DNA of 64,000 bases from Lachnospiraceae bacterium (lineage in GTDB: Bacteria; Bacillota; Clostridia; Lachnospirales; Lachnospiraceae), in NCBI GenBank assembly GCA_017476665.1, contig JAFUZJ010000001.1, positions 21,076-85,075 on the forward strand, written 5' to 3'. The position numbers and the translations under genes were made by a program. This document shows, piece by piece, positions 1 through 64,000 of the stretch (positions within the stretch are counted from its first letter, which is position 1; every line of letters begins with the position of its first letter). Below the pieces are notes generated by a model, which worked only from the letters and a program-made list of their open reading frames with translations, was not told where the DNA came from and did no database searches.

Positions 1-326
1 CTTTCGTTGATGTTGCATTCCCGTCCTTCAGTGTAAGTCTTGAGAATATATCTGACACCGTCGTGATCCGTGACAAACAGCTCTCCCTCTTTATTGGGCA
101 GAATCTGCTCCACCCGGACTTCATCCTCTTTCTGAAGGTGTTTCAGCAGCCGGTCCTGCAGCTGTAATCTTTCCATCGCATCCGAATGCGGATTTCCGGA
201 ATATTCTTTGAAGATCAAGCACCCCTCGGGCGTATCACACAAAAGCGCCCCCCGCCCTTTTCGGGTTTTCAAAATCTCCACATCATACTGTTCCAGCAGA
301 TTAACCGCTCTGTCATTCACCTTCAT
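1..326 (-). CDS. N-terminal part of a CotS-like spore coat/kinase-fold protein (partial)
   Basis: The frame starts at an ATG preceded by an AGGAGGG ribosome binding site and stays open to the left edge, giving 108 residues. The visible part begins MKVNDRAVNLLEQY and continues with alternating short strands and charged helices (for example LIFKEYSG and RYILKTYTEGREC). This looks like the N-lobe of the CotS family of spore coat proteins, which have an aminoglycoside-phosphotransferase fold. The catalytic loop is outside the window, so the family call rests on general resemblance only. It is co-directional with the HAD/CCA gene upstream. Confidence 0.5.
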   Translation of the reverse strand, partial: MKVNDRAVNLLEQYDVEILKTRKGRGALLCDTPEGCLIFKEYSGNPHSDAMERLQLQDRLLKHLQKEDEVRVEQILPNKEGELFVTDHDGVRYILKTYTEGRECNINE

Positions 327-379
327 ACCCTCCTGACTAAAGTGCTAATCTACTTTATGAACCTGTGCTTCAAATTATG

Positions 380-2533
380 CTATTCCTTTTTCAGTTCTTC
401 CAAAAGTCTTTCCTTCGTGTTATATTCGGGCTGATCCAATACTAATTCTAAAAGCTGCTGCAGCTTTTGCCCGATCTCTGGTCCCGGCCGGAATCCCAGC
501 GCGATCAGATCTTTCCCGGATACCGCCAGATCCTTCAGGGACAAGCACTGCTTTTGTGCTATGATCTCACGATAGATCCGCTCCCATTCATCTATCATTT
601 CCAGTTTTTCACGGCGCAGAAAATCGCTCTGTGCCAGCACATCCGCGCGCTTCACCGGAAAGATCAAGGGAAACACATCTTCCCCGATCCGGTTGACGGC
701 ACGCCGCACTATCCTGGCATCCGGCTCCACGGAATTCCCGTAATCGTGATATAGCACGATCTTACACACCTTATAAATCGTATCATTGTCAAAGCGAAGC
801 CTGTGCAGGATTTCTCTCGCCATGACCTCACCCGCTTCGTTATGCCCATGGAAATGCGTGATCCCGTCCGCATCCGTCTGAAGCGTAGCCGGCTTTCCGA
901 TGTCATGCAGAAGCATAGCAATCCGGTAAATGCGGTCCGGCTCGATCTCCAATACGGAATGTAAAATATGCTCTCCGACATTGTACCTATGGTGGGGATG
1001 ATTCTGAGGCGTGTTCATACACACGTCAAATTCCGGCAAAAAAACCTTCGTTACGCCCATTTCATAGGCATCCCGCAGATAGTCCGGGTGGGGCGACACT
1101 AACAGCTTCACCAGTTCCACCTGGATCCGTTCCGCGCTGATGGCAGCCAGCTTCGGCGCCAGCTTGCGGATTGCCGCTTTTGTATCCTCCTCGATTGTGT
1201 AGCCCAACTGTGCCGAAAACCGGATCGCCCGCATGATGCGCAGCGCATCCTCCGTAAAGCGTTCCTCCGCGTTTCCCACACATCGGATCAGTTTCCGCTC
1301 TATATCCTCCAACCCGCCATACAGATCCACCAATCCGGTCTTCTCATTGTATGCCATGGCATTGATGGTAAAATCCCGCCTCCTCAGATCCTCCCTCAGA
1401 TTCGGTGTGAAGATCACCTCCGTGGGATGCCTGTTGTCCTCATATTTTCCGTCAATCCGGTATGTTGTGACTTCAAAGCCTTCCTTATCCAGCATCACCG
1501 TCACCGTACCATGCTGAATCCCCGTGTCGATGGTGCGGGGAAAAAGCGCTTTGACCTCCTCCGGCTTTGCGGAAGTTGTGATATCCCAATCTTCCGGTTC
1601 CCTGCCCAGAATGGAATCCCTGACACAGCCGCCCACAATATAAGCCTCATACCCTGCGGATGTGATCCTGTCAATGATCTGTTGTGCCTTCTCGGGTATG
1701 GATATTTTAATCTCCCGGGCCTTATCATTTAAAAGAAACTTCTCCATCACTTTCACCAATCCGTCCCGGTCATTGGTGTCCGTAATATAGTCAGCCGCTT
1801 CCTTCACCGCAGGCTGGGCATTCCCCATGGCGACGCCTATACCCGCATATCTGATCATGGAAATATCGTTGAATCCGTCTCCGCAGCAGATCGCATCTTC
1901 CCTGGTCAGACCGATGGTCTCCAGCATACGGTCCAGCGAAGTCGCCTTGTCCACATTTTTCGGCATAACCTCAATGAAAAAAGGTTCCGACCGATAGACA
2001 CTGAGGATATCTCCGTATTTTGCCGCCAATTCCCGCTCATAGTCCTCCGCTTCTTCGGGCGGTGCAGTCAACAGGCATTTATTGACCTCAAAATCCACAA
2101 ATTCCGGAAAATGTTCCACCACCCGCACTTCCATTCCGTTGATGCGGGATTCAATCTGCACATACTCGTCCGGCGCAAAAGCCGAAATGATATGATCGCC
2201 GAAATACGTCACCAGCCCGCATCCATGCTCCGCGGCAAACCGGTACAATCCCGGAATGATCTCCGCAGGCAATGTGCGCTGATATACAATCTCACCGGTC
2301 CGGCACTCCACGATCCGCCCTCCGTTAAAAGATAACAGGTACCCGCCGTATTTCTCCAGCTCCAGCTCTTTCTCATAACGGTACATTCCCGGTGTGGGCC
2401 TTCCCGACGCCAGTATCACTTTATGTCCGCGCTTCAAAGTCTCCCGGATCGCCTGCCTGGTGGCAGGTGTGATCTCCTTCCGGGAGTTTGTCAACGTACC
2501 ATCTATATCCAATACCAATACTTTTTCGTCCAT
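380..2533 (-). CDS. cca: HAD phosphatase fused to CCA-adding tRNA nucleotidyltransferase with HD domain
   Basis: One uninterrupted 717-residue frame holds two enzymes. Residues 1-265 are a Cof-type HAD-IIB phosphatase with nucleophile motif DIDGT (Asp9, Asp11) and the acidic motif GDGFND (218-223). From about residue 275 it is a class II CCA-adding enzyme with GGCVRD (301-306), the metal-binding DWD pair (315-317), the RRDFTINAMAY motif and a C-terminal HD phosphohydrolase domain containing LLHDIGKP. The CCA half repairs or completes tRNA 3' ends, and the HAD half probably dephosphorylates a small sugar phosphate or nucleotide. Usual CCA enzymes are about 400-450 residues, so the HAD domain is an addition. 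No internal stop or frameshift separates the two halves. The linker carries no obvious internal start. Confidence 0.93.
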   Translation of the reverse strand: MDEKVLVLDIDGTLTNSRKEITPATRQAIRETLKRGHKVILASGRPTPGMYRYEKELELEKYGGYLLSFNGGRIVECRTGEIVYQRTLPAEIIPGLYRFAAEHGCGLVTYFGDHIISAFAPDEYVQIESRINGMEVRVVEHFPEFVDFEVNKCLLTAPPEEAEDYERELAAKYGDILSVYRSEPFFIEVMPKNVDKATSLDRMLETIGLTREDAICCGDGFNDISMIRYAGIGVAMGNAQPAVKEAADYITDTNDRDGLVKVMEKFLLNDKAREIKISIPEKAQQIIDRITSAGYEAYIVGGCVRDSILGREPEDWDITTSAKPEEVKALFPRTIDTGIQHGTVTVMLDKEGFEVTTYRIDGKYEDNRHPTEVIFTPNLREDLRRRDFTINAMAYNEKTGLVDLYGGLEDIERKLIRCVGNAEERFTEDALRIMRAIRFSAQLGYTIEEDTKAAIRKLAPKLAAISAERIQVELVKLLVSPHPDYLRDAYEMGVTKVFLPEFDVCMNTPQNHPHHRYNVGEHILHSVLEIEPDRIYRIAMLLHDIGKPATLQTDADGITHFHGHNEAGEVMAREILHRLRFDNDTIYKVCKIVLYHDYGNSVEPDARIVRRAVNRIGEDVFPLIFPVKRADVLAQSDFLRREKLEMIDEWERIYREIIAQKQCLSLKDLAVSGKDLIALGFRPGPEIGQKLQQLLELVLDQPEYNTKERLLEELKKE

Positions 2534-2605
2534 TCCTTACCTCATGTAACAACCGCAGGTCTTTTCGTCATAGTCTTTTTTATCATATCACAATTTTTTA
2601 AAAAA

Positions 2606-2633
2606 ACAAAGACCATCGATCGATGGTCTTTGT
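2606..2633 (-). terminator. Rho-independent terminator of the foldase gene
   Basis: A perfect 28-base palindrome (arm AAAGACCATCGA) lies 9 bases after the foldase stop. On the minus strand it is followed directly by a run of T. Confidence 0.92.
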
Positions 2634-2641
2634 GATATATG

Positions 2642-4066
2642 CTATTGCTGTTCGTCCTGCTCCGCCTCAACCTTCAGATAGTTCAGATGTCCCTTTTCAT
2701 CTGCCACCGTGATGCCTTCCGAAATCTTTTCTTCATATGCACTCTCGTTCTGGCTGCTCAGGGTGCTGATAATGCTGGCCTTCCAGGACACCTCTCCCTG
2801 TCCCGCATAATAGAAGACATAACTTACATCGGAACTCTCCGGTGTAATCAGTGTTACATCTCCGATCTGACGTGCCGGATCGGACAGCCAGGCTTCTGCC
2901 TCCGACTCCAGATTGCCGGGCATGATATTCTCATAATAACCCTCGGTTGCTCCGTTGGAATCATATTTTTTAACCAACTCCTGAAATCTCTCTATGGTCG
3001 CTTCCCCGGCGTTCCACTCATCCAGGATCTCCTGTCCGTTGTTATCCTCGGTGATGATCGCATAAACATTGACCGTAGCTTCCTCATCCAGATACCGCTT
3101 TACAAAACGGAGCGCATGATAAGCATGCCCGTCTGTATCCTCCACAACCGTCTGGTCTCCTGCCTTTCGGCTGTCATCAAACAGCCAATCCGAAAACAGA
3201 TACGAAATAGCATCCCTGGTCTCATTTACCAGCAGATTTCCGCTCTGGGTAACCGTACTCAGCGCTTCATTTGCTTCCGCCGATGCCTGATTCATCGCTG
3301 CCTCGATCTGCTCATCTGTGGGATCCTCCGCCGGAATCTCAGCCTCAAAAGATTCAATATAATAATCGACCGAATCATAGCTTGCCTTATTCTCATCGTA
3401 ATATGCCTGTACTTCTTCGTCAGACGGTTTGAAATCCTCCGATTTCTCATCCATATAGGCGGCAATATATGCATTCTCAGTAATATACTTTTTAATATCA
3501 CTCAATGTTGCATATGCACCATAACGACTCTTGAGATATTCCCTTGCGGAAACCCCTGCCTCCTTGGCATTCTCCTGCAGAGAATCGTTGAACTCCTCCA
3601 CATCCGAAGCCGTATCATAGACAAAGCCGGCCGAAGAAGCATCTGCCAGAATCCCTTTGTAGGTCTTGAGATTATTCACTGCCTCCTCTTCAAAATAGTC
3701 CTTCCAGGTCAACGTGTCCGAATATTGCTGCGTTGCAAGATCAGAATTCACATCCAATCCGAAATAAGACGCATAAGACCCATATGAACTTAAGAAACTG
3801 TTCACTGCGTTGCTGTAATAATAGTCAAATTCCTCTCTGGTTATATCGGAGCCATTCACCTTGATCCAGCTTTCATTTCTATGTACATAATTCAGAATCG
3901 GATAAGACGCGATCCAGGCCACAATCGCGATCACAACCACCACTGTGATCGCAGTGGTCCTCATCCTGCTCTTTCTCTCCTGCTCCTTCGCAGCTTTTCT
4001 GCGCTCTACCTTCAGATCATATTTGGTGACAACTTTTTCTTTATTCCCGTTCTCTTTGCCGGACAT
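2642..4066 (-). CDS. Membrane-anchored PrsA/SurA-like foldase
   Basis: This 474-residue protein has a lysine-rich cytoplasmic N-terminus (1-37), one membrane helix (about 38-55, TTAITVVVVIAIVAW) and an extracellular region. The region after the helix (WIKVNGSDITREEFDYYY) matches the SurA/PrsA N-terminal chaperone domain. The C-terminal part has the layout of a parvulin domain (VNVYAIITED, then an EGYYENI segment), but the usual glycine-rich active-site signature is degenerate, so isomerase activity is doubtful. The family helps exported proteins fold at the outer face of the membrane. The start is supported by an AGGAGA site upstream. It stands as a single gene with its own terminator. Confidence 0.8.
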   Translation of the reverse strand: MSGKENGNKEKVVTKYDLKVERRKAAKEQERKSRMRTTAITVVVVIAIVAWIASYPILNYVHRNESWIKVNGSDITREEFDYYYSNAVNSFLSSYGSYASYFGLDVNSDLATQQYSDTLTWKDYFEEEAVNNLKTYKGILADASSAGFVYDTASDVEEFNDSLQENAKEAGVSAREYLKSRYGAYATLSDIKKYITENAYIAAYMDEKSEDFKPSDEEVQAYYDENKASYDSVDYYIESFEAEIPAEDPTDEQIEAAMNQASAEANEALSTVTQSGNLLVNETRDAISYLFSDWLFDDSRKAGDQTVVEDTDGHAYHALRFVKRYLDEEATVNVYAIITEDNNGQEILDEWNAGEATIERFQELVKKYDSNGATEGYYENIMPGNLESEAEAWLSDPARQIGDVTLITPESSDVSYVFYYAGQGEVSWKASIISTLSSQNESAYEEKISEGITVADEKGHLNYLKVEAEQDEQQ

Positions 4067-4325
4067 TTTTCAAATATCTCCTTCCCAAAAACACTGTTAC
4101 TGACTGTGCTCCCACAGTGCTCTATATTTTATCGCATTTTTCCCAAAATGAAAAGCGATTTCACAGATTTTTCTCATTTAATGTTACAGTTCAGTCTATA
4201 TACACAACCTGCCCCGCCCATTCTGTCAAAGGGATTCCGCACCCGTTCCTCGCAAAGGGTGAGCCCGGGTTCCACCGTTTCCCCACACTGCCAGGATCAC
4301 GACAAAAAACAATATTGCAAAAAAA

Positions 4326-4355
4326 GATTGCATTCCTTTTTGCCGGAATGCAATC
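4326..4355 (-). terminator. Rho-independent terminator of the cytidylate-kinase-like gene
   Basis: Inverted repeat arms GATTGCATTCC and GGAATGCAATC are followed on the minus strand by a run of seven T. It lies about 20 bases past the stop of the gene at 4374-4859. The rest of the stretch 4067-4325 shows nothing I can assign. Confidence 0.92.
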
Positions 4356-4373
4356 CCGATAAATCAATCCTCA

Positions 4374-4859
4374 TCAGATCAACTCCACCTTTTCAAAATA
4401 CCGCATCAGGATATCCGCACAATTCTCAATCCCCAACTTGGAGGTGTCTAAGATCATGTGATAATTGTTCACATCCCCCCAGAGTTTTCCGGTATTTTCA
4501 TTATAATATGCCGCCCTCGCCTTGTCATTCTCCTCCAGCATGATCTTCGCGTCCTCATAGGACAGATCCTCTTTTTTCATGATGCGCTGAATGCGGTCTT
4601 CCCTGTCCGCCACAATATAAATATTGAACACATTCGGCTGCCCCGCCAGGATCTCCGACGCACACCGCCCCAAGATAATGCAGGGATTCTCTGCCAGCTT
4701 TTTGATCACCTCGGACTCCGTGGCATAAGAACTCTCCTCCATCTGATGTTCAATATAAGCCTTGTCATACACCGGAATGTCCAGCTTCTCAGATAACTCT
4801 TTCGCGATCAGGCTGGCACCCGTGCCAAACCTGCGGCTCATCGTAATCACCAGATTCAT
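4374..4859 (-). CDS. Cytidylate-kinase-like family protein
   Basis: The 161-residue protein starts MNLVITMSRRFGTGASLIAKEL, a P-loop-like N-terminus in which the glycine-rich loop is RRFGTGAS rather than a classical GxxxxGKS. It continues with CIILGRCASEIL and a basic lid (ADREDRIQRIMKK), the layout of the cytidylate-kinase-like family common in Clostridia. It is shorter than the about 200 residues usual for that family, and its substrate is unknown. The ATG follows a GGAGGAATACAG ribosome binding site. It has its own terminator. Confidence 0.8.
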   Translation of the reverse strand: MNLVITMSRRFGTGASLIAKELSEKLDIPVYDKAYIEHQMEESSYATESEVIKKLAENPCIILGRCASEILAGQPNVFNIYIVADREDRIQRIMKKEDLSYEDAKIMLEENDKARAAYYNENTGKLWGDVNNYHMILDTSKLGIENCADILMRYFEKVELI

Positions 4860-4974
4860 CTGTATTCCTCCAAACGTATTCTCTCCCGCCTATCATAACA
4901 TATATTTTTCCACGGTACAAGAACCCATTTTTTGCAATCGTATTTTTCGTGATCACTTGTATGCCAGCTTCTGC

Positions 4975-6825
4975 TTATCTATTTGTTTTCCTTTTATTTT
5001 CCGCTATGAATAATGCCATCAATGCCATTCCTGATATACACAGAATACCAATCCACAGTCCAATATAACTCTCATCACCTGTCTTGGGCGAAGATATATT
5101 GTCGTTTGAATTACCCTTATCTGCATTTTCGTTATCACCATTGTTCCCGTCAGATGTGTCTTCATCTGACGAGCTGTCAGTACCTAAATCATCGGGACTC
5201 GAACTGTTATCAGGTGTTGTGGCAGCCTTGATATTCAACTTGGTTTCGGTTGTTCCGTCTGCAAATATAGCCTTTACGGTATGCTCACCGGTTGTGAGAG
5301 TTTCAAGGAACCCTGCCTTAAGCGCCAGTTTTAAGCTGCCTGCTGCGGCTGTGTAATTTGCAGCGTCAACCGTTTTTCCGTCGATCTCCACGCCTGTGAA
5401 CAGGCCGAAAGTCTTGTCATCCTGCACGCTGCGGTTTACGGTGAATGCAACGTTTTCGGTGCTGCCTTTTGTCCAGTTGACCGTCTGAACTGAAAAGGTG
5501 TATTCCGGAATAGGCTCCGGCTCTTTCTCAACGGCTGTCAACACCGGCTTCATCGTCTGAAGATCCTTGGTATCAGTGACATTCAGTATATTCCCGGTAA
5601 GCTTATAATCTTCGCTGTCCAGCTCGACGGTATAACTGCCCTCAGGAATGTTATAGAGTGTTATACCGCCTTCGGGGTATGCCATCTGCCCGGTCAGCTT
5701 TCTGTAATCCAACTTGAAATAGAACTGTGCGCCTGTCCTTCCGCCGCCTCCTCCGCTACGGTGAGTAAAGTCGGAATGAAACTTAACATCCGGGTTGTCC
5801 TTATTGACCCAAATCTCGATATATTCGCCGTTGTTGCGTGGTACCTCAAAGGTGATCGCCCCGCCTGCGCTGAAGCAGTATGTGTATGCCTCATAACCTT
5901 CCTCGTCCTGACAGCCGATTAGCGGGTACTTAACTTCATTTGTATAGCCTCCGTTAATCGTGAGATCACTGTTAAATCCGAAAGACTCAAATTCGGAATA
6001 AGGAATCCGTATTTTGACATACTCCGTGGGCTTGTCATGAGATCTGATATAAGTGGCGTTAATATTGTATCCGCCGTTGAGACGCAACACCAGTCCGCTC
6101 TCCGACGAATAGCTCAGATAGTTTCTGCCGCCGTAATCCTTCAGCACATACTTGGGGTAGAGTGGATCGTCATCAGCATACTTCTCCTCACCTTTAGGAC
6201 ATATCTGTATGTTTGCAGAGCGTTTCTCTCCCCTGTCTGCCACCTCGCTGCAGACATCGAGCAGCACCTGATTTGCAGGAACCGTTACGGTGTCAACAAC
6301 TTCATAACTCTCCCAGTCAAAATAAGCGGCATAGCCGGTACCGTTGGGCAACAGCCGATACTCGCTCTCACCGTTATCGGTTGATACAATAAAGCCGCTG
6401 GTGTCGAGGGGTGCCGCACCGTACAGTGCAGTCAGGTCGATTGGGTCACTTACAAACTTTATATCCTTATCCGCTGATCTGAACTTGGCTCCGTTGTCGC
6501 TTGTGCTGCCGGTAATATCATAGATATACGGATAGCTGTCGTCTGCAAATTCGAAGCTGTCGGCAGCGCCCTTGAAGGTACCTAGCGCAGTTCCGTCCTT
6601 CTTCAGAGTAAAGGTAAGCGCTGATGCGTCTATATCGCCCGCATCAAGCGTGATATTCAGATACGGCTTATTGACCTGAATTGTTCCCGTTTGTCCCAAA
6701 GGCTTTGCACTTTCAATATCTTCTTTGTAGAAATGTACCAGCTGTGACGCCGAGACATTCATTGCAATCATTGAAGTCGCCAGCACCACCGCCGAAAATA
6801 ATACAATGATTTTTTTGTGTTTCAA
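4975..6825 (-). CDS. Sortase-anchored cell surface protein with X2-like module
   Basis: I place the start at a TTG (6825) because a perfect GGAGGTAAG site lies just upstream and because this start exposes a clean signal peptide (MKHKKIIVLFSAVVLATSM). The 616-residue protein has a long beta-rich extracellular region and a glycine-rich patch (RSGGGGGRTG). An X2-like immunoglobulin module follows around YTFSVQTVNWTKGSTENVAF. An acidic Asn/Asp/Ser linker then leads to a wall-sorting signal: SPKTGD, a hydrophobic helix and the tail NKRKTNR. It is probably displayed on the cell wall, perhaps as a binding protein. An in-frame ATG further upstream has no ribosome binding site. Confidence 0.82.
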   Translation of the reverse strand: MKHKKIIVLFSAVVLATSMIAMNVSASQLVHFYKEDIESAKPLGQTGTIQVNKPYLNITLDAGDIDASALTFTLKKDGTALGTFKGAADSFEFADDSYPYIYDITGSTSDNGAKFRSADKDIKFVSDPIDLTALYGAAPLDTSGFIVSTDNGESEYRLLPNGTGYAAYFDWESYEVVDTVTVPANQVLLDVCSEVADRGEKRSANIQICPKGEEKYADDDPLYPKYVLKDYGGRNYLSYSSESGLVLRLNGGYNINATYIRSHDKPTEYVKIRIPYSEFESFGFNSDLTINGGYTNEVKYPLIGCQDEEGYEAYTYCFSAGGAITFEVPRNNGEYIEIWVNKDNPDVKFHSDFTHRSGGGGGRTGAQFYFKLDYRKLTGQMAYPEGGITLYNIPEGSYTVELDSEDYKLTGNILNVTDTKDLQTMKPVLTAVEKEPEPIPEYTFSVQTVNWTKGSTENVAFTVNRSVQDDKTFGLFTGVEIDGKTVDAANYTAAAGSLKLALKAGFLETLTTGEHTVKAIFADGTTETKLNIKAATTPDNSSSPDDLGTDSSSDEDTSDGNNGDNENADKGNSNDNISSPKTGDESYIGLWIGILCISGMALMALFIAENKRKTNR

Positions 6826-6940
6826 TTTTCTTACCTCCTCCAAACAAAATGCACACCGCACAGGGCATTGTTTTGCCATCTTTCTTGTAAAATTAATATG
6901 TATAATAAATAATATAAATATGATATATTCAATCATTATA

Positions 6941-6969
6941 TATTTAGCATATTATCAGATGGTTGTCAA
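6941..6969 (-). promoter_or_regulatory. Candidate promoter of the surface protein gene
   Basis: On the minus strand TTGACA (6964-6969) is followed after 17 bases by TAAATA (6941-6946). The region down to the TTG start is very AT-rich. Confidence 0.45.
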
Positions 6970-8366
6970 TGGATTGAGAAGAAAATTGATACTTTCTCCG
7001 GAAACAGCTTCTTCCTGTATCCCGCACTCAAAAAAGGCACCGCCAACAACACCGCCTTGCACACATTGTCAGCGATCATACAATACCACACTTCCCGAAG
7101 CCCCAGATGCCAGATCCGCACGCAGACATAAGTCAGCAGGATCCGCACGCCCCACATGCTGATCGTCTCCACATAAAACGCATATTTCGGTCTGCCCAGC
7201 CCATAAAAAATACCCTCCATGACAACCATCAGCCCGAAAAACGGCTCCGAAAAAGCTACCAGCCTTAACATTTCCGATCCAATCCTCGCCGCCTGTTCAC
7301 TGGGCGTAAACAGACACATCAAAGGATACGCCACAAAATACAGGACCACCCCGCTTAAAATCATCATCCCGATGGTAAGCGCCACGCTCAGCCGACACAC
7401 CTGCTCAAATTTTTTCCGGTTTCCCTCTCCCAGCGAAATCCCTACCAGCGTGGAAGTCGCCATTCGAAGTCCATACCCCGGAATGTAAAAGATCGTCTCC
7501 GCCGTCACCGCGATCGAATGCGCCGCAAAAATGGTATTTCCCATTCCTGTCACCAGACTGGCAAACACCACATATCCAAAGCAGGAAGCCACATTCGTGC
7601 CCAGCACCGGAATACTGATCCGCACACATTCCTCCGCAATAGGCCTGTCCCACCTGCAATCCTTCCAGGCAAAGTAAAGAAGCTCCTTTTTGCGAAAAGC
7701 CACAAACATGCAGATTCCCGCCAACCCATACGAAATCGCCGACGCGATGGCCGCACCGTTTACTCCCAATGCCAGCGTATAGATCAGAACATAATTCAGT
7801 CCCACATTCAGAAAATTAGCACACAGATTGATGACCATGGGCGTCTTCGCATCCTTTGTCGCCCGGATTGAAGCCCCCAGGATCGAACTGCAGGACCGGA
7901 ATACCATGGGCACACTGATAATGAAAAAATATGTGGACGCCTGCCTCTGAATGGATATGTCCGCCCCCATCCACACCGGAATATAAGAGCTGAGCGCCAT
8001 CGATACACCGCCCAACACCAACCCGCAGATTGCCGCCAAAAGCAACACCTGACTGGCAACCCGCTTTATTTTCTCCTTATCCCCACTGCCCACCGCCTGC
8101 GCGATCAGTGACAGCGCCGCAATGGACAATGCCGCCGGTACACTGTTTATCAGCCAGGTCACCGTGGTAGTCACACTGACACTGGCCGTGGCATTCTCAC
8201 CCAGCCTTCCCACCATAGCGGTATCCACATACTGCAACAGCGTAGAAAGCATCTGCTCCAATATGGTGGGAATCGATAAATTCACCAACGACCAAAAAAT
8301 ACTTTGTCGAATTTCCTCTTTTTTATTTTGTAAATCCTTCACAAATCCACTATATCCTCCCGTCAT
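6966..8366 (-). CDS. MATE family multidrug/Na+ antiporter
   Basis: This 466-residue membrane protein has about twelve hydrophobic segments in two homologous halves, with the MATE start pattern SIPTILEQMLSTLLQYVDTAMVGRLGENA. It is expected to export cationic drugs or metabolites in exchange for Na+ or H+. It lies 5 bases after the preceding membrane protein gene, so it is probably the last gene of a three-gene operon (9456 down to 6966). The start ATG lies just before a GGGAGG motif, so an internal GTG (about residue 9) is an alternative start. Confidence 0.93.
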   Translation of the reverse strand: MTGGYSGFVKDLQNKKEEIRQSIFWSLVNLSIPTILEQMLSTLLQYVDTAMVGRLGENATASVSVTTTVTWLINSVPAALSIAALSLIAQAVGSGDKEKIKRVASQVLLLAAICGLVLGGVSMALSSYIPVWMGADISIQRQASTYFFIISVPMVFRSCSSILGASIRATKDAKTPMVINLCANFLNVGLNYVLIYTLALGVNGAAIASAISYGLAGICMFVAFRKKELLYFAWKDCRWDRPIAEECVRISIPVLGTNVASCFGYVVFASLVTGMGNTIFAAHSIAVTAETIFYIPGYGLRMATSTLVGISLGEGNRKKFEQVCRLSVALTIGMMILSGVVLYFVAYPLMCLFTPSEQAARIGSEMLRLVAFSEPFFGLMVVMEGIFYGLGRPKYAFYVETISMWGVRILLTYVCVRIWHLGLREVWYCMIADNVCKAVLLAVPFLSAGYRKKLFPEKVSIFFSIH

Positions 8367-8371
8367 TTATC

Positions 8372-8986
8372 CTATAATATTGCCCAGAGCGCAAAAATAA
8401 GTGTCACTACTACAAGCACCAATATCGCCTTTCTGGCCCATGCTGGAAATTCTTCCGTCCTTTTCCTGAAAACAAAAAGAATGATTCCTACTGCAAGGAT
8501 CAATACTCCTGCTGTCAACTTCACTACCCCGTCCTGAACATAGTTGAGTTCAAGTACCCTGCCCGGTTCTAAAGCTAACTTATATCCGCTTTCAGCCGCA
8601 TTATATGCAACCTGACCGGCTCTTTGTGCAAGCTCCTTCTCAACGTCATAATCACCTGCCCGCTTTGCCAATCCCTTGACTGACACACTATTCCCATTCG
8701 CCATACCATTTGAGTCAAAATGATCTGTAAGCCACTTTTTCCCTGCATGTATGGTATAAATACAACCGGTTTCCTCATTGATTCCAATATAGTAATAATC
8801 TTTACCTGTTGGAATGATTCCGTTAATACTGTTTTCAACAATTAACAACTGCGCCGCTGCGTCAATAGATATTTCATGAACATCCTTTGTGTTTGTTAAA
8901 TCCATAATACTCATCACAAAAAAAACGCCTATAAACGATGCAACCAATATAATATATAAAATTGTTTTCAAAAATCTGTTTTTCAT
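8372..8986 (-). CDS. Membrane protein of unknown function
   Basis: The 204-residue protein has an N-terminal helix (TILYIILVASFIGVFFVMSI), an extracytoplasmic region of about 120 residues, and two C-terminal helices (LTAGVLILAVGIILFVF and ILVLVVVTLIFALWAIL). I do not recognise a family. Its start codon overlaps the stop of the zinc-ribbon gene by four bases (ATGA), so the two are translationally coupled and probably act together. Confidence 0.8.
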   Translation of the reverse strand: MKNRFLKTILYIILVASFIGVFFVMSIMDLTNTKDVHEISIDAAAQLLIVENSINGIIPTGKDYYYIGINEETGCIYTIHAGKKWLTDHFDSNGMANGNSVSVKGLAKRAGDYDVEKELAQRAGQVAYNAAESGYKLALEPGRVLELNYVQDGVVKLTAGVLILAVGIILFVFRKRTEEFPAWARKAILVLVVVTLIFALWAIL

Positions 8987-9456
8987 TCAGATACCCCTTC
9001 CCGTAGATATCCTAAATTTTTTAGTTTCCGGATGTACTCATCACTACTGATACGAACCCTGGATTCTTCCAGCAATCTCTCATATTTTCGCTTTTTACTT
9101 CCCGTGAGAATTCGGATCAGATCAATGATTGCACCGATTATCAACGCAAGACCTAACAACAGGATCACCGTCGGCAAAAGCCACTGCATAGAATCGGGTG
9201 TTCCAAGCATACGCATTCCAAACAGGTAAAATCCTCTCCACGCTATCAAAACGCCGATAATGAACAGAAAAATTCCGTTTGTTACTTTGAATTCTGCCTC
9301 CGGAATCCCTTCGATTGCCAACTCGTGACATCTTGGGTCTATGTATTCTTTCCCGCATTTTTTGCAGCATGCGACAGGACTTTTATATTTCCTTTCATAT
9401 TTTTCATACTTGAGTAGTTTTCTTCCACAATTTTTACAATATATTTCGTATGCCAT
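8983..9456 (-). CDS. Zinc-ribbon membrane protein of unknown function
   Basis: The 157-residue protein opens with a zinc ribbon made of two CxxC pairs (YCKNCGRK near residue 6 and CCKKCGKEY near residue 30). Two membrane helices follow (GIFLFIIGVLIAWRGFYLF and LLPTVILLLGLALIIGAII), then a charged cytoplasmic tail. It is the first gene of the operon with 8372-8986 and the MATE exporter. The function is not known. Confidence 0.8.
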   Translation of the reverse strand: MAYEIYCKNCGRKLLKYEKYERKYKSPVACCKKCGKEYIDPRCHELAIEGIPEAEFKVTNGIFLFIIGVLIAWRGFYLFGMRMLGTPDSMQWLLPTVILLLGLALIIGAIIDLIRILTGSKKRKYERLLEESRVRISSDEYIRKLKNLGYLREGVSE

Positions 9457-9514
9457 AATAATCCCTCTTGCTCTTTGTCAGTTCAATGTATAAATCTTCC
9501 GTCCGGATACCCGG

Positions 9515-9973
9515 CTACCCCTGCTCACCAAGCTTTGTACGCGCCAGACTCGCCACATTCAACGCCGGAACGAATCCACTGTCGATCTCCAGCGCGCTTT
9601 TTGCGTATGCATAAGCCTCTTCCGCTTCATTTTTATCCAGCAAAAGCGCCGCCAGGTTTGCGTATGCGTAGGCATTTTTACTGTTTACGCGAATTGCATT
9701 CCGATACGCATTTTCCGCAAGCTCAATGCGGCCTGCGTTTTTATAATTGAGTCCCAGATTGGACCATGCCCGCGAGTTATTATTGTCATACATCAATAAC
9801 TCCTCGTATGCTGCAATGGCCTCTTCATACCGATCCCTTTCCGAAAAACACACTGCGCGAAACATCAGTACGGCGCTATAATCCCCGGAAGAAGTACAAA
9901 GAGAGTGCAGGCTGTCCAGCAGGACAACTGCATCGTCATAACGGTTATCATTATAAAGGGAAATCGCGCGCAT
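9515..9973 (-). CDS. TPR repeat protein
   Basis: The 152 residues form about four tetratricopeptide repeats with the usual A-x-x-x-Y/L and P/A spacing (YEEAIAAYEELLMYD, AWSNLGLNYKNAGRIELAE, AYANLAALLLDKNEAEEA). It is probably a scaffold for protein binding. Its ATG overlaps the stop of the small membrane protein upstream by one base (TGATG), which suggests coupled translation. No signal peptide is seen. Confidence 0.8.
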   Translation of the reverse strand: MRAISLYNDNRYDDAVVLLDSLHSLCTSSGDYSAVLMFRAVCFSERDRYEEAIAAYEELLMYDNNNSRAWSNLGLNYKNAGRIELAENAYRNAIRVNSKNAYAYANLAALLLDKNEAEEAYAYAKSALEIDSGFVPALNVASLARTKLGEQG

Positions 9974-10194
9974 CAGTAATTTTCGCGCCTTCCTGTCATC
10001 CTTGAACGCATCTCCTCAAAAATGCCGTTTCGTCTGCGAAAACCGAAGATCGCATAAATATAGATCACGATAACATATGCTCCCTTTATCAGCAGTTTTG
10101 TATTGGACGGATCGGTGATCAACGTAGCAATCTCTACTCCTACTATGAGGATCAAAATGATAATATACAATATCTTTAACTTAGATTTCGGCAT
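9973..10194 (-). CDS. Small membrane protein
   Basis: This 73-residue protein has two hydrophobic segments (ILYIIILILIVGVEIATLI and LIKGAYVIVIYIYAIFGF) and a basic tail. A GGGAGA site lies upstream. It is coupled to the TPR gene and may tether it to the membrane. No family is recognised. It is the last host gene before the element junction. Confidence 0.7.
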   Translation of the reverse strand: MPKSKLKILYIIILILIVGVEIATLITDPSNTKLLIKGAYVIVIYIYAIFGFRRRNGIFEEMRSRMTGRRENY

Positions 10195-10246
10195 ATCTGG
10201 TCTCCCGCCTGGATCTTATCCCTCAAACTATAACCCGACAAAAAAA

Positions 10247-10273
10247 GCATTAAAAATGTAGTATTTTTAATGC
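10247..10273 (-). terminator. Terminator downstream of the truncated tRNA-Arg
   Basis: Arms GCATTAAAAAT and ATTTTTAATGC are followed on the minus strand by seven T. This is the original terminator of the chromosomal tRNA gene. Confidence 0.9.
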
Positions 10274-10279
10274 TTGAAA

Positions 10280-10321
10280 CGTTGGTGAGGCGACTCGAAC
10301 GCCCGATCTTTCGCTTAGGAG
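10280..10321 (-). other. 3' half of tRNA-Arg(CCT): attachment site of the integrated element
   Basis: Read on the minus strand this is the anticodon loop CTCCTAA, its 3' stem GCGAA, a complete T-arm (GGGCG, loop TTCGAGT, CGCCT) and the acceptor strand CACCAAC with discriminator G. The matching 5' stem is absent: the bases upstream (10322 onward) do not pair with GCGAA. The gene is cut exactly at the 5' edge of the anticodon loop, a typical crossover point for tyrosine recombinases. The chromosomal terminator follows, so host DNA lies to the left and the element to the right. Confidence 0.75.
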
Positions 10322-10573
10322 TTAAACTAAACCAAAAATTTTGAACATATTGTGTGTGTTCGCTCCCAGCAAAATCTCTGTTAAACAAAAAAGCCTTTTC
10401 TTTCTGGTTTTTTTGGAAAGCACTCATTTTTATGTAACAACAAAGCATTTTTAATACTATTCAGTTTTTTTACTAATATTAGCATAATAATCAGCAAACC
10501 AGGTTATTACCATCGGTTCTTACACCTTTTTATTAGCTACTGCATTATAATAGGAAGAAACTAATCTCAATTT

Positions 10574-10594
10574 CTATTATTCTCTAAATAATAG
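10574..10594. repeat. Inverted repeat upstream of the first element gene
   Basis: Arms CTATTATT and AATAATAG are separated by 5 bases, 35 bases before the gene at 10629. It may be an operator. The rest of 10322-10573 is AT-rich and shows no gene. Confidence 0.4.
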
Positions 10595-10628
10595 TAGCAT
10601 AAATTCTTACTACAGACAAGGAGGGACT

Positions 10629-11801
10629 ATGGACTATCAGCTACAAGTGAAACAGATTGTAGATTACCCACGATGCCGCATTTATCGTGAGTTTATACGA
10701 TCTTTAATGAAGGACAGGGACATCCGCACTACCGGATGTTCCTATTTATTTTACTACATGACACTATGCTCCTATGCAAACTTCCGCTCCTCTTACCGGA
10801 AACTGGAAGGAATATCCTACCTGATAGAACCCGGGGAGTGGATCTGCCGTACTTCAGAGCTGTCGGAATGGTTTCGTGTCCGGTTTAAGCACCAGGCAAT
10901 CTCCATTATGGATGATCTAGCGCGGCAGCAACTTATCATATACAGCAGACTGGGACGAGGAAATCTGATCAAATTCTCAATCTGCGACTGGAAAAAGCAC
11001 AATACAGCCCTTGAATACAACTACCCATGTCTAAAGGATGTGGGGTTTTTCTTTTTTCCGGTCGCAAAAGTACATGAACTAATCAGCCTGGGGCGGTGTT
11101 CGGAAATGGACATAGTGCTGGATCTGTGGATACATGCCATTTACAATGACGAACAGGTTGAAGGCTCCGAGCTGGGACCGGTGGTTTATTTTCGGGACAA
11201 TACCGGAAATCCGGTCTTAAACTATGCGGATCTGGCTCTCAGATGGGGCATTTCCAAGGCTACTGTCTGCCGAATACTTAACAAATTACAGGATAAGGGC
11301 TATCTCAGCCTCATTTCCTTCACCGGCAGGCATGGAAGCATTATCTACCTGAAGAATTACCTTTCAACCATGTTCCAGATCAGTGATGTAATGATAGATA
11401 AGGAGGAGGTTTCCATGAAATTTCAGGTTCCGGTACATATTAAAGCTACCAAAGATCCTGTAAAGCACTTTATACAGGAGGAGCAGATCATCATAGCCGG
11501 CTCTGAGGACAGCGTTCCAAATGATCCACTTAGCGTTTCAAAAAATGACATTCTCATCATGGTTGAAAAAGTGGCTCAGATTCTTGCCACACAAGGAATT
11601 CCATGCTGTGAATGTCCCAAAACACAATATAAGTTATATCCATTATCCGACTGCAAAGAGCCTAAAGTATCTTACACTATGGAGATCTGCTGCTCAGGTC
11701 GGGATCCCGCCTACCGGTTTGAGCTGACCATATCACCGGCTTCCGATGCTGACTGTCCAGATAAGCAACAACAGACAAGAAAGGAAGAAAACCATGACTG
11801 A
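10629..11801 (+). CDS. Winged-helix DNA-binding protein of the element (unknown role)
   Basis: This 390-residue protein has two HTH-like regions, one near residues 60-110 and a clearer winged helix near residues 195-235 (LALRWGISKATVCRILNKLQDKGYLSLIS). Such a layout is found in replication or transfer regulators of mobile elements. It is the first gene inside the element and has an AAGGAGGG ribosome binding site. Its stop overlaps the next start by 8 bases. The family is not firmly recognised, and replication initiation or regulation is a guess. Confidence 0.7.
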   Translation: MDYQLQVKQIVDYPRCRIYREFIRSLMKDRDIRTTGCSYLFYYMTLCSYANFRSSYRKLEGISYLIEPGEWICRTSELSEWFRVRFKHQAISIMDDLARQQLIIYSRLGRGNLIKFSICDWKKHNTALEYNYPCLKDVGFFFFPVAKVHELISLGRCSEMDIVLDLWIHAIYNDEQVEGSELGPVVYFRDNTGNPVLNYADLALRWGISKATVCRILNKLQDKGYLSLISFTGRHGSIIYLKNYLSTMFQISDVMIDKEEVSMKFQVPVHIKATKDPVKHFIQEEQIIIAGSEDSVPNDPLSVSKNDILIMVEKVAQILATQGIPCCECPKTQYKLYPLSDCKEPKVSYTMEICCSGRDPAYRFELTISPASDADCPDKQQQTRKEENHD

Positions 11802-12345
11802 AAAAAAAATTGAAATGTTAAAAGAACAGGATAATCCTCTATTCCACGATACCTGGAAGCTCCTAAAAAACTACCGGGATGCTGTCTGGAACCTGGAGCT
11901 TGCCGTCCAGCAGGTGCGGAACTCCTTCGAGATCGAGTATGGGAATAGTATCGAGGAGTTTCTGGACTCTATGTACCTTGCCGGTGCGGACATTGGAGGC
12001 TCCAAGCTGGAAAGCTACGCAAAGAGTATTGAACGGAGCAATAAGATGCTGAATCTGCTCAACATGGCTGTTGACACCATGCGGACCAAGCACAAGCACG
12101 GGGAACAATACTACTGGATCCTGTATTACAGCTATCTCTCCCCTCAGCAGCTCCAGAATACTGATGAGATCATAGAAAAGCTGGAACCCCATATCGTCAA
12201 TATTTCCCGGCGAACCTACTACCGCAAGCGTCCAGAGGCTGTGCAGGCTCTCAGTGCTATCCTCTGGGGATACACCTCAAAAGACTGCCTGGAGATGCTG
12301 GACAGATTTTTTCCGGAGCATAGGGAAGAAAAGGCACAGAATTGA
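11794..12345 (+). CDS. ArpU/phage-type transcription regulator-like protein
   Basis: The 183-residue protein starts at the ATG that overlaps the end of the preceding gene and has a GGAAG site. It is mostly helical, and its C-terminal third (SRRTYYRKRPEAVQALSAILWG) resembles the DNA-binding end of sigma-like late regulators of phages and mobile elements. It ends 207 bases before the T4SS operon and could control it. The assignment is by pattern only. Confidence 0.55.
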   Translation: MTEKKIEMLKEQDNPLFHDTWKLLKNYRDAVWNLELAVQQVRNSFEIEYGNSIEEFLDSMYLAGADIGGSKLESYAKSIERSNKMLNLLNMAVDTMRTKHKHGEQYYWILYYSYLSPQQLQNTDEIIEKLEPHIVNISRRTYYRKRPEAVQALSAILWGYTSKDCLEMLDRFFPEHREEKAQN

Positions 12346-12379
12346 CATCAAATCCGAACAAAACGGCATAATAATGCGA

Positions 12380-12408
12380 TTTACACCGCATTTTCCCTAT
12401 GCTACAAT
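12380..12408 (+). promoter_or_regulatory. Promoter of the T4SS operon
   Basis: TTTACA (12380-12385), a 17-base spacer and TACAAT (12403-12408). The -35 lies inside TGCGATTTACACCG (12375-12388), which recurs exactly at 33429-33442 before the Tad operon. Confidence 0.7.
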
Positions 12409-12502
12409 GACCATGCTCATATTTATGCCTGCATTCAGGCAGCCCCATACATCTGTTCACGCGGATGTTTTTTTATGCAGAAAATTTCTGCACACATGAA
12501 GG

Positions 12503-12526
12503 ACCGGTGCCGTTTTTGGCGCCGGT
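12503..12526 (+). promoter_or_regulatory. Leader hairpin before the T4SS operon
   Basis: Arms ACCGGTGCC and GGCGCCGGT (one mismatched pair) enclose GTTTTT, 26 bases before the GTG start at 12553. There is no strong T run after it, so it is more likely a leader structure than a full terminator. Confidence 0.4.
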
Positions 12527-12552
12527 TCTATCACATTTTTAGGAGGTAAACA

Positions 12553-12945
12553 GTGAAAAATCAAGAAATCACCGAACTTGGGAACAAACTTCCCGCCAAA
12601 AAGAAGCTCCAATTACCCTGGGATAAGATCCTGATGGGCGCATCTGCATTCCTCTATGGATTTGCCCTATACACACAGCCGGTCTATGCCGACGATATGT
12701 GGACAAAAGCAGAGGCGATCATGAAGGATGTCTATGGCAAGATCCTCGGGATCTCCACCATTGCAGCTATCGTCTGTGCGTCCGTCGCCTTGCTTCTGAT
12801 GAACTTCAGCAAGTCCGGCAAGACCGTGGACGAATCCAGGGCCTGGCTCAAGCGTATTGCAATTACCTGGGCGATCCTGAACGGACTCGGCTTTATCATG
12901 GCTTATATCACACCGTTTTTCAACGGCGGCAAGTGGACGGGCTGA
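12553..12945 (+). CDS. VirB2-like conjugative pilin
   Basis: The 130-residue protein begins at GTG behind an AGGAGG site. It has a long signal sequence ending near VYADD (about residue 47) and two membrane helices (ILGISTIAAIVCASVALLL and ITWAILNGLGFIMAYIT), the layout of VirB2/TrbC pilins in Gram-positive T4SS. It is the first gene of the transfer operon, 16 bases before the channel protein. No sequence signature proves the family. Confidence 0.65.
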   Translation: MKNQEITELGNKLPAKKKLQLPWDKILMGASAFLYGFALYTQPVYADDMWTKAEAIMKDVYGKILGISTIAAIVCASVALLLMNFSKSGKTVDESRAWLKRIAITWAILNGLGFIMAYITPFFNGGKWTG

Positions 12946-12961
12946 CAGGGAGGTGGCCTAA

Positions 12962-13672
12962 ATGGGAATACTTGACGGCATTGTAGAATGGATTGCCGAA
13001 CAGGTCATGAGCGGACTGGATTTCATCAACACATCCGTACTCGGCAGCCTTGGGTGTGACATGAACACATTTCTGCGGTATTTCCCGGCAGCCGAAAGCA
13101 TGTATGGGATTATGGTTGCCACCGCTATCGGACTCACACTGCTCAACTGGGTATGGCAGCTGTTCAAGAACTTTGGCTTCATTGCAGGTGTGGAGGCGGA
13201 AGATCCCATCAAGCTCAGTATCCGCTCCGTCCTGTTCATCGGGCTGATCTATTACTGTGATGAGATCACAGACCTGATCTTAAAGATAGGCGGAACTCCT
13301 TATAGCTGGATACTGGATTCAGACCTGCCAGCCTTAAATTTTGCAAGCTTCAACTCCGCTGTCATCATGATCCTGCAGCTTTCCGCAAACCAGGCTGTTA
13401 CACTGGTTGCACTGATCCTTGTACTGATCCTGGCCTGGAATTATCTGAAGCTTTTACTGGAAGCAGCAGAACGATATGTACTTTTGGGCGTCATCATTTA
13501 TACTGCCCCCATTGCCTTTGCCACCGGTGCGTCCCAGTCCACCTCCAATGTGTTCAAATCCTGGTGCAGGATGTTAGCCGGACAGGTGTTCCTGCTGATC
13601 ATGAACGCCTGGTGCCTGAAGCTGTTCACTACCATGGTTGGCACTTTCCTTGCCAACCCGTTATCACTGTAA
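12962..13672 (+). CDS. VirB6/TrbL-like channel protein (membrane half)
   Basis: This 236-residue protein is almost entirely hydrophobic with about six helices, including TLVALILVLILAWNYLKLLLE and VLLGVIIYTAPIAFATGASQST, typical of TrbL/VirB6 inner membrane channel components. It ends 10 bases before the next gene, which looks like the missing C-terminal half. Larger TrbL proteins join the two parts in one chain. Confidence 0.75.
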   Translation: MGILDGIVEWIAEQVMSGLDFINTSVLGSLGCDMNTFLRYFPAAESMYGIMVATAIGLTLLNWVWQLFKNFGFIAGVEAEDPIKLSIRSVLFIGLIYYCDEITDLILKIGGTPYSWILDSDLPALNFASFNSAVIMILQLSANQAVTLVALILVLILAWNYLKLLLEAAERYVLLGVIIYTAPIAFATGASQSTSNVFKSWCRMLAGQVFLLIMNAWCLKLFTTMVGTFLANPLSL

Positions 13673-13682
13673 GGAGGACACC

Positions 13683-14570
13683 ATGAAAAGAAAACTACGG
13701 AAATATTCCATATTTCTCAGTACAGCAATCCTCACCCTGTCTGTTCCCATGACAGTCCTGGCAGACAATGAGGCTGAACCGGATCCAAGGGCTGCCGCAG
13801 GAAACCTCTTTGTCTGGTTCCTATGTGCCATTGCGTTCCTGAAGGTGAGCCAAAAGATAGACAGTTTTATGTCCAGCCTCGGTGTAAATGTAGGAAGGAC
13901 AGGCGGTTCCATGATGGCAGAACTTCTGATCGCCGCAAGAGGGCTCACATCCGCAAGAAATATAGTGGGCGGAGGCGGCTTTGGAGGCGGATTCTCCAGG
14001 GGTGGAGGCGGCATGGGAAATGCATCACTTTTCGCCGGTGGACTTGCCGGAGCAGTTGGGCGCAGGTTTACCCAGAGTGCCATGAACACCATGACAGGAC
14101 GCTCCAACAACCCGATCACCAGGCGGGCATTTGAGTCCTCCATGCGCCAGGGCGGAGATTTTGCCAACGGTGTCACCAGTGCTGTTGCCCAGGGAAATAT
14201 CTCATATACCGGTTCCATGACCGGTCCCCAGGCAGCACAGGCGCTGTCTTCCTATCTGGGACACACGGGAATGGCGGATGCGCCTTCGTTTTCGGATGTG
14301 GAGATCGGCGGCGGGAGGATCATGGGGACGGAGACCTCTGTGAATCACCCTAATGGTGCTGCCTTCGGGATGTACTCCACGGATCAGTACATGGCTCCGG
14401 ATGGGGAGTATGAAACCATCACTACCGCTGACAATGCTACATGGTACAGGCAGTATGCAACGGATACGGTGGAACGGACACCTTATATGACAGGGGAAGG
14501 CAAGATTGCCTACCACGAGAATATCGTTCAGAAGCTCCCGAACCTTCCGAAAAGAAAGGACAGGGTATAA
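13683..14570 (+). CDS. Conjugation protein with signal peptide and Gly-rich region (TrbL C-terminal-like)
   Basis: The 295-residue protein starts at the ATG behind TAAGGAGGACACC. It has a signal peptide (to VLADN, near residue 23), one helix (GNLFVWFLCAIAFLKVSQKI), then a Gly-rich segment (GGGGFGGGFSRGGGGMG) and a soluble tail. It may be the cytoplasmic tail of a split TrbL. It directly abuts the hydrolase gene: the stop is followed at once by the next ATG. Confidence 0.65.
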   Translation: MKRKLRKYSIFLSTAILTLSVPMTVLADNEAEPDPRAAAGNLFVWFLCAIAFLKVSQKIDSFMSSLGVNVGRTGGSMMAELLIAARGLTSARNIVGGGGFGGGFSRGGGGMGNASLFAGGLAGAVGRRFTQSAMNTMTGRSNNPITRRAFESSMRQGGDFANGVTSAVAQGNISYTGSMTGPQAAQALSSYLGHTGMADAPSFSDVEIGGGRIMGTETSVNHPNGAAFGMYSTDQYMAPDGEYETITTADNATWYRQYATDTVERTPYMTGEGKIAYHENIVQKLPNLPKRKDRV

Positions 14571-15782
14571 ATGGCTCAGAATGAAAATGAACAGCAGTCT
14601 TCTTTCTCCCGCATGGCTTCCGCTGCAGGCGCAGCCCGGGGGGCTGTGAAAGCCGGGAAAGCCCTTGCAAGTACAGCAAAAGGCGCCGCAGCCGGCCCGT
14701 ATGGTGTGCTGGCGGCAGGATTATGGGAGAACCGTCACACCGTTGCCAAGATCACCGCAGCGTTAGGTACTCTCCTGCTCATCCCAGTTGCATACATTAT
14801 GATGCTCCCGTCCCTGGTCTTTGGGAATGGCGGCCTGGATGATGTCCCAAGGGATGTCCTGCGGGATAACAACGTGATCATGGGCAATATCTCAGAAACA
14901 GAGAGTGCCATCGAAGAGATCCTGCAAAAAAAGCATAATGCGGTCATCAAAAAAATAGAGAACGAAGGCTCCCATCTGGGAAGGCACTGTGAATACAGCA
15001 TCACCGACGAATTTGCAGACCGCATCATTTATGAAAGCACGCTGATCATCTCACAATTTTGTGCCTCCACCGGCAACTACAAGGACATTAACCTGAAACA
15101 GCTGAAAAAAGTGCTGGATACAAAGACGGAAAACATTTTTTCCTATACGGTCACCGTCACGGACAGGGAGGAAACGGATGAGAAGACAAAAAAGACCTAT
15201 ACTGTCCACCACTATGAATACACGGTGCATTACGCAGGCGACAGCTATTATGCGGACAACGTGTTTGAGCTTGATGAAACCAAAAAGACACTCGCGTCAG
15301 AATATGCCAAAAACCTGCACATTTTCCTCTTTGATACCGTTTATCAGGTCAAGTACAATCCAGACCTGCTCCCCGGAGAGACCGGTTCCGCAGCTGTGGA
15401 GCTTGCCCTGACAAAGCTGGGGACACCTTACAGCCAGGAATACCGGAACCAGGAAGGATACTTCGACTGCAGCTCCTTCACTTACTGGGTCTATGACCAG
15501 TTAGGCTTAAACCTCTCCTATGGTGGCGCCAACACTGCGGCTGCCCAGGGACGGTTCATCATGGAGAATGACCTTGCGATTGCCTATGAGGATCTGGCAC
15601 CCGGCGACCTGGTCTTCTATTCCTTTAAGGTCAACAACCGCTTCCTGAACATTGACCATGTTGCCATTTATGCGGGAGACGGGTATGTCGTGGACGCTTC
15701 CTTTTCCAAAAAGAAGGTCGTCCACCGCCAGATCTACAACACCGGCAATATTGTCCTCTGCGGCAGACCATACAAAAACTGA
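14571..15782 (+). CDS. NlpC/P60 cell wall hydrolase of the T4SS
   Basis: The 403-residue protein has an Ala-rich cytoplasmic part, one membrane helix (TAALGTLLLIPVAYIMM, about 63-80) and an extracellular linker. A C-terminal NlpC/P60 domain follows, with catalytic Cys in YFDCSSFTYW (about residue 300) and His in DHVAIYAGDG (about 362). It cuts peptidoglycan stems to open the wall for the transfer channel, the VirB1 role in Gram-positive systems. It lies between the channel and ATPase genes of the operon. Confidence 0.88.
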   Translation: MAQNENEQQSSFSRMASAAGAARGAVKAGKALASTAKGAAAGPYGVLAAGLWENRHTVAKITAALGTLLLIPVAYIMMLPSLVFGNGGLDDVPRDVLRDNNVIMGNISETESAIEEILQKKHNAVIKKIENEGSHLGRHCEYSITDEFADRIIYESTLIISQFCASTGNYKDINLKQLKKVLDTKTENIFSYTVTVTDREETDEKTKKTYTVHHYEYTVHYAGDSYYADNVFELDETKKTLASEYAKNLHIFLFDTVYQVKYNPDLLPGETGSAAVELALTKLGTPYSQEYRNQEGYFDCSSFTYWVYDQLGLNLSYGGANTAAAQGRFIMENDLAIAYEDLAPGDLVFYSFKVNNRFLNIDHVAIYAGDGYVVDASFSKKKVVHRQIYNTGNIVLCGRPYKN

Positions 15783-15798
15783 ATATTGGAGGTAACTC

Positions 15799-18750
15799 AT
15801 GTCAAGAAACGACGAAAACGACATTTATGTCATACCGCCAAACTTTATTGAGACCGGGACAGTCTTTGGCGGCACGATCAAATTAAGGAATGCCGCTGAA
15901 GCCACAGTGATCGCACTGCTCATAGGCATTCCCGTATTCCATATCCCGGTCTCCCTGACAGCAAGGATCATCATAGCCTGCCTCACGGTCCTGCCCACCA
16001 CCCTTTTTGCCCTGATCGGCATTGGCGGGGAGAGCCTTTCTTCTTTTGTGCTGAACTTCTTTCTGTTCCTGAAAAACCGCCGGATCGTTGGCATCACGGA
16101 GGATGAACCAAAAGAAAAAGAGCAGGAAAAGGCAAGGAAACACTCTACAGTAAAGAAAACCAGGCCACAGAAAACGAAAAAAGAGAGTTTTTCCGAGGAA
16201 TTTGGCGACCACGCTGACAGGCGGCAGACCAGAAATGAGCGCAGGCAGACAGACAGCGGACCGGCCGCCTCGTCTGTGGCAAGACCTGCAGATATGCTCA
16301 ACCCTGTGGCATCCTACCTTCCGATCCGGAAGATCGAGAATGGCATCATCTATACCAAAGACCACCGCTACGTGAAGGTCATCGAAGTCATGCCCATTAA
16401 CTTCCTGCTTCGGAGTGCAAGGGAACAGCGCAACATCATCTACTCCTTTGTTGGCTACCTGAAGATCAGCCCCGTCAAGCTGCAGTTTAAGGTCCTCACC
16501 CGACGGGCGGACATCAACAGGCACCTTGAGACCACCCGTGAGGAAATGAAAACGGAAACCGACGAGCGCTGCCTTACCCTCCAGCGGGACTATGAAAACC
16601 TGATCCGCCAGATCGGTACCAAAGAGGCGATCACAAGGCGTTTCTTTATCGTCTTTGAGCATGAGCCGCTTACGGCAAACCGGGGGAATGAGGAAAAAGA
16701 AGCGATCACCGCCCTGGCTACTGCCGTCCGTACCGCTGAAACCTACCTGCGGCAGTGTGGGAATGAAGTGCTCACGCCGGATAACGAGGACGAAATGGCA
16801 ACGGAAGTCCTTTACAGCGTCCTAAACCGTCGTTCCAGCACCACTAAGCCCCTACATGTGCGGATAAACGAGGTCGTGGGGCAGTATGTCAACGCCGGGA
16901 AACGGGAAGACCTTGACCACATCCCCGCCATGGAATTCATGGCACCGGAGTCCATTGACTACACCCACGGCAGCTATGTGGTGATCGACGGAGTGTACCA
17001 GACCTATCTGCTCATACCCTCTGAAGGCTACCGCCCACAGGTTTACGCAGGCTGGATCTCGCTGTTGGTAAATGCCGGAGAGGGGATCGACGTGGACATC
17101 TTCTTTGACAGGCAGCCTAAAGACCGCATCCAGCAAAAGCTCGGACAGCAGCTTCGGATCAACCGTTCCAAGATCAAGGACACCTCGGACACCAACTCGG
17201 ACTATGACGACCTGGACGGTGCTATCCGCTCCGGCTACTACTTAAAGGACGGACTTGCCTCCAATGAGGATTTTTACTATATGAACATCCTCATCACCAT
17301 CACGGGGGACTCACTGGATGAGCTGGAATGGCGCACCTCGGAAATGAAAAAGCTCCTGATCTCAAGGGACATGGACATCATCCACTGCCATTTCCGCGAG
17401 GAGCAGGCACTGCTCTCCTCCCTGCCCCTGGTTTCGTTAGATAAAAGCCTGTTTGAACGTTCCAAGCGGAACATCCTCACCACCAGCGCGGCAGGCTGCT
17501 ACCCGTTCACTTCCTTTGAGATGTGTGACGATAACGGCATCCTGCTGGGAGTGAACAAACACAACAACTCCCTGATCATCGTGGACATCTTCAACTCACG
17601 GGTCTATAAGAATGCGAACATGGCAATTTTAGGCACTTCCGGTGCCGGAAAGACCTTCACGATGCAGCTCATGGCTCTCAGGATGCGACGGAAGAACATA
17701 CAGGTATTTATCATTGCCCCCCTGAAAGGGCATGAGTTCCACCGCGCCTGCACCAATATCGGCGGGGAATTTATCCAGATCTCCCCTGCCTCCAAAAACT
17801 GCATCAATGTGATGGAGATCCGGAAGGTGGATTCCTCCGCCAATGACCTGTTGGACGGACCGCAGACGGAGAAATCAGAGCTGGCAGCCAAGATCCAGCG
17901 GCTCCACATCTTCTTTTCGCTGCTGATCCCTGACATGACACATGAGGAAAGACAGCTTCTTGATGAGGCCCTGATCCAGACCTACAAGCAAAAAGGGATC
18001 ACCCACAACAACGAAAGCCTGCTCGATCCTGATGCGCCGGACAGATACAGGGAAATGCCCGTGTTAGAAGATGTTTACAATATTCTCCTAAAAAACCCGG
18101 ACACCAAAAGGCTCGCCAATATCATGAACCGACTGGTACACGGCTCCGCATCCACCTTCAACCAGCACACGAATGTCAATCTGGACAACAAATATACCGT
18201 GCTGGACATTTCGGAGCTGACAGGGGATCTGCTGACAGTGGGTATGTTTGTCGCCCTGGATTATGTCTGGGACAAGGCAAAGGAGAACCGCACTGTGGAA
18301 AAAGCCATCTTCATTGACGAGACATGGCAGCTCATAGGAGCTTCCTCCAACCGTCTCGCAGCGGAGTTTGTCCTGGAGATCTTCAAGATCATCCGTGGTT
18401 ATGGCGGTTCTGCGATCTGCGCCACCCAGGATCTTAACGACTTCTTTTCGCTGGATGACGGGAAATATGGCAAAGGGATCATCAATAATTCCAGGACTAA
18501 GATCGTCCTGAACCTTGAGGATGAGGAGGCAATGCGGGTACAGAATATCCTGCACCTTTCCGAAGCAGAGACCATGGAGATCACCCATTTTGAACGGGGA
18601 AACGGACTCATCTCGACCAACAACAATAATGTGACTGTGGAGTTCAAAGCCTCAGAGCTGGAAAAAGAGCTCATCACCACCGACAGGGAGGAGTTAAAGC
18701 GGCTTCTGGAAAAGGAAAAGCTGCGGCAGTCTGTGGCAGGAGCAGTTTAA
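15799..18750 (+). CDS. virB4: PrgI-VirB4 fusion ATPase of the T4SS
   Basis: The 983-residue protein starts with a short PrgI/VirB3-like domain (residues 1-100, two helices) followed by a basic linker and a VirB4 ATPase. Walker A is GTSGAGKT (about 613-620) and Walker B is AIFIDE (about 835). A further motif, CATQDLNDFF, lies near residue 875. VirB4 powers assembly of the channel at the membrane. Fusion of the VirB3-like part to VirB4 is known in some systems. A hairpin with a T run lies about 50 bases after the stop. Confidence 0.93.
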   Translation: MSRNDENDIYVIPPNFIETGTVFGGTIKLRNAAEATVIALLIGIPVFHIPVSLTARIIIACLTVLPTTLFALIGIGGESLSSFVLNFFLFLKNRRIVGITEDEPKEKEQEKARKHSTVKKTRPQKTKKESFSEEFGDHADRRQTRNERRQTDSGPAASSVARPADMLNPVASYLPIRKIENGIIYTKDHRYVKVIEVMPINFLLRSAREQRNIIYSFVGYLKISPVKLQFKVLTRRADINRHLETTREEMKTETDERCLTLQRDYENLIRQIGTKEAITRRFFIVFEHEPLTANRGNEEKEAITALATAVRTAETYLRQCGNEVLTPDNEDEMATEVLYSVLNRRSSTTKPLHVRINEVVGQYVNAGKREDLDHIPAMEFMAPESIDYTHGSYVVIDGVYQTYLLIPSEGYRPQVYAGWISLLVNAGEGIDVDIFFDRQPKDRIQQKLGQQLRINRSKIKDTSDTNSDYDDLDGAIRSGYYLKDGLASNEDFYYMNILITITGDSLDELEWRTSEMKKLLISRDMDIIHCHFREEQALLSSLPLVSLDKSLFERSKRNILTTSAAGCYPFTSFEMCDDNGILLGVNKHNNSLIIVDIFNSRVYKNANMAILGTSGAGKTFTMQLMALRMRRKNIQVFIIAPLKGHEFHRACTNIGGEFIQISPASKNCINVMEIRKVDSSANDLLDGPQTEKSELAAKIQRLHIFFSLLIPDMTHEERQLLDEALIQTYKQKGITHNNESLLDPDAPDRYREMPVLEDVYNILLKNPDTKRLANIMNRLVHGSASTFNQHTNVNLDNKYTVLDISELTGDLLTVGMFVALDYVWDKAKENRTVEKAIFIDETWQLIGASSNRLAAEFVLEIFKIIRGYGGSAICATQDLNDFFSLDDGKYGKGIINNSRTKIVLNLEDEEAMRVQNILHLSEAETMEITHFERGNGLISTNNNNVTVEFKASELEKELITTDREELKRLLEKEKLRQSVAGAV

Positions 18751-18785
18751 TAATACATAATATCTACTTAATAAATATGTATTAT
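18750..18785. repeat. Palindrome AATACATA-N16-TATGTATT
   Basis: Arms ATAATACATA and TATGTATTAT are separated by 16 bases. The same half-sites with the same spacing recur at 43299-43330. It lies right after virB4 and before the gene at 18878, and may be an operator for the next operon. Confidence 0.45.
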
Positions 18786-18799
18786 CCCGCACATCCCCC

Positions 18800-18836
18800 G
18801 CTATTTCCTTGTAGCCACTAGGGAAAATAGCTTTTT
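18800..18836 (+). terminator. Probable terminator after virB4
   Basis: Arms GCTATTTCC and GGGAAAATAGC (one bulged base) are followed by TTTTTAT. Confidence 0.65.
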
Positions 18837-18877
18837 ATATGTAAACAATACTTATTCAATACGTAAAGAGGTATGCC

Positions 18878-19399
18878 ATGCACTTATATCAAAAAGAACA
18901 TGAAAACCACCTGTCCGGGATCACAAGGCTGGTATCCATGTACCAGGCAATCTCCACAGAGCAGATAAACCGTTTTTATCCGGAGCTGCCAAGAGACAAG
19001 CTGATGCTGCTCGTCCGCCGCCTGGAAAAGAACGGCCGCATCACCTTTGATCCAGAGAGGGAGCTGCTCCTTTATACAAAGGACTGCACCCCCGATCCAT
19101 CCATGATGAAGGCCCTGTGGGTGCTCACGGACTTTGTGGACGCACTGACCTACCATACCATCAGTGATTTTCCCGTAACCCTGACCTTCTATACGGACTC
19201 CGATGCCTATGAGGTCATCCATGTCCCGCCGGAAAAGGAAATGCTGATGAACCATGCCCTCTCCCTGAAAGAAGGGACAGAAAAACGGCTTGCCATAGTA
19301 GATAGTACGGAGCAGATACCTCGCCTTACCTTCCCGGACATAGCCGCCTTCTGTACGGTCACGGATACCGGACAGGTGCAATATTTCAAGAAACAATAA
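18878..19399 (+). CDS. Conserved element protein (DUF5697-like)
   Basis: The 173-residue protein has an N-terminal winged-helix-like region (ISTEQINRFYPELPRDKLMLLVRRLEKNG is the shape, residues 27-55) and a C-terminal alpha/beta part. I associate it with a DUF5697-type family found beside T4SS genes in Clostridia elements, without certainty. It is followed 16 bases later by 19416. Confidence 0.6.
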   Translation: MHLYQKEHENHLSGITRLVSMYQAISTEQINRFYPELPRDKLMLLVRRLEKNGRITFDPERELLLYTKDCTPDPSMMKALWVLTDFVDALTYHTISDFPVTLTFYTDSDAYEVIHVPPEKEMLMNHALSLKEGTEKRLAIVDSTEQIPRLTFPDIAAFCTVTDTGQVQYFKKQ

Positions 19400-19415
19400 G
19401 GAGAACCTGACAACT

Positions 19416-20078
19416 TTGGATAGATTTACTTACATTCAACGCCTCTCAAGAATAGAGGACGACCTGCCGAAACTCGGCAACACAATCAATGCCTTAAAGA
19501 TCACAGATGCAGGCATTTACGGACAAAATCTGGAAGCACTGGGCATTGATGCGGCAAGGCGTGCGGAACGGATCGCCTGCTCCCTGCGGAACCTCATTTT
19601 TGCTGCAGACCTGGTGGCACCGCCCATTCTCATGGAGCAGGTGGCACAGGAGCAGGGGATCACCATCACGCACACCGCGGAGCTTGTGGAGATCACACTG
19701 CCCGGGCTGATGCCGAAACGCACGAAAAAAGGGAACACCACATACCTGACAGACCCGCTTTATTACAGCCTGGAGGCATACACAAAAGAACAGGAGCTGC
19801 CCCACTTTGAGGAATGTGTCGTGTGCTTTACCCATGTATTCGACAAAAAGCTGTCTGCCAGACGGATCCGGGATTATGACAACCTGGAATGCAAACAGAT
19901 CCTTGATACAGCCTCCGGGTTCCTGATGACGGATGACAGCGGGCTTTTATGCGATGCCTACCACTCCACCAGACTGGGCGAGAAGGACTGCACGATCCTC
20001 TCCATCATGGAGCGGAAGCACTTCCCGAAGTGGCTGAAAGAACAGGAAAAAGGGACGAATCCCTTGTCCGTTTTTTGA
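19416..20078 (+). CDS. Conserved element protein (DUF6100-like)
   Basis: The 220-residue protein starts at TTG behind AAGGAGAACC. It is a soluble alpha/beta protein with no catalytic motif that I can see. It resembles a family (DUF6100-like) that accompanies conjugation modules in Lachnospiraceae. It sits between the DUF5697-like gene and the replication-relaxation-like gene and is probably an accessory transfer protein. Confidence 0.6.
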   Translation: MDRFTYIQRLSRIEDDLPKLGNTINALKITDAGIYGQNLEALGIDAARRAERIACSLRNLIFAADLVAPPILMEQVAQEQGITITHTAELVEITLPGLMPKRTKKGNTTYLTDPLYYSLEAYTKEQELPHFEECVVCFTHVFDKKLSARRIRDYDNLECKQILDTASGFLMTDDSGLLCDAYHSTRLGEKDCTILSIMERKHFPKWLKEQEKGTNPLSVF

Positions 20079-20167
20079 CCGGATTTTCCCAAAAATTTCG
20101 GACATGGGTAAAAATCGCCTCCAGACCGCCTGTTATCACGCTTTTTTAACCCTGCCAACCGGGCCAA

Positions 20168-20199
20168 TTTTACCCGAGTTCCAGTCGAGTAGGGTAAAA
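20168..20199. repeat. Inverted repeat TTTTACCC-N16-GGGTAAAA
   Basis: Perfect 8-base arms with a 16-base spacer lie in the 172-base gap before the gene at 20251. A third copy of GGGTAAAA lies at 20106-20113. It may be an operator or leader hairpin. Confidence 0.4.
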
Positions 20200-20250
20200 A
20201 CATCACATTCCGACCACCTGTGTCCACCACAACACAAAGGAGGTGTACCA

Positions 20251-21369
20251 TTGATTATTTCGCCCACCGCCCAAACCCTGCTGACGCTGACTGCGCTCTC
20301 CGGAGAATGCAGCACTGATGTCCCAGCGCTCTTAGGGGTGGCTGACAGTTACCGCGAAAAGTTTATAAGAAAACTAAAGAACGACAACCTGATCAAAATG
20401 CATTCAAAGGACGGACTCAAAGGCTACCGTCTCACTCCTGCCGCAAAGGAACTGCTCCGCTTTGATGATCCTAAACGGTTTTTATTCTTCCTGACGGGCA
20501 GCTCCGATACCAACAGACCGCGAAGCGACCTTCCCCGAAGGCTCCGCCTGCAGCACGCCTCCATTGTTTATGCCACGTTCTTAAATGCCGGCATAACCAT
20601 ATTCCGGGACGAAAAGCCCCTGATCTTCCGTCCGGATTTTCGGGATACCGCCATCCTGCCCCTGCCGGTCTTCTACCACTCCAGGGAAATCAAGGAACTG
20701 GGGGATGAACATACCAAGATCAATAATTCCCGCATCCAGGGCATCCTGCTGGCACCGTCCTGTATCTATGCAGTCTTTTATACCGGGGATTCCCTGCTCA
20801 AGTGGGAATACCGGACGGAGCTGCGCGTGAAAGCACTATTAAACTACCACGCCGGCCGGAGTGTTCTCTCCAGGGGACGAGTGGAACCGGCTTATAATCC
20901 TGACACCCCCATTAAAGCGCTGTTTATCGGAAAAGGCATGGGGACGGCACTGAAGTTATTGACCAGTACCGGCGGATACCAGAAAAGCTACTTCCATCTG
21001 GACAAAAGCTTTGATTATTTCCATTATATCCCCTCTGATCCTGCTGGGGAAACCCTGTTAAGGGTCCTCTGCTCCCCGGAGCTGATGAAAGATCTGAAGA
21101 CCTTGCTCCTCTCTGACCTGCATCCGCCCTGTATAGATCTCCCTCTGGAGCATGACGCGGTAACGGAGGACGGACTGCCGGTCCTGCTGGCTTTTGACTT
21201 TGACATGCTCCGTCTTGTACGCTTCCATACTGCCTTATCGTTTCAGGCGCTGCGGGGACATCTCATCTGTTTTGACTTCCAGGCAGATGTGCTACGTGAG
21301 TTTTTTGGAGCGGACATAGAGATCGAGACCATTGACCTGAAAAAATTTGAAAGGAGGTTTTTACCCTGA
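20251..21369 (+). CDS. Replication-relaxation-like winged-helix protein
   Basis: I place the start at TTG behind a perfect AAAGGAGGTG site, giving 372 residues. The N-terminus is a winged helix (residues 5-60, LLTLTALSGECSTDVPALLG), followed by an alpha/beta domain resembling the replication-relaxation family that sits next to coupling proteins in Gram-positive elements. That family may help open DNA at the transfer origin. Its stop overlaps the probable CTG start of virD4 by four bases. Confidence 0.6.
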   Translation: MIISPTAQTLLTLTALSGECSTDVPALLGVADSYREKFIRKLKNDNLIKMHSKDGLKGYRLTPAAKELLRFDDPKRFLFFLTGSSDTNRPRSDLPRRLRLQHASIVYATFLNAGITIFRDEKPLIFRPDFRDTAILPLPVFYHSREIKELGDEHTKINNSRIQGILLAPSCIYAVFYTGDSLLKWEYRTELRVKALLNYHAGRSVLSRGRVEPAYNPDTPIKALFIGKGMGTALKLLTSTGGYQKSYFHLDKSFDYFHYIPSDPAGETLLRVLCSPELMKDLKTLLLSDLHPPCIDLPLEHDAVTEDGLPVLLAFDFDMLRLVRFHTALSFQALRGHLICFDFQADVLREFFGADIEIETIDLKKFERRFLP

Positions 21370-23333
21370 ACCCTAACTTAAAGAAAAAAATCTGCCTGTT
21401 TGTCCTGCTTCCCCTGCTCCTGTTCTGCCTTGCCTACGCAGGCGGGTATGTGGCACAGCTTTTGCACAATTACCGAGCATGGTCTGACGCAGGCGGCACT
21501 CCGGGCATGGGTTCTTCGCCCCAGCTTCCCTCCGGCTCTGTTTCCTCCTGCCTGAGCGCCCTCACCCTGTTCCCTTACAGCATCTACGGGATATTGGTCT
21601 GCGTAAGCGGCGCAGGACTCCTGCTCTTTATGGTGATGCGCATGGGCCTGGACGGCCGGGGCATCTATGACCGGGAAAGGAACCTGACCTACTCCGAGAA
21701 GGGAACCTATGGGACTTCCGGTTTCATGACAGGCGCAGAGATGGATGGGGTGCTGGAGTTAGTCCCCCATATCTCTGACTGCAGGGGTGTCATCCTTGGA
21801 ACCCTTCAGGGGAAGGCGGTCTGTCTCCCGGAAAAGACCAGGATGAACCGGAATGTGGCTGTCTTTGGCGCCAGCGGGAGCATGAAAAGCCGCGCATACG
21901 CCCGGAATGTGATCTTCCAGTGCGTCAAGCGCGGGGAGAGCCTCATCATCACCGATCCCAAGTCAGAGCTATATGCTGATACAAGGATCTATCTGGAGAA
22001 CAACGGATACACCGTGAAGGTCTTTAACCTGATCAATCCGGAAAACTCTGACAGCTGGAACTGCCTGGCAGAGGTCGAGGGACAGGAGATCATGGCGCAG
22101 CTCTTCAGCGATGTCATCATCAAGAACACCGGATCTGCCAAAGGGGACCATTTCTGGGACAATGCCGAGATGAACCTGCTGAAAGCTCTGGTATTGTATG
22201 TGGACCAGGGTTTCCCACCGGAGGGCAAGAATATCGGACAGGTCTATAAGCTCCTCACCATGAACTCCGAAAAGGAGCTGAACAGCCTGTTTGACCTGCT
22301 CCCGCTCACCCATCCGGCAAAAGCCCCCTATAATATCTTCAAACAGGCATCCGATGCGGTGCGCGGCGGTGTCATCATCGGACTCGGAACAAGGCTGCAG
22401 GTATTCCAGAACCGCCTGATCCGCGACATCACCAGCCATAATGAGATCAACCTGACACTGCCGGGCCAGCAGAAATGCGCTTATTTCTGCATCACTTCGG
22501 ATCAGGACTCCGCCTTTGACTTCCTCTCCTCCCTGTTCATGTCCTTTGTGTTCATCAAGCTGGTGCGCTATGCGGACAAATACGGGGACTGCGGAAGGCT
22601 GCCCGTGCCGGTACACATCCTGGCAGACGAACTGGCAAACGGGGGCTGCACCATTGCTGACCTGACCAAAAAGATCAGCACCATCAGATCCCGGTGCCTC
22701 TCCATCAGCTGTATCTTCCAGAACCTGCCACAGATGCAGAACCGCTACCCCTTAAACCAGTGGCAGGAGATCATCGGCAACTGTGACACCCAGCTCTTTC
22801 TCGGATGTACTGACCAGATGACGGCAGAATTTATCAGTGACCGCAGCGGTGAGGTGAGCATCGCTGTATCCACCCAGGCAAAACAGCTCAATACCTGGAG
22901 GATCTCCGACTACACTCCGGAATACCGGGAAACCCACTCCGTCGGGAAACGCAAGCTCCTGACTCCGGACGAAGTGCTGCGCCTTCCCCTGGATGAGGCC
23001 CTGATCATCCTGCGCGGGCAAAAGGTGCTGAAGGTGGGGAAATTTGACTACACCCTGCACCCGGAGAGCAAGAAGCTCACACCCTGCCGCGCCAGCGACC
23101 ACGTACCGGAATGGCGCAGGGAACCGGAAACAGCAGAGCCGGACTATACCGCCCTGCTAAAGCCGAAGGCAAAACCCAAAGCACGAAAAACGCGATCGGA
23201 TCCTTTGGTCAAGACCAGCGAACCTTCACCTGCAGACCAGCCTTTTTCCCCGCAGGCGCCTGAAACAGCGGATCTGAAGGACGAAAACCAATGCAAAATC
23301 GTAAGGACGGACAAGCGCTCTATCATGTCCTGA
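21366..23333 (+). CDS. virD4: VirD4/TraG type IV coupling protein (probable CTG start)
   Basis: The 655-residue protein is an AAA+ coupling ATPase that brings DNA substrates to the T4SS. It has two N-terminal helices (KKKICLFVLLPLLLFCLAYA and SIYGILVCVSGAGLLLFMVM). Walker A is GASGSMKS (about 168), then DPKSELY, and the Walker B region is HILADEL (about 416). The start is probably CTG at 21366: AAGGAGG sits 8 bases upstream, and only this start includes the first membrane helix. The next in-frame candidate, GTG at 21450, has no ribosome binding site. The C-terminal tail is Lys/Pro-rich. Confidence 0.9.
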   Translation: MNPNLKKKICLFVLLPLLLFCLAYAGGYVAQLLHNYRAWSDAGGTPGMGSSPQLPSGSVSSCLSALTLFPYSIYGILVCVSGAGLLLFMVMRMGLDGRGIYDRERNLTYSEKGTYGTSGFMTGAEMDGVLELVPHISDCRGVILGTLQGKAVCLPEKTRMNRNVAVFGASGSMKSRAYARNVIFQCVKRGESLIITDPKSELYADTRIYLENNGYTVKVFNLINPENSDSWNCLAEVEGQEIMAQLFSDVIIKNTGSAKGDHFWDNAEMNLLKALVLYVDQGFPPEGKNIGQVYKLLTMNSEKELNSLFDLLPLTHPAKAPYNIFKQASDAVRGGVIIGLGTRLQVFQNRLIRDITSHNEINLTLPGQQKCAYFCITSDQDSAFDFLSSLFMSFVFIKLVRYADKYGDCGRLPVPVHILADELANGGCTIADLTKKISTIRSRCLSISCIFQNLPQMQNRYPLNQWQEIIGNCDTQLFLGCTDQMTAEFISDRSGEVSIAVSTQAKQLNTWRISDYTPEYRETHSVGKRKLLTPDEVLRLPLDEALIILRGQKVLKVGKFDYTLHPESKKLTPCRASDHVPEWRREPETAEPDYTALLKPKAKPKARKTRSDPLVKTSEPSPADQPFSPQAPETADLKDENQCKIVRTDKRSIMS

Positions 23334-23364
23334 CTATAAAACCACAAAGAAAAGGAGAAATGTT

Positions 23365-24594
23365 ATGCCCAGAAAAGCAAAAGTACAAGAACCCCTCACT
23401 GAAGAAACCATCCTGACAGAAGAACCTGTCATGGAGGAGACGCCCAATGATGCTCCTGAGCCGGAACCCACTGGAGAGCAGGACGCACCTGTCGAATCAG
23501 ATGATGCTCCCGAACAGGAGGACTCACCTATCGGATCAGTTGATACTCCTGAATCGGAAGAGCCTGAAGCATCTGATGACATTCAGGAACCGGAAACACC
23601 GGATGAGCAAAAGGCTATTGAGCCTAAGAAAACGAAGGAAAGACCTGCCCCTACCTCCAAGAAAGAAACGAAGCAGCCGGCAAAATCCCCTGCGCCTTCT
23701 ACCATCCTCACCTTGAATGTGGATGACGAGGTGGAAACGCCCCAGAGCCGCGAGGATACCATCTGGCATGAACTGCAGAATGCATACCGCACCCATAAGA
23801 TACTCACTGGCATCCTCGGCGGTATTGAAAGATCGGAAAATGGCAGCACCATCGTTGTCATCTACTATAAGGAGATGCGCGTGGTCATCCCTCTGTCTGA
23901 GATGATGATCAACCTGCCCCAGGACGACGCCCACGACTACGGTGAACTTAACCTTCGGCAGAACAAGATCCTGGGAAATATGCTCGGATGCGAAGTTGAT
24001 TTCCTGATCAAAGGACTGGAAAATGCCAGCCGCAGCGTTGTGGCCAGCCGCAAAGATGCCATGCTGAAGAAAAGGCAGATCTTCTACCTGCCTGATGCTA
24101 ACGGCAACTCCCGTGTCTGCGAAGACCGGATCGTGCAGGCAAGAGTAATCGCTGTGGCCGAAAAGGTAGTCCGTGTGGAGATCTTCGGTGTGGAATGTTC
24201 CATCCTTGCCCGCGACCTTTCCTGGGACTGGCTCGGTGATGCTACCGAAAGCTTCCATGTAGGCGAACAGCTCCTTGTCAGGATACTGAGCGTGAAATGC
24301 AATTCTGTAGATGACATCTCGGTAAAGGCTGATGTCAAGAGCGTGGATGGCAACAGCAAGACCAACCTGAACAAGTGCAAGATCCAGGGCAAATATGCCG
24401 GAACCATCACTGACATCTATAAGGGAACCGTCTTTGTACGGCTCCATATCGGAGTCAATGCCATTGCCCACTCCTGTTATGACAGCCGGATGCCCGGAAA
24501 AAAAGACGAAGTGAGTTTTGTGGTGACGAAGATAGATGAGGAGCGGAATGTAGCAGTCGGACTGATCTCCCGCATTATCAGACAGAACATATAA
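23365..24594 (+). CDS. S1-domain RNA-binding protein with acidic N-terminus
   Basis: The 409-residue protein has a low-complexity Glu/Pro/Asp N-terminus (residues 1-80), a Lys-rich linker and then beta-rich modules. The last module (GKYAGTITDIYKGTVFVRLHIGVNAIAH) is a clear S1/OB fold, and an earlier one (DRIVQARVIAVAEKVVRVEIFGV) looks similar. S1 modules bind single-stranded RNA. It is the last gene of the T4SS-side operon and is convergent with the tRNA array, sharing a terminator-like hairpin. Whether it acts on those tRNAs is unknown. Confidence 0.78.
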   Translation: MPRKAKVQEPLTEETILTEEPVMEETPNDAPEPEPTGEQDAPVESDDAPEQEDSPIGSVDTPESEEPEASDDIQEPETPDEQKAIEPKKTKERPAPTSKKETKQPAKSPAPSTILTLNVDDEVETPQSREDTIWHELQNAYRTHKILTGILGGIERSENGSTIVVIYYKEMRVVIPLSEMMINLPQDDAHDYGELNLRQNKILGNMLGCEVDFLIKGLENASRSVVASRKDAMLKKRQIFYLPDANGNSRVCEDRIVQARVIAVAEKVVRVEIFGVECSILARDLSWDWLGDATESFHVGEQLLVRILSVKCNSVDDISVKADVKSVDGNSKTNLNKCKIQGKYAGTITDIYKGTVFVRLHIGVNAIAHSCYDSRMPGKKDEVSFVVTKIDEERNVAVGLISRIIRQNI

Positions 24595-24600
24595 ACAAGC

Positions 24601-24640
24601 ATCAGGAGCAGACAATCTATATTTCTTGCCTGCTCCTGAT
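24601..24640. terminator. Hairpin between the S1 gene and the tRNA array
   Basis: A perfect 11-base stem (ATCAGGAGCAG / CTGCTCCTGAT) lies between the two convergent units. T runs are weak on both sides, so its efficiency is uncertain. Confidence 0.6.
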
Positions 24641-24649
24641 TATCTTCAG

Positions 24650-24720
24650 CAACCCCTGTGGGAGTCGAACCCACACTGTCGGAACCAAAATCCGATGCGC
24701 TGCCGTTACGCCAAGGGGCA
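24650..24720 (-). tRNA. tRNA-Gln(TTG)
   Basis: Anticodon arm TCGGA-TTTTGGT-TCCGA and T-loop TTCGACT. Acceptor pairing is weak at positions 1-72. It is the last gene of the array in transcription order. Confidence 0.88.
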
Positions 24721-24727
24721 ATATAAG

Positions 24728-24799
24728 TACCTGTACCTCGAATCGAACGAGGATCATGAGGGTAGAAGCCCCATGCTCTATCCTTTAAGCTACACAGGC
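24728..24799 (-). tRNA. tRNA-Arg(TCT)
   Basis: Acceptor GCCTGTG/TACAGGT, anticodon loop CTTCTAC, T-loop TTCGATT, discriminator A. Confidence 0.92.
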
Positions 24800-24803
24800 G
24801 AAA

Positions 24804-24875
24804 CAGGCGTTAATGGGGTCGAACCATTATTTCCGGAGTCAGAGTCCGGTGCACTGACCATTGTGCTAAACGCCT
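24804..24875 (-). tRNA. tRNA-Gln(CTG)
   Basis: Acceptor AGGCGTT/AACGCCT, anticodon stem CCGGA/TCCGG, loop CTCTGAC, discriminator G. Confidence 0.92.
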
Positions 24876-24892
24876 ATATTATTTGGACCTAG

Positions 24893-24988
24893 ATGTCGAT
24901 GCCGAGACTCGAACTCCGATTGTGCGAACTGTAACCGCAGGGTCTATCCCAAGAAACGTTCTTTGTTTCTTTTTAGCCCACACCGACA
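24893..24988 (-). tRNA. tRNA-like gene with D-loop hairpin insertion, apparent anticodon ACA
   Basis: Seven-base acceptor TGTCGGT/ATCGACA with discriminator T (as in tRNA-Cys), T-loop TTCGAGT and anticodon arm TGCGG-TTACAGT-TCGCA. The D-loop carries about 22 extra bases that form their own hairpin (AAGAAAC/GTTTCTT). The T-stem has one G-G mismatch. A normal tRNA-Cys(GCA) lies next to it. This copy may be degenerate or specialised. Confidence 0.55.
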
Positions 24989-24993
24989 CAAAA

Positions 24994-25064
24994 AGTTCCC
25001 AGAGCGAATCGAACGCCCATCTGCTGGGTTGCAGCCAGCCGTCTTGCCTTTGGACTATGGGAAC
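24994..25064 (-). tRNA. tRNA-Cys(GCA)
   Basis: Acceptor GTTCCCA/TGGGAAC, anticodon loop CTGCAAC, discriminator T as expected for Cys. Confidence 0.93.
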
Positions 25065-25069
25065 AAAAA

Positions 25070-25140
25070 TTGTGATGGAGGGAATTGAACCCTCATTGTC
25101 CGCGTATCAGACGGATTTCCTACCATTGAAAGACATCACA
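25070..25140 (-). tRNA. tRNA-Ile(GAT)
   Basis: Acceptor TGTGATG/CATCACA, anticodon loop CTGATAC, T-loop TTCAATT, discriminator A. Confidence 0.92.
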
Positions 25141-25141
25141 G

Positions 25142-25236
25142 CGCAGCTCCTGGGACTTGAACCCAGACACCAGGGAAATGCCCCGATTACTCAGAGATTA
25201 GCAATCTCCTGCCTTACCAGTTAGGCTTAGAACTGC
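25142..25236 (-). tRNA. tRNA-Ser(GCT)
   Basis: Acceptor GCAGTTC/GAGCTGC, anticodon loop TTGCTAA and a long variable arm with a GGG/CCC stem, as in serine tRNAs. Confidence 0.92.
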
Positions 25237-25240
25237 ATGG

Positions 25241-25313
25241 GGTGTCCGACGGGACTCGAACCCGTAACCTGCGGAACCACAATCCGCTGCTCTACCATTT
25301 GAGCTACGACCAC
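25241..25313 (-). tRNA. tRNA-His(GTG)
   Basis: Anticodon loop TTGTGGT, T-arm ACGGG/CCCGT, discriminator C followed by an encoded CCA. The acceptor has one G-A mismatch. Position -1 is T where bacterial tRNA-His normally encodes G. Confidence 0.85.
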
Positions 25314-25315
25314 AG

Positions 25316-25400
25316 CGCAGAGCAAGGGACTCGAACCCTCATTGCCTCACGGCTACACTGCCTTTCCAAGACAGCCTCTTACCAATTAGAGTAACTCTGC
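25316..25400 (-). tRNA. tRNA-Ser(GGA)
   Basis: Acceptor GCAGAGT/GCTCTGC, anticodon loop TTGGAAA, long variable arm with a GCC/GGC stem. Confidence 0.92.
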
Positions 25401-25405
25401 ATAAA

Positions 25406-25488
25406 CGCCGCCTACAGGACTTGAACCTGCACAACCTCTCGGTTTATCCGCTTTCGGGGCGGACGCCTTACCATTAGGCAAAAGCGGC
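25406..25488 (-). tRNA. tRNA-Ser(CGA)
   Basis: Acceptor GCCGCTT/AGGCGGC, anticodon loop CCCGAAA with C at position 33 in place of the near-universal T, variable arm with an AACC/GGTT stem. Confidence 0.88.
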
Positions 25489-25499
25489 ATCATATATAG

Positions 25500-25577
25500 C
25501 ACTGAGAGGGGGATTTGAACCCCAAAGGGTTCTCCGGTTTTCAAAACCGGTGCATTCATCCACTCTGCCATCCCAGC
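25500..25577 (-). tRNA. tRNA-Ser(TGA) with short variable region
   Basis: Acceptor GCTGGGA/TCTCAGT and anticodon arm CCGGT-TTTGAAA-ACCGG fit serine. The variable region is only about 9 bases and could pair with the T-arm, which is unusual for a class II tRNA. Confidence 0.8.
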
Positions 25578-25794
25578 ATTTTTTCAACAAAAAAACCTTT
25601 CCAGATCATGAAATCCGAAAAGGCTACCCGAACAGATATGAAGCTGGTTTTTATACTTTCTGCTTCAACCTTCTTGATTTCATGCGCACTATAACAGACC
25701 ATCTGCTAATTCGATGGCTACACTGGGATGAGCATGAAATTTGGCCGAAATTAACGTTTTTCATTGATTCTGGTTTCCCTTCCTTGTTTTTTAT

Positions 25795-25823
25795 ATTATA
25801 TGTCATTTTACTTTTCATGTCAC
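25795..25823 (-). promoter_or_regulatory. Internal promoter of the tRNA array
   Basis: On the minus strand GTGACA (25818-25823), a 17-base spacer and a perfect TATAAT (25795-25800) lie in the 266-base tRNA-free gap 25578-25843. It would drive the eleven tRNA genes from Ser(TGA) down to Gln(TTG). Nothing else is seen in the gap. Confidence 0.72.
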
Positions 25824-25843
25824 TCTACCTGAAGTAGAATAAT

Positions 25844-25913
25844 CGGGACATTCGGACTTGAACCGAAAACCTGCCGCGTATAAGACGGATGCTCTGCCAT
25901 TGCGCTATGTCCC
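25844..25913 (-). tRNA. tRNA-Ile(TAT)
   Basis: Acceptor GGGACAT/ATGTCCC, anticodon loop CTTATAC, T-loop TTCAAGT. The anticodon UAU reads AUA directly. Most bacteria use a CAT anticodon with lysidine for this codon. Confidence 0.82.
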
Positions 25914-25915
25914 AG

Positions 25916-25988
25916 TGCCCGCACGGGGGCTTGAACCCCGAACCTTCGGATTAAGAGTCCGCTGCTCTACCATTTGAGCTATACAGGC
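25916..25988 (-). tRNA. tRNA-Lys(CTT)
   Basis: Acceptor GCCTGTA/TGCGGGC, anticodon loop CTCTTAA, T-arm CGGGG/CCCCG, discriminator A. Confidence 0.9.
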
Positions 25989-26009
25989 GTATCCGCAGTA
26001 TCCTGCAAG

Positions 26010-26081
26010 TGCGCCTGGAGGGAGTCGAACCCACGGTATACGGGTTAAAAGCCCGTTGCCATTCCGCTTGGCTACAAGCGC
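26010..26081 (-). tRNA. tRNA-Lys(TTT)
   Basis: Acceptor GCGCTTG/CAGGCGC, anticodon arm ACGGG-CTTTTAA-CCCGT, discriminator A. Confidence 0.92.
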
Positions 26082-26088
26082 ATATCTT

Positions 26089-26123
26089 TGCTTATCTTCC
26101 GTTTTATGCTTATCTTCTGTTTT
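26089..26123. repeat. Two tandem 17-base repeats in a tRNA spacer
   Basis: TGCTTATCTTCYGTTTT occurs twice with period 18 and one mismatch, in the 71-base spacer between tRNA-Lys(TTT) and the next tRNA-like gene. Confidence 0.55.
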
Positions 26124-26152
26124 CGTTTCATCTTTCAAATCCTCCTCTATAG

Positions 26153-26249
26153 TTGCGGAAATGGGAGTCGAACCCAATATTTCAAAAGAATTGCTCAGCA
26201 ATTCTTTACTTATAGAGGCTCGCGTGATATTCCGTTCAACTCTTCCGCA
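26153..26249 (-). tRNA. tRNA-like gene with expanded 5' half
   Basis: A seven-base acceptor (TGCGGAA/TTCCGCA) and a T-arm with loop TTCGACT are clear. The only possible anticodon arm is GAATT-GCTGAGC-AATTC (anticodon TGA with C at 33), inside a longer perfect hairpin. About 36 bases lie between acceptor and that arm, so the D-arm is not canonical. It could instead be a degenerate class II tRNA with the hairpin as variable arm. Confidence 0.45.
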
Positions 26250-26254
26250 ATAAG

Positions 26255-26324
26255 CTCCCTCCCCGGGAATCGAACCCGGATACCGTGATTAACAGTCACG
26301 TGTCCTACCGTTGAACGAGAAGGA
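26255..26324 (-). tRNA. tRNA-Asn(GTT)
   Basis: Acceptor TCCTTCT/GGAGGGA, anticodon arm CGTGA-CTGTTAA-TCACG, T-arm CCGGG/CCCGG. Confidence 0.92.
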
Positions 26325-26330
26325 ATCGTT

Positions 26331-26386
26331 GAAGTCATAAGGTCCGATATTTTGTAGATCAGATGGCTGCCATTACCTTATGCTTC
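26331..26386. repeat. Spacer hairpin in the tRNA array
   Basis: Arms GAAGTCATAAGGT and ACCTTATGCTTC fill the spacer between tRNA-Asn and tRNA-Asp. It may guide processing of the polycistronic precursor. Confidence 0.5.
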
Positions 26387-26388
26387 AG

Positions 26389-26463
26389 CGCCCTGTACGG
26401 GATTTGAACCCGTGGTCTCCTGCGTGACAGGCAGGCGGGGACGGCCATCTCCCCTAACAGGAC
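26389..26463 (-). tRNA. tRNA-Asp(GTC)
   Basis: Acceptor GTCCTGT/ACAGGGC, anticodon arm CCTGC-CTGTCAC-GCAGG, discriminator G. Confidence 0.93.
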
Positions 26464-26467
26464 AATA

Positions 26468-26540
26468 TGGAGCTGATGAGGCTTGAACTCACGACCTCCT
26501 GCTCGCAAGGCAGGCGTTCTCCCAGCTGAACTACAACCCC
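26468..26540 (-). tRNA. tRNA-Ala(TGC)
   Basis: Acceptor GGGGTTG/CAGCTCC, anticodon arm CCTGC-CTTGCGA-GCAGG, discriminator A. Confidence 0.93.
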
Positions 26541-26544
26541 ATGA

Positions 26545-26626
26545 TGGACCGGGGAGGACTCGAACCTCCGGTGTTTCTCCGTGGGTGATTTACAGTCACT
26601 TGTCTTCGCCGCTGGACTACCGATCC
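26545..26626 (-). tRNA. tRNA-Tyr(GTA)
   Basis: Acceptor GGATCGG/CCGGTCC, anticodon loop CTGTAAA and a long variable arm, as expected for bacterial tRNA-Tyr. Confidence 0.92.
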
Positions 26627-26669
26627 ATGTTTTTTACTATTCTGTTTGTCAAATGTCTTTTAGCTTGTT

Positions 26670-26701
26670 GGGATCAGGGGAAGCGCCAACTTCCTGATCC
26701 C
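26670..26701. repeat. Spacer hairpin in the tRNA array
   Basis: Perfect arms GGGATCAGG and CCTGATCCC lie in the 106-base spacer between tRNA-Tyr and tRNA-Glu(CTC). No T run follows, so it is more likely a processing or spacer structure than a terminator. Confidence 0.5.
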
Positions 26702-26732
26702 CAGTTTTATAAAATTTTTCCCCATAGGGACG

Positions 26733-26806
26733 TACTCCGTGCCGGATTTGAACCGAGCATCTCCGCCTTGAGAGGGCGACGGCGTAGCCAATTTGCCTAA
26801 CGGAGC
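26733..26806 (-). tRNA. tRNA-Glu(CTC)
   Basis: Acceptor GCTCCGT/ACGGAGT, anticodon loop CTCTCAA, T-loop TTCAAAT, discriminator A. Confidence 0.9.
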
Positions 26807-26810
26807 ATAA

Positions 26811-26883
26811 TAGCACCTGCGGGAATTGAACCCGTCTTTTCCAGCTTGAAGGGCTGGCGTCCTAGCCTTTAGACCAAGGTGCC
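26811..26883 (-). tRNA. tRNA-Glu(TTC)
   Basis: Acceptor GGCACCT/AGGTGCT, anticodon arm CCAGC-CCTTCAA-GCTGG. Position 33 is C, as in the Ser(CGA) gene of this array. Confidence 0.88.
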
Positions 26884-26886
26884 AAG

Positions 26887-26959
26887 TGGGTGGTAACGGT
26901 ACCGACCCGTTCTCTGTGGTTCTTCAGACCACCGCTTTCACCATGTAAGCTAACCACCC
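26887..26959 (-). tRNA. tRNA-Phe(GAA) with unusual T-loop
   Basis: Acceptor GGGTGGT/ACCACCC, anticodon arm GTGGT-CTGAAGA-ACCAC. The T-stem AACGG/CCGTT encloses GTCGGTA rather than the usual TTCRANY-type loop. It is the first tRNA of the array. An ORF with a TGGAGG site (ATG at 27002) runs through it to a stop at 26862, perhaps by chance. Confidence 0.85.
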
Positions 26960-27026
26960 TTTGTTCTTTGAAGTGGCTGCTTCTAAATCGTTCATGTCCC
27001 ATTGTGTTTTCCTCCATCAAACCATT

Positions 27027-27068
27027 AAAAAAGGGAACTGTCTTTGGTTTATTCCTCAGACAATTCCC
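27027..27068 (-). terminator. Intrinsic terminator between the small ORF and the tRNA array
   Basis: Arms GGGAATTGTCT and AGACAGTTCCC (one mismatch) are followed on the minus strand by six T. It lies 30 bases after the stop of 27098-27286 and 68 bases before tRNA-Phe, so tRNA transcription from the upstream promoter must read through it. Confidence 0.85.
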
Positions 27069-27097
27069 TGGATTTCTGCATTCACAAACGGACGGTA

Positions 27098-27286
27098 TCA
27101 TCCACCGTTTCTGCACCTGGGTTGTCTGATCACAGCATGATATTTTTCTTCCAATTTGGATATAAGGTCATAATCATAGCGCTCCAAATCCATAATAAAG
27201 GCAAAATTTGCGCGCAGGAAATCAAGGCTCATAAACAGTGAGCTAAGGCAATTCATATTCTGCTTTTGAACTCTTGTCTTCTGCAT
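27098..27286 (-). CDS. 62-residue leader or small regulatory protein before the tRNA array
   Basis: The ATG follows GAGGAGAAAGATC, a good ribosome binding site. The product (MQKTRVQKQNMNCLSSLFMS...) is basic at the N-terminus with a mixed helical body. I recognise no family. It lies between two intrinsic terminators that precede the tRNA array, so it could be an attenuation reading frame or a small regulator. Coding status rests on the ribosome binding site and position only. Confidence 0.5.
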   Translation of the reverse strand: MQKTRVQKQNMNCLSSLFMSLDFLRANFAFIMDLERYDYDLISKLEEKYHAVIRQPRCRNGG

Positions 27287-27321
27287 GATCTTTCTCCTCA
27301 TCCAAATTCTTAACTGTAACA

Positions 27322-27379
27322 AAAAAGGAAGCGCTCCTATTTCTTTGTATCAAAAAGAAAAGGATTGGCGCTTCCTTTG
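27322..27379 (-). terminator. Intrinsic terminator immediately after the array promoter
   Basis: Long hairpin: outer arms AAGGAAGCGC/GCGCTTCCTT and inner arms TCCTTTTCTTT/AAAGAAATAGGA with a 7-base loop. It is followed on the minus strand by TTTTTTGTT. It starts at about the expected first transcribed base of the promoter at 27385-27413, so it may act as an attenuator. It also terminates the BlaI-like gene. Confidence 0.88.
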
Positions 27380-27384
27380 AAAGT

Positions 27385-27413
27385 ATAATAGCACTGAAAA
27401 AAACATCTGTCAA
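27385..27413 (-). promoter_or_regulatory. Strong promoter upstream of the tRNA array
   Basis: Perfect TTGACA (27408-27413), a 17-base spacer and TATTAT (27385-27390) on the minus strand. The predicted start (about 27378) lies at the base of a terminator hairpin. Confidence 0.82.
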
Positions 27414-27469
27414 CTACTTTTTTGAAAAATTTTTTTCTCCCCAAATGGTGAAACACCGCCAAACAGCTA

Positions 27470-27880
27470 TCAAAGTGTCTTCTCATACTCCCTGACCGCT
27501 TTTTTCATCTGCGCGATTTCATTTTTCTTTTCCGCATCTGACTCCGTATCCATCTCCAAAAGGTAGGCACATACATCCCTTAATGAAACAATGTATGCTA
27601 CGCTGCTGTACATCTGCTTGAAATGCTCCGTAATTGTCTCCAGACATGTTGCGCTTGGCTTATACATCCTGCTCAGAACTTTTCCACTATGGGTAACACC
27701 ATCCACTTCCACAAGATTTTCCCGCAGCATCTTTCTGAGAACGGCCGTAACCGTACTTTGTGTGAGTCCCTTTCTCCTCCCCACGATCTGCGTTGCAGTA
27801 AGGCTCTTATCCGATCCACATAAAATAGATAAAACGTCCATCTCTCTCTGATTAAGCAATTTTCTTTCCTCCATAATCAT
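27470..27880 (-). CDS. BlaI/MecI-type winged-helix repressor
   Basis: The 136-residue protein has the BlaI/MecI winged helix (LNQREMDVLSILCGSDKSLT, then QSTVTAVLRKMLRENLVEV) and a C-terminal dimerisation helix. BlaI-type proteins repress nearby genes as dimers. No BlaR-like sensor is present. It is divergent from the XRE gene at 27993 across a 112-base gap with a perfect palindrome. It lies upstream of the tRNA array and may control it. The start could be the ATG used here, or a TTG eight codons later (just before LNQREMDVL) that is better spaced from GGAGG. Confidence 0.8.
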   Translation of the reverse strand: MIMEERKLLNQREMDVLSILCGSDKSLTATQIVGRRKGLTQSTVTAVLRKMLRENLVEVDGVTHSGKVLSRMYKPSATCLETITEHFKQMYSSVAYIVSLRDVCAYLLEMDTESDAEKKNEIAQMKKAVREYEKTL

Positions 27881-27917
27881 TACTTTTCAAGATTATCATA
27901 GCATCATTTCTTAAATT

Positions 27918-27936
27918 ATAGAGTTTATAACTCTAT
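27918..27936. promoter_or_regulatory. Palindromic operator between the BlaI-like and XRE genes
   Basis: Perfect arms ATAGAGTT and AACTCTAT around TAT lie in the divergent intergenic region. It is probably the binding site of one of the two flanking regulators. Confidence 0.65.
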
Positions 27937-27992
27937 TTGTCAATGTAGGCACCTATTTCATTTATACTATTTTCAAAAGGAAGGATACCTAA

Positions 27993-28217
27993 ATGAGATA
28001 TAATGAGCGCATTCGGGAACTGAGGGAAGATCGTTCCCTCAAACAAAAGGAAATAGCTGAACTTTTGAATATCGGACAACGTACCTATTCTGATTATGAA
28101 TCAGGCAAAACGAGGATACCTTTGGACAGTATATTGGTTTTGGCTCGATTTTATGATGTGTCGATGGATTATATCACAGGGGCAAGCGATAAATATGCAA
28201 AATATCCCAAAAGATAA
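27993..28217 (+). CDS. XRE-family HTH regulator
   Basis: The 74-residue protein is a single XRE/Cro helix-turn-helix (LKQKEIAELLNIGQRTYSDY and YESGKTRIPLDSILVLARFY). It has a GGAAGG site and its own terminator. Together with the divergent BlaI-like gene it forms a small control region. Confidence 0.92.
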   Translation: MRYNERIRELREDRSLKQKEIAELLNIGQRTYSDYESGKTRIPLDSILVLARFYDVSMDYITGASDKYAKYPKR

Positions 28218-28262
28218 AGGAGACTGCAACTGGCCATATGTTGCTATCTCCTTTTAATTTTC
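28216..28262 (+). terminator. Terminator of the XRE gene
   Basis: Arms AAAGGAGA/TCTCCTTT with an inner GCAAC/GTTGC stem, followed by TTAATTTT. Confidence 0.88.
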
Positions 28263-28303
28263 TCTTTATTTCCTGAATTATTCTATATATTGTATTTTTC
28301 ATA

Positions 28304-28332
28304 TTGACTTATACTATATCTTGTGTTATTCT
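28304..28332 (+). promoter_or_regulatory. Promoter of the putative leader RNA/ligA unit
   Basis: TTGACT (28304-28309), a 17-base spacer and TATTCT (28327-28332). Confidence 0.65.
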
Positions 28333-28338
28333 CATTTT

Positions 28339-28541
28339 GTTATTGTTATTTGTGAAATCCTCGCAGGAACTCACACGCAGTTTATGATTGTATGCAGTCA
28401 GACCGTATAAAGCGCCCGCTTTATGCCTTCTGGCTTTTTTATTGCTCCCACTTATGGCAATAGGAGTCATTTTACAGCATAGCTGCACGCAGGACAGGAA
28501 GAAATTCCGGCAAAACCGGAACTCTCCTGTCTTTTTTATTT
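28339..28541 (+). ncRNA. Candidate small RNA or leader upstream of ligA
   Basis: A promoter at 28304-28332 and a terminator at 28493-28541 frame about 200 bases without an ORF. Inside is a hairpin (ATAAAGC/GCTTTAT, about 28410-28427) followed by a small GCC/GGC hairpin and six T. The ends are inferred. Confidence 0.45.
28493..28541 (+). terminator. Intrinsic terminator upstream of ligA
   Basis: Outer arms GACAGGA/TCCTGTC and inner arms TTCCGG/CCGGAA, followed by TTTTTTATTTT. It lies 68 bases before the ligA start, so it may attenuate ligA or end the leader RNA. Confidence 0.85.
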
Positions 28542-28609
28542 TCACAATGAAATCCTGATCAGGAAGCGCAGATCACAATAGCAAAAACAAAAGAATGGAG
28601 GTGGATTGA

Positions 28610-30646
<2,037 letters not shown>

Positions 30647-30671
30647 ACATTACTAAATACTCCAAAATGCT

Positions 30672-30702
30672 AGTAGCTGTCCATTACGGGCAGCTACTTT
30701 TT
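30672..30702 (+). terminator. Terminator of ligA
   Basis: Arms AGTAGCTG and CAGCTACT are followed by TTTTTG. Confidence 0.88.
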
Positions 30703-30986
30703 GGGGGATGAACATACTTTTCATCATATTCCTGCAGCATTTTACGGCATTCTTCCCTAATAGCTTCTATCTCCTCCTCTGTTGGTTCAACCTCAAACCA
30801 TATCGGTCCCCATGCTGCCCAATATAAAAGGATTAGGGCAACTGCAATATGATCTCCCAAAGTAAGTGGAAGAATGAATGCGATAACAACCCATGTCACC
30901 ACATAACCGGTAAGGATACCCGTATAGATAAGAAACAGAAGCTTTTTATACCTTTTCTGTCGTTTGTAATATTCCTTAATACTCAT
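30684..30986 (-). CDS. Small membrane protein of unknown function
   Basis: The 100-residue protein has a basic N-terminus, two membrane helices (LLFLIYTGILTGYVVTWVVI and HIAVALILLYWAAWGPIWF) and an acidic cytoplasmic tail (EPTEEEIEAIREECRKMLQE). It is divergent from an XRE regulator across a region with two operator-like sites, so it is probably controlled by it. I recognise no family. Small two-helix proteins paired with XRE regulators occur in some immunity or entry-exclusion loci, which is only a suggestion here. Confidence 0.7.
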   Translation of the reverse strand: MSIKEYYKRQKRYKKLLFLIYTGILTGYVVTWVVIAFILPLTLGDHIAVALILLYWAAWGPIWFEVEPTEEEIEAIREECRKMLQEYDEKYVHPPKSSCP

Positions 30987-31015
30987 CTCATTGCCTCTCC
31001 CTTAAATTTTCATTT

Positions 31016-31032
31016 TGTCCTGTTATAAGACA
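31016..31032. promoter_or_regulatory. Operator-like site 1
   Basis: TGTCCTGTTATAAGACA is a 17-base imperfect palindrome. Its reverse complement matches the site at 31065-31081 with two mismatches. Confidence 0.6.
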
Positions 31033-31064
31033 TAATTTTCTAAAAATTAGTCTAACATATTACT

Positions 31065-31081
31065 TGTCCTATAACAAGACA
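31065..31081. promoter_or_regulatory. Operator-like site 2
   Basis: TGTCCTATAACAAGACA lies just before the XRE gene start and pairs with site 1. Both are probably bound by the adjacent XRE protein. Confidence 0.6.
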
Positions 31082-31094
31082 CTTCAAGGAAGGG

Positions 31095-31361
31095 ATGGGT
31101 GCTATGCCGCGTATTATAGACGGCAATCAGTTTAATCTGGTTGGAGACAAAGTAAAACTGTATCGCAAACAGCGCAGAATGAGTCAGAAGGAACTTTCGG
31201 AGAAACTTGAAATGCTGGCGGTCTATATTTGCCGGGGTTCTATATCCCGCATAGAGGATGGTTCCCGTACTGTAACCGACATAGAGTTGTATGGTCTGGC
31301 AACCGTTCTCGGCGTCCCGGTACAAGCATTGTTTCCTGATGATATGAATAAGTCCTCATAA
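31095..31361 (+). CDS. XRE-family HTH regulator
   Basis: The 88-residue protein is a single XRE helix-turn-helix (MSQKELSEKLEMLAVYICRG and SISRIEDGSRTVTDIELYGL). It starts behind AAGGAAGGG, with a second ATG at codon 4. It lies next to two operator-like palindromes and divergent from a small membrane protein, an arrangement suggesting autoregulation. Confidence 0.9.
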   Translation: MGAMPRIIDGNQFNLVGDKVKLYRKQRRMSQKELSEKLEMLAVYICRGSISRIEDGSRTVTDIELYGLATVLGVPVQALFPDDMNKSS

Positions 31362-31363
31362 CA

Positions 31364-31394
31364 AAAGCGGATGTCACACTGCACCCGCTTTTTC
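31364..31394. terminator. Bidirectional terminator between XRE and yolD genes
   Basis: Arms AAAGCGG and CCGCTTT, followed by TTTTCTC on the plus strand. It lies between convergent genes. Confidence 0.75.
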
Positions 31395-31396
31395 TC

Positions 31397-31798
31397 TCAG
31401 ACCTCAATTTTTACAACTTCTCCTGCCGGAATGACCGTCTGATCCTTCATAATAATCAGTTTCTTATTCTCATCTACCCTACGCACCGAGCCCTTTACTG
31501 TCTCATATCTTCCGCCATCCTTACACTCATCTGGGATAAAATACGTGATAGATACCTCTTTTCTTCCAGCACTTTCCTTCAGCTCACAAAACTGTACATC
31601 CAGCATCTCCAGCTCCGCCTCGTCCAGAATGATCCTCTCATCTGTCAATCGCTCCGTTTCCGCCACTGCCTCCTCGTATCCGGATAATGCTGCGAAAGGT
31701 GAAAACTGCGCTGCCCGGTTTAACATGCTCATGCGAGGATGTTTTTTTGATTCATGGTGCGGATGATCCATGATATCCTCATAAGTGTCCTGACTCAT
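31397..31798 (-). CDS. YolD-like protein
   Basis: The 133-residue protein has the YolD pattern: an N-terminal RMSMLNRAAQFSPFAALSGY segment, then a beta-rich half. YolD proteins are typically encoded with UvrX-type Y-family polymerases and are SOS controlled. The start overlaps the polymerase stop by four bases (ATGA). Confidence 0.88.
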   Translation of the reverse strand: MSQDTYEDIMDHPHHESKKHPRMSMLNRAAQFSPFAALSGYEEAVAETERLTDERIILDEAELEMLDVQFCELKESAGRKEVSITYFIPDECKDGGRYETVKGSVRRVDENKKLIIMKDQTVIPAGEVVKIEV

Positions 31799-33309
31799 GC
31801 TTTGTGCCCTCCTATCTGAAGATTTCTCTCAATCGTCATTGCTCCCTCCTGCAGATCTGTTCCCTTCAGTACCGCATTCTTCCCGAATTTTCGCTTGATA
31901 TGCAGAACTGCCCGCTGCAGGCTGCGTTCTTTTTCGAGAGCTCGTCTTGTCTGCTCCCTCTCCGCCTCCAATGCGGCATAATCTGTGAAAAGATCGAGTT
32001 GCTCGTACTTCTGCCCCTGTAAAGTCTCTGCCTCTTTTTCCGGCACGACCCTGCATGCCGCTATCACTACCCTGCGGACTAGAAGGTTTGGATCCGTTAT
32101 CTTTCTATACAGCTCCATCACCGCCTCGGAGATCAGCCTTGTGGAAGACATCTGCCGTTCCAGGTTGACCGTCCCGTGGGCATGTTTCGGCACTAGCCTG
32201 CCATAATGATCCATACGGATCTCCCCATGGTACTTACTCCGGATGGACGGATCCATCAGGCTTTCCACATCATACCCTATCGTCAGTACCATCTGGTCAG
32301 TCACAAGCTCCTTTTCCACCAGATCCAATGTCAGAAGCTCTGTCATCTCCCTGACAATGATGGCAGCCTCCTCATAGTGGTACGGCCGTTGAAGAACCTG
32401 CCCTGAGCTTAAACTGTTATTCTCCGGGCGGTACTGTTTGATCAGGTCTATGGTACACGGCTCCCATCCCCATGCGTGGTCGATCAGAAGTTCCGCGTTG
32501 ACGCCGAAAACTTTATATAACAGATCTTCATTGATCTCTGAGTAACGCGCCACATCCCCCATGGTGAGCAGACCATTCCTGTATAGCCTCTGTTCCGTCC
32601 CATGCCCTACCCTCCAGAAATCAGTAAGCGGTGTATGCGACCAGAGCTGCTTCCGGTAAGACTTTTCATCCAGCTCAGCTATCCGCACCCCGTCTGCATC
32701 AGCAGGCAGGTGTTTAGCCACTATGTCCATCGCTACCTTGCAAAGATACAAATTTGTACCAATCCCTGCCGTTGCAGTGATACCTGTCTGTGACAGCACA
32801 TCCCGGATCATGGTGACAGCCAGCTCATGTGCTGTCATGTGATAAGTCTCCAGATAATGGGAGACATCCATAAAAACCTCATCGCAGGAATAGACATGCA
32901 CATCCTCCGGCGCCACATACTTCAGATATATCTTGTAAATCTCTGTGCTGTACTTCATGTAAAGCGACATTCTGGGCGGAGCAATGATATAATCCAACTC
33001 CAGCGCCGGGTCTGCATTCAAAAGTACCGTATCATAGGATTTTCCGGTAAACCTACGTTGTGGAGCCTGGCTCCTCCTCTGTGCATTGAGCAGCTTCACC
33101 GCCTGGATCACTTCAAACAGCCGCGGTCTTCCGGATACACCATAACTCTTGAGTCCCGGTGACACTGCCAAACAGATCGTCTTATCTGTCCGGCTTGCGT
33201 CTGCTACCACAAGATTTGTGGTAAGCGGATCCAATCCCCGCTCCCTGCACTCCACGGAAGCATAAAAAGACTTTAAATCAATCGCTATATACCTGTAATC
33301 CTCACCCAT
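31795..33309 (-). CDS. Y-family translesion DNA polymerase (UvrX/DinB-like)
   Basis: The 504-residue protein has the Y-family palm motifs AIDLKSFYASVECRERG near the N-terminus and YSCDEVFMDVS (about residue 150), with a helix-hairpin-helix thumb and little-finger region. It copies past DNA lesions, probably during stress or after single-stranded entry. I use the ATG at 33309 because the frame upstream of it overlaps a LexA box. It forms an SOS-controlled operon with the YolD-like gene. Confidence 0.92.
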   Translation of the reverse strand: MGEDYRYIAIDLKSFYASVECRERGLDPLTTNLVVADASRTDKTICLAVSPGLKSYGVSGRPRLFEVIQAVKLLNAQRRSQAPQRRFTGKSYDTVLLNADPALELDYIIAPPRMSLYMKYSTEIYKIYLKYVAPEDVHVYSCDEVFMDVSHYLETYHMTAHELAVTMIRDVLSQTGITATAGIGTNLYLCKVAMDIVAKHLPADADGVRIAELDEKSYRKQLWSHTPLTDFWRVGHGTEQRLYRNGLLTMGDVARYSEINEDLLYKVFGVNAELLIDHAWGWEPCTIDLIKQYRPENNSLSSGQVLQRPYHYEEAAIIVREMTELLTLDLVEKELVTDQMVLTIGYDVESLMDPSIRSKYHGEIRMDHYGRLVPKHAHGTVNLERQMSSTRLISEAVMELYRKITDPNLLVRRVVIAACRVVPEKEAETLQGQKYEQLDLFTDYAALEAEREQTRRALEKERSLQRAVLHIKRKFGKNAVLKGTDLQEGAMTIERNLQIGGHKA

Positions 33310-33344
33310 AACCCCATCCCCTTCCCAAGGTGTATTTACATTAT

Positions 33345-33358
33345 CGAACAAATGTTCT
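33345..33358 (-). promoter_or_regulatory. LexA (SOS) box of the Y-polymerase operon
   Basis: CGAACAAATGTTCT matches the Firmicutes LexA consensus CGAAC-N4-GTTYG except for the last base. It lies 36 bases before the polymerase start. Confidence 0.85.
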
Positions 33359-33433
33359 TATATGTCAATATAAAAATTCTGGATATGGGTAAATGTTGGC
33401 ACATTTTAGTCCCAACTTGACACCCTTTTGCGA

Positions 33434-33462
33434 TTTACACCGAAAATCCACTGTGATAGAAT
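33434..33462 (+). promoter_or_regulatory. Promoter of the Tad pilus operon
   Basis: TTTACA (33434-33439), a 17-base spacer and TAGAAT (33457-33462). The -35 lies in TGCGATTTACACCG (33429-33442), identical to the T4SS promoter region. Confidence 0.68.
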
Positions 33463-33491
33463 CAGTATCGTGAAAAAATATGGACAGCTTT

Positions 33492-33529
33492 TTGGCGCAG
33501 TTAGGGATCCCCGCTCCTTCCTGCGCCAA
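33492..33529 (+). promoter_or_regulatory. Leader hairpin of the Tad operon
   Basis: Perfect arms TTGGCGCA and TGCGCCAA lie between the promoter and the first gene. The T4SS operon also has a GC-rich hairpin at the corresponding place. Confidence 0.5.
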
Positions 33530-33553
33530 TCTTGTTGTCAGGGAGGTGAAAGT

Positions 33554-33979
33554 TTGAAACAAAAACTAAAGAAACTGCTTGCATCCGAAAGAGGTGACTC
33601 CTCTTATATCAGCAGCTTCGTCTTTATCCTGGTGGCGGTGATCCTGATCGTCTTCATCATAAAAGTATTCCACATCATATCCGTCAAACAGGAGATGGAC
33701 ATGATCGCAGACCAGCTCGTCAAGCAGATCCAGCTAAACGGAGGGACGAGCGCAGATACGACAGCTCTGTTCACATTTCTTTCCGGCCAGATACAGGATG
33801 TGGAGAACCTGCAGTACACCGTGACCTGCTCCGGCTCAAGCGCACGCATCCAGATTGGCACACCCTTCTATGTTACCGTTACGGGCAGGTGCCATCTCGG
33901 AGGCTTCTGGCGGTTCAACCTGGTCCCGATTGATGTCAGGGCACAGGGCGCTGGCGTGAGCGAACATTACTGGAAGTAG
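33554..33979 (+). CDS. TadE-like minor pilin (DUF4320-like)
   Basis: The start is TTG behind GGGAGGTGAAAG, giving 141 residues. After LLASERGDSSYISS comes one membrane helix (SFVFILVAVILIVFIIKVF, about 20-38) and an extracellular beta-rich domain. This is the layout of TadE/TadF pseudopilins. It is the first gene of the Tad operon, 15 bases before its partner. Confidence 0.7.
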   Translation: MKQKLKKLLASERGDSSYISSFVFILVAVILIVFIIKVFHIISVKQEMDMIADQLVKQIQLNGGTSADTTALFTFLSGQIQDVENLQYTVTCSGSSARIQIGTPFYVTVTGRCHLGGFWRFNLVPIDVRAQGAGVSEHYWK

Positions 33980-33994
33980 GGGGTAAGGAACGGA

Positions 33995-34480
33995 ATGAAG
34001 AGAAACAGGATACTGAAGAACGAACGGGGTGACATCTCCTATTACACCATCTTCGTCATTGTGGCAGTCAACATGATCCTGGGGTTCCTGCTCTTATATG
34101 CCTCAGTCAAGATCAACTGCATGAACATCAGGAATGCCGCAAAGATGGAGCTGAACAATGTGAGCGCCAGGATCTACGCGGACACCTTCCACTCCCAGCG
34201 TGAAGCCAACCTGGATTCCTACATGGATGACATCCATTTGAGTACCGCCTATCAGAATGCCCTGCGGGCAGGCTTCATAAGCGGACTGCAGGAACGCATC
34301 GAGCTGGCGAACGATGCCTATACGGTAAGCAATATCAACTTAAGTTTCACAAAAGGCACTGACAAGATCGAGTACGTGATGACCTGTGATGCCACCTTCC
34401 GCGTGCGGATGTTCGGGGAATTATTCCCACCCATTGTGCAGCACATCCGGCTCACAGGAACCCACAACACCAAGTATTAA
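33995..34480 (+). CDS. TadE/TadF-like minor pilin
   Basis: The 161-residue protein has ILKNERGDISYYTIFV followed by one membrane helix and an extracellular domain. It shares the NERGD/SERGD motif before the helix with the preceding gene and with the pilin at 42620, which may be the prepilin processing region. It is probably a minor component of the pilus. Confidence 0.7.
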   Translation: MKRNRILKNERGDISYYTIFVIVAVNMILGFLLLYASVKINCMNIRNAAKMELNNVSARIYADTFHSQREANLDSYMDDIHLSTAYQNALRAGFISGLQERIELANDAYTVSNINLSFTKGTDKIEYVMTCDATFRVRMFGELFPPIVQHIRLTGTHNTKY

Positions 34481-34555
34481 AAATTAGGTGTTGGCTTTTG
34501 GAAGGATGTTGCGTATATTATAGTATGGACAAGAAAAAGAATGGAGGAACTGCTT

Positions 34556-35140
34556 ATGAAAAAGAAAAATCTGATCGTCATCACGGCACTGTCCGCTTCG
34601 TGTGTGGCAGTCCTTGCCGCCGTATTCGTTTTAACCCGCGAGCCGAAGGACGAATTCGCCCCCGCCGCTGCTGATACTGCACCTTCAGCTGCCACCTGGA
34701 CCGATATTTCAGAACCGGAAGTATCTGTTCCTTATACCAAACCGGAGACATCCACACAGGTAAAGGGATCTACGGCTGACCAGACGCAGACGGTGGTCAC
34801 TGAGAACGAAAACGGATCCACCACAAGCCTCTCCGACAGCACTACAAAGGAGGAGGCTGCGGCAGAGAAACCTGCGGACAAGCCCAAGACAGAGGATGAC
34901 ACCACTGACAAGAACAACAAGCCGGACTATGGAGGCAACAAACCCTCTGACAACAAGCCGGGAGATGCCGGAAACCAGGACAGCACACCGCCTGCGGGCA
35001 ATCCCGGTGGAAACAGCGGTCATGAAGGACAGGTTTATGATCCCGTATTCGGTTGGGTGACTCCCGGGCGTACCGTACAGGATACCATAGACAGTGACGG
35101 CGACATCAACAAACAGATCGGATCCATGGGCGGAAACTGA
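34556..35140 (+). CDS. Membrane-anchored Pro/Asn-rich protein (DUF6550-like)
   Basis: The 194-residue protein starts at the ATG behind GGAGGAACTGCTT. It has an N-terminal anchor (LIVITALSASCVAVLAAVFV), a long low-complexity Thr/Lys/Asp/Asn linker (about 45-150) and a conserved end (GQVYDPVFGWVTPGRTV). I associate it with a DUF6550-type family of Clostridia elements. It probably spans the wall as part of the pilus base. Confidence 0.6.
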   Translation: MKKKNLIVITALSASCVAVLAAVFVLTREPKDEFAPAAADTAPSAATWTDISEPEVSVPYTKPETSTQVKGSTADQTQTVVTENENGSTTSLSDSTTKEEAAAEKPADKPKTEDDTTDKNNKPDYGGNKPSDNKPGDAGNQDSTPPAGNPGGNSGHEGQVYDPVFGWVTPGRTVQDTIDSDGDINKQIGSMGGN

Positions 35141-35225
35141 TCCGCACTGTGACCGAATCATACAAGGAAGGCATGAGACCTGCTCTCATGTCTTTTTTTG
35201 TGCCCTGAAAGGAGAACCAATTCAC

Positions 35226-36974
35226 ATGAAAAAAATAAAATCCAGACTTTATCCACTGCTCCTGTCCCTGATGCTCCTGTTATCCATACCGCTCACAGCT
35301 CATGCGACCGGAAGCGGGAACATAGACAGTGGCGGAGGCAGCATGGGAGACGGCAACTCAGAAGATGTCTGGCACCGGCTCGATGGAGTGCGCATCACCG
35401 TGGTCACGACCGACGGAGCTGTTGTATCAACGCCGTTTGACCTGTCAAACGCCAACATCCCTGCAAGTATCATGAATTTTGGCAAGGTCTGCAAACTCCA
35501 GTATGCTGCAGGTGCAGGGCTTTCCCTTTCCGACACCTACGCCTACTCCAAGCCCGGCACTGCCCTGCCGCATATCGTGAGCTCCAACAGTGTCAGGGCA
35601 AGCATTGACGCGATCAAGCGGTATTTCTGTTCGGAATACGCCGCAAAGCTTGTGGCGGAAAAAACCGGCATTGCCTTTGATGACCTGATCGGCGGAAGCT
35701 ACAAGCTCCTGATCGAACCCGTCGCCTACTTTACCTTTGGCGGCGTGGATTATGCCATGACAGCCCATGAAGCGGCAATGTATGACATCCAATCCGGAGG
35801 ACAGCTCCGCCGAAGGATGCCGTCCCTCACCCATAAGAACCTCCCCCTGGCACTGTTCCTGGAGACAGCAGACTTAGGCTATCCTGCCTGGACCGGTCCG
35901 ACCACCGAGCGGGTGAGCAGTTCTGACATCATTGCCGCCCTTGGCATGGGCATTGTGAGCTATGCGGATGTCCCGGAGGAGATGCTGCAGGCGCCGGACT
36001 ACACCTACCGGGTAGATACGGATGTCATCACCAGCATCATGCTCTCCACAACAGATGAGATTAATCCCGATGATCCGGCCAGCGTGACCTTCCATATTGA
36101 TGGCAGGGACTACACCGTGGATGACATCGTGATCCCGGAGAACGGCTCCCAGGTGGTCTGGGTGAAATGGCACACGCCGGATACCCCGACCACTATCCCA
36201 ATCACAGTTACTTTGGACGGCGGGAGCACGGCAAAAACAAGCTTTATCGCCAGGGTGGTCTCACTGGAGGAGAACCTCCCCCCTGATCCGCTTGCAACGG
36301 ACACCAATCCCAGGTTCACTATCCCTTCTGTTCCGTCCAACCCGTTAAAGCTCTCTGCTTCCTGGAGTGTCTGGAGCGCCCGCTGGCATCCCTTCTGGGA
36401 ATGGGAAAGTGACTGGGAGTGGGAAGATGATGACTGCGACAGCAGCTGTCCCGCAGACTGCGACGGCGACCACGGGCACTGGGAAGACAACGGGGAATGG
36501 GTGGATCATGGATGGTATGACTTTACCTCCACCGAATACTCCGCTTCGCTGAGCGCGGACATGGAGATCCATCCGGACGACATCGTGCCCACCGCCCAGG
36601 GCGACCTAATGAAGAGCGGCTATGGCATCAAGGAGGATGTGACTGCGCGCTTCCACGCTAATGCACCCTCCAGCCACTTTACGCCGGTACAGACTGCCGT
36701 TTCCTACTTCCCGGAGTTTGACTACGACAGCTACTGGCGGCTGCTCGTCTGCGACGGCGGGAACCCTGCACACCTGTACTTCAAGCCGAATGAATATTCC
36801 ACCTACGGACGGAATGTACATTTCACGCCGGTCTGGTATCCGGATGACGCCTATACTGTCTATACCTACGTTATCGATGCATGGACTCCCTCCGGAATGC
36901 TGTCCATGAACGTAACTGACTCCATACAGATCCGTGGCAGCCTGTATGATGACTGGTATTCCAAGCGTGAATAG
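35226..36974 (+). CDS. Secreted protein with acidic Trp-rich segment, Tad operon
   Basis: The 582-residue protein has a signal peptide (to AHATG, about residue 29). No catalytic motif is seen. Around residues 380-435 is an unusual acidic Trp/His/Cys-rich segment with WEWESDWEWEDDD, CDSSCPADCDGD and HWEDNGEWVDHGW, which could bind metal. Its position between pilin-like genes and the prepilin peptidase suggests a pilus tip or surface component. I recognise no family. Confidence 0.65.
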   Translation: MKKIKSRLYPLLLSLMLLLSIPLTAHATGSGNIDSGGGSMGDGNSEDVWHRLDGVRITVVTTDGAVVSTPFDLSNANIPASIMNFGKVCKLQYAAGAGLSLSDTYAYSKPGTALPHIVSSNSVRASIDAIKRYFCSEYAAKLVAEKTGIAFDDLIGGSYKLLIEPVAYFTFGGVDYAMTAHEAAMYDIQSGGQLRRRMPSLTHKNLPLALFLETADLGYPAWTGPTTERVSSSDIIAALGMGIVSYADVPEEMLQAPDYTYRVDTDVITSIMLSTTDEINPDDPASVTFHIDGRDYTVDDIVIPENGSQVVWVKWHTPDTPTTIPITVTLDGGSTAKTSFIARVVSLEENLPPDPLATDTNPRFTIPSVPSNPLKLSASWSVWSARWHPFWEWESDWEWEDDDCDSSCPADCDGDHGHWEDNGEWVDHGWYDFTSTEYSASLSADMEIHPDDIVPTAQGDLMKSGYGIKEDVTARFHANAPSSHFTPVQTAVSYFPEFDYDSYWRLLVCDGGNPAHLYFKPNEYSTYGRNVHFTPVWYPDDAYTVYTYVIDAWTPSGMLSMNVTDSIQIRGSLYDDWYSKRE

Positions 36975-37443
36975 CATTTCCTTATGCTACTATGCCGGGA
37001 CATTGGCATTTCTTGCACTCTTTGCCCGGTATGATGCAAAGCACCACAAAGTCCGTAACAGGTCTCTGATCCTATTCCTCCCCTGGTGCTTTGTCTCCAT
37101 ACCGGTCCGGGTGTATGCAGGTGTATCCCCGTCCCTCCTCTCCGCCAGCCTGACTGCCCTCTTAGGCTTTCTTGCCGGCGGCGGACTGTTCCTGATCACC
37201 GCCATTGCCACAAAAGGCGGGATCGGGGGCGGGGACATCAAGCTGGTGGCACTCCTTGGGCTCTGCTATGGGATGGAGCAGACTGCAACTTTAGTGACCA
37301 TTGCCTGCCTCATCGCCCTGATCCATGTGTCAGACATTGCTGAAAAACAAGGCAGGATACCCAAGAATATTCCCTTTGTGCCCTACCTTACTGCCGGCTG
37401 CCTGATCCAGACCATCATCCTGCTCTATTTCTGGGGAGAATGA
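36967..37443 (+). CDS. Prepilin peptidase (TadV/CpaA, A24 family)
   Basis: The 158-residue protein has about five membrane helices and the two catalytic aspartates of A24 peptidases, in ARYDAKHHKVRNRS (about residue 20) and GGGDIKLVALLG (about 85). It removes the leader of Flp-type prepilins. The GTG start at 36967 overlaps the previous stop. In-frame ATGs at 36934, 36946 and 36949 are alternatives. Confidence 0.88.
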   Translation: MNSISLCYYAGTLAFLALFARYDAKHHKVRNRSLILFLPWCFVSIPVRVYAGVSPSLLSASLTALLGFLAGGGLFLITAIATKGGIGGGDIKLVALLGLCYGMEQTATLVTIACLIALIHVSDIAEKQGRIPKNIPFVPYLTAGCLIQTIILLYFWGE

Positions 37444-37479
37444 ACGACCAAACAAATTATAAAGGAGAAATGAACCAAA

Positions 37480-38331
37480 ATGAAAATGAACAACCGATTT
37501 ATTTACGGTATTTTAAGCATTGTGCTCGCCGCCGTCATCGCTTTCATCAGCATCTCGGTGGTCACCCGCGCCACGAACGGGACGAAAGATATCGTCCGCG
37601 TGAAGAATGCGGTAAACCGGGGAACCCGCATCACTGAGGATGACCTGGAGATCGTCAAGGTCGGCAGCTTCAACCTGCCGGAAAACGTCGCCAAAAAGAT
37701 TGAGGACGTGGCAGGCACCTATGCAGCCACAAACCTCTGTCCGGGGGACTACATCCTGCCCCAGAAAGTGAGCAGCTCTCCCCTGTCATCCGACCAGACC
37801 CTGAACCATATCCCCGATGGCAAGGTTGCCATCTCCATCACGGTGCAGCATCTTGCAAACGGCCTGTCAGACAAACTGGAAAGCGGCGACATCATCCGCC
37901 TGTTCCACTATGACAACACGACAAATGTGATCGATCCCGTGGTGGACATCCCTGAGCTGCACTTCATGAAGGTGCTCTCTGTCACGGACTCGGACGGCCT
38001 GGATATCGACTACACCACCCCGCCTGCAGAGGATGAGGAACGCCAGCAGACCGCAACCATCACCCTCCTCGCTTCCCCGGAGCAGGCCCTGCTCTTAACC
38101 CGCTTTGAAAATGAAGGCGTCCTGCATGCCGCCCTGGTGAGCAGGGGCAATGAGGCGCTTGCGGATGAACTGCTGGAGAGACAGGACAGCCTCTTACTTG
38201 AGATGTATGCAGATCTTGACGGGGACGGCACACCCGACGGGGAATACACGCAGGAGAACCTTCCGGAAAACACGGGCGCACCTTCTGAAACAGCGGCAAA
38301 TGCCGGGGAGACGAAAGGGGGCGACCACTGA
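37480..38331 (+). CDS. CpaB/RcpC-like SAF-domain protein
   Basis: The 283-residue protein has an N-terminal membrane helix (IYGILSIVLAAVIAFISISV) and a SAF-type beta-clip region (KNAVNRGTRITEDDLEIVKV). CpaB-like proteins are periplasmic or extracellular assembly factors of Flp pili. The C-terminus is acidic and low complexity, with a calcium-loop-like DLDGDGTPDGE. Its stop overlaps the next start. Confidence 0.8.
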   Translation: MKMNNRFIYGILSIVLAAVIAFISISVVTRATNGTKDIVRVKNAVNRGTRITEDDLEIVKVGSFNLPENVAKKIEDVAGTYAATNLCPGDYILPQKVSSSPLSSDQTLNHIPDGKVAISITVQHLANGLSDKLESGDIIRLFHYDNTTNVIDPVVDIPELHFMKVLSVTDSDGLDIDYTTPPAEDEERQQTATITLLASPEQALLLTRFENEGVLHAALVSRGNEALADELLERQDSLLLEMYADLDGDGTPDGEYTQENLPENTGAPSETAANAGETKGGDH

Positions 38332-39230
38332 TGGCCAAGATCGTCACCGTATGGGGAAATCCCGGCTGCGGGAAATCCATGTTCTGCTGCAATCTCGCCA
38401 AAGTCCTCACCTCCGGCAAGGACAAAGCGATCATCATCAATGCGGACTCCAGCACTCCCATGCTGCCCGTCTGGATGCCTGACCGCATCCTGGAAGCTTC
38501 CGCCTCCATCGGGAACGTGCTCTCGGGACTGGAGATCAATACGGCCATCATCGCGGAAAGAGTCATGGTCTTAAAGGATTATCCCTTTATCGGCGTGATG
38601 GGCTTTGCTGCTGGAGAAAATCCCTTCTCCTATCCGGAATTAAAGTATGACCGAATCCGGCTGTTCATCTCAGAGGCTTCCAAGCTGGTGGATTACATCA
38701 TCCTTGACTGCAGTGCCAACATGCTGAATTTCTTTACCCCGACCGCGATAGAGGCTGCGGACCTGGCTGTCCGCATCATCACGCCGGATCTCAGGGGACT
38801 CAATTACCTGCGGGCGCACCAGGCCCTGCTCACGGATGAGAAATTCCATTATGACAGGCATCTCACCCTGGCAGGCATGGCGCGTCCCTTCCATGCACTG
38901 GACGAGATGGATCATCTGATCGGCGGATTTGACGGACTGCTCCCCTATGCAAAGGAGATCGAGCGCTGCGGAACGGAGGGAAGAATGTTCCAGGCGCTCG
39001 GTTACTGCAACCAGCGCTACTTAAATTCCCTGCATCTCGTTGCAGATACCCTTGAAAGACTGGGCATGCCGGAAGATGGGCCGAAGCCGGAGGAGACACC
39101 GGAACCAGAATATGAAGCTCCCGTCCAGGAAGAATTCCGGGATAAAGGCGTGGACATCATTCCCGGGAAAAAATGGGCAGTAAACCAAAGAAAGGAGCGC
39201 ACCAGAAATGGCAATGGAATCCTTAAATGA
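38331..39230 (+). CDS. TadZ/CpaE-like ParA-family ATPase
   Basis: The 299-residue protein has a P-loop GNPGCGKS (residues 9-16), a Walker B-like strand VDYIILDCSAN and a ParA-like fold. In Tad systems the TadZ/CpaE ATPase places the pilus machine in the cell. The C-terminal 60 residues are Pro/Glu-rich. It overlaps the tadA start by 23 bases. Confidence 0.82.
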   Translation: MAKIVTVWGNPGCGKSMFCCNLAKVLTSGKDKAIIINADSSTPMLPVWMPDRILEASASIGNVLSGLEINTAIIAERVMVLKDYPFIGVMGFAAGENPFSYPELKYDRIRLFISEASKLVDYIILDCSANMLNFFTPTAIEAADLAVRIITPDLRGLNYLRAHQALLTDEKFHYDRHLTLAGMARPFHALDEMDHLIGGFDGLLPYAKEIERCGTEGRMFQALGYCNQRYLNSLHLVADTLERLGMPEDGPKPEETPEPEYEAPVQEEFRDKGVDIIPGKKWAVNQRKERTRNGNGILK

Positions 39231-40602
39231 GATGTTCTTTACCTCATCCGTGAGCGAGGATATGACCTACGACCAGATCCTTGAGGATGTCCAGAAATAC
39301 TGCACACAGAACCATTCGGACAAGCTTTCCACGGAAGGCAACCAGGATGAAGCAAGGAAGCTTTTGCGGGAATTCATCTCCCAGTATATCCTGAGCAGAT
39401 CCTACCATGTGGAAGGACTCTCCACAGATGAGCTGTGCGACACGCTCTACGAAGATATGGCAGGCATCTCCTTCTTAAAGAAATGGATCTACAAGGAAGG
39501 CGTGGAGGAGGTCAACATCAATGCCTATGACGACATTGAGGTGATCATGAGCGGCGGACGTTCCATGAAGATACCAGACCGTTTCCAGTCCCCCCAGCAC
39601 GCCATCGATGTGACCAGGAGGCTCCTTAGTTCCTGCGGCATGGTCATAGATGACACCATGCCCTCCGTCATCGGGTTCCTGGACAAGAACATCCGTATCT
39701 CTGTGGATAAGACGCCCATCGTGGATGCGGATGTGGGGATCAATGCCTCCATCCGTATCGTCAACCAGCAGACTGTGACCAAGGACAAGCTCATCGCCTC
39801 CGGCTCTGCCACTGAGGAGATGCTGGATCTTTTGACCTGCTGTATGCGGTACGGCGTGTCCGTCTGCATCGCAGGAAGCACAGGATCCGGCAAGACCACC
39901 GTGATGAGCTGGCTCCTGTCCATGGTACCCGACAACCGCAGGCTCATCACCATTGAGGAGGGGAGCCGGGAATTTGACCTGATCAAGCGGGACAAGGACG
40001 GACATGCCGTCAACAGCGTGGTGCACCTATTGACTCGTCCCCATGAAAACCCGTCCCTCGACATCGACCAGGATCTTTTGCTGGAACGGGTGCTCAGAAA
40101 ACATCCGGATGTGATCGGCGTCGGTGAGATGCGCTCCGCCAAGGAAGCCCTGTCCGTAGCGGAAAGCTCCCGTACCGGACACACCGTCGTCACCACCATC
40201 CACTCCAATTCCTCAGAGTCCACTTACCGCAGGATGATGACACTGGCAAAGCGCAAATACAACATGGCCGACGACATCCTGATGCAGATCATGGTGGAGG
40301 CATACCCTATCGTGGTCTTCACCAAGCAGCTGGAGGACGGCAGCCGCAAGATCATGCAGATCATCGAGGGCGAGGACTACCAGGACGGGAAGCTCCTCTA
40401 CCACCCGCTCTACCAGTTTGACGTTACAGACAACCGGACGGACGAAAACGGGAAAGTCACTGTCATCGGAAAGCACAGGCGGTTAGGCGATCTTTCCGAG
40501 ACACTGAAGAAACGGATGCTGGACAACGGCATCCCTGCCACCAAGATCAAGCCGTTTTTAACACACAAGACGGCGGAAAAACAAGAAAAAGGAGGTGCCT
40601 AA
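39208..40602 (+). CDS. tadA: TadA/CpaF pilus assembly ATPase
   Basis: The 464-residue protein is a secretion ATPase with Walker A GSTGSGKT (about 223-230), the Asp box and Walker B region (DVIGVGEMRSAKEALSVAES) and the His box GHTVVTTIHSNS. It drives extension and possibly retraction of the Flp-type pilus. It could in principle serve the T4SS as a VirB11, but its place between TadZ and TadB/TadC genes argues for the pilus. Confidence 0.93.
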   Translation: MAMESLNEMFFTSSVSEDMTYDQILEDVQKYCTQNHSDKLSTEGNQDEARKLLREFISQYILSRSYHVEGLSTDELCDTLYEDMAGISFLKKWIYKEGVEEVNINAYDDIEVIMSGGRSMKIPDRFQSPQHAIDVTRRLLSSCGMVIDDTMPSVIGFLDKNIRISVDKTPIVDADVGINASIRIVNQQTVTKDKLIASGSATEEMLDLLTCCMRYGVSVCIAGSTGSGKTTVMSWLLSMVPDNRRLITIEEGSREFDLIKRDKDGHAVNSVVHLLTRPHENPSLDIDQDLLLERVLRKHPDVIGVGEMRSAKEALSVAESSRTGHTVVTTIHSNSSESTYRRMMTLAKRKYNMADDILMQIMVEAYPIVVFTKQLEDGSRKIMQIIEGEDYQDGKLLYHPLYQFDVTDNRTDENGKVTVIGKHRRLGDLSETLKKRMLDNGIPATKIKPFLTHKTAEKQEKGGA

Positions 40603-40605
40603 AGC

Positions 40606-41526
40606 ATGTTCTGGATGCAGCTGTCAGTTTTTTTATTGCTCGTAAACGGGCTGTTCACCCTGTTAGGCGTGAAGTTCACCGACTTCCTCCATGTCCTCTC
40701 CTTCTCCAGGAAAAGTTCCCTGAAGGATGACATGGACGTAATGCTCGGCAGGCCTGCCAAAAACTTTTTTGACAGGGAGACCATGGAGATCGAACAACTC
40801 TTAGAAGCGACCGGCAGGGCCGGCAGGTTCGGGTTAGTAAAGCAGGTATCCGTCTTCCTGTTTGCTGCGGGAGCTGCCATAGCCTTTTTGTTGAACAACC
40901 CTTTCCTGATCCCGGTCCTCGGTGCAGGCTTTGCCTTCGCCCCGGTCTGGTACCTGCGTTCCACCGCTTCCGCCTATAAAAAGCACTTAAACGAGGAGCT
41001 GGAGACGGCGATCTCTGTCATCACCACCTCCTATTTAAGAAGCGGGGATCTGCTCAAAGCCATCAAGGAAAACATACCGTACTTAAATTTCCCGGTGAAA
41101 TCCCACTTTGAGGCTTTTATCACAGACTCGGAGATGCTCAATGCAAACATGATCTCCAACATCAACTCGCTGAAGATGAAGATACCAAACCGTGTCTTCC
41201 ATGAGTGGTGCAATACCCTGATCCAGTGCCAGAGTGACCGGAGCATGAAGAATACCCTGACCTTTACGGTACAGAAATTCTCTGACCAGCGTATCGTACA
41301 GTCAGAGCTGGAGGCGATCATCAACGAGCCCAAGAAGGAAGCGATCACCATGATGTTCCTCGTGATCGCCAATATCCCGATCCTGTATGTCCTGAACAAG
41401 TCCTGGTTCGAGACACTGATGTTCACCACCCCCGGCAAGATCACGCTTGCCATCTGTGCTGCAGTGATCCTGTATTCCTTCACCCGGATCATGCAGCTCT
41501 CCAAACCCATTGAATATGGGGAATGA
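40606..41526 (+). CDS. tadB: TadB-like pilus platform protein
   Basis: The 306-residue protein has an N-terminal helix, a central pair (VSVFLFAAGAAIAFLLNNPF) and C-terminal helices around a cytoplasmic T2SS-F domain (ELETAISVITTSYLRSGDLL). With the next gene it forms the inner membrane platform on which TadA acts. It starts 3 bases after the tadA stop, behind GGAGG. Confidence 0.85.
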   Translation: MFWMQLSVFLLLVNGLFTLLGVKFTDFLHVLSFSRKSSLKDDMDVMLGRPAKNFFDRETMEIEQLLEATGRAGRFGLVKQVSVFLFAAGAAIAFLLNNPFLIPVLGAGFAFAPVWYLRSTASAYKKHLNEELETAISVITTSYLRSGDLLKAIKENIPYLNFPVKSHFEAFITDSEMLNANMISNINSLKMKIPNRVFHEWCNTLIQCQSDRSMKNTLTFTVQKFSDQRIVQSELEAIINEPKKEAITMMFLVIANIPILYVLNKSWFETLMFTTPGKITLAICAAVILYSFTRIMQLSKPIEYGE

Positions 41527-41589
41527 CAAGGCAGATGCGCCGTTCCTGCCTGCCATGCTACTTAAACGGCGCAGAAAGGATAGAACAAT

Positions 41590-42465
41590 ATGCCCCCAAT
41601 ACTATATGCAGCCGCATTTTTTGCAGGGATTGGTTTCTACAACCTGATCTGCGCATTCACGGATGTGCCGACCGCCAGGACCTCCCGCATGATGATGCTT
41701 GCCAAGAAACAGACCGGCACCGTGGATGACAAGCTCTTTGATGTCTATGTCACACGGGTTGCCCAGTACCTTGCACCCTTCCTGCACCTTGATCCCATCA
41801 GGCGCGGAAAACTGGAGGCTGACTTAAAGATAGCCGGCATCCCGCTGACACCGGAAGCCTACACGATGAAAGCCTTCCTCACTGCTGCAGCTGTCTTTGT
41901 ATGCGGCCTGCCCTGCTTATTCCTCATGCCCCTGTTCGGCATGCTCCTGTGCGGAGCCTCAGTGTTAGTATGGTTCACAACCTACTCCAAGGCATCCGAC
42001 ATCGTGAAAAAAAGGAAAAAGCTCATTGAGGCGGAGCTGCCCCGGTTTGCCGTGAGCATCCAGCAGAGCCTTGAGACAGACCGTGATGTCCTGAAGATCC
42101 TGACCTCCTACCGCAAGATCGCAGGGGTCCACCTGGCACAGGAACTCGATACGACTATTGCTGATATGCGGACGGGCAACTATGAAAATGCCCTGCTCCA
42201 CCTGCAGAACCGCGTCGGCAGCACCATGCTCTCAGACATCGTGCGCGGGCTGATCGGCACACTGCGGGGCGACGACCAGCAGATGTATTTCAAGATGCTG
42301 GTATTCGACATGCGCCAGATCGAACAGAGCAACTTAAAGAAGGAAGCCGCAAAGCGCCCCAAGAAGATGCAGAAATATTCCATGACAATGCTGTTCTGCA
42401 TCCTTTTGATCTATGTGGTGGTGCTCTCCGTGGAAGTCGTAGGCTCCCTGGGCTCCTTCTTTTAA
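41590..42465 (+). CDS. tadC: TadC-like pilus platform protein
   Basis: The 291-residue protein has helices at both ends and a T2SS-F-type cytoplasmic region (LPRFAVSIQQSLETDRDVLK). It is the partner of the TadB-like protein. Confidence 0.83.
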   Translation: MPPILYAAAFFAGIGFYNLICAFTDVPTARTSRMMMLAKKQTGTVDDKLFDVYVTRVAQYLAPFLHLDPIRRGKLEADLKIAGIPLTPEAYTMKAFLTAAAVFVCGLPCLFLMPLFGMLLCGASVLVWFTTYSKASDIVKKRKKLIEAELPRFAVSIQQSLETDRDVLKILTSYRKIAGVHLAQELDTTIADMRTGNYENALLHLQNRVGSTMLSDIVRGLIGTLRGDDQQMYFKMLVFDMRQIEQSNLKKEAAKRPKKMQKYSMTMLFCILLIYVVVLSVEVVGSLGSFF

Positions 42466-42496
42466 CCGGCTTCAGGCTTTCAAGGAGGTGGTGCCT

Positions 42497-42502
42497 ATGT
42501 GA
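42497..42502 (+). other. Start-stop unit (ATG TGA) behind a strong ribosome binding site
   Basis: AAGGAGG (42482-42488) is followed 8 bases later by ATG and immediately TGA, in the 154-base gap between tadC and the pilin gene. It may be a relic or a minimal ribosome-stalling element. Confidence 0.4.
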
Positions 42503-42619
42503 CCAGGATAACAGGAACCCGTAAACCCGCCAGAGCAGGATGTGCACAGCCCATCCGGCCATCCTTCCTGCCCCGGCAACTCAAGCAACCAGTAAACAAA
42601 AAAAGGAGAACAATTCAAA

Positions 42620-42841
42620 ATGAAAAAGTTTATGACAGCAACTAAAAACAAAGCAGACAGAGCATTCATCCGCATGAAGAATGTACTGGCAAACGAGCGC
42701 GGAGACTTCTACATCTCTGACGGCGTGAAGATCATCATTGCCGTCGTCCTGGGCGCACTGCTCCTCGCAGCCCTCACAGGCCTGTTCAACAATACGGTCA
42801 TCCCCCGCATCACGCAGGAGATCCAGAACCTCTTTGCATGA
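42620..42841 (+). CDS. Flp-type major pilin (DUF6133-like)
   Basis: The 73-residue protein has a basic leader, the motif NERGDFYISDGVK and one hydrophobic helix (IIIAVVLGALLLAALTGLF), the size and layout of Flp/type IVb prepilins. It is the most likely substrate of the prepilin peptidase at 36967. It starts behind AAAGGAG. Confidence 0.75.
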   Translation: MKKFMTATKNKADRAFIRMKNVLANERGDFYISDGVKIIIAVVLGALLLAALTGLFNNTVIPRITQEIQNLFA

Positions 42842-42858
42842 TCCACGGAGGGCACCGC

Positions 42859-43221
42859 ATGGACAGTATGCTGAGTATCAGCTTTAAGACGATATCCAAC
42901 TTCATGGAGGCGGCGGGAGGAAACTTCCGCTCCTCCATCTATGTATCATGCAGGAAGTCCTGTGAAGCTGCAGACGGCTGCCAGGATTTCCTCTTTATCC
43001 CGGGCAGGGACTGCAAGCCCATCATCTTTCCCATCAAGGATGCAGAACAGTTTTTCCACATGCCCATTGACCCTTCCGAGTGTGCAGGCATCATGTCAAG
43101 CTCCTGCTTCCTCCTCTTATACAGGAAATACCTGGACATGGAACTGCCCTCGGACGGGGAATGTCCCATCAAGGAGCTGCTCCACAGGGCAAACTCGGAG
43201 AAAATTGGTAATAATTGGTAG
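42859..43221 (+). CDS. Unknown protein downstream of the pilin gene
   Basis: The 120-residue protein starts at an ATG behind GGAGGGC. An upstream in-frame ATG at 42838 overlaps the pilin stop. It has several cysteines (YVSCRKSC and ADGCQDF) and no membrane helix. I recognise no family. It ends the Tad operon. Confidence 0.65.
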   Translation: MDSMLSISFKTISNFMEAAGGNFRSSIYVSCRKSCEAADGCQDFLFIPGRDCKPIIFPIKDAEQFFHMPIDPSECAGIMSSSCFLLLYRKYLDMELPSDGECPIKELLHRANSEKIGNNW

Positions 43222-43298
43222 TTTAGACGGAAATGACATGAGTTTCTGCGTTCAGTCCATAGGAATTCTTCTTTTCTTTCGTTACAATAAAGCCAGGC

Positions 43299-43330
43299 AA
43301 TACATAAACCGTATGTAATCAATATGTATT
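43299..43330. repeat. Palindrome AATACATA-N16-TATGTATT (second copy)
   Basis: Same 8-base arms and same 16-base spacing as at 18751-18783. It lies 35 bases before the start of the zinc-ribbon gene. Confidence 0.45.
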
Positions 43331-43364
43331 ATTTTTGTATCACGACGAGAGGAGGAAAAAACCT

Positions 43365-43787
43365 ATGAAAAAGACAAAAAAGAACAGACAGCCCGCCATC
43401 AAATGTCCCTACTGCGGCAGACCTGCAGTGCTCAGGAAGGCTGAGTATGTATATAGAGAGAATGCCCGAGAAGGATACCTGTATGTATGCAGCGGTTACC
43501 CCGCCTGCGACTCCTATGTGGGAGTGCATGCGGGAACCCTGGAGCCGAAAGGAACACTGGCGGACGGGAACCTCAGACACAAACGGATCGAAACACACCG
43601 ACTCTTCGATGCCATCTGGAAGAACGGCATCCTGTCACGCAAGGACGCATACCGCTGGATGCAGGATACCTTCTGCCTGACAGAGTCCCAGGCACACATA
43701 GCGGCATTTTCCGAATACAGGTGCGACTGCCTGATGGAAGAATGCCGCAGGGTGCTTGCAAACAACCGGATCCGTCCTGCCTGTTGA
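43365..43787 (+). CDS. Zinc-finger protein (DUF3268-like)
   Basis: The 140-residue protein opens with a zinc ribbon (KCPYCGRPAVLRKAEYVY, then YVCSGYPACDSYVGVH) and a helical C-terminal half. This matches a DUF3268-type zinc-finger family seen in phages and mobile elements. It starts behind GAGAGGAGG. Nucleic acid binding is likely but unproven. Confidence 0.8.
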   Translation: MKKTKKNRQPAIKCPYCGRPAVLRKAEYVYRENAREGYLYVCSGYPACDSYVGVHAGTLEPKGTLADGNLRHKRIETHRLFDAIWKNGILSRKDAYRWMQDTFCLTESQAHIAAFSEYRCDCLMEECRRVLANNRIRPAC

Positions 43788-43809
43788 ATAAAGAAAGGGG
43801 GATTTCACC

Positions 43810-44391
43810 ATGGATACCATACTGAACGCAGAAAAAAGAAAACTCGTGGAAGACCATCTTTACCTAGTCTCTGCCATCCTGCGCACAGCCATCCGTTCCA
43901 ATGAATCCATACCGGATCTGTCCTATGATGATCTGTACCAGACCGGATGCCTGGCGTTATGCCATGCAGCGATCCGGTATGACGAAAGTCGGGGCGCTTC
44001 CTTTGCAACCTTTGCGACGAAGGTTATGAAAAACGCCTTGATCAGCTGCTGCAGGCAGGCTGCACACAGGCGGGAAAAGCTGGAATATCTGGATGCGCCC
44101 TTACAAGACGGAGAAAACCTGACCTACACAGATCTGCTGGCAGACGAAAAAGCTGCTTTTACCACAAATACGGATACTGAGATCCTTGATCTGCTCACCT
44201 GTGCGGAAAAAAGGAGCTCCGGTGTAACAGGAAAAGGAATTATTTCCCTGAAACTTCGCTGTATGGGCTACACCAACCAAGACATTGCTACAATTTACGG
44301 CACCCGCTCCAACCACGTGGCTGCCTGGATCTCTAAGGCAGCTCGCTTCCTGCGGGAAGACAAGGATTTCCTGTATAGACTGTCCGCATAG
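43810..44391 (+). CDS. Sigma-70 family-like transcription factor
   Basis: The 193-residue protein has a region 2 (YDDLYQTGCLALCHAAIRYD and FATFATKVMKNALISCCRQA) and a C-terminal helix-turn-helix (MGYTNQDIATIYGTRSNHVA). It is a small sigma factor encoded by the element, possibly directing transfer or pilus promoters. It starts behind AAAGGGGG. Confidence 0.85.
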   Translation: MDTILNAEKRKLVEDHLYLVSAILRTAIRSNESIPDLSYDDLYQTGCLALCHAAIRYDESRGASFATFATKVMKNALISCCRQAAHRREKLEYLDAPLQDGENLTYTDLLADEKAAFTTNTDTEILDLLTCAEKRSSGVTGKGIISLKLRCMGYTNQDIATIYGTRSNHVAAWISKAARFLREDKDFLYRLSA

Positions 44392-44449
44392 ACAGCATGG
44401 ACGAACCAGAAATAAGCACACTGCACTGCATAAAGAGGAGGAAAAACAC

Positions 44450-45127
44450 ATGATGACATTATATACAGCATTAGGAACCTACCACATGACACCGGATGGC
44501 ACTCCCTGCATCCTTTCTGATGACCAGGAGTTTGCCCTGGACATCCATGAACTGCTCCTGTGGTCCATCCTTACTTTCCGGATCCTGACCTATGATGAGA
44601 TCCGCCTGGAATTCTATGAAAAGGAACGGGAACTGCATATCATGGCGGATACGGACCTGGATCATTACTTAAACCGACTGACCATCCGCAGGCTCATCAT
44701 TTCCGGAAGAGATGAGTCCGGCATGGATGCCTTGTATGACCTGTTCGGGCGCCTGTACCTGAAGAAAACGCCGGATGACCTGTTCACGAAGCTTACCGCC
44801 TTCCTTGACCTGTGGCTCTTTAAGCACATCCCCTTCCGGAAAGCAAAAGTAGTCTTTGAAAGCCCGGCGCTGGAGCCGCTGGAAAAGAAGCTCCTGCGGA
44901 TGATAGACAGACAGCTCCTGTCCACTGCGGAACTGATCCAGTGCGCAGTCCGCGGCCGCTTTGACATCCAGGACAGCGATGAACTCATAGACTGCCTGTA
45001 TGCCGATGGAGAAACGGACTATCAGAGCATCGTGGCAGACACCCGTACCATGGACGAGCGCCGGCCGTTTCTCTCCGCTGTGGCAAATCTGTATCTGAAG
45101 CAGAGGATCATGCTGCAGATGTTATAA
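44450..45127 (+). CDS. Unknown 225-residue protein
   Basis: A soluble, mostly helical protein starting behind GAGGAGG. It has no membrane helix and no motif that I recognise. It follows the sigma-like gene by 58 bases and is probably co-transcribed with it. Confidence 0.65.
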   Translation: MMTLYTALGTYHMTPDGTPCILSDDQEFALDIHELLLWSILTFRILTYDEIRLEFYEKERELHIMADTDLDHYLNRLTIRRLIISGRDESGMDALYDLFGRLYLKKTPDDLFTKLTAFLDLWLFKHIPFRKAKVVFESPALEPLEKKLLRMIDRQLLSTAELIQCAVRGRFDIQDSDELIDCLYADGETDYQSIVADTRTMDERRPFLSAVANLYLKQRIMLQML

Positions 45128-45133
45128 CAATGA

Positions 45134-45211
45134 AAGAGAGACCATCTCCTGCCCAGTCAACGATCCCAAAGAACCGTGACAAAAGGGTGAGGGCAAGAAA
45201 CGATCTCTCTT
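45134..45211 (+). terminator. Probable terminator after 44450-45127
   Basis: Arms AAGAGAG and CTCTCTT bound a longer structure, followed by ATTCATTTT. Confidence 0.55.
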
Positions 45212-45280
45212 ATTCATTTTATAACACATTTTAACGGAAATGAATAACTTTAGATAATAAATTTAAGCAGAGTGATAGTA

Positions 45281-45315
45281 TATATTGTGGTATTTTGTTT
45301 GACAAACACAATATA
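45281..45315. promoter_or_regulatory. Operator-like inverted repeat over the ssb promoter
   Basis: Arms TATATTGTG and CACAATATA flank and overlap the -35 box. A direct copy of ATATTGTGGTAT also occurs twice (45282-45293 and 45313-45324). Confidence 0.6.
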
Positions 45316-45327
45316 TTGTGGTATATT
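45299..45327 (+). promoter_or_regulatory. Promoter of ssb
   Basis: Perfect TTGACA (45299-45304), a 17-base spacer and TATATT (45322-45327), with a 150-base leader before the start codon. Confidence 0.8.
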
Positions 45328-45478
45328 GCAAATGTAATTGATTTTTGTGCCGCTTTTTAAGCAATGCACACGTTGTCTAAGATTGAAATTAGTGTCAGAA
45401 AGAAACCATGCACAGGCATGGCAGACTTTTGGCACTTTTTTTGATACAAAAAACCAAAACAGAAAGGAGAAATGAATC

Positions 45479-45916
45479 ATGAGCAGACCAAAAATCATTG
45501 CAATCGGGAGGGCGACAGCAGACCTTGAGATGAAGAACAGCCAGAACGGGAAAAACACCAAATATGTGCAGTTCGGTCTCGCGGTAAACATCGGGTATGG
45601 GGAGGAACAACACCCCAACTTCTATAACTGCGTCGCCTTTGGGGCTCTCGCCCAGCGCATGATCGATGCAAAGGTCAAAAAGGGGAGTCTGATCCAGATC
45701 ACAGCGGATCAGGAACTTGTGGAGTTTACCAGAAAGGACGGCTCGCCCGGCACCATGGCAAAGCTCACCCTGTTAGACTGGGACTATGTTCCGACGAACA
45801 AGCCCAAGGATGACGCAAATGGCAACACACCCGCATCAGCATCTGCACCGGCAGAAATGGAAGACGGCTTTGCGCCTGTCGAAGACTGCGGCGACAATGG
45901 ACTCCCGTTCGATTGA
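45479..45916 (+). CDS. ssb: Single-stranded DNA-binding protein
   Basis: The 145-residue protein has the SSB OB fold (IIAIGRATADLEMKN, FYNCVAFGALAQRM, KKGSLIQITADQEL), an acidic linker and the C-terminal tip NGLPFD, which normally recruits repair and replication partners. It protects single-stranded element DNA during transfer. It has its own promoter and terminator. Confidence 0.93.
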   Translation: MSRPKIIAIGRATADLEMKNSQNGKNTKYVQFGLAVNIGYGEEQHPNFYNCVAFGALAQRMIDAKVKKGSLIQITADQELVEFTRKDGSPGTMAKLTLLDWDYVPTNKPKDDANGNTPASASAPAEMEDGFAPVEDCGDNGLPFD

Positions 45917-45947
45917 CAAAATGCAACCAGGCCAGTCTAGACGGACA

Positions 45948-45999
45948 AAAGAGGAATTGCAGGAAGGCTTTCAGGCTTTCCGCAGTTCCTCTTTTTTTA
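45948..45999 (+). terminator. Terminator of ssb
   Basis: Arms AAAGAGGAA and TTCCTCTTT with inner pairing, followed by TTTTATTT. Confidence 0.88.
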
Positions 46000-46092
46000 T
46001 TTCCACAAAACCGGGAACCGGGCATGTCGTCCGACATCTCCTCTCCCACCAAACAAACACACAAACATGAAAAAAGAAAGGATGAACACAAA

Positions 46093-47004
46093 ATGAAGAA
46101 AGACTCAAGGCTCACCAAACTCTATCTCCCTGTCTCTTTGGTACTGCTCTTTGCTGCAGGTACCTGCAAGGGACAGGCGCAGAACATCATGGCTGCACTA
46201 TTAGCAGCATGGACAATCCTCATGGTGCTATCCAGCTTTTCCGGATCCAGGCTCCATGCCAAAGCAGAAACGGACCAAAAGACAGATAGCCTCTTCTTTT
46301 TCCGAAGAAAACTGGACAGGAATCCCATTCAGCCTGATAGCAGAACAACCAAGCCGGACAGTACGCCCTCCGGGAAGCCGGATGGGGACACAGAAACACC
46401 GGACTCCCGGATGGGAAACTTGAGTGAGGCAGAGCTGAGTCAGCTCATGCAGCATATCTCGCTGCGGATCTCCGACAAACTGAAGTCTGCCTATCCTGAA
46501 GCAATCTGGCAATGGACAAAGGAACCGTCACTAAAGAGCATTCTTTCCGGAGCCACTGTGCGGATCAGCGTGGAACACATGGAGAAATATACCCATGCCG
46601 ACATCAGCTTTGACCGCTTCGGGCGCATCCATATCGAGCCCATGACCATCGGCTCCTTTGGTACAGCCGGGGATGATGGCACAGATGGTTCAGATCCAGA
46701 GGAAGATGACGATGACAAGAAACCTTCAGAGCCTTCCGTGACTGACCCTGCCGTATGGTACCAGCTGATCGGCCAGAAGATCCTCGATGAACAGATCAGC
46801 AGCCTGAACGCCAAGGGGCATACGAAGCTCACCATCAATGAAAAGGGCGACATCCTCATCCGGAAAGAAAAGAGTGATGTCATCCTGACCACCATGGAGG
46901 CATTCCCGGCAAAGAACTACTGGCCGGATCTGGTGTCCCTTCTGTCTGAAGACGAACTGAATGCCAAGATCACGGGCGACAGACTCCAGATCTCCTGGAT
47001 CTGA
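46093..47004 (+). CDS. Membrane protein with acidic linker, unknown
   Basis: The 303-residue protein has two N-terminal hydrophobic segments (LYLPVSLVLLFAAGTC and IMAALLAAWTILMVLSSF), a Pro/Thr/Asp linker, a soluble domain (about 115-190), an Asp-rich stretch (DPEEDDDDKKP) and a second small domain. No family is recognised. It precedes the MoxR gene by 116 bases. Confidence 0.65.
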   Translation: MKKDSRLTKLYLPVSLVLLFAAGTCKGQAQNIMAALLAAWTILMVLSSFSGSRLHAKAETDQKTDSLFFFRRKLDRNPIQPDSRTTKPDSTPSGKPDGDTETPDSRMGNLSEAELSQLMQHISLRISDKLKSAYPEAIWQWTKEPSLKSILSGATVRISVEHMEKYTHADISFDRFGRIHIEPMTIGSFGTAGDDGTDGSDPEEDDDDKKPSEPSVTDPAVWYQLIGQKILDEQISSLNAKGHTKLTINEKGDILIRKEKSDVILTTMEAFPAKNYWPDLVSLLSEDELNAKITGDRLQISWI

Positions 47005-47120
47005 TCCTCTAAACGCATTTCTGCAAAAGCACCCAAATGATCAACTACAATCAACCATCAGAAGTAACCACAAAAACAACCACAAAACACAAGAAGACCA
47101 AAAGAAAGGAAAAAAAGAAA

Positions 47121-48908
47121 ATGGCAAAGATAGCATTATTCAGCTCCTGGACCTGGAAGTTTTCCCTTCCTGCGCCCTTTGATACGATTACTGACACAAT
47201 CAGCAAGACATACTACTCCAAATACGCACCTGCCACCAGTCCCAAATCGACACTGCACTCCTCAATCCTGAGCGCAGTGCTCGCTTACATGGACATTGAC
47301 ACTACCCTGACACCGGCTCCTACATCCCCCAGTGCCATCGGCACCCAGGATGACCTGACCGTTGCGGAATACCAGAGCAGGACGGGCGAGATCCATGTGG
47401 TAGTGCATAACAAAAGGAACGGCAAATTAAATGTGGCATGTTTCGCAGACGAAACGTCCGCCGGCAAAGTTTACTCTCTGAAGGATCGTGGAAACACTGG
47501 TACAGCCCTGTTCTTTGCACTGATGCCGGAAGCACTGGAAGATGACGAATTCCGGGAAAACTACCAGGATCTTGGCAAATGCAGGGATGCCGGCTATCCC
47601 GACATGGATGAGGCGACAAAATATGCCTTTATCCTCTGCGATAACTTCTATCGCAGAATCGAGAGCGCGGATGTCCTTCCCAGTGCAGGGATCCCTGTCA
47701 ACATCCCAAAGACAAGTAATCTCCCTCTGATCACACCCTTAAACCTGACCAAGAAGACCTATGTGCCAAAGAGCGTGCTCTACGGAACCTTCCGTATCCT
47801 TACGGGAACGGCTGCGTCCGCTTCAGGCATCACAGTCAACAAGGATGATTTCGTCGGAAAGTACGCTCTTTCAGAACGGGCCTTATCTACAAAGGAGCAG
47901 CTGATGATCCCTCAGATTGAAGACTGGTACCTGATCCCTCCTGAAGTCGTCTCCATCTGCAAGCATGCAAAAATGACCTCTGCCGGCAGCCAGCCCATGC
48001 GTAACTTCATGATGCGAGGACCGGCAGGAACCGGAAAGACAGAAGGTGCAAAGGCTGTAGCGGCAGGACTGGGACTACCCTACCTGTACTATACCTGCTC
48101 TGCCAACACCGAAATCTATGACTTTCTGGGGCAGATGCTCCCGGAAACGCAAAAGGCAGGGGAGGCTGAGACAGAATACCCAACACTCATGGATATCCAG
48201 ATGGATCCGCCGTCCGCTTACTGCAAGCTCACAGGCGAGTACGACGAGAGCGTCACGGAAGACATCGTTTACGACAAGCTCTGTGAAGTGATCGAGCAGG
48301 ATGCCAGGGCGATGACAGAGGACAACAAGGGTGGGCAAAGGTTCCGCTACGTGGAAACGCCCCTGATCACCGCGATCCGCAACGGCTACGTGATCGAGAT
48401 CCAGGAACCAACGGTGATCGCCAATCCCGGCGTACTGGTGGGATTAAATGCGCTGCTCGACAGATGCGCCAGCATCACGCTTACCACCGGCGAAGTGATA
48501 AAAAGACATCCTGATACAGTCATCATCATCACGACCAACAACAATTATGCGGGATGCCGTGACATGAACCAGTCGGTCATCTCCAGAATGAACCTGATCT
48601 TTGACATGGATGAGCCGGATCTGAACACGCTGGCGGAAAGAGTCATGAAAGTCACCGGATGTACTGACAATACCGCTGTCATGGAAATGGCTGCCGCCAC
48701 AAAAGACATCAGCGAGCACTGCAGGGAGACCTTAATCAACGACGGAAGCTGCGGCGTCCGTGAACTGATCAGCTGGGTACAGTCCTACATGGTGACCGGA
48801 AATATCCTAGAGTCGGCGCAGTTTACAATACTGTCCTCCGTATCCGGTGATCCGGACAACCGGGCAGATGTACTCACGACCTGTCTGGAGCAGAAATTTG
48901 CCGCCTGA
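47121..48908 (+). CDS. MoxR-type AAA+ ATPase with long N-terminal domain
   Basis: The 595-residue protein has about 280 residues of unknown fold and then an AAA+ module with Walker A GPAGTGKT (about 300-307), Walker B/sensor elements (TVIIITTNNNYAGCRDMNQS) and a C-terminal lid (SCGVRELISWVQS). MoxR-type ATPases work with VWA-domain partners as chaperones or metal insertion machines. Here the VWA partner is at 49183, separated only by a small XRE gene. I start at the ATG at 47121, since upstream codons are Lys/Thr-rich without a ribosome binding site. Confidence 0.88.
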   Translation: MAKIALFSSWTWKFSLPAPFDTITDTISKTYYSKYAPATSPKSTLHSSILSAVLAYMDIDTTLTPAPTSPSAIGTQDDLTVAEYQSRTGEIHVVVHNKRNGKLNVACFADETSAGKVYSLKDRGNTGTALFFALMPEALEDDEFRENYQDLGKCRDAGYPDMDEATKYAFILCDNFYRRIESADVLPSAGIPVNIPKTSNLPLITPLNLTKKTYVPKSVLYGTFRILTGTAASASGITVNKDDFVGKYALSERALSTKEQLMIPQIEDWYLIPPEVVSICKHAKMTSAGSQPMRNFMMRGPAGTGKTEGAKAVAAGLGLPYLYYTCSANTEIYDFLGQMLPETQKAGEAETEYPTLMDIQMDPPSAYCKLTGEYDESVTEDIVYDKLCEVIEQDARAMTEDNKGGQRFRYVETPLITAIRNGYVIEIQEPTVIANPGVLVGLNALLDRCASITLTTGEVIKRHPDTVIIITTNNNYAGCRDMNQSVISRMNLIFDMDEPDLNTLAERVMKVTGCTDNTAVMEMAAATKDISEHCRETLINDGSCGVRELISWVQSYMVTGNILESAQFTILSSVSGDPDNRADVLTTCLEQKFAA

Positions 48909-48925
48909 AAAGGAAGTAACTGCCT

Positions 48926-49186
48926 ATGATCAATGAACAGCGACTCAGAAATAATCTGGCAAAGAACATGAAGTACCTCCGGCTGATCAAAAGACCGCGT
49001 ATTTCACAAAAGGCACTTGCACACTATATCGGCACCACCCAAAGAAGCATCTCCCGCTATGAATGCGGCGAAGCACTACCACCCCTCTATATCCTGGCCG
49101 GAATCGCCAGATACTTCGGGTGTACCATGGATGAGCTTCTGCAGGATGGGCTGCCGGAAAAGAAAGGAAGGGACATAAAAGAATGA
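48926..49186 (+). CDS. XRE-family HTH regulator inside the MoxR/VWA operon
   Basis: The 86-residue protein is a single XRE helix-turn-helix (ISQKALAHYIGTTQRSISRY). Its stop overlaps the VWA start (ATGA). It is probably a local regulator of the pair. Confidence 0.9.
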   Translation: MINEQRLRNNLAKNMKYLRLIKRPRISQKALAHYIGTTQRSISRYECGEALPPLYILAGIARYFGCTMDELLQDGLPEKKGRDIKE

Positions 49187-51270
49187 GAACATCACACACT
49201 GCGATCAAGCGCATGATCCAGGACGAGAAAAAGAAACTGACGGATGAGCAGGTATTTGCCTCCAGACAGTTTGCCGCTTACCTGACAGACATTGCGGAGA
49301 GTGTCACCGGACGATACAAAAGGCACAGCAAGGTACAAACATTCTATGACACGGGCGAAGACGCAGAGGTCGGGCACACCGACAACCACACCATCACCAT
49401 CAACACAGGCAACTTCCTGACACGGAGTTTTCCCACGAAAGCCCTTATGGCAGACAGCCTTGTGGGAATCGTCGGGCATGAGTGCGGACACATGCTCTTC
49501 ACCGATTTTATCATGCTGCAGACCTACTTTTCAGCTCTTGCGGGCGGGCTTTTCTACCCGCATGAACCCGAGGATCTCTCCCACACCCAGAAGCGCAGCC
49601 TGGAGCAGATCAAGGAAGCCATGGAGGAAAAGGATGAGGCGGTGATCAAGGCCATCTCGCACATCACCCACAGCCTCGCTAATGTCATGGAGGATGTCTA
49701 TATTGAAGCCAGAATGTGCGACAGCTTCCCCGGCTCCATCCGATCAGGCATCCTGCTCAACAACCTGCGCTTTGCGGATATGATGAAAACTGTCAAGCAG
49801 GAGATTGATGCCTCCCACTACGAGGTGTGTATCCTGGTCAACCTGCTGATCCAGTACGCTAAGACAGGCGATATCCATGATCCCGAAGACTGCAAAAGCC
49901 CACTGCTGAATACTTTTTATGCTTGTGTGCCTTTTATCGACAACGGCGCATACGACGATGACGCAAGGGTACGCTTTGATTCTGCCAACCAGATCCTCCT
50001 CTATTTGTGGCCACACATGAAAGACTTTGTGGAAAAGGTACGGGAGGATATCAAAAACGGCACTTCTGAGGCGGAAGCAGCCATGACAGCCCAGATCGGC
50101 AGCGGTACCCCACTGCCCGGGCTTCCCGGCATGACCGGAAAGCCAGCCAAAGGCACAGGAAGTTTCAACCATGATCCTGCTAAAGAGGATGAGGAAAAAG
50201 AGGAACTCCAAAAAGTGCTGGAACAGGAGCTTGGACGCATCCCTCTGACTGACACGGATGAGATCAGTGAAGGGGAAGATGGCGGCACCACTAGGAATAA
50301 CGGCTACGCCGGAGCAGGATATGTCTCAGAAGCAGCATCGGACATGGACCGCATCATGACACAGATAGCTGAAAATGTTGCATATACCCGTTATGATGAG
50401 GAGCTGACCGACGAACTTCAGCAGAAAGCAAAGCAGATCCGCTACGGGAATGCTCACGAAGGCATCCGTGTGAGGGTAAACCGCATGCATTATGTTGAAC
50501 CCTCCTGCATGGAAGCCTACCAGAAAGTTGCCCCGCCCCTCATGCTGATCTCCAAAAGGCTCCAGAAGCAGATCTCCCAGATCTTAAAGGACTACAAGAG
50601 TGGAGGAAAGTTGGACAACCTGCCAATGGGAAAACGGCTCAATGTCCGCAATGCCTATCATAACGACGGCAGGATCTTCTACAAGCTGAAGCTCCCCAAT
50701 GACAGAACGGACATTGCTGTTGCAGTCTTAAATGACGAGAGCGGCTCCATGTGTTCCTGCGACCGCATCACTTATGCCAGAGCAGCTTCCATTATCCTCC
50801 ATGATTTCTGTAAAGCATTGGATATTCCCATAGCCATCTATGGACATACAGAGGAGTATGATGTGGAGCTCTTTGCCTACGCAGAATTTGACACCATTGA
50901 CAACAAGGACAAATACCGGCTGATGGATATGTGTGCCAGGGGCGGAAACCGGGACGGAGCAGCACTCCGCTATGTGGCAGAACGGCTCATGGAACGTCCG
51001 GAAGAGATCAAACTGCTCATCATTATCTCGGACGGACAGCCTGCAGGGGACGGTTACTACGGAACGGAAGCGGAAGCTGACCTGCGTGGCATCAAGAGCG
51101 AGTACACCAAGAAAGGCATCAAACTGTTTGCAGCCGCTATCGGCAGCGACAAACCCAACATCCAGAGGATCTATGGCGACGGGTTCCTCGACATCACCAA
51201 CTTAGAGAAGCTCCCGGTCAATCTTGGGAAGCTCATTATCGAGCAGGTGAAGAACCGGTATGCCGCCTGA
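49183..51270 (+). CDS. VWA-domain protein with N-terminal HECGH motif, MoxR partner
   Basis: The 695-residue protein has GIVGHECGHMLFTDF (about residue 97), which matches the HExxH zinc metallopeptidase signature. A middle acidic Gly-rich linker (about 300-380) follows. The C-terminal VWA domain has the MIDAS motif DESGS (about 516-520) and later Asp/Thr elements (IISDGQPAGDG). The layout resembles the CobT/VWA subunits that pair with MoxR/CobS ATPases, plus a possible peptidase domain. Whether it cleaves proteins is unknown. Confidence 0.88.
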   Translation: MRTSHTAIKRMIQDEKKKLTDEQVFASRQFAAYLTDIAESVTGRYKRHSKVQTFYDTGEDAEVGHTDNHTITINTGNFLTRSFPTKALMADSLVGIVGHECGHMLFTDFIMLQTYFSALAGGLFYPHEPEDLSHTQKRSLEQIKEAMEEKDEAVIKAISHITHSLANVMEDVYIEARMCDSFPGSIRSGILLNNLRFADMMKTVKQEIDASHYEVCILVNLLIQYAKTGDIHDPEDCKSPLLNTFYACVPFIDNGAYDDDARVRFDSANQILLYLWPHMKDFVEKVREDIKNGTSEAEAAMTAQIGSGTPLPGLPGMTGKPAKGTGSFNHDPAKEDEEKEELQKVLEQELGRIPLTDTDEISEGEDGGTTRNNGYAGAGYVSEAASDMDRIMTQIAENVAYTRYDEELTDELQQKAKQIRYGNAHEGIRVRVNRMHYVEPSCMEAYQKVAPPLMLISKRLQKQISQILKDYKSGGKLDNLPMGKRLNVRNAYHNDGRIFYKLKLPNDRTDIAVAVLNDESGSMCSCDRITYARAASIILHDFCKALDIPIAIYGHTEEYDVELFAYAEFDTIDNKDKYRLMDMCARGGNRDGAALRYVAERLMERPEEIKLLIIISDGQPAGDGYYGTEAEADLRGIKSEYTKKGIKLFAAAIGSDKPNIQRIYGDGFLDITNLEKLPVNLGKLIIEQVKNRYAA

Positions 51271-51305
51271 TCAGATTAAAAAAAACGAAAGTGAGGACCG
51301 AAAAC

Positions 51306-51965
51306 ATGAATGAAAACTACATCTCGAACCAGATCGCTGTTTACAAGAACAGCAAAACCCTGATCGAATTCCAGGACAAGTTAAAGACCGCCTCGGTGGA
51401 AAGCTACGCGCATATCCATGCGGACGGAGAACGGACTGAGGACGGCAGGAAAAAGCACTCCCTTATCGGCATCCTGATGAAGGACTATTCCAACGGGACG
51501 GGCGATAAGGCTGTCACGGTGACAGCCAACATTTCGCCAGAGGAAGCAAAATTCATCCTCTCCCGCATCACGGCAGGTTTCCAGGAATACACCTTCCAGC
51601 AGGAGAAGATCTTCGGCAACCCTGATGAACACGGATATGCCGCTGTCACCAAGCTGCGTATCCTCCGGGCGACCAGGGACAATAAGGGCAATGAACGCAA
51701 GATGCCCTGGTATGTAGAAGTGGAAAACGGCAAAGGCATTCCCTTAAAGAATGCCGCCGGCGGCACCTACATGAAGCCCAAATCCTTTGTTTCTACGGGG
51801 AAGGTTTATGCGAATCTGACGGATCTTGACCTGTTCAAGCTGTTAAGCCGCGTATCCTCCTATGTGGACTCCTGGGAACTTGCCGTTGCTCCTTATCTCA
51901 TTAAAACTGCCAAGCAAGCCATCACAGAGCGCCAGAACGCCCAGGGGCAGACAAATGCTGCATAG
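51306..51965 (+). CDS. Unknown 219-residue protein of the MoxR/VWA operon
   Basis: A soluble protein of mixed structure with no catalytic motif that I recognise. GTGAGGA before the ATG serves as ribosome binding site, and a GTG at 51291 is an alternative start. It lies 35 bases after the VWA gene, so it is probably part of the same unit. Its N-terminus (NQIAVYKNSKTLIEFQDKL) is helical. Confidence 0.65.
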   Translation: MNENYISNQIAVYKNSKTLIEFQDKLKTASVESYAHIHADGERTEDGRKKHSLIGILMKDYSNGTGDKAVTVTANISPEEAKFILSRITAGFQEYTFQQEKIFGNPDEHGYAAVTKLRILRATRDNKGNERKMPWYVEVENGKGIPLKNAAGGTYMKPKSFVSTGKVYANLTDLDLFKLLSRVSSYVDSWELAVAPYLIKTAKQAITERQNAQGQTNAA

Positions 51966-51980
51966 CGGGAAGGAGACTCT

Positions 51981-52511
51981 ATGAGAGAAGACAATGTGGG
52001 GATCATCCGTCACATTGACGATCTGGGGAGGATCGTGATACCAAAGGACATCCGCCGGATGCTCCATATCAATGTAGGCGATCCCGTAGAGATCAGCGCA
52101 GGCAGGGACGGTATGCTCATGAAACGTTACCGTCCCCTGCCCGACTTAAAGAGTGTCTGCAATATGCTGTTAACTGCCTTCGGCAGAGGATGCAGCTCTG
52201 TCTGCGTCATCACTGACACAGAGCATGTCATAGCCAGCAAAGGCATCACCGTATCGTCGGAAAGACCTCTGGCTCCTGCTCTGGCAGAGTACATACGTGC
52301 CGGAAAAAGCTATATCAACCGAGGAGACAACGCCTTCGACCTGTTCGGGGGCAGCTCCTTCCCGGTGGCTTCCATCTCATCTGTCATCGAAGACGGCAGA
52401 TCCTACGGAGCCGTGATCCTGCTCCAGTACAATGAAGTCGCAGACTGGGCTTATGACCGATCAAAAATGCTTGCTGACACCCTATCCCAGATCTTACAGG
52501 ACGGAGAGTGA
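51981..52511 (+). CDS. AbrB/SpoVT-like transition regulator
   Basis: The 176-residue protein has an N-terminal AbrB swapped-hairpin domain (GIIRHIDDLGRIVIPKDIRR) and a C-terminal GAF-like domain, the order of SpoVT. It probably senses a small molecule and regulates element genes in step with the growth phase. Confidence 0.9.
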   Translation: MREDNVGIIRHIDDLGRIVIPKDIRRMLHINVGDPVEISAGRDGMLMKRYRPLPDLKSVCNMLLTAFGRGCSSVCVITDTEHVIASKGITVSSERPLAPALAEYIRAGKSYINRGDNAFDLFGGSSFPVASISSVIEDGRSYGAVILLQYNEVADWAYDRSKMLADTLSQILQDGE

Positions 52512-52540
52512 AATGACTGTCAACAAAGGAGGCAATGCCT

Positions 52541-52771
52541 ATGTTCTTAAAAAAGAAACCAAAACCTCATGTGTCCATTACGGGAATGCTTGTGGAGCGG
52601 ATTCGCCTCGGACGCCCCGCCGTATATCTCTATCACGGCGAACTGATCCGGACAACTGCGGTACAGGCTATCCTGGAGGCAACACCCGAACGGGTATGCT
52701 TTGAGACCAAAAACAGCATCTATGAGCTTTCCAACGATACATTTCCGAAGGAAACTCCAAATGCCGCATAA
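52541..52771 (+). CDS. Small protein of unknown function
   Basis: The 76-residue protein starts at the ATG eight bases after AAAGGAGG (an ATG at 52535 is too close to it). It is a small beta-rich protein (SITGMLVERIRLGRPAVYLY). No family is recognised. Confidence 0.65.
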   Translation: MFLKKKPKPHVSITGMLVERIRLGRPAVYLYHGELIRTTAVQAILEATPERVCFETKNSIYELSNDTFPKETPNAA

Positions 52772-52801
52772 GAACCAGCTAAACGAAACACTAATAACAC
52801 C

Positions 52802-52840
52802 GGGCTGCCTGTCTGATACCTTATCAGTGCGGGCAGCTCC
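52802..52840 (+). terminator. Hairpin between small genes
   Basis: Arms GGCTGCC/GGCAGC with an inner CTGATA/TATCAG stem, followed by TCCTTT. It may be a terminator or an mRNA processing structure. Confidence 0.5.
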
Positions 52841-52867
52841 TTTACAGAAGGGAGGCTGACCCGCCCT

Positions 52868-53338
52868 ATGAATAATGCACAGGATTTATCAACAGAAACC
52901 AAACTGAAGGAGCTACGGGAAGCCCTGCTCCAGCCCATGACAACTTTACGGAACAACCTGAGCAAAGTCCCTCTGGATGTGCTGAAGACCAAGTATAAGC
53001 AGGGATATGACGCACTTATCCTGAAGCTGCAGAATGCTGCTTCGGATTATGCGCTTCTCCTTGTCTTCCACAGTATCCGCATTCCAAGAGATTCCCTTGA
53101 GGAATGTGCGCAAGGCATGAACCAGCTGATCCAGGAAACGGGGGTATTGAAAAGACTCTCACATGCAGTCTATAAAACGCAGGACATTGATGCTTTTGAG
53201 CGAGAAGCTTTTGCCATGCGGAAGACTGTCCTCAAGGAGCTGGCTGACCGATATGGTGAACAAGCTCTTATATCGGTAGATGAAACCTGGCAACCTCTTG
53301 TTGAATTACAACCAAATAAACAAAAGAAAGCAGGTTAG
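52868..53338 (+). CDS. Unknown helical protein
   Basis: The 156-residue protein is almost entirely helical with probable coiled-coil segments and no membrane helix. It starts behind AGGGAGGC. It precedes 53343 by 4 bases, so the two are coupled. Confidence 0.6.
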   Translation: MNNAQDLSTETKLKELREALLQPMTTLRNNLSKVPLDVLKTKYKQGYDALILKLQNAASDYALLLVFHSIRIPRDSLEECAQGMNQLIQETGVLKRLSHAVYKTQDIDAFEREAFAMRKTVLKELADRYGEQALISVDETWQPLVELQPNKQKKAG

Positions 53339-53342
53339 GAAT

Positions 53343-53657
53343 ATGAAAAATGTAATGAATATTAAGAGAACCATCCGTGGCAGGCACATAAACATCCGTT
53401 TGACGGAGCATGAGCTGACAAAAGCATACCGGATGAGGCGCAGTCAGTATCTGGCTGAAGATTTCCGGAATATGCTGGACTCCTGTTCCAGTGATTATGA
53501 ACACATACGCCCTGAGCTTCTGAACCAGGAGCAATGGCTTTATGCTGAACTGGAAGACTTATATGACCAGATTGATGACTCCAACCGAAGTTATAATGAG
53601 ATGCTCCGGGAATGTCTTGACAGACTGGAGAAAAAATTAGATCCGCAAAAGAAATAA
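53343..53657 (+). CDS. Unknown helical protein
   Basis: The 104-residue protein has a basic N-terminus and a C-terminal coiled coil (LYAELEDLYDQIDDSNRSYN). The N-terminal half (HINIRLTEHELTKAYRMRRS) might bind nucleic acid. It is followed by a strong terminator and ends the plus-strand block. Confidence 0.6.
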   Translation: MKNVMNIKRTIRGRHINIRLTEHELTKAYRMRRSQYLAEDFRNMLDSCSSDYEHIRPELLNQEQWLYAELEDLYDQIDDSNRSYNEMLRECLDRLEKKLDPQKK

Positions 53658-53661
53658 AACA

Positions 53662-53702
53662 AAGCTGTCCGGCAAACAAATTATGTCGGGCAGCTTTTTT
53701 TA
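53662..53702. terminator. Terminator between convergent blocks
   Basis: Arms AAAGCTGTCCG and CGGGCAGCTTT (one mismatch) are followed by TTTTTA. It ends 53343-53657 and probably also the ligase gene on the other strand. Confidence 0.85.
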
Positions 53703-53718
53703 CATCACTCCCAGATAA

Positions 53719-54612
53719 TTATAAATCATCCCTCAATCCCTTAAATACCGGCTGTCTCAGTGCATCCAGCGTATTGGGCATATATTCTACCGTGCAGACC
53801 TGATCGGGTTTACACCAGATCACATTCTCTTTATCCTTTGGCTTTCTTCTAAATGGACAATCCGCAGTTTTTAAGATGCGTGTGATCTCCCGCCGTACCC
53901 CCATTGTGACTGTCCCGGCATATCTAAGCTCCCCGCCCTCATACTCACCGAGGATCAGGCTTGTCATCTTGCCGGTCTCATAGCCACAGATCACAAATTC
54001 CCTGTCTGCCATGCGCTTGAATTTGATCCAGTCCTTTGTCCGCTTGTCCGGATAATAGAGGCTGGAAGCCCGCTTTGCCACCACTCCCTCCAGCTTTTTT
54101 TCCACCGTCATCTGAAACAAACGGGTTCCTTTCTCCTCAATATATCTGGAGAGCGCAAACCGATCTTTTTCCATGACCAGACCGCTCAATATCTGCTTCC
54201 TCTCCATCAGGGGCGTACCAAACAGCACCTTCCTGCCGGCCTGCATGCAGTCATATGCAACAAAAGAAGCAGGAAACCTTCCTGCCCCCATTTCAATCCT
54301 GCTTTTACTTGTAAGCATGGTCCTCTTCTGCAGTTCATAAAAGTCCGGTACACCGTTCACCATCACCACAAGCTCCCCGTCAAGCACGCACTTTTCCCTG
54401 ACCTGCTCATGGCAGCCCTGAAGCTCTGGAAACCTGGGAAGCAGCTCCATGTTCCGCTTATTCCGCAGGATTGTCCTGCCCTCTTCCAGATATGCGACGC
54501 AGCGAATGCCGTCCAGCTTCAGTTCATAGATCCATTCCGGATCATCAAAAGGCTCCTGCATCTTCTCGATCAGCATCGGCTTGACATTTTTTTCCAAAAA
54601 CAGATCCATCAT
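53719..54612 (-). CDS. ATP-dependent DNA ligase (LigD ligase-domain type)
   Basis: The 297-residue protein has the ligase nucleophile motif ELKLDGIRCVAY (Lys about residue 32), DGELVV, the motif EGVVAKR, then DWIKFKR and an OB domain. It is a stand-alone LigD-type ligase without polymerase or nuclease domains. It overlaps the Ku start/stop by four bases, so it acts with Ku in non-homologous end joining. Confidence 0.92.
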   Translation of the reverse strand: MMDLFLEKNVKPMLIEKMQEPFDDPEWIYELKLDGIRCVAYLEEGRTILRNKRNMELLPRFPELQGCHEQVREKCVLDGELVVMVNGVPDFYELQKRTMLTSKSRIEMGAGRFPASFVAYDCMQAGRKVLFGTPLMERKQILSGLVMEKDRFALSRYIEEKGTRLFQMTVEKKLEGVVAKRASSLYYPDKRTKDWIKFKRMADREFVICGYETGKMTSLILGEYEGGELRYAGTVTMGVRREITRILKTADCPFRRKPKDKENVIWCKPDQVCTVEYMPNTLDALRQPVFKGLRDDL

Positions 54613-55403
54613 GCGCTGCCTGCCTTCCTCTTATTTCCGGTGCTTTTCTTTGTCTGCTCCAGAGATTTCTGCAACGCCTCCATCAGATCTATCACATTAT
54701 CAGGGCTGCCGGTATCTGCCGTTACGATCTCCTGTCCCTGTATTTTCTTCATAATAGCATCCTTCAGCCTCGCCTGATACTCGTCCCTGTAAGCAGACGC
54801 ATCAAACTTCTCTGTCATGTTGTTTATGAGCATCCGTGCCATTTCCAGCTCCTTCTCCTCCAGCTTTATTTTGGGAACCTGCTTTGGCACTGCTGCAATT
54901 TCATCCTCATAATACAGCGTCTTGACGATCAGCCCATCCTTTAACGGATATAACACCAACAGTTTATCATTGGTTCCTATGACCGTCTTGGCAATCGCCA
55001 CCTTCTTTTCCGACAAAAGTGCCTGCCGCAAAAGTTCAAATGCCTTCTCCGCACCGGTTTCCGGTATGGCATAATAGTCTTTTTCATAATAGATCATGTC
55101 CACCTCGGACATCCTGGCAAACTGAAGGATATGGATCGTCTTGTCCTTTCTCGTCTTGATCTTCTCCAGCTCATCATCCGTCATCACAACATATTTATCC
55201 TTTTCATACTCATACCCCCGGATAATGTCCTCATTCTTCACTTCCTTGCCGCAATGACTGCAATATTTCTTGTACTGGATGCGGGCTTTACTCTCCTTCT
55301 CCAGCTGGTTAAAATGAATGTCATTGTCCACCGTCGTCTTGTATAGGCCAACAGGGATCAAGACCAACCCCATTGAAATGGAGCCTTTGTGTGCTACTGC
55401 CAT
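54609..55403 (-). CDS. ku: Ku protein (NHEJ end-binding)
   Basis: The 264-residue protein is a bacterial Ku: AHKGSISMGLVLIPVGLYKT at the N-terminus, a Cys pair (YCSHCGK), the beta-barrel core and a C-terminal Lys-rich tail (KSTGNKRKAGSA). Ku threads onto DNA ends and recruits the ligase. I start at the ATG behind GAGGTGATGATA. A GTG three codons upstream is possible. Confidence 0.94.
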   Translation of the reverse strand: MAVAHKGSISMGLVLIPVGLYKTTVDNDIHFNQLEKESKARIQYKKYCSHCGKEVKNEDIIRGYEYEKDKYVVMTDDELEKIKTRKDKTIHILQFARMSEVDMIYYEKDYYAIPETGAEKAFELLRQALLSEKKVAIAKTVIGTNDKLLVLYPLKDGLIVKTLYYEDEIAAVPKQVPKIKLEEKELEMARMLINNMTEKFDASAYRDEYQARLKDAIMKKIQGQEIVTADTGSPDNVIDLMEALQKSLEQTKKSTGNKRKAGSA

Positions 55404-55469
55404 TATCATCACCTCTTGGGCTTAGTATTGGCATATTGCAGTTTTTCATACAAAATTTATATCCGCATA

Positions 55470-55697
55470 TCATTTGACTCTGACTTCCAGCCCTTCCATC
55501 TGAAGCCCAGGCAGTCCCACCAGATACCATCCGTCTGCCATCTCCACCCTTGCAGGCACCCAGATACCATTCAGGCCGAACTCAAGCACCTCTCCACAAT
55601 GTATGCCGCCGTAATCACGGATATCCCCATCTTCGTCACAATATTGGAAATTGTACCTCCCACTTGTTTCATCCAAATAAAGTCTGCCCTGCTTCAT
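55470..55697 (-). CDS. DUF5348-like small protein
   Basis: The 75-residue protein has the pattern SGRYNFQ, HCGEVLEFGLNGIWVPARVE and WYLVGLPG, which matches the DUF5348-type family of Clostridia mobile elements. It is a small beta protein of unknown role. It lies about 65 bases upstream of Ku on the same strand. Confidence 0.75.
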   Translation of the reverse strand: MKQGRLYLDETSGRYNFQYCDEDGDIRDYGGIHCGEVLEFGLNGIWVPARVEMADGWYLVGLPGLQMEGLEVRVK

Positions 55698-55857
55698 TCA
55701 GCCACTTCCCTTCTTTCCTTCGTGTCCGGATTTACTTATATGTTTCCTATACTAATAAATACCCAGAATTTCTAAAATACTTGAATTTAATACCTGTAGG
55801 GAGCAGTCCATCAACTACCTGCCGCCCCCTGCAGTATATTACTAATCCCTATATCTG

Positions 55858-56040
55858 CTACACCCGAAATTTCCTGATACATTCCAACAGAGTAGCCGAC
55901 AGCTCCTGATACAGATCCTCGTCAAACACATTCCTATCCATGGAATTCTTGACCAACAGAGGCTTATACATACTCAATATCTCCTCTTGTGCCTTTTGAT
56001 CCCCTCCCTTCGCATAAATAAGTAGCTGTTCAAAATCCAT
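55858..56040 (-). CDS. Small HTH protein, Tn916 orf8-like
   Basis: The 60-residue protein (MDFEQLLIYAKGGDQKAQEE, then SMYKPLLVKNSM) resembles the small HTH protein encoded beside the sigma-like gene in Tn916-type elements. It overlaps the sigma gene by 11 bases. Together they probably regulate element genes. Confidence 0.75.
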   Translation of the reverse strand: MDFEQLLIYAKGGDQKAQEEILSMYKPLLVKNSMDRNVFDEDLYQELSATLLECIRKFRV

Positions 56041-56473
56041 TTTTATCTGCCTCCAATTCTTTCCTCAATTTCCGCAACACATAGTAGTAAGACATCTCAG
56101 CCTGTTTAGAAGACATCTGAAGCGTTTCTCCTATCTCTGAAAAGGATTCTTCCCCAAACAATCTTGCAAACAATATCATTCTGTCACGCTCCTTCAGATG
56201 TTTCAGTGCCCTGGCAAGCTTTCTATCCTCCACCATCTCCAAAAACTCAGCGTAATGCCGCCAATTCTCTAAGAGAAAAGCCGTTCTCTCCACGGTATAG
56301 CGGTGATATAGCTCCTCGAAATTTATATGCAGGCTCTCCAACTGATCCACCTGCTCCATATTTACCCAACTATGCCTGCTCTTCTGCATGAGATAGTTTA
56401 CCCGCTTATTCCTGACCGCTGTTGTAACATACGCAGTAAACCGTATCTGCAGCATATTCTTTTGTATTTCCAT
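56030..56473 (-). CDS. Sigma-70 region-4-like factor, Tn916 orf7-like
   Basis: The 147-residue protein has a C-terminal sigma region 4 (ERDRMILFARLFGEESFSEI and GETLQMSSKQAEMSYYYVLR) and an N-terminal region 2-like part (ARY-type helices, FTAYVTTAVRNKRVNYL). It matches the sigma-like factor of Tn916-family elements, here paired with the small HTH protein. Confidence 0.82.
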   Translation of the reverse strand: MEIQKNMLQIRFTAYVTTAVRNKRVNYLMQKSRHSWVNMEQVDQLESLHINFEELYHRYTVERTAFLLENWRHYAEFLEMVEDRKLARALKHLKERDRMILFARLFGEESFSEIGETLQMSSKQAEMSYYYVLRKLRKELEADKNGF

Positions 56474-56610
56474 TGAATTATCCTCCGTATTCCATGTGAT
56501 GTCTGAAAACTATGGTTACGGCGGATCTCTGCAATGCATATTTGTAATGTCCTTTTTATGTTATCGTTTTCACATAATTCTGTCGCAAAAATATCCTCTC
56601 TATATGTGCA

Positions 56611-56660
56611 AAAAAACTCCTACGTGACCATTGAGCACATACTCTGCCACGTAGAAGCTC
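56611..56660 (-). terminator. Terminator of the sortase/surface operon
   Basis: Arms CTACGTG and CACGTAG in a longer GAGCTTC/GGAG-bounded hairpin, followed on the minus strand by seven T. Confidence 0.88.
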
Positions 56661-56703
56661 CTTTTAGTACTCTATATTTTTGTTCCTGCCCTTTGTCTTT
56701 ATC

Positions 56704-57777
56704 CTATCGACGATGTTCGTCCACCCTCACCGCACTCACGATCATGCGCACATCCCCGTCGCCGGTGCAGGTGGACAGGGTGATGACGTGGTCTGAAGGC
56801 CCTACTTCCACGCCCGTATCCTGCATGGAAATATTCTTCAGCTCTCTGATCAGACCCTTAAAGTTGCCGTCTTCCAGTGATGCGCCGTAAACGTAATAAA
56901 TGCTGCTGTCCGCTGGGATCTGTCCATAGGCAAAGATCTCATAGCGGTAGATGTAACTGCCTGTAAATATCTGGAAATATCTATGTCCATCATAGTAGTC
57001 TTTCTCCGTCCGGTAATACCTGAGCCTCCCGAACATGGAGAGGTTTTTCATGTTGTGGCCGTAGATGAGTGTGTGCGGGTCGGAGAAGTCCCTTGAGCCT
57101 TCGCCGTCCAAAAAGATGGAACCCGCATTTGCCGCCTTACCGGTGTATGCGGTGCGGAGATACCTCTCGTTGTCCCCGGAGTACATGACGGGATAGCTGA
57201 TGCTCTCATTCTCAAAATAAAGCCAGCCTGCCACATCCGGATATGCCGCCTGCAGGCTCTCCAGATCCACGCTGATCTGTTTGTACCATGCCTTTTGTAT
57301 TCCTTCCGTGCCCGCAGAGCCATCCGCATTTCCACCCGCGCCGATACTTCCTTCTGTGCTTCCCGTATTGGTGCCGCCCCCGTCCGTGCCGTTATCGCCG
57401 TTGCCGCTGCCATTCGCCTGTCCCTGGGAAAGCTCTGCCTTGTCAAAGACAGTGACATAATCCGCCTCTGCCTTCCCGTATATCCGGTCCGACTTCCTGT
57501 ATTCCAGAAAAGTGAACAGCAATCCGCATACAGCGATCAGCACGACCAATGCGCTCACTGCTGAGAGGATCCTGCGCCTGTCCCATTTCCCGCCTGTCTG
57601 CTCCTTCTTAAAGCTGCCGAATTTTGCCACGATCCGCTTGCGCTGGTATCTCACCCATTCATTATCCCAGAATTTTCTCTGTATGCTGTTATCCACGGTT
57701 TGGCTTTTCTTTGCCGACTTTTCCCTTATCACATTATCCTTTTGCTTTTTCTTTCCCGGCCTTTTTCGGTTTGCCAT
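56704..57777 (-). CDS. Class B sortase
   Basis: The 357-residue protein has a basic N-terminus, one membrane helix (ILSAVSALVVLIAVCGLLF, about 70-90), a Gly/Asn/Thr linker (about 115-155) and a class B sortase domain with catalytic His in IYGHNMKN (about 239), Cys in LSTCTGDGDVR (about 334) and Arg shortly after. It probably anchors the adhesin encoded just upstream, whose sorting signal is SPKTSD. Confidence 0.93.
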   Translation of the reverse strand: MANRKRPGKKKQKDNVIREKSAKKSQTVDNSIQRKFWDNEWVRYQRKRIVAKFGSFKKEQTGGKWDRRRILSAVSALVVLIAVCGLLFTFLEYRKSDRIYGKAEADYVTVFDKAELSQGQANGSGNGDNGTDGGGTNTGSTEGSIGAGGNADGSAGTEGIQKAWYKQISVDLESLQAAYPDVAGWLYFENESISYPVMYSGDNERYLRTAYTGKAANAGSIFLDGEGSRDFSDPHTLIYGHNMKNLSMFGRLRYYRTEKDYYDGHRYFQIFTGSYIYRYEIFAYGQIPADSSIYYVYGASLEDGNFKGLIRELKNISMQDTGVEVGPSDHVITLSTCTGDGDVRMIVSAVRVDEHRR

Positions 57778-57831
57778 CCGTCCATGCCCCCTTTATCGCA
57801 TGAGTAGTAGTCCGTACATCAGAAAAGCATT

Positions 57832-57862
57832 AGACCGAGGGCTCATGAGAAGTCCCCGGTCT
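57832..57862. repeat. Hairpin between adhesin and sortase genes
   Basis: Arms AGACCGAGG and CCCCGGTCT (one mismatch) lie in the 163-base gap. The T run is weak, so it may reduce rather than stop read-through into the sortase gene. Confidence 0.5.
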
Positions 57863-57940
57863 GCTGCTTTGAAAATTTTATATCATGCATAGTTGTTGTC
57901 AGTAAATTTAGTCCTACATAAATTTACTTCTGCATTCCCG

Positions 57941-60900
57941 CTATTCCTGCTCTTTCCTGCGCGCCCTCGTGCTCACCACACCGCCGCAGATGCCTGCCGC
58001 TGCAAGGATCAGCCAGAACGCATAGTCAGGAAGTGCATCACTTGTCTTGGGCGATCTGGGTGCCGTAGTGACAACAGGTGTAGGTGTTGCCACGACCTCA
58101 TCATCATCGTCATCCTCCTCGTCCCAATGGGCTACAAGGGTGATATCGCTAGTCACTGCGGTATCGAAATTCCACTTCGTTTTTGTTCCCTCGATGTACC
58201 AGCCGTCGAAATCATAGCCGTCACGCTTCGGATCAGCGGGCTTTGCAACTTTTGCCCCAGTTGCCACAACAACCTGTGTCACGTTGCTATCGTGCTTGGC
58301 ATCACCTGTCGCATCATCAAAGGTCACCTGATAGGATGCAGCCGTGGTGTACGCCACAGTATAGGTGGAGAAGTATCTTGCGTAAATATAAATCTTGCCT
58401 GTTGTGCCGCTTCCCTCCACATAGAATGTGCCGTCCTTATAGCTGCCAGCGGCAGGTCTGCCGGAAAGCCTTGTGAACTGGCTCACTGCTCCACCATGCT
58501 CACGCACCACAATCGGATTGTATTTTCCTGTCAGGTCATAGCCAACAGCAATCTCCAGCACCCTGTTCACGTCCGCAATCTCCTGTGCCTCACCGCCGTT
58601 CACGCTCTTGGTGACAGTGACATCCAAATACTCCTTCTTCAACTCACTGCTGCTCACGCCGCCAAAGGCTTTATTTACAGATTCCTCAATCTTATTCAGG
58701 GTAGTTGTTCCAATCTTCTCCTCAATCTTTTCTTCGCTCTCTAACTTCACTTCCATCTTGACTTCCACGGTAGCCTCCGGCTGTGCTTCGGTGAAATCTT
58801 CAAGTGCAGGTACTTCCACGGTTTCCACCGCTGTTTCGGTCACACCTTCGCTCTCTACTACTACCTCTGTCACTTTCTTTGCGGAAGCAAGGTTTATGGT
58901 GATGGTGTAATCCGCATAATTCAAGCTGCTGATCGTGAGGATCATCTGGCCGGTCAGTCCGCCGTCATTCTCTGCCACACTGTAGGTAAATACGCCATCT
59001 TTCAATGTTCCGGGTGTGATCAGACCTGCCAACGCTCCGGCAGTTTCTACCTTTGCGCCTGCCGGTGTGCCGTCTGCCGCTTCTTTTTGCGCAAGCGCCG
59101 CGCCCGCCACCAGATAATCCTTCAGGTCAATAGTCTTATCCTTCACGCCTGCGGAGGAAACCTCTATTGTTTCCGTCACGGTCTTATTCTCGACTGCAGC
59201 CTTGCCTATCGTCAGGTTTGCCCCGGTATAACTTATCGTGTAACTGCTGTTTGCCTTTAACGTCCCCTGTCCGATGGCATAGAGTCCGGCGTTCTCGCCC
59301 TCTGCCCTTGCCAATGCGCCCGTCAGGACATCCGCTGCCTTATCTTCATACGCAAGTCCCGCCACGGTGTAGGTCAGTGCGGGATCTGCGCTGCCATAGG
59401 TCTTTTCCTTTGCCTCTGCGGTCACGGTCAATACAGCCGGTGTGATCTTGAACGTACATTCCGCGCTCACTTCCTTATAAAGTCCTGTTGCCTCATAGGT
59501 CACAACTGCCTTGTACGTTCCCACCTGGACAGGCTTTTCTTCACTTTCTTTCTGGTTGGCCTTGGAGATTTCCTTCCCGTCCGCATCCGCCGTCATGGTG
59601 TAGGTAATCTTTGAGGAAGCGGCTGCGTTGGTGGAGCTGCTGATCACGGGGGTAATTCCATTCCCGTAAACCGTATCCGCTATGATGATTCCTGCGCTTC
59701 CCTCAGCCCTGCCTACTGCAAGGGTTCCCTGTGCAGTAGTTTCTTTGATATATTCCTTGGGCTCCGTATCCGTCTGCCCCTTTGCCACGGTTGCCTGAAT
59801 GGTGATCAGACCTGCTTTTTTGATGGTGAGCTGCGCACCCTCTATCGTGCCGTCTCCCGCCGGGGTGCTTTCGTCCGCATTTGCCACAATCGCAAAACTG
59901 CTGATGTTCACGCCATTCTCAACCTCAAAGAGTTGTGACAGATCGTAGGTCTTTCCTGCCACAAAATCCGTACTCTCATTTTTCCCGGTGATCTCTGCCG
60001 CCCTGCCTGTGATGGCAAAGGTCACTTCGGTTTTATTCTCTGCCTTGTCCTTTGCAGTGATCGTATAGCTGCCAAGCTCTGACAGGCCGCTTTCGCCTGC
60101 AAGCTGTGTTTCGTCTGCTGTCGCGCTCTTGCTGACAATCTCCGTCCCGGCTGTCTCTCCCTCTGCCGTAAACGTAATCACAACGCTGTCCAGATACTCG
60201 TCCTCTACCGTCCAGCTTACTGCCTTATGGTACTCAGTCTGTGCATTCGCTCCGTCTATCTTGACTACAGGCTTTGTGTTATCCAGCACAACGCCATTGG
60301 ATGCCGCATAGCCTGTATTGCCCGCCTTGTCTGCCACTTTCGCATAGACAATGAATTTCGCATTCGGATTTTTGCTGAAGCTCTTTCCCTCTGTCCAATT
60401 CTCTCCCGCAAGGGCTGTCAATTCCTCAACGCTTGAAACTGCCGTTCCGGAAGTGAAATAATAAATCTTATCCACGCCGCTTCCGGCATCTGTTGCCGTG
60501 ATGGTGACAGTTTCTGTTTCATTAAAGAACAGACCAAAGGTGATCGCATTGAAAGCACTCTTAATGCTGTTCTCCTTAATCGTGATCTCAATTTCGGGTG
60601 CTTTATTGTCTGTGATCTCCCAGCCCTTGGAAGCACTTCCGGTATAATTGCCCTTGCCGTTTACCTTGACGGTATAGCCGCCGTATGCGGAGGTGCTTGT
60701 GGCGGAGGTGGAATCAATCGTATAGTCTGTATCTTTCACCAGAACCGTTGCCCCGTCCTTCACCGTGATCACCGGCGCCTGTTCTGTCCCGTCATACTCA
60801 TAGGAATCCTTATCTAAAGTGAGCATTTCGTCTGTCAATGCCTTGGGTGAAATGGTAAAGGAAACCGCTTCACTCTCAGCGCTTTCATAGTTGTCTGATG

Positions 60901-62224
60901 CTGCAATGGCAGCCTTCACATAATAGGTTCCGGCATTCACGGGAACCGTATTGCCATACGTTCCTGTCTTACTGTCGCTGTAGGTGAAAGATGCGCTATC
61001 TGCATCAAACTTTGCTGTGGCTGTGGGCGTTTTCGCCGTATCGCCGTATGTCCAGCCTTCGATGGAAACTGTCACGGGATTTGCAGCTTTCGCGATATTC
61101 ACCGTGATCGGTTCATATTCCTCATTATCCCTGTGGTCATTATCTCCCACAACCTTATAATAGACCTTGTACTCTCCTGCATCTGTCGCAGCCGGTATCT
61201 CTGTAGTGTAAGTGCCGTCTTCCTCCAGCTTATACCACAATGTGCCGCCTGTCGCCGTCCCTGCGGACACAAGTGCCTGCGCCTCTCCGGTATAGGAAAG
61301 GGGATTCGCCGCAGGTGCTTCTGTCACCGATGCTTTCTCCTTGATCACCAGCGTGATCGTCATGCCGTATGTCTGCGTGGAAGAACCGATGGTGTAATCC
61401 ACGGTTGCCGGTGCAGCCAGCCCTTCCACTGTCAGTTTCGCCGTATAAGTACCTGCTTCGGTAGGTGCGGTGGCACTTTCCGTATAAGATGCACTGTCCC
61501 CCCTGCCAACATAAGTGATATTTGCCGTAGATACATTCAGCCCTGTTGCTTTATTGAATGCTGCAAGCTCCTCACTGTCAAAGGTTGCCTCCGCACTGTT
61601 GCTGTCCGCATCGCTCTTCTTTGTGGGAGCGTGTAACGTGAGCGAAACCTTATGCTCCGACAAATCGCAGGTTCCTGCGGTTTCCCCACAGGTCGCCGTA
61701 ATGGTCGCCCCGCTTGCCGCATAGGTAAAACTATGCTTATGGATACTCAATGTAATCGCCATCGTGCTTGTGGTGACTTTCGGCTCAATGACAAAATCCG
61801 CCGTTGCCTCGCCACCCTCATACAAATCCGTCTCCGCAATAGTGGCTTTCACGCTGTGCGTACCCGATGTGGCAGGCACCGCTTCCGTATAGTCGCCGGT
61901 CTTGTTTACCTGATAAGTGTAGGTGACTGCGCCGTTTCCGGTATTGCCCGTGACTGCCGGTGTCTTGGGGCTTTCCCCCGCTGTCCATCCTTCCAGAGAT
62001 ACGGTTGGTGTGATCTTGCCCCTTATTTTGAGCTTGATTTCCATCTGCCCCTTACCCTCTCTGGTGGGATCTTCACTTTCTGCTTTCGCGGGAGTGATCG
62101 TATTCGTTTCCCCTTCGGCGTGTACCGTACTCACTGACGGATAACCCGGCGCTAACCCGTTCATGAATAACGCCACCGCCATCACCACCGAGGCTGCGCT
62201 TCTCCCTATCCTTCCTTTCTTCAT
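57941..62224 (-). CDS. Large sortase-anchored adhesin with MBG-like and InlB B-repeat modules
   Basis: The 1427-residue protein has a signal peptide (to STVHAEG, about residue 36) and many beta-sandwich modules. Several resemble MBG/YDG modules of bacterial adhesins (KEKTYGSADPALTYTVAGLA, VSIEGWTYGDTAKTPTATAK). A bacterial Ig-like part lies in the middle and an InlB B-repeat near residues 1330-1375 (KRDGYDFDGWYIEGTKTKWN). It ends with SPKTSD, a hydrophobic helix and RARRKEQE. It is probably a fibrous surface adhesin that aids mating contact or host binding. It is co-directional with the lipoprotein and sortase genes. Confidence 0.9.
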   Translation of the reverse strand: MKKGRIGRSAASVVMAVALFMNGLAPGYPSVSTVHAEGETNTITPAKAESEDPTREGKGQMEIKLKIRGKITPTVSLEGWTAGESPKTPAVTGNTGNGAVTYTYQVNKTGDYTEAVPATSGTHSVKATIAETDLYEGGEATADFVIEPKVTTSTMAITLSIHKHSFTYAASGATITATCGETAGTCDLSEHKVSLTLHAPTKKSDADSNSAEATFDSEELAAFNKATGLNVSTANITYVGRGDSASYTESATAPTEAGTYTAKLTVEGLAAPATVDYTIGSSTQTYGMTITLVIKEKASVTEAPAANPLSYTGEAQALVSAGTATGGTLWYKLEEDGTYTTEIPAATDAGEYKVYYKVVGDNDHRDNEEYEPITVNIAKAANPVTVSIEGWTYGDTAKTPTATAKFDADSASFTYSDSKTGTYGNTVPVNAGTYYVKAAIAASDNYESAESEAVSFTISPKALTDEMLTLDKDSYEYDGTEQAPVITVKDGATVLVKDTDYTIDSTSATSTSAYGGYTVKVNGKGNYTGSASKGWEITDNKAPEIEITIKENSIKSAFNAITFGLFFNETETVTITATDAGSGVDKIYYFTSGTAVSSVEELTALAGENWTEGKSFSKNPNAKFIVYAKVADKAGNTGYAASNGVVLDNTKPVVKIDGANAQTEYHKAVSWTVEDEYLDSVVITFTAEGETAGTEIVSKSATADETQLAGESGLSELGSYTITAKDKAENKTEVTFAITGRAAEITGKNESTDFVAGKTYDLSQLFEVENGVNISSFAIVANADESTPAGDGTIEGAQLTIKKAGLITIQATVAKGQTDTEPKEYIKETTAQGTLAVGRAEGSAGIIIADTVYGNGITPVISSSTNAAASSKITYTMTADADGKEISKANQKESEEKPVQVGTYKAVVTYEATGLYKEVSAECTFKITPAVLTVTAEAKEKTYGSADPALTYTVAGLAYEDKAADVLTGALARAEGENAGLYAIGQGTLKANSSYTISYTGANLTIGKAAVENKTVTETIEVSSAGVKDKTIDLKDYLVAGAALAQKEAADGTPAGAKVETAGALAGLITPGTLKDGVFTYSVAENDGGLTGQMILTISSLNYADYTITINLASAKKVTEVVVESEGVTETAVETVEVPALEDFTEAQPEATVEVKMEVKLESEEKIEEKIGTTTLNKIEESVNKAFGGVSSSELKKEYLDVTVTKSVNGGEAQEIADVNRVLEIAVGYDLTGKYNPIVVREHGGAVSQFTRLSGRPAAGSYKDGTFYVEGSGTTGKIYIYARYFSTYTVAYTTAASYQVTFDDATGDAKHDSNVTQVVVATGAKVAKPADPKRDGYDFDGWYIEGTKTKWNFDTAVTSDITLVAHWDEEDDDDDEVVATPTPVVTTAPRSPKTSDALPDYAFWLILAAAGICGGVVSTRARRKEQE

Positions 62225-62318
62225 GGGATTCCCTCCTGTTCCATCATGCCGTCCCCTTAAAAAAAGACAGCCCTCTTATTCCTGATCCGTGTTCCAGATA
62301 CACAAGTATCCGAAATCC

Positions 62319-62840
62319 TTACTGCACTCTCAGCGTAAGCGCAATGTTCGATCCGTTTAACGGTGTTTGATCCTTTAAGGAAAAACACTCATATTTCAGT
62401 AATGCGGGATATTCCCCGCTCTCTAATGCCTGTACTAATTCGATGCTCTTTACCTGCTCCCCCGGCTCTATCAGTTCGGAAGTCCAAAGCACGGTTTCAC
62501 TCTCTGCACTCCCGGCAGCTCCCTGTTCGTTCCCCGGTGCCTCACCGGAAGCGTTCCCCGTTTCTGCTCCGTTTCCCTGTTCCAGCACAAGACTGATACG
62601 AAAATAACAGGTATTCTCCTCTGGATTGTAGAAATTCACACTCTGTTTCTTCTTCCCTGCCATAAAATCAAGACTTTCATATCCGGGAATGGAGATGTTG
62701 GGATTCTCTACGATGTTACTGTAATCCTTCTTCGGCTTATCAGCTTTTCCACCCGTATTTTGCGAACAGCCGGAGAGTGAGCCAAGAGCCATTATAGCTA
62801 TCAGAAAAGCCGCAAGAATTTTATTCAATTTTATATTCAT
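62319..62840 (-). CDS. Lipoprotein of the surface operon
   Basis: The 173-residue protein starts at the ATG behind AAAGGTCGTGAGCGA and has a lipobox LGSLSGC (Cys about residue 24). The mature part has a beta-sandwich (ENTCYFRISLVLEQGNGAE) with a Gly/Glu-rich insertion. It precedes the adhesin gene by 94 bases. Its role may be in adhesin folding or display. Confidence 0.8.
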   Translation of the reverse strand: MNIKLNKILAAFLIAIMALGSLSGCSQNTGGKADKPKKDYSNIVENPNISIPGYESLDFMAGKKKQSVNFYNPEENTCYFRISLVLEQGNGAETGNASGEAPGNEQGAAGSAESETVLWTSELIEPGEQVKSIELVQALESGEYPALLKYECFSLKDQTPLNGSNIALTLRVQ

Positions 62841-62922
62841 TCGCTCACGACCTTTCACTAATCCATACTGAGCCATTTACTACAGTTCATATAGAAATAT
62901 ACCATTAGAGAATACGGCTATA

Positions 62923-63786
62923 TTACTCAACAGTAAACTTAATCGTTGAAATCCTATATACCATAATTTGCTCTCCAGCTATTGACAGTGAAACGGATTC
63001 CGATGGAGTGCCGCTCCATGTCAGTGTTGAACCTTTTACAGTCCAGCCAGAACTCAAATCTCCAGCATTATCCACATTAACACCCTGTTCCTCATCTGAA
63101 GTTATTACAATCTGTGAAATTTTACCATCAGTAGAGGTGAAAGTCAGAGAATCGTTATCATTAATATTAAATCCAAATTTACTTTCATCACCCCAAAAAT
63201 TGACAGAATTGCCTGTGCCTGTAACAGAAATATTTTGATCCTTGTATTTTCCAGATCCACTAGAGACAAAATTATAATAGTCCACTTGACTGCAGCCCCA
63301 TGTAATAGTGCTCTGTGCACTCTCCACCTTTGCCGTGAATGTCACGGTATCAGAATAATTTCCTGCCGCTTTATTACTGTAATCCTCCACGATGATGCCC
63401 ATAGCCTTGGTTGTACCACTTGCTTCATTCAGTTCTGCTGCGGAAAACTCCCATAAGGCTGGTGCTGCATTTTCGTTATATGTTCCATCAGCTGTCGCAA
63501 GATTATAACCGACTGTGTCAGAAACACCATCTGATTTCAGTTTCCATCCATTCGTAGATTCTGCTGTTACAGCAAGCTTTTTGCCTGTGTCAAAATTGTT
63601 TGTGCTATTATTTGCCGTGATCCCACTCGTGGCGTTCCAGCCTGCATCTGCTACATTCAATGTTGCCGGAATCGTGATCGTGTAATCCGTACTATAACCA
63701 TCTGCCTGTGCCGATACACCGTAGCTCAATACTCCGGCTGCCAGCACACCTGCCATTGCGATTGCCGTTAATTGCTTTTTCTTCAT
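62923..63786 (-). CDS. Secreted surface protein of the adhesin operon
   Basis: The 287-residue protein starts at the ATG behind AGGAGGCAGAG and has a signal peptide (KKKQLTAIAMAGVLAAGVLS, cut near SAQAD). The mature part begins with YTITIPATLNVADAG, a motif common at the start of WxL-like or pilin-like extracellular modules, and is beta-rich. No sorting signal is present, so it may bind the wall or the adhesin non-covalently. Confidence 0.75.
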   Translation of the reverse strand: MKKKQLTAIAMAGVLAAGVLSYGVSAQADGYSTDYTITIPATLNVADAGWNATSGITANNSTNNFDTGKKLAVTAESTNGWKLKSDGVSDTVGYNLATADGTYNENAAPALWEFSAAELNEASGTTKAMGIIVEDYSNKAAGNYSDTVTFTAKVESAQSTITWGCSQVDYYNFVSSGSGKYKDQNISVTGTGNSVNFWGDESKFGFNINDNDSLTFTSTDGKISQIVITSDEEQGVNVDNAGDLSSGWTVKGSTLTWSGTPSESVSLSIAGEQIMVYRISTIKFTVE

Positions 63787-63855
63787 AACTTTCTCTGCCT
63801 CCTGCTTAATAAAATTTGCCTGAAACCTTGTCTTGTTTGTCACAAAACATAACGT

Positions 63856-63903
63856 AAAAAGCCATCGGATCAGGGATATATTACATTCCCTGTGTCCGAT
63901 GGC
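63856..63903 (-). terminator. Terminator of a minus-strand unit beyond the right edge
   Basis: Arms GCCATCGGA and TCCGATGGC with an inner CAGGGA/TCCCTG stem are followed on the minus strand by five T. Confidence 0.78.
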
Positions 63904-63960
63904 TATCCATCCTCTATGCCATATTTATCTGTAGCCGAAAAAAGAGCGCAGTTAGCCGGC

Positions 63961-64000
63961 TGTGATGTGCTGTGCTGTGCTGTGCTTTGCTGTGCTGTGC
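63961..64000. repeat. Tandem pentanucleotide repeat (TGTGC)n at the window edge
   Basis: Eight consecutive 5-base units, six of them exactly TGTGC, run to the end of the window and may continue. No reading frame can be assigned to it. Confidence 0.85.

Follow-up and report, generated by a model that had tools for sequence, protein, structure and literature searches.

A tRNA array on mobile-type DNA

Why phages and plasmids carry tRNA genes has been a matter of debate for decades. The same question is raised by a stretch of 64,000 nucleotides from the genome of a Lachnospiraceae bacterium (the window), in which ARAGORN called 20 tRNA genes, all on the minus strand between positions 24649 and 26959 (Table 1). 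All 20 matches above the Rfam gathering score in the whole window were tRNA (RF00005), and every one was located within this interval. Thus, the original prediction of 20 readable tRNA genes and two tRNA-like genes on one strand was confirmed; 20 of the 22 slots are intact and two, the tRNA-like genes, are broken. Identity to host tRNAs amounted to 63-76% for the eight comparable tRNAs, in agreement with the earlier claim that the array is no simple duplication of host genes. Among the 29 host tRNAs, a copy with the same anticodon existed for only nine of the 20 array tRNAs, because the draft genome lacks many host tRNA genes; the value obtained for tRNA-Ser(CGA) (0.07) was an aligner artefact and was left out.

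As described before, the array is flanked by genes of a type IV secretion system and an S1-domain ORF on one side and by a DNA ligase gene on the other: VirD4 (21450-23333, NF045973 above cut-off), the S1-domain ORF (23365-24594) and LigA (28610-30646) were all recovered. The assignment to a conjugative element held in part. VirD4 and a VirB4-like ATPase speak for it, but the latter scored below the NCBIfam cut-offs, and no relaxase or integrase was found among the 33 ORFs (of 176 mechanical ORFs of the window) that were scanned with at least one profile library. Exact direct repeats of at least 13 nt were absent between 8900-11500 and 52000-57500, the presumed ends of the element. A homologous array was detected on contig C21 of the same genome, where it lies among defence genes. 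Since the two contigs have only the array and the leader region in common (blastn, E 1e-5), the array behaves as a module that is not tied to the secretion element. Judging by these two unrelated contexts in one genome, the array is a unit that moves as a module. No single fixed chromosomal locus, which had been named as the sign of host DNA, came to light; the two arrays of this genome have different surroundings. The locus is a dense array on mobile-type DNA, diverged from host tRNAs, by which mobile tRNA array units are defined. Among the matches listed from plasmid and phage collections, at most 8% of the array was covered by DNA similarity.

Table 1. Features of the array region, in minus-strand order
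Feature	Position	Strand	Called by
Promoter-like site of unit 1, TTGACA-17-TATTAT, 11/12, TG before -10	27385..27413	-	
Terminator-like hairpin right behind promoter 1, -22.5 kcal/mol, z -5.3	27321..27375	-	
Leader ORF1, 62 aa, MQKTRVQKQ..IRQPRCRNGG, kept in sister arrays	27098..27286	-	
Putative attenuator terminator behind ORF1, -20.5 kcal/mol, z -5.0	27027..27069	-	
Small ORF2, MGHERFRSSHFKEQ.., runs across tRNA-Phe, ends within tRNA-Glu	26862..27002	-	
tRNA-Phe(GAA)	26886..26959	-	ARAGORN, Rfam
tRNA-Glu(TTC)	26810..26884	-	ARAGORN, Rfam
tRNA-Glu(CTC)	26732..26806	-	ARAGORN, Rfam
tRNA-Tyr(GTA)	26543..26627	-	ARAGORN, Rfam
tRNA-Ala(TGC)	26467..26541	-	ARAGORN, Rfam
tRNA-Asp(GTC)	26388..26463	-	ARAGORN, Rfam
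tRNA-Asn(GTT)	26254..26325	-	ARAGORN, Rfam
Broken tRNA slot with perfect palindromic hairpin, Met slot of sister arrays	26153..26250	-	
Lys leader ORF, MKRKQKISIKRKISKDMRL, with AAA, AAG, ATA codons	26072..26131	-	
tRNA-Lys(TTT)	26009..26081	-	ARAGORN, Rfam
tRNA-Lys(CTT)	25915..25988	-	ARAGORN, Rfam
tRNA-Ile(TAT)	25843..25914	-	ARAGORN, Rfam
Promoter-like site of unit 2, GTGACA-17-TATAAT, 11/12	25795..25823	-	
Ser-block leader ORF, MKNVNFGQISCSSQCSHRISRWSVIVRMKSRRLKQKV	25651..25764	-	
Putative Ser-block attenuator terminator, -15.7 kcal/mol, z -5.1	25589..25624	-	
tRNA-Ser(TGA)	25499..25577	-	ARAGORN, Rfam
tRNA-Ser(CGA)	25405..25489	-	ARAGORN, Rfam
tRNA-Ser(GGA)	25315..25400	-	ARAGORN, Rfam
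tRNA-His(GTG)	25238..25313	-	ARAGORN, Rfam
tRNA-Ser(GCT)	25141..25236	-	ARAGORN, Rfam
tRNA-Ile(GAT)	25070..25140	-	ARAGORN, Rfam
tRNA-Cys(GCA)	24994..25064	-	ARAGORN, Rfam
tRNA-like slot with D-loop hairpin, Arg(ACG) in sister arrays, no ARAGORN call	24894..24988	-	
tRNA-Gln(CTG)	24803..24876	-	ARAGORN, Rfam
tRNA-Arg(TCT)	24727..24799	-	ARAGORN, Rfam
tRNA-Gln(TTG)	24649..24720	-	ARAGORN, Rfam
Strong hairpin beyond last tRNA gene, possible end terminator, -25.4 kcal/mol, z -5.4	24601..24640	-	

The two broken slots, together with hairpin inserts in many tRNA genes of the C21, G018 and G011 arrays, would suit an array of decaying DNA in which palindromic elements and integrases find a landing site. 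We regard this as highly improbable, given the large share of intact slots in the window, the conserved leaders discussed below and an array (G155) with 27 tRNA calls. A strict comparison of hairpin density (perfect stem of at least 9, loop of 3-8) yielded too few hairpins to assess the palindromic inserts.

Leader ORFs and hairpins upstream of the tRNA blocks

Several tRNA blocks are preceded by a short leader ORF rich in codons of the downstream tRNAs, which in most cases is followed by a terminator. The leaders are putative translated ORFs with a Shine-Dalgarno-like site in front, a site that was itself part of the rule by which S-type leaders were extracted. In the window, pairing is possible between the 5' arm of the ORF1 terminator and the IRQP codons of that ORF, and between the 5' arm of the Ser-block terminator and the end of its leader (ATGAAATC..). 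The Lys leader has its stop codon within tRNA-Lys(TTT), and 10 of its 18 codons are cognate; no terminator could be discerned behind the Lys and Leu leaders. An operator-like palindrome (TACTTCAGGTA) adjoins the promoter-like site of unit 2. Between 24500 and 27500, six promoter-like sites were found compared to 3.4 expected by chance. The hairpin right behind promoter 1 recurs in sister arrays. T-boxes were also considered and rejected: the gathering-score matches in the window were all tRNA, and no T-box emerged up to E=1 in 24600-27420.

The leader codons match the tRNAs of the own block

In the Ser-block leader, 18 of 36 codons are read by tRNAs of its own block, as against an expected fraction of 0.20 (the background codon use being that of 16 window genes only), and none of 2000 random gene segments was equally good. 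ORF1 exhibited no such enrichment (19/61, equal to background). Leaders were then compared with their own and with shuffled arrays, a statistic which ignores the kinship of the loci. Most of the genomes are MAGs. None of 20,000 shuffles matched as well as the own pairings of 16 representative S-type loci. For this set one locus per distinct leader/tRNA pairing was taken, L187 being added by hand; near-duplicates were left out, as were loci that had no tRNAs and those upstream ORFs which clearly represented different genes. The same outcome was obtained with 11 leaders, each from a different family or block (0/100,000), of which six scored best with their own block, and with 32 automatically extracted S-type leaders (0/50,000), a set made by rule in which near-duplicates were kept, mis-called broken tRNAs counted and both g36 blocks lumped. 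The leaders of large arrays had initially been spotted by eye.

Single loci illustrate that leader content, as read from the sequences, often tracks array content. The leader of L193, whose tRNAs are Ser(TGA), Ile(TAT), Glu and Tyr, contains TCA, ATA, GAA and TAT codons, and that of L187 (Gln(CTG), Tyr) contains CAG and TAT/TAC runs. In a leader from genus g36 (NKQFNNKQFMQFCKNQKCF), all 19 residues are among those served by the downstream tRNAs (Gln, Cys, Phe, Lys, Asn and Met), and on plasmid pRUMAL01 of Ruminococcus albus 7 a leader SYSYSYSS precedes one Tyr and four Ser tRNAs. At L101, where Lys tRNA is absent, the SKEKE run is missing from the leader too, though an AGT codon is retained without a Ser tRNA. 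Leaders L192, L175, L238 and L247, the last from a phage, matched weakly. Five further leaders (L096, L104, L105, L145, L178) contain Lys and His codons, yet an intact tRNA for Lys or for His was missing from the ARAGORN calls. Several of the missing Lys and His slots in this group look interrupted.

The leaders might instead encode functional small proteins, their codon match being a by-product of composition. The peptides are indeed conserved, and single-base codon differences between Ser leaders were synonymous in 58 cases and non-synonymous in 66, with position 3 affected in 73 of 124. This explanation is nevertheless extremely improbable, as the peptide tends to vary with the tRNA set, and no shuffle reached the match of the own pairings. 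Ordinary attenuators reacting to uncharged tRNA, with the tRNA output as a by-product of amino-acid starvation sensing, would equally display the trp/his-like leader architecture. A single leader, however, covers about seven amino acids with its codons (Ser, Gln, Ile, Cys, His, Arg, Trp), and tRNAs together with the ligase RtcB, the outputs of such units, do not restore an amino acid, so that starvation sensing appears unlikely.

Terminators and possible antiterminator pairing

An intrinsic terminator was located between leader and tRNA genes for all 28 leaders of one set and for five of the 11-leader set; in S-type leaders its presence is partly given by construction, because a T run downstream was required at extraction. 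In 21 of 22 leaders the 3' part paired better with the 5' arm of the terminator than did the 5' part, and own terminator arms were superior to swapped ones (p=0.0019, 22 leaders; one of 23 loci was dropped as its start pattern was not found). In a set of 12 S-type leaders, the antiterminator energy of several did not stand out from that of shuffled leader sequences, as many as 252 of 300 shuffles being equally good. We take these data to indicate a possible antiterminator pairing.

The terminators also bear on codon supply, i.e., a constitutive array boosting translation of the element's own genes. The broad tRNA sets of large arrays (20 here, 27 called in G155) would suit a general supply. 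Terminators separating leaders from tRNAs, and leader codons matching the block, make this very unlikely.

Related loci, RtcB and a putative operator

The leader/tRNA rule recurs in other genera, on pRUMAL01 and on a gut phage contig. At 10 of the 20 related loci fetched, an RtcB ligase is encoded in the operon (PF01139 in G006), and some loci contain leader and RtcB without called tRNAs. RtcB is absent from the window array and from the 33 window ORFs scanned. By sequence, a regulator of the XRE type is likewise linked to such loci, and array tRNAs include Leu tRNAs that lack a long variable arm. An operator-like palindrome of the TATACCACAAGTATA type was present upstream of 23 of 33 leaders, compared to 728 of 10,000 random windows.

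In viral contigs, leader ORF1 had no match, and the leader of small arrays was found at one locus. XRE relatives are present in Ligilactobacillus salivarius pMP118 and in phage contig MT835545, but in the stretch covered there ARAGORN gave no tRNA on the strand of the match. Among 27 order-level XRE loci, tRNA calls were absent from the 3 kb covered at 17. A further scan of 24 loci, which left out the weakest class-level matches (L254-L265), gave tRNA calls at five, two of these being parts of known g36 arrays.

A putative inducible tRNA-replacement module

By means of leaders with matching codons, expression of the spare tRNA genes appears to be confined to times when the same tRNAs run short. 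On the basis of sequence, we consider it very probable that the array serves as an inducible module for tRNA replacement, with transcription units subject to ribosome-mediated attenuation. Each unit would begin with a leader ORF written in codons that are read by the tRNA genes behind it. With ample charged tRNA, the ribosome would reach the leader stop codon and mask the 3' end of the leader, so that the terminator ahead of the tRNA genes forms. Upon loss or cleavage of a cognate tRNA, the ribosome would stall within the codon run, the 3' end of the leader would pair with the 5' arm of the terminator, and the polymerase would continue into the replacement tRNAs. At many sister loci, read-through would also take in RtcB, a ligase that could rejoin cleaved tRNAs. 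As a second layer, an XRE-type regulator probably acts at the conserved operator beside the promoter.

The module likely serves survival of tRNA-cleaving defences or toxins. Of the two roles originally proposed, anti-defence is favoured over codon supply because the leaders are written in codons of their own blocks, RtcB occurs at half of the related loci and the sister array lies amid defence genes. That proposal had included neither attenuators nor operator-like sites nor a link to RtcB. It is also reasonably probable that we are dealing with a widespread, mobile, codon-programmed system, found on a conjugative-type element, a plasmid and phage contigs as well as at further loci in Clostridia of gut and rumen, which senses the loss of particular tRNAs, answers with those tRNAs and often RtcB, and counters tRNA-cleaving immunity or toxins.

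Comparison with known systems

Leaders of trp and his operons comprise a leader ORF with regulatory codons, a terminator and a competing pairing between the two. All three elements of this ribosome-mediated transcription attenuation (see also PMC1183508) have counterparts in the present sequences, and the architecture would be that of trp/his attenuation with tRNA genes as output. Unlike in those operons, control would be exerted over tRNA genes (and RtcB), and the regulatory codons correspond to the tRNAs encoded, with several kinds combined.

The trn operon of Anabaena comprises 26 tRNA genes on a megaplasmid, is silent until translational stress and is controlled by the RHH repressor TrcR, which also governs rtcB (PMC10272220); neither leader nor attenuation is mentioned in the main text. 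Both are large arrays on mobile-type DNA, and RtcB is encoded at 10 of 20 loci related to ours. Control would here reside in the leader of each block rather than in an RHH repressor. RtcR is a protein activator, and RtcB is induced as damaged tRNAs accumulate. An RtcR-controlled rtcB RNA repair operon is named in PMC10272220. In contrast to RtcR, the sensor would here be the ribosome translating the leader.

Spare tRNAs of phages have been proposed or shown to evade tRNA-cleaving defences (PMC10264068, PMC11555353), and the tRNAs of our array may likewise offset tRNA-targeting defences; the main texts make no mention of leader or attenuation. Mycobacterial tRNA array units on linear plasmids resemble our array in their mobile DNA, variant tRNAs and putative antidefense role (PMC12803027); promoter, leader, attenuation and RtcB are not mentioned there. 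Among the matches listed in PMC, which leaves subscription literature largely outside, no paper was found whose title or beginning of the abstract referred to leader-peptide attenuation of tRNA genes.

If the attenuators work as they look, the leader codons state which tRNA loss each block answers; therefore, function would be readable from sequence and testable with simple reporters. The reach of attenuation would grow beyond amino-acid operons to include the tRNA genes themselves, and mobile tRNA arrays would be linked with RtcB repair. The finding suggests how the spare tRNAs of plasmids and phages could be deployed once host tRNAs have been destroyed.

The tRNA array and its setting

The array of tRNA genes predicted originally was borne out by ARAGORN and Rfam, which placed 20 genes on the minus strand; two further tRNA-like slots are broken (Table). 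It is also, as had been suspected, not a duplicate of host genes. Among the 29 host tRNAs compared, a counterpart with the same anticodon was available for nine of the 20 array tRNAs, and the eight usable comparisons, one artefact value being ignored, gave identities of 63-76%. The assignment to a conjugative element was upheld only in part: VirD4, a VirB4-like ATPase, an S1-domain protein and LigA were seen in the flanks, but neither a relaxase nor an integrase was present among the 33 window ORFs scanned. Both ends of the window carry chromosome-like genes. The spacer between the Asn and Asp tRNAs can form a hairpin, both stem sides of which differ between arrays (CATAAGGT/ACCTTATG in the window versus CATGGGGC/GCCCCGTG in the sister array L087).

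The window spans positions 21076-85075 of contig C2 in a draft genome (G000) of 3.64 Mb. A homologous array also occurs elsewhere in this genome, on contig C21 (locus L039). The DNA common to both contigs comprises the tRNAs and the leader region; beyond it, blastn at E 1e-5 gave nothing, and a single weak match was found at the protein level. The array thus behaves as a module. On C21 it adjoins AbiL/AriA-like ATPases (AbiLi/AbiLii), a type I restriction system, a DarG-like macrodomain protein and a TOTE-type primase-helicase.

Several sister arrays, i.e., related large arrays, include a gene for an RNase H-like protein, which is absent from the window array. Many tRNA genes of the sister arrays contain short palindromic hairpin inserts in the D-loop, anticodon, variable or T-loop regions; an insert of about 30 nt of the CTTAGCCCGGATCGAAGATCCGTGCGCCTG type occurs repeatedly in T-loops, in both orientations. 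The large arrays have tRNA-Leu genes of 74-78 nt without the long variable arm; lengths of 83-86 nt were recorded for the four Leu tRNAs seen in the host.

Features of the window array and of related loci (positions without prefix refer to the window)
Feature	Position	Strand	Detail
tRNA genes (20)	24649-26959	minus	
Broken tRNA-like slot	24894-24988	minus	
Broken tRNA-like slot	26153-26250	minus	
DNA common to C2 and C21	24728-27414		
Ser-block terminator-like hairpin and T run	25589-25624		-15.7 kcal/mol, z -5.1
Ser leader ORF	25651-25764		MKNVNFGQISCSSQCSHRISRWSVIVRMKSRRLKQKV
Lys leader ORF	26072-26131		MKRKQKISIKRKISKDMRL; ahead of Lys(TTT), Lys(CTT), Ile(TAT)
Asn-Asp tRNA spacer	26326-26387		
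ORF2	26862-27002		
ORF1 terminator-like hairpin and T run	27027-27069		-20.5 kcal/mol, z -5.0
ORF1	27098-27286		heads entire array
Hairpin after main promoter	27321-27375		
Defence neighbourhood of C21 array	L039:1079-9611 and 14913-19039		
RNase H-like gene	L087:10488-11003		PF04308
RNase H-like gene	C21 12206-12715 (L039)		blastp homologue
Hairpin inserts in tRNA genes	L039:9871-13500; L088:1200-4755; L089; L090; L118		
tRNA-Leu without long variable arm	L039:11787-12134; L087:11216-11546; L118		
Leader-attenuator-RtcB-XRE locus (L194)	G000:C13:20000-26000		window's own genome
Small array (L249)	G820:C11:17353-17571		different family of the class

Leader ORFs often rich in codons of the tRNAs that follow

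Reading of the gaps between the tRNA genes disclosed short ORFs. The Ser leader precedes Ser(TGA), Ser(CGA), Ser(GGA), His, Ser(GCT), Ile(GAT), Cys, Gln(CTG), Arg(TCT) and Gln(TTG), and tRNAs of this block read 18 of its 36 codons, the fraction expected from the codon use of 16 window genes being 0.20. None of 2000 random gene segments of equal length was as good, and its best 16-codon stretch was matched by none of 5000. In the Lys leader, 10/18 codons are cognate (AAA, AAG, ATA). A Leu-rich ORF (e.g., MLRLRLLLQLN) lies upstream of the tRNA-Leu genes in five sister arrays, four of which (C21, G045, G137, G155) have four tRNA-Leu calls each, while G018 has three and an interrupted one. All five Leu leader ORFs (L039, L087, L088, L116, L118) continue in frame into tRNA-Leu(TAA) and end at its anticodon TAA. 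The reading frame of ORF2 spans the entire tRNA-Phe. ORF1 showed no cognate enrichment (19/61 codons, equal to background).

At other loci, too, the array content is often mirrored in the leader. L094 has the leader YYLHSEHYEALFSKEKE followed by Lys, Glu, Glu, His, Tyr and Ser(GCT); in L101 the Lys tRNA and the SKEKE run are both absent, although a Ser codon is kept without a Ser tRNA. TCA and ATA codons accompany Ser(TGA) and Ile(TAT) in L193, and Gln and Tyr accompany Gln(CTG) and Tyr in L187. One leader of genus g36 contains NKQFNNKQFMQFCKNQKCF ahead of Gln, Cys, Phe, Lys, Lys, Gln, Asn and Met. The Ruminococcus albus 7 plasmid pRUMAL01 has three leader/tRNA blocks, one with SYSYSYSS upstream of Tyr and four Ser tRNAs. 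On the gut phage contig MT835946, KFCKSSYSFKHSSYSKK precedes Lys, Phe, Ser, Ser, His, Cys and a Tyr-like gene uncalled by ARAGORN. Counter-cases are L096, L104, L105, L145 and L178, whose leaders retain Lys and His codons even though an intact Lys tRNA, or an intact His tRNA, was not called there, and the codon match was weak or null for ORF1, L192, L175, L238 and the phage locus L247.

Each leader was also scored on its own tRNA block against the blocks of other leaders, kinship of the loci being ignored. Sixteen S-type loci scored 36.05 (shuffled mean 21.69, sd 2.68; 0/20,000 shuffles as high), and 32 S-type leaders extracted by rule gave 0/50,000. For 11 leaders from separate families or blocks, some of which share one array or plasmid, no shuffle out of 100,000 was as high, and the own block was the single best for six.

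Terminator-like hairpins, possible antiterminator pairing and promoter-like sites

A terminator-like hairpin (-13.9 to -23.1 kcal/mol) follows all 28 leaders examined, its presence at S-type leaders not being independent evidence because the T run belonged to the extraction rule. No terminator was seen at the Lys and Leu leaders. The 5′ arm of the terminator is able to pair with the 3′ end of the leader, e.g., AAGATAAG with CTTATCTT and GAGATAAG with CTTATCTC. In 21 of 22 leaders the 3′ part pairs better than the 5′ part, and own terminator arms outperformed swapped ones (p=0.0019). Single-locus shuffles were as good in at most 21 of 300 cases for six Ser and eight ORF1 leaders; the 12 S-type leaders gave mixed values (0 to 252/300).

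Upstream of both window units we found a promoter-like site with 11/12 matches (six sites found versus 3.4 expected). A strong terminator-like hairpin, recurring in sister arrays, lies right after the main promoter, ahead of ORF1. The palindrome TAC-N5-GTA, a pattern defined only after inspection of the sequences, occurs beside the promoter upstream of 23/33 leaders versus 728 of 10,000 random windows and is a candidate operator of the XRE regulator.

Distribution

According to the ORF1 profile, such arrays exist in 6 of 138 genus genomes, including that of the window, and at seven loci in genome_contigs; the named contigs sharing this leader come from Acetatifactor sp. or Lachnospiraceae MAGs, and sheep rumen is the source of at least one. 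Smaller loci in many genomes of the genus consist of a leader, a terminator, often the RNA repair ligase RtcB (10/20 loci examined), an XRE regulator and then a few tRNAs. The A2 leader profile matched 15/138 genus genomes and, in the order sample, 2/392; of these two, one belongs to the genus itself and the other is a weak, interrupted hit. The XRE profile matched 54/385 order genomes at E<=1e-18 and 20/371 class genomes at E<=1e-10; many XRE relatives had no tRNA called nearby (17 of 27 loci). At L194 no tRNA genes were called. The leader of L249 is almost identical, reflecting either horizontal transfer or contamination.

Discussion

Mobile tRNA arrays are known, as are phage tRNAs that offset tRNA-targeting defences. 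In Anabaena, a plasmid tRNA operon that is induced by stress shares its regulation with rtcB (TrcR; PMC10272220). Ribosome-mediated attenuation by itself is likewise known. Among the matches listed, the PMC literature contained no tRNA genes under leaders in the tRNAs' own codons; what appears new in the literature searched is the combination of such attenuation leaders with tRNA genes.

In trp/his attenuation, a ribosome stalled in a codon run governs transcription past a terminator. By analogy, if a cognate charged tRNA is missing, the ribosome would stall within the codon run of the leader, the antiterminator strand would be freed and transcription would continue into the tRNA genes. The Lys leader of the window and all five Leu leaders enter the first tRNA gene. 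Since they overlap it and no terminator was seen, their translation may directly block folding of the first tRNA, which is our guess. As sensor codons and product concern the same tRNA species, the feedback loop would be closed on individual tRNAs. The presence of RtcB in many of these operons points to cleaved tRNA, and we infer that cleavage rather than starvation is the trigger. The defence genes around the C21 array fit a conflict with tRNA-cleaving systems.
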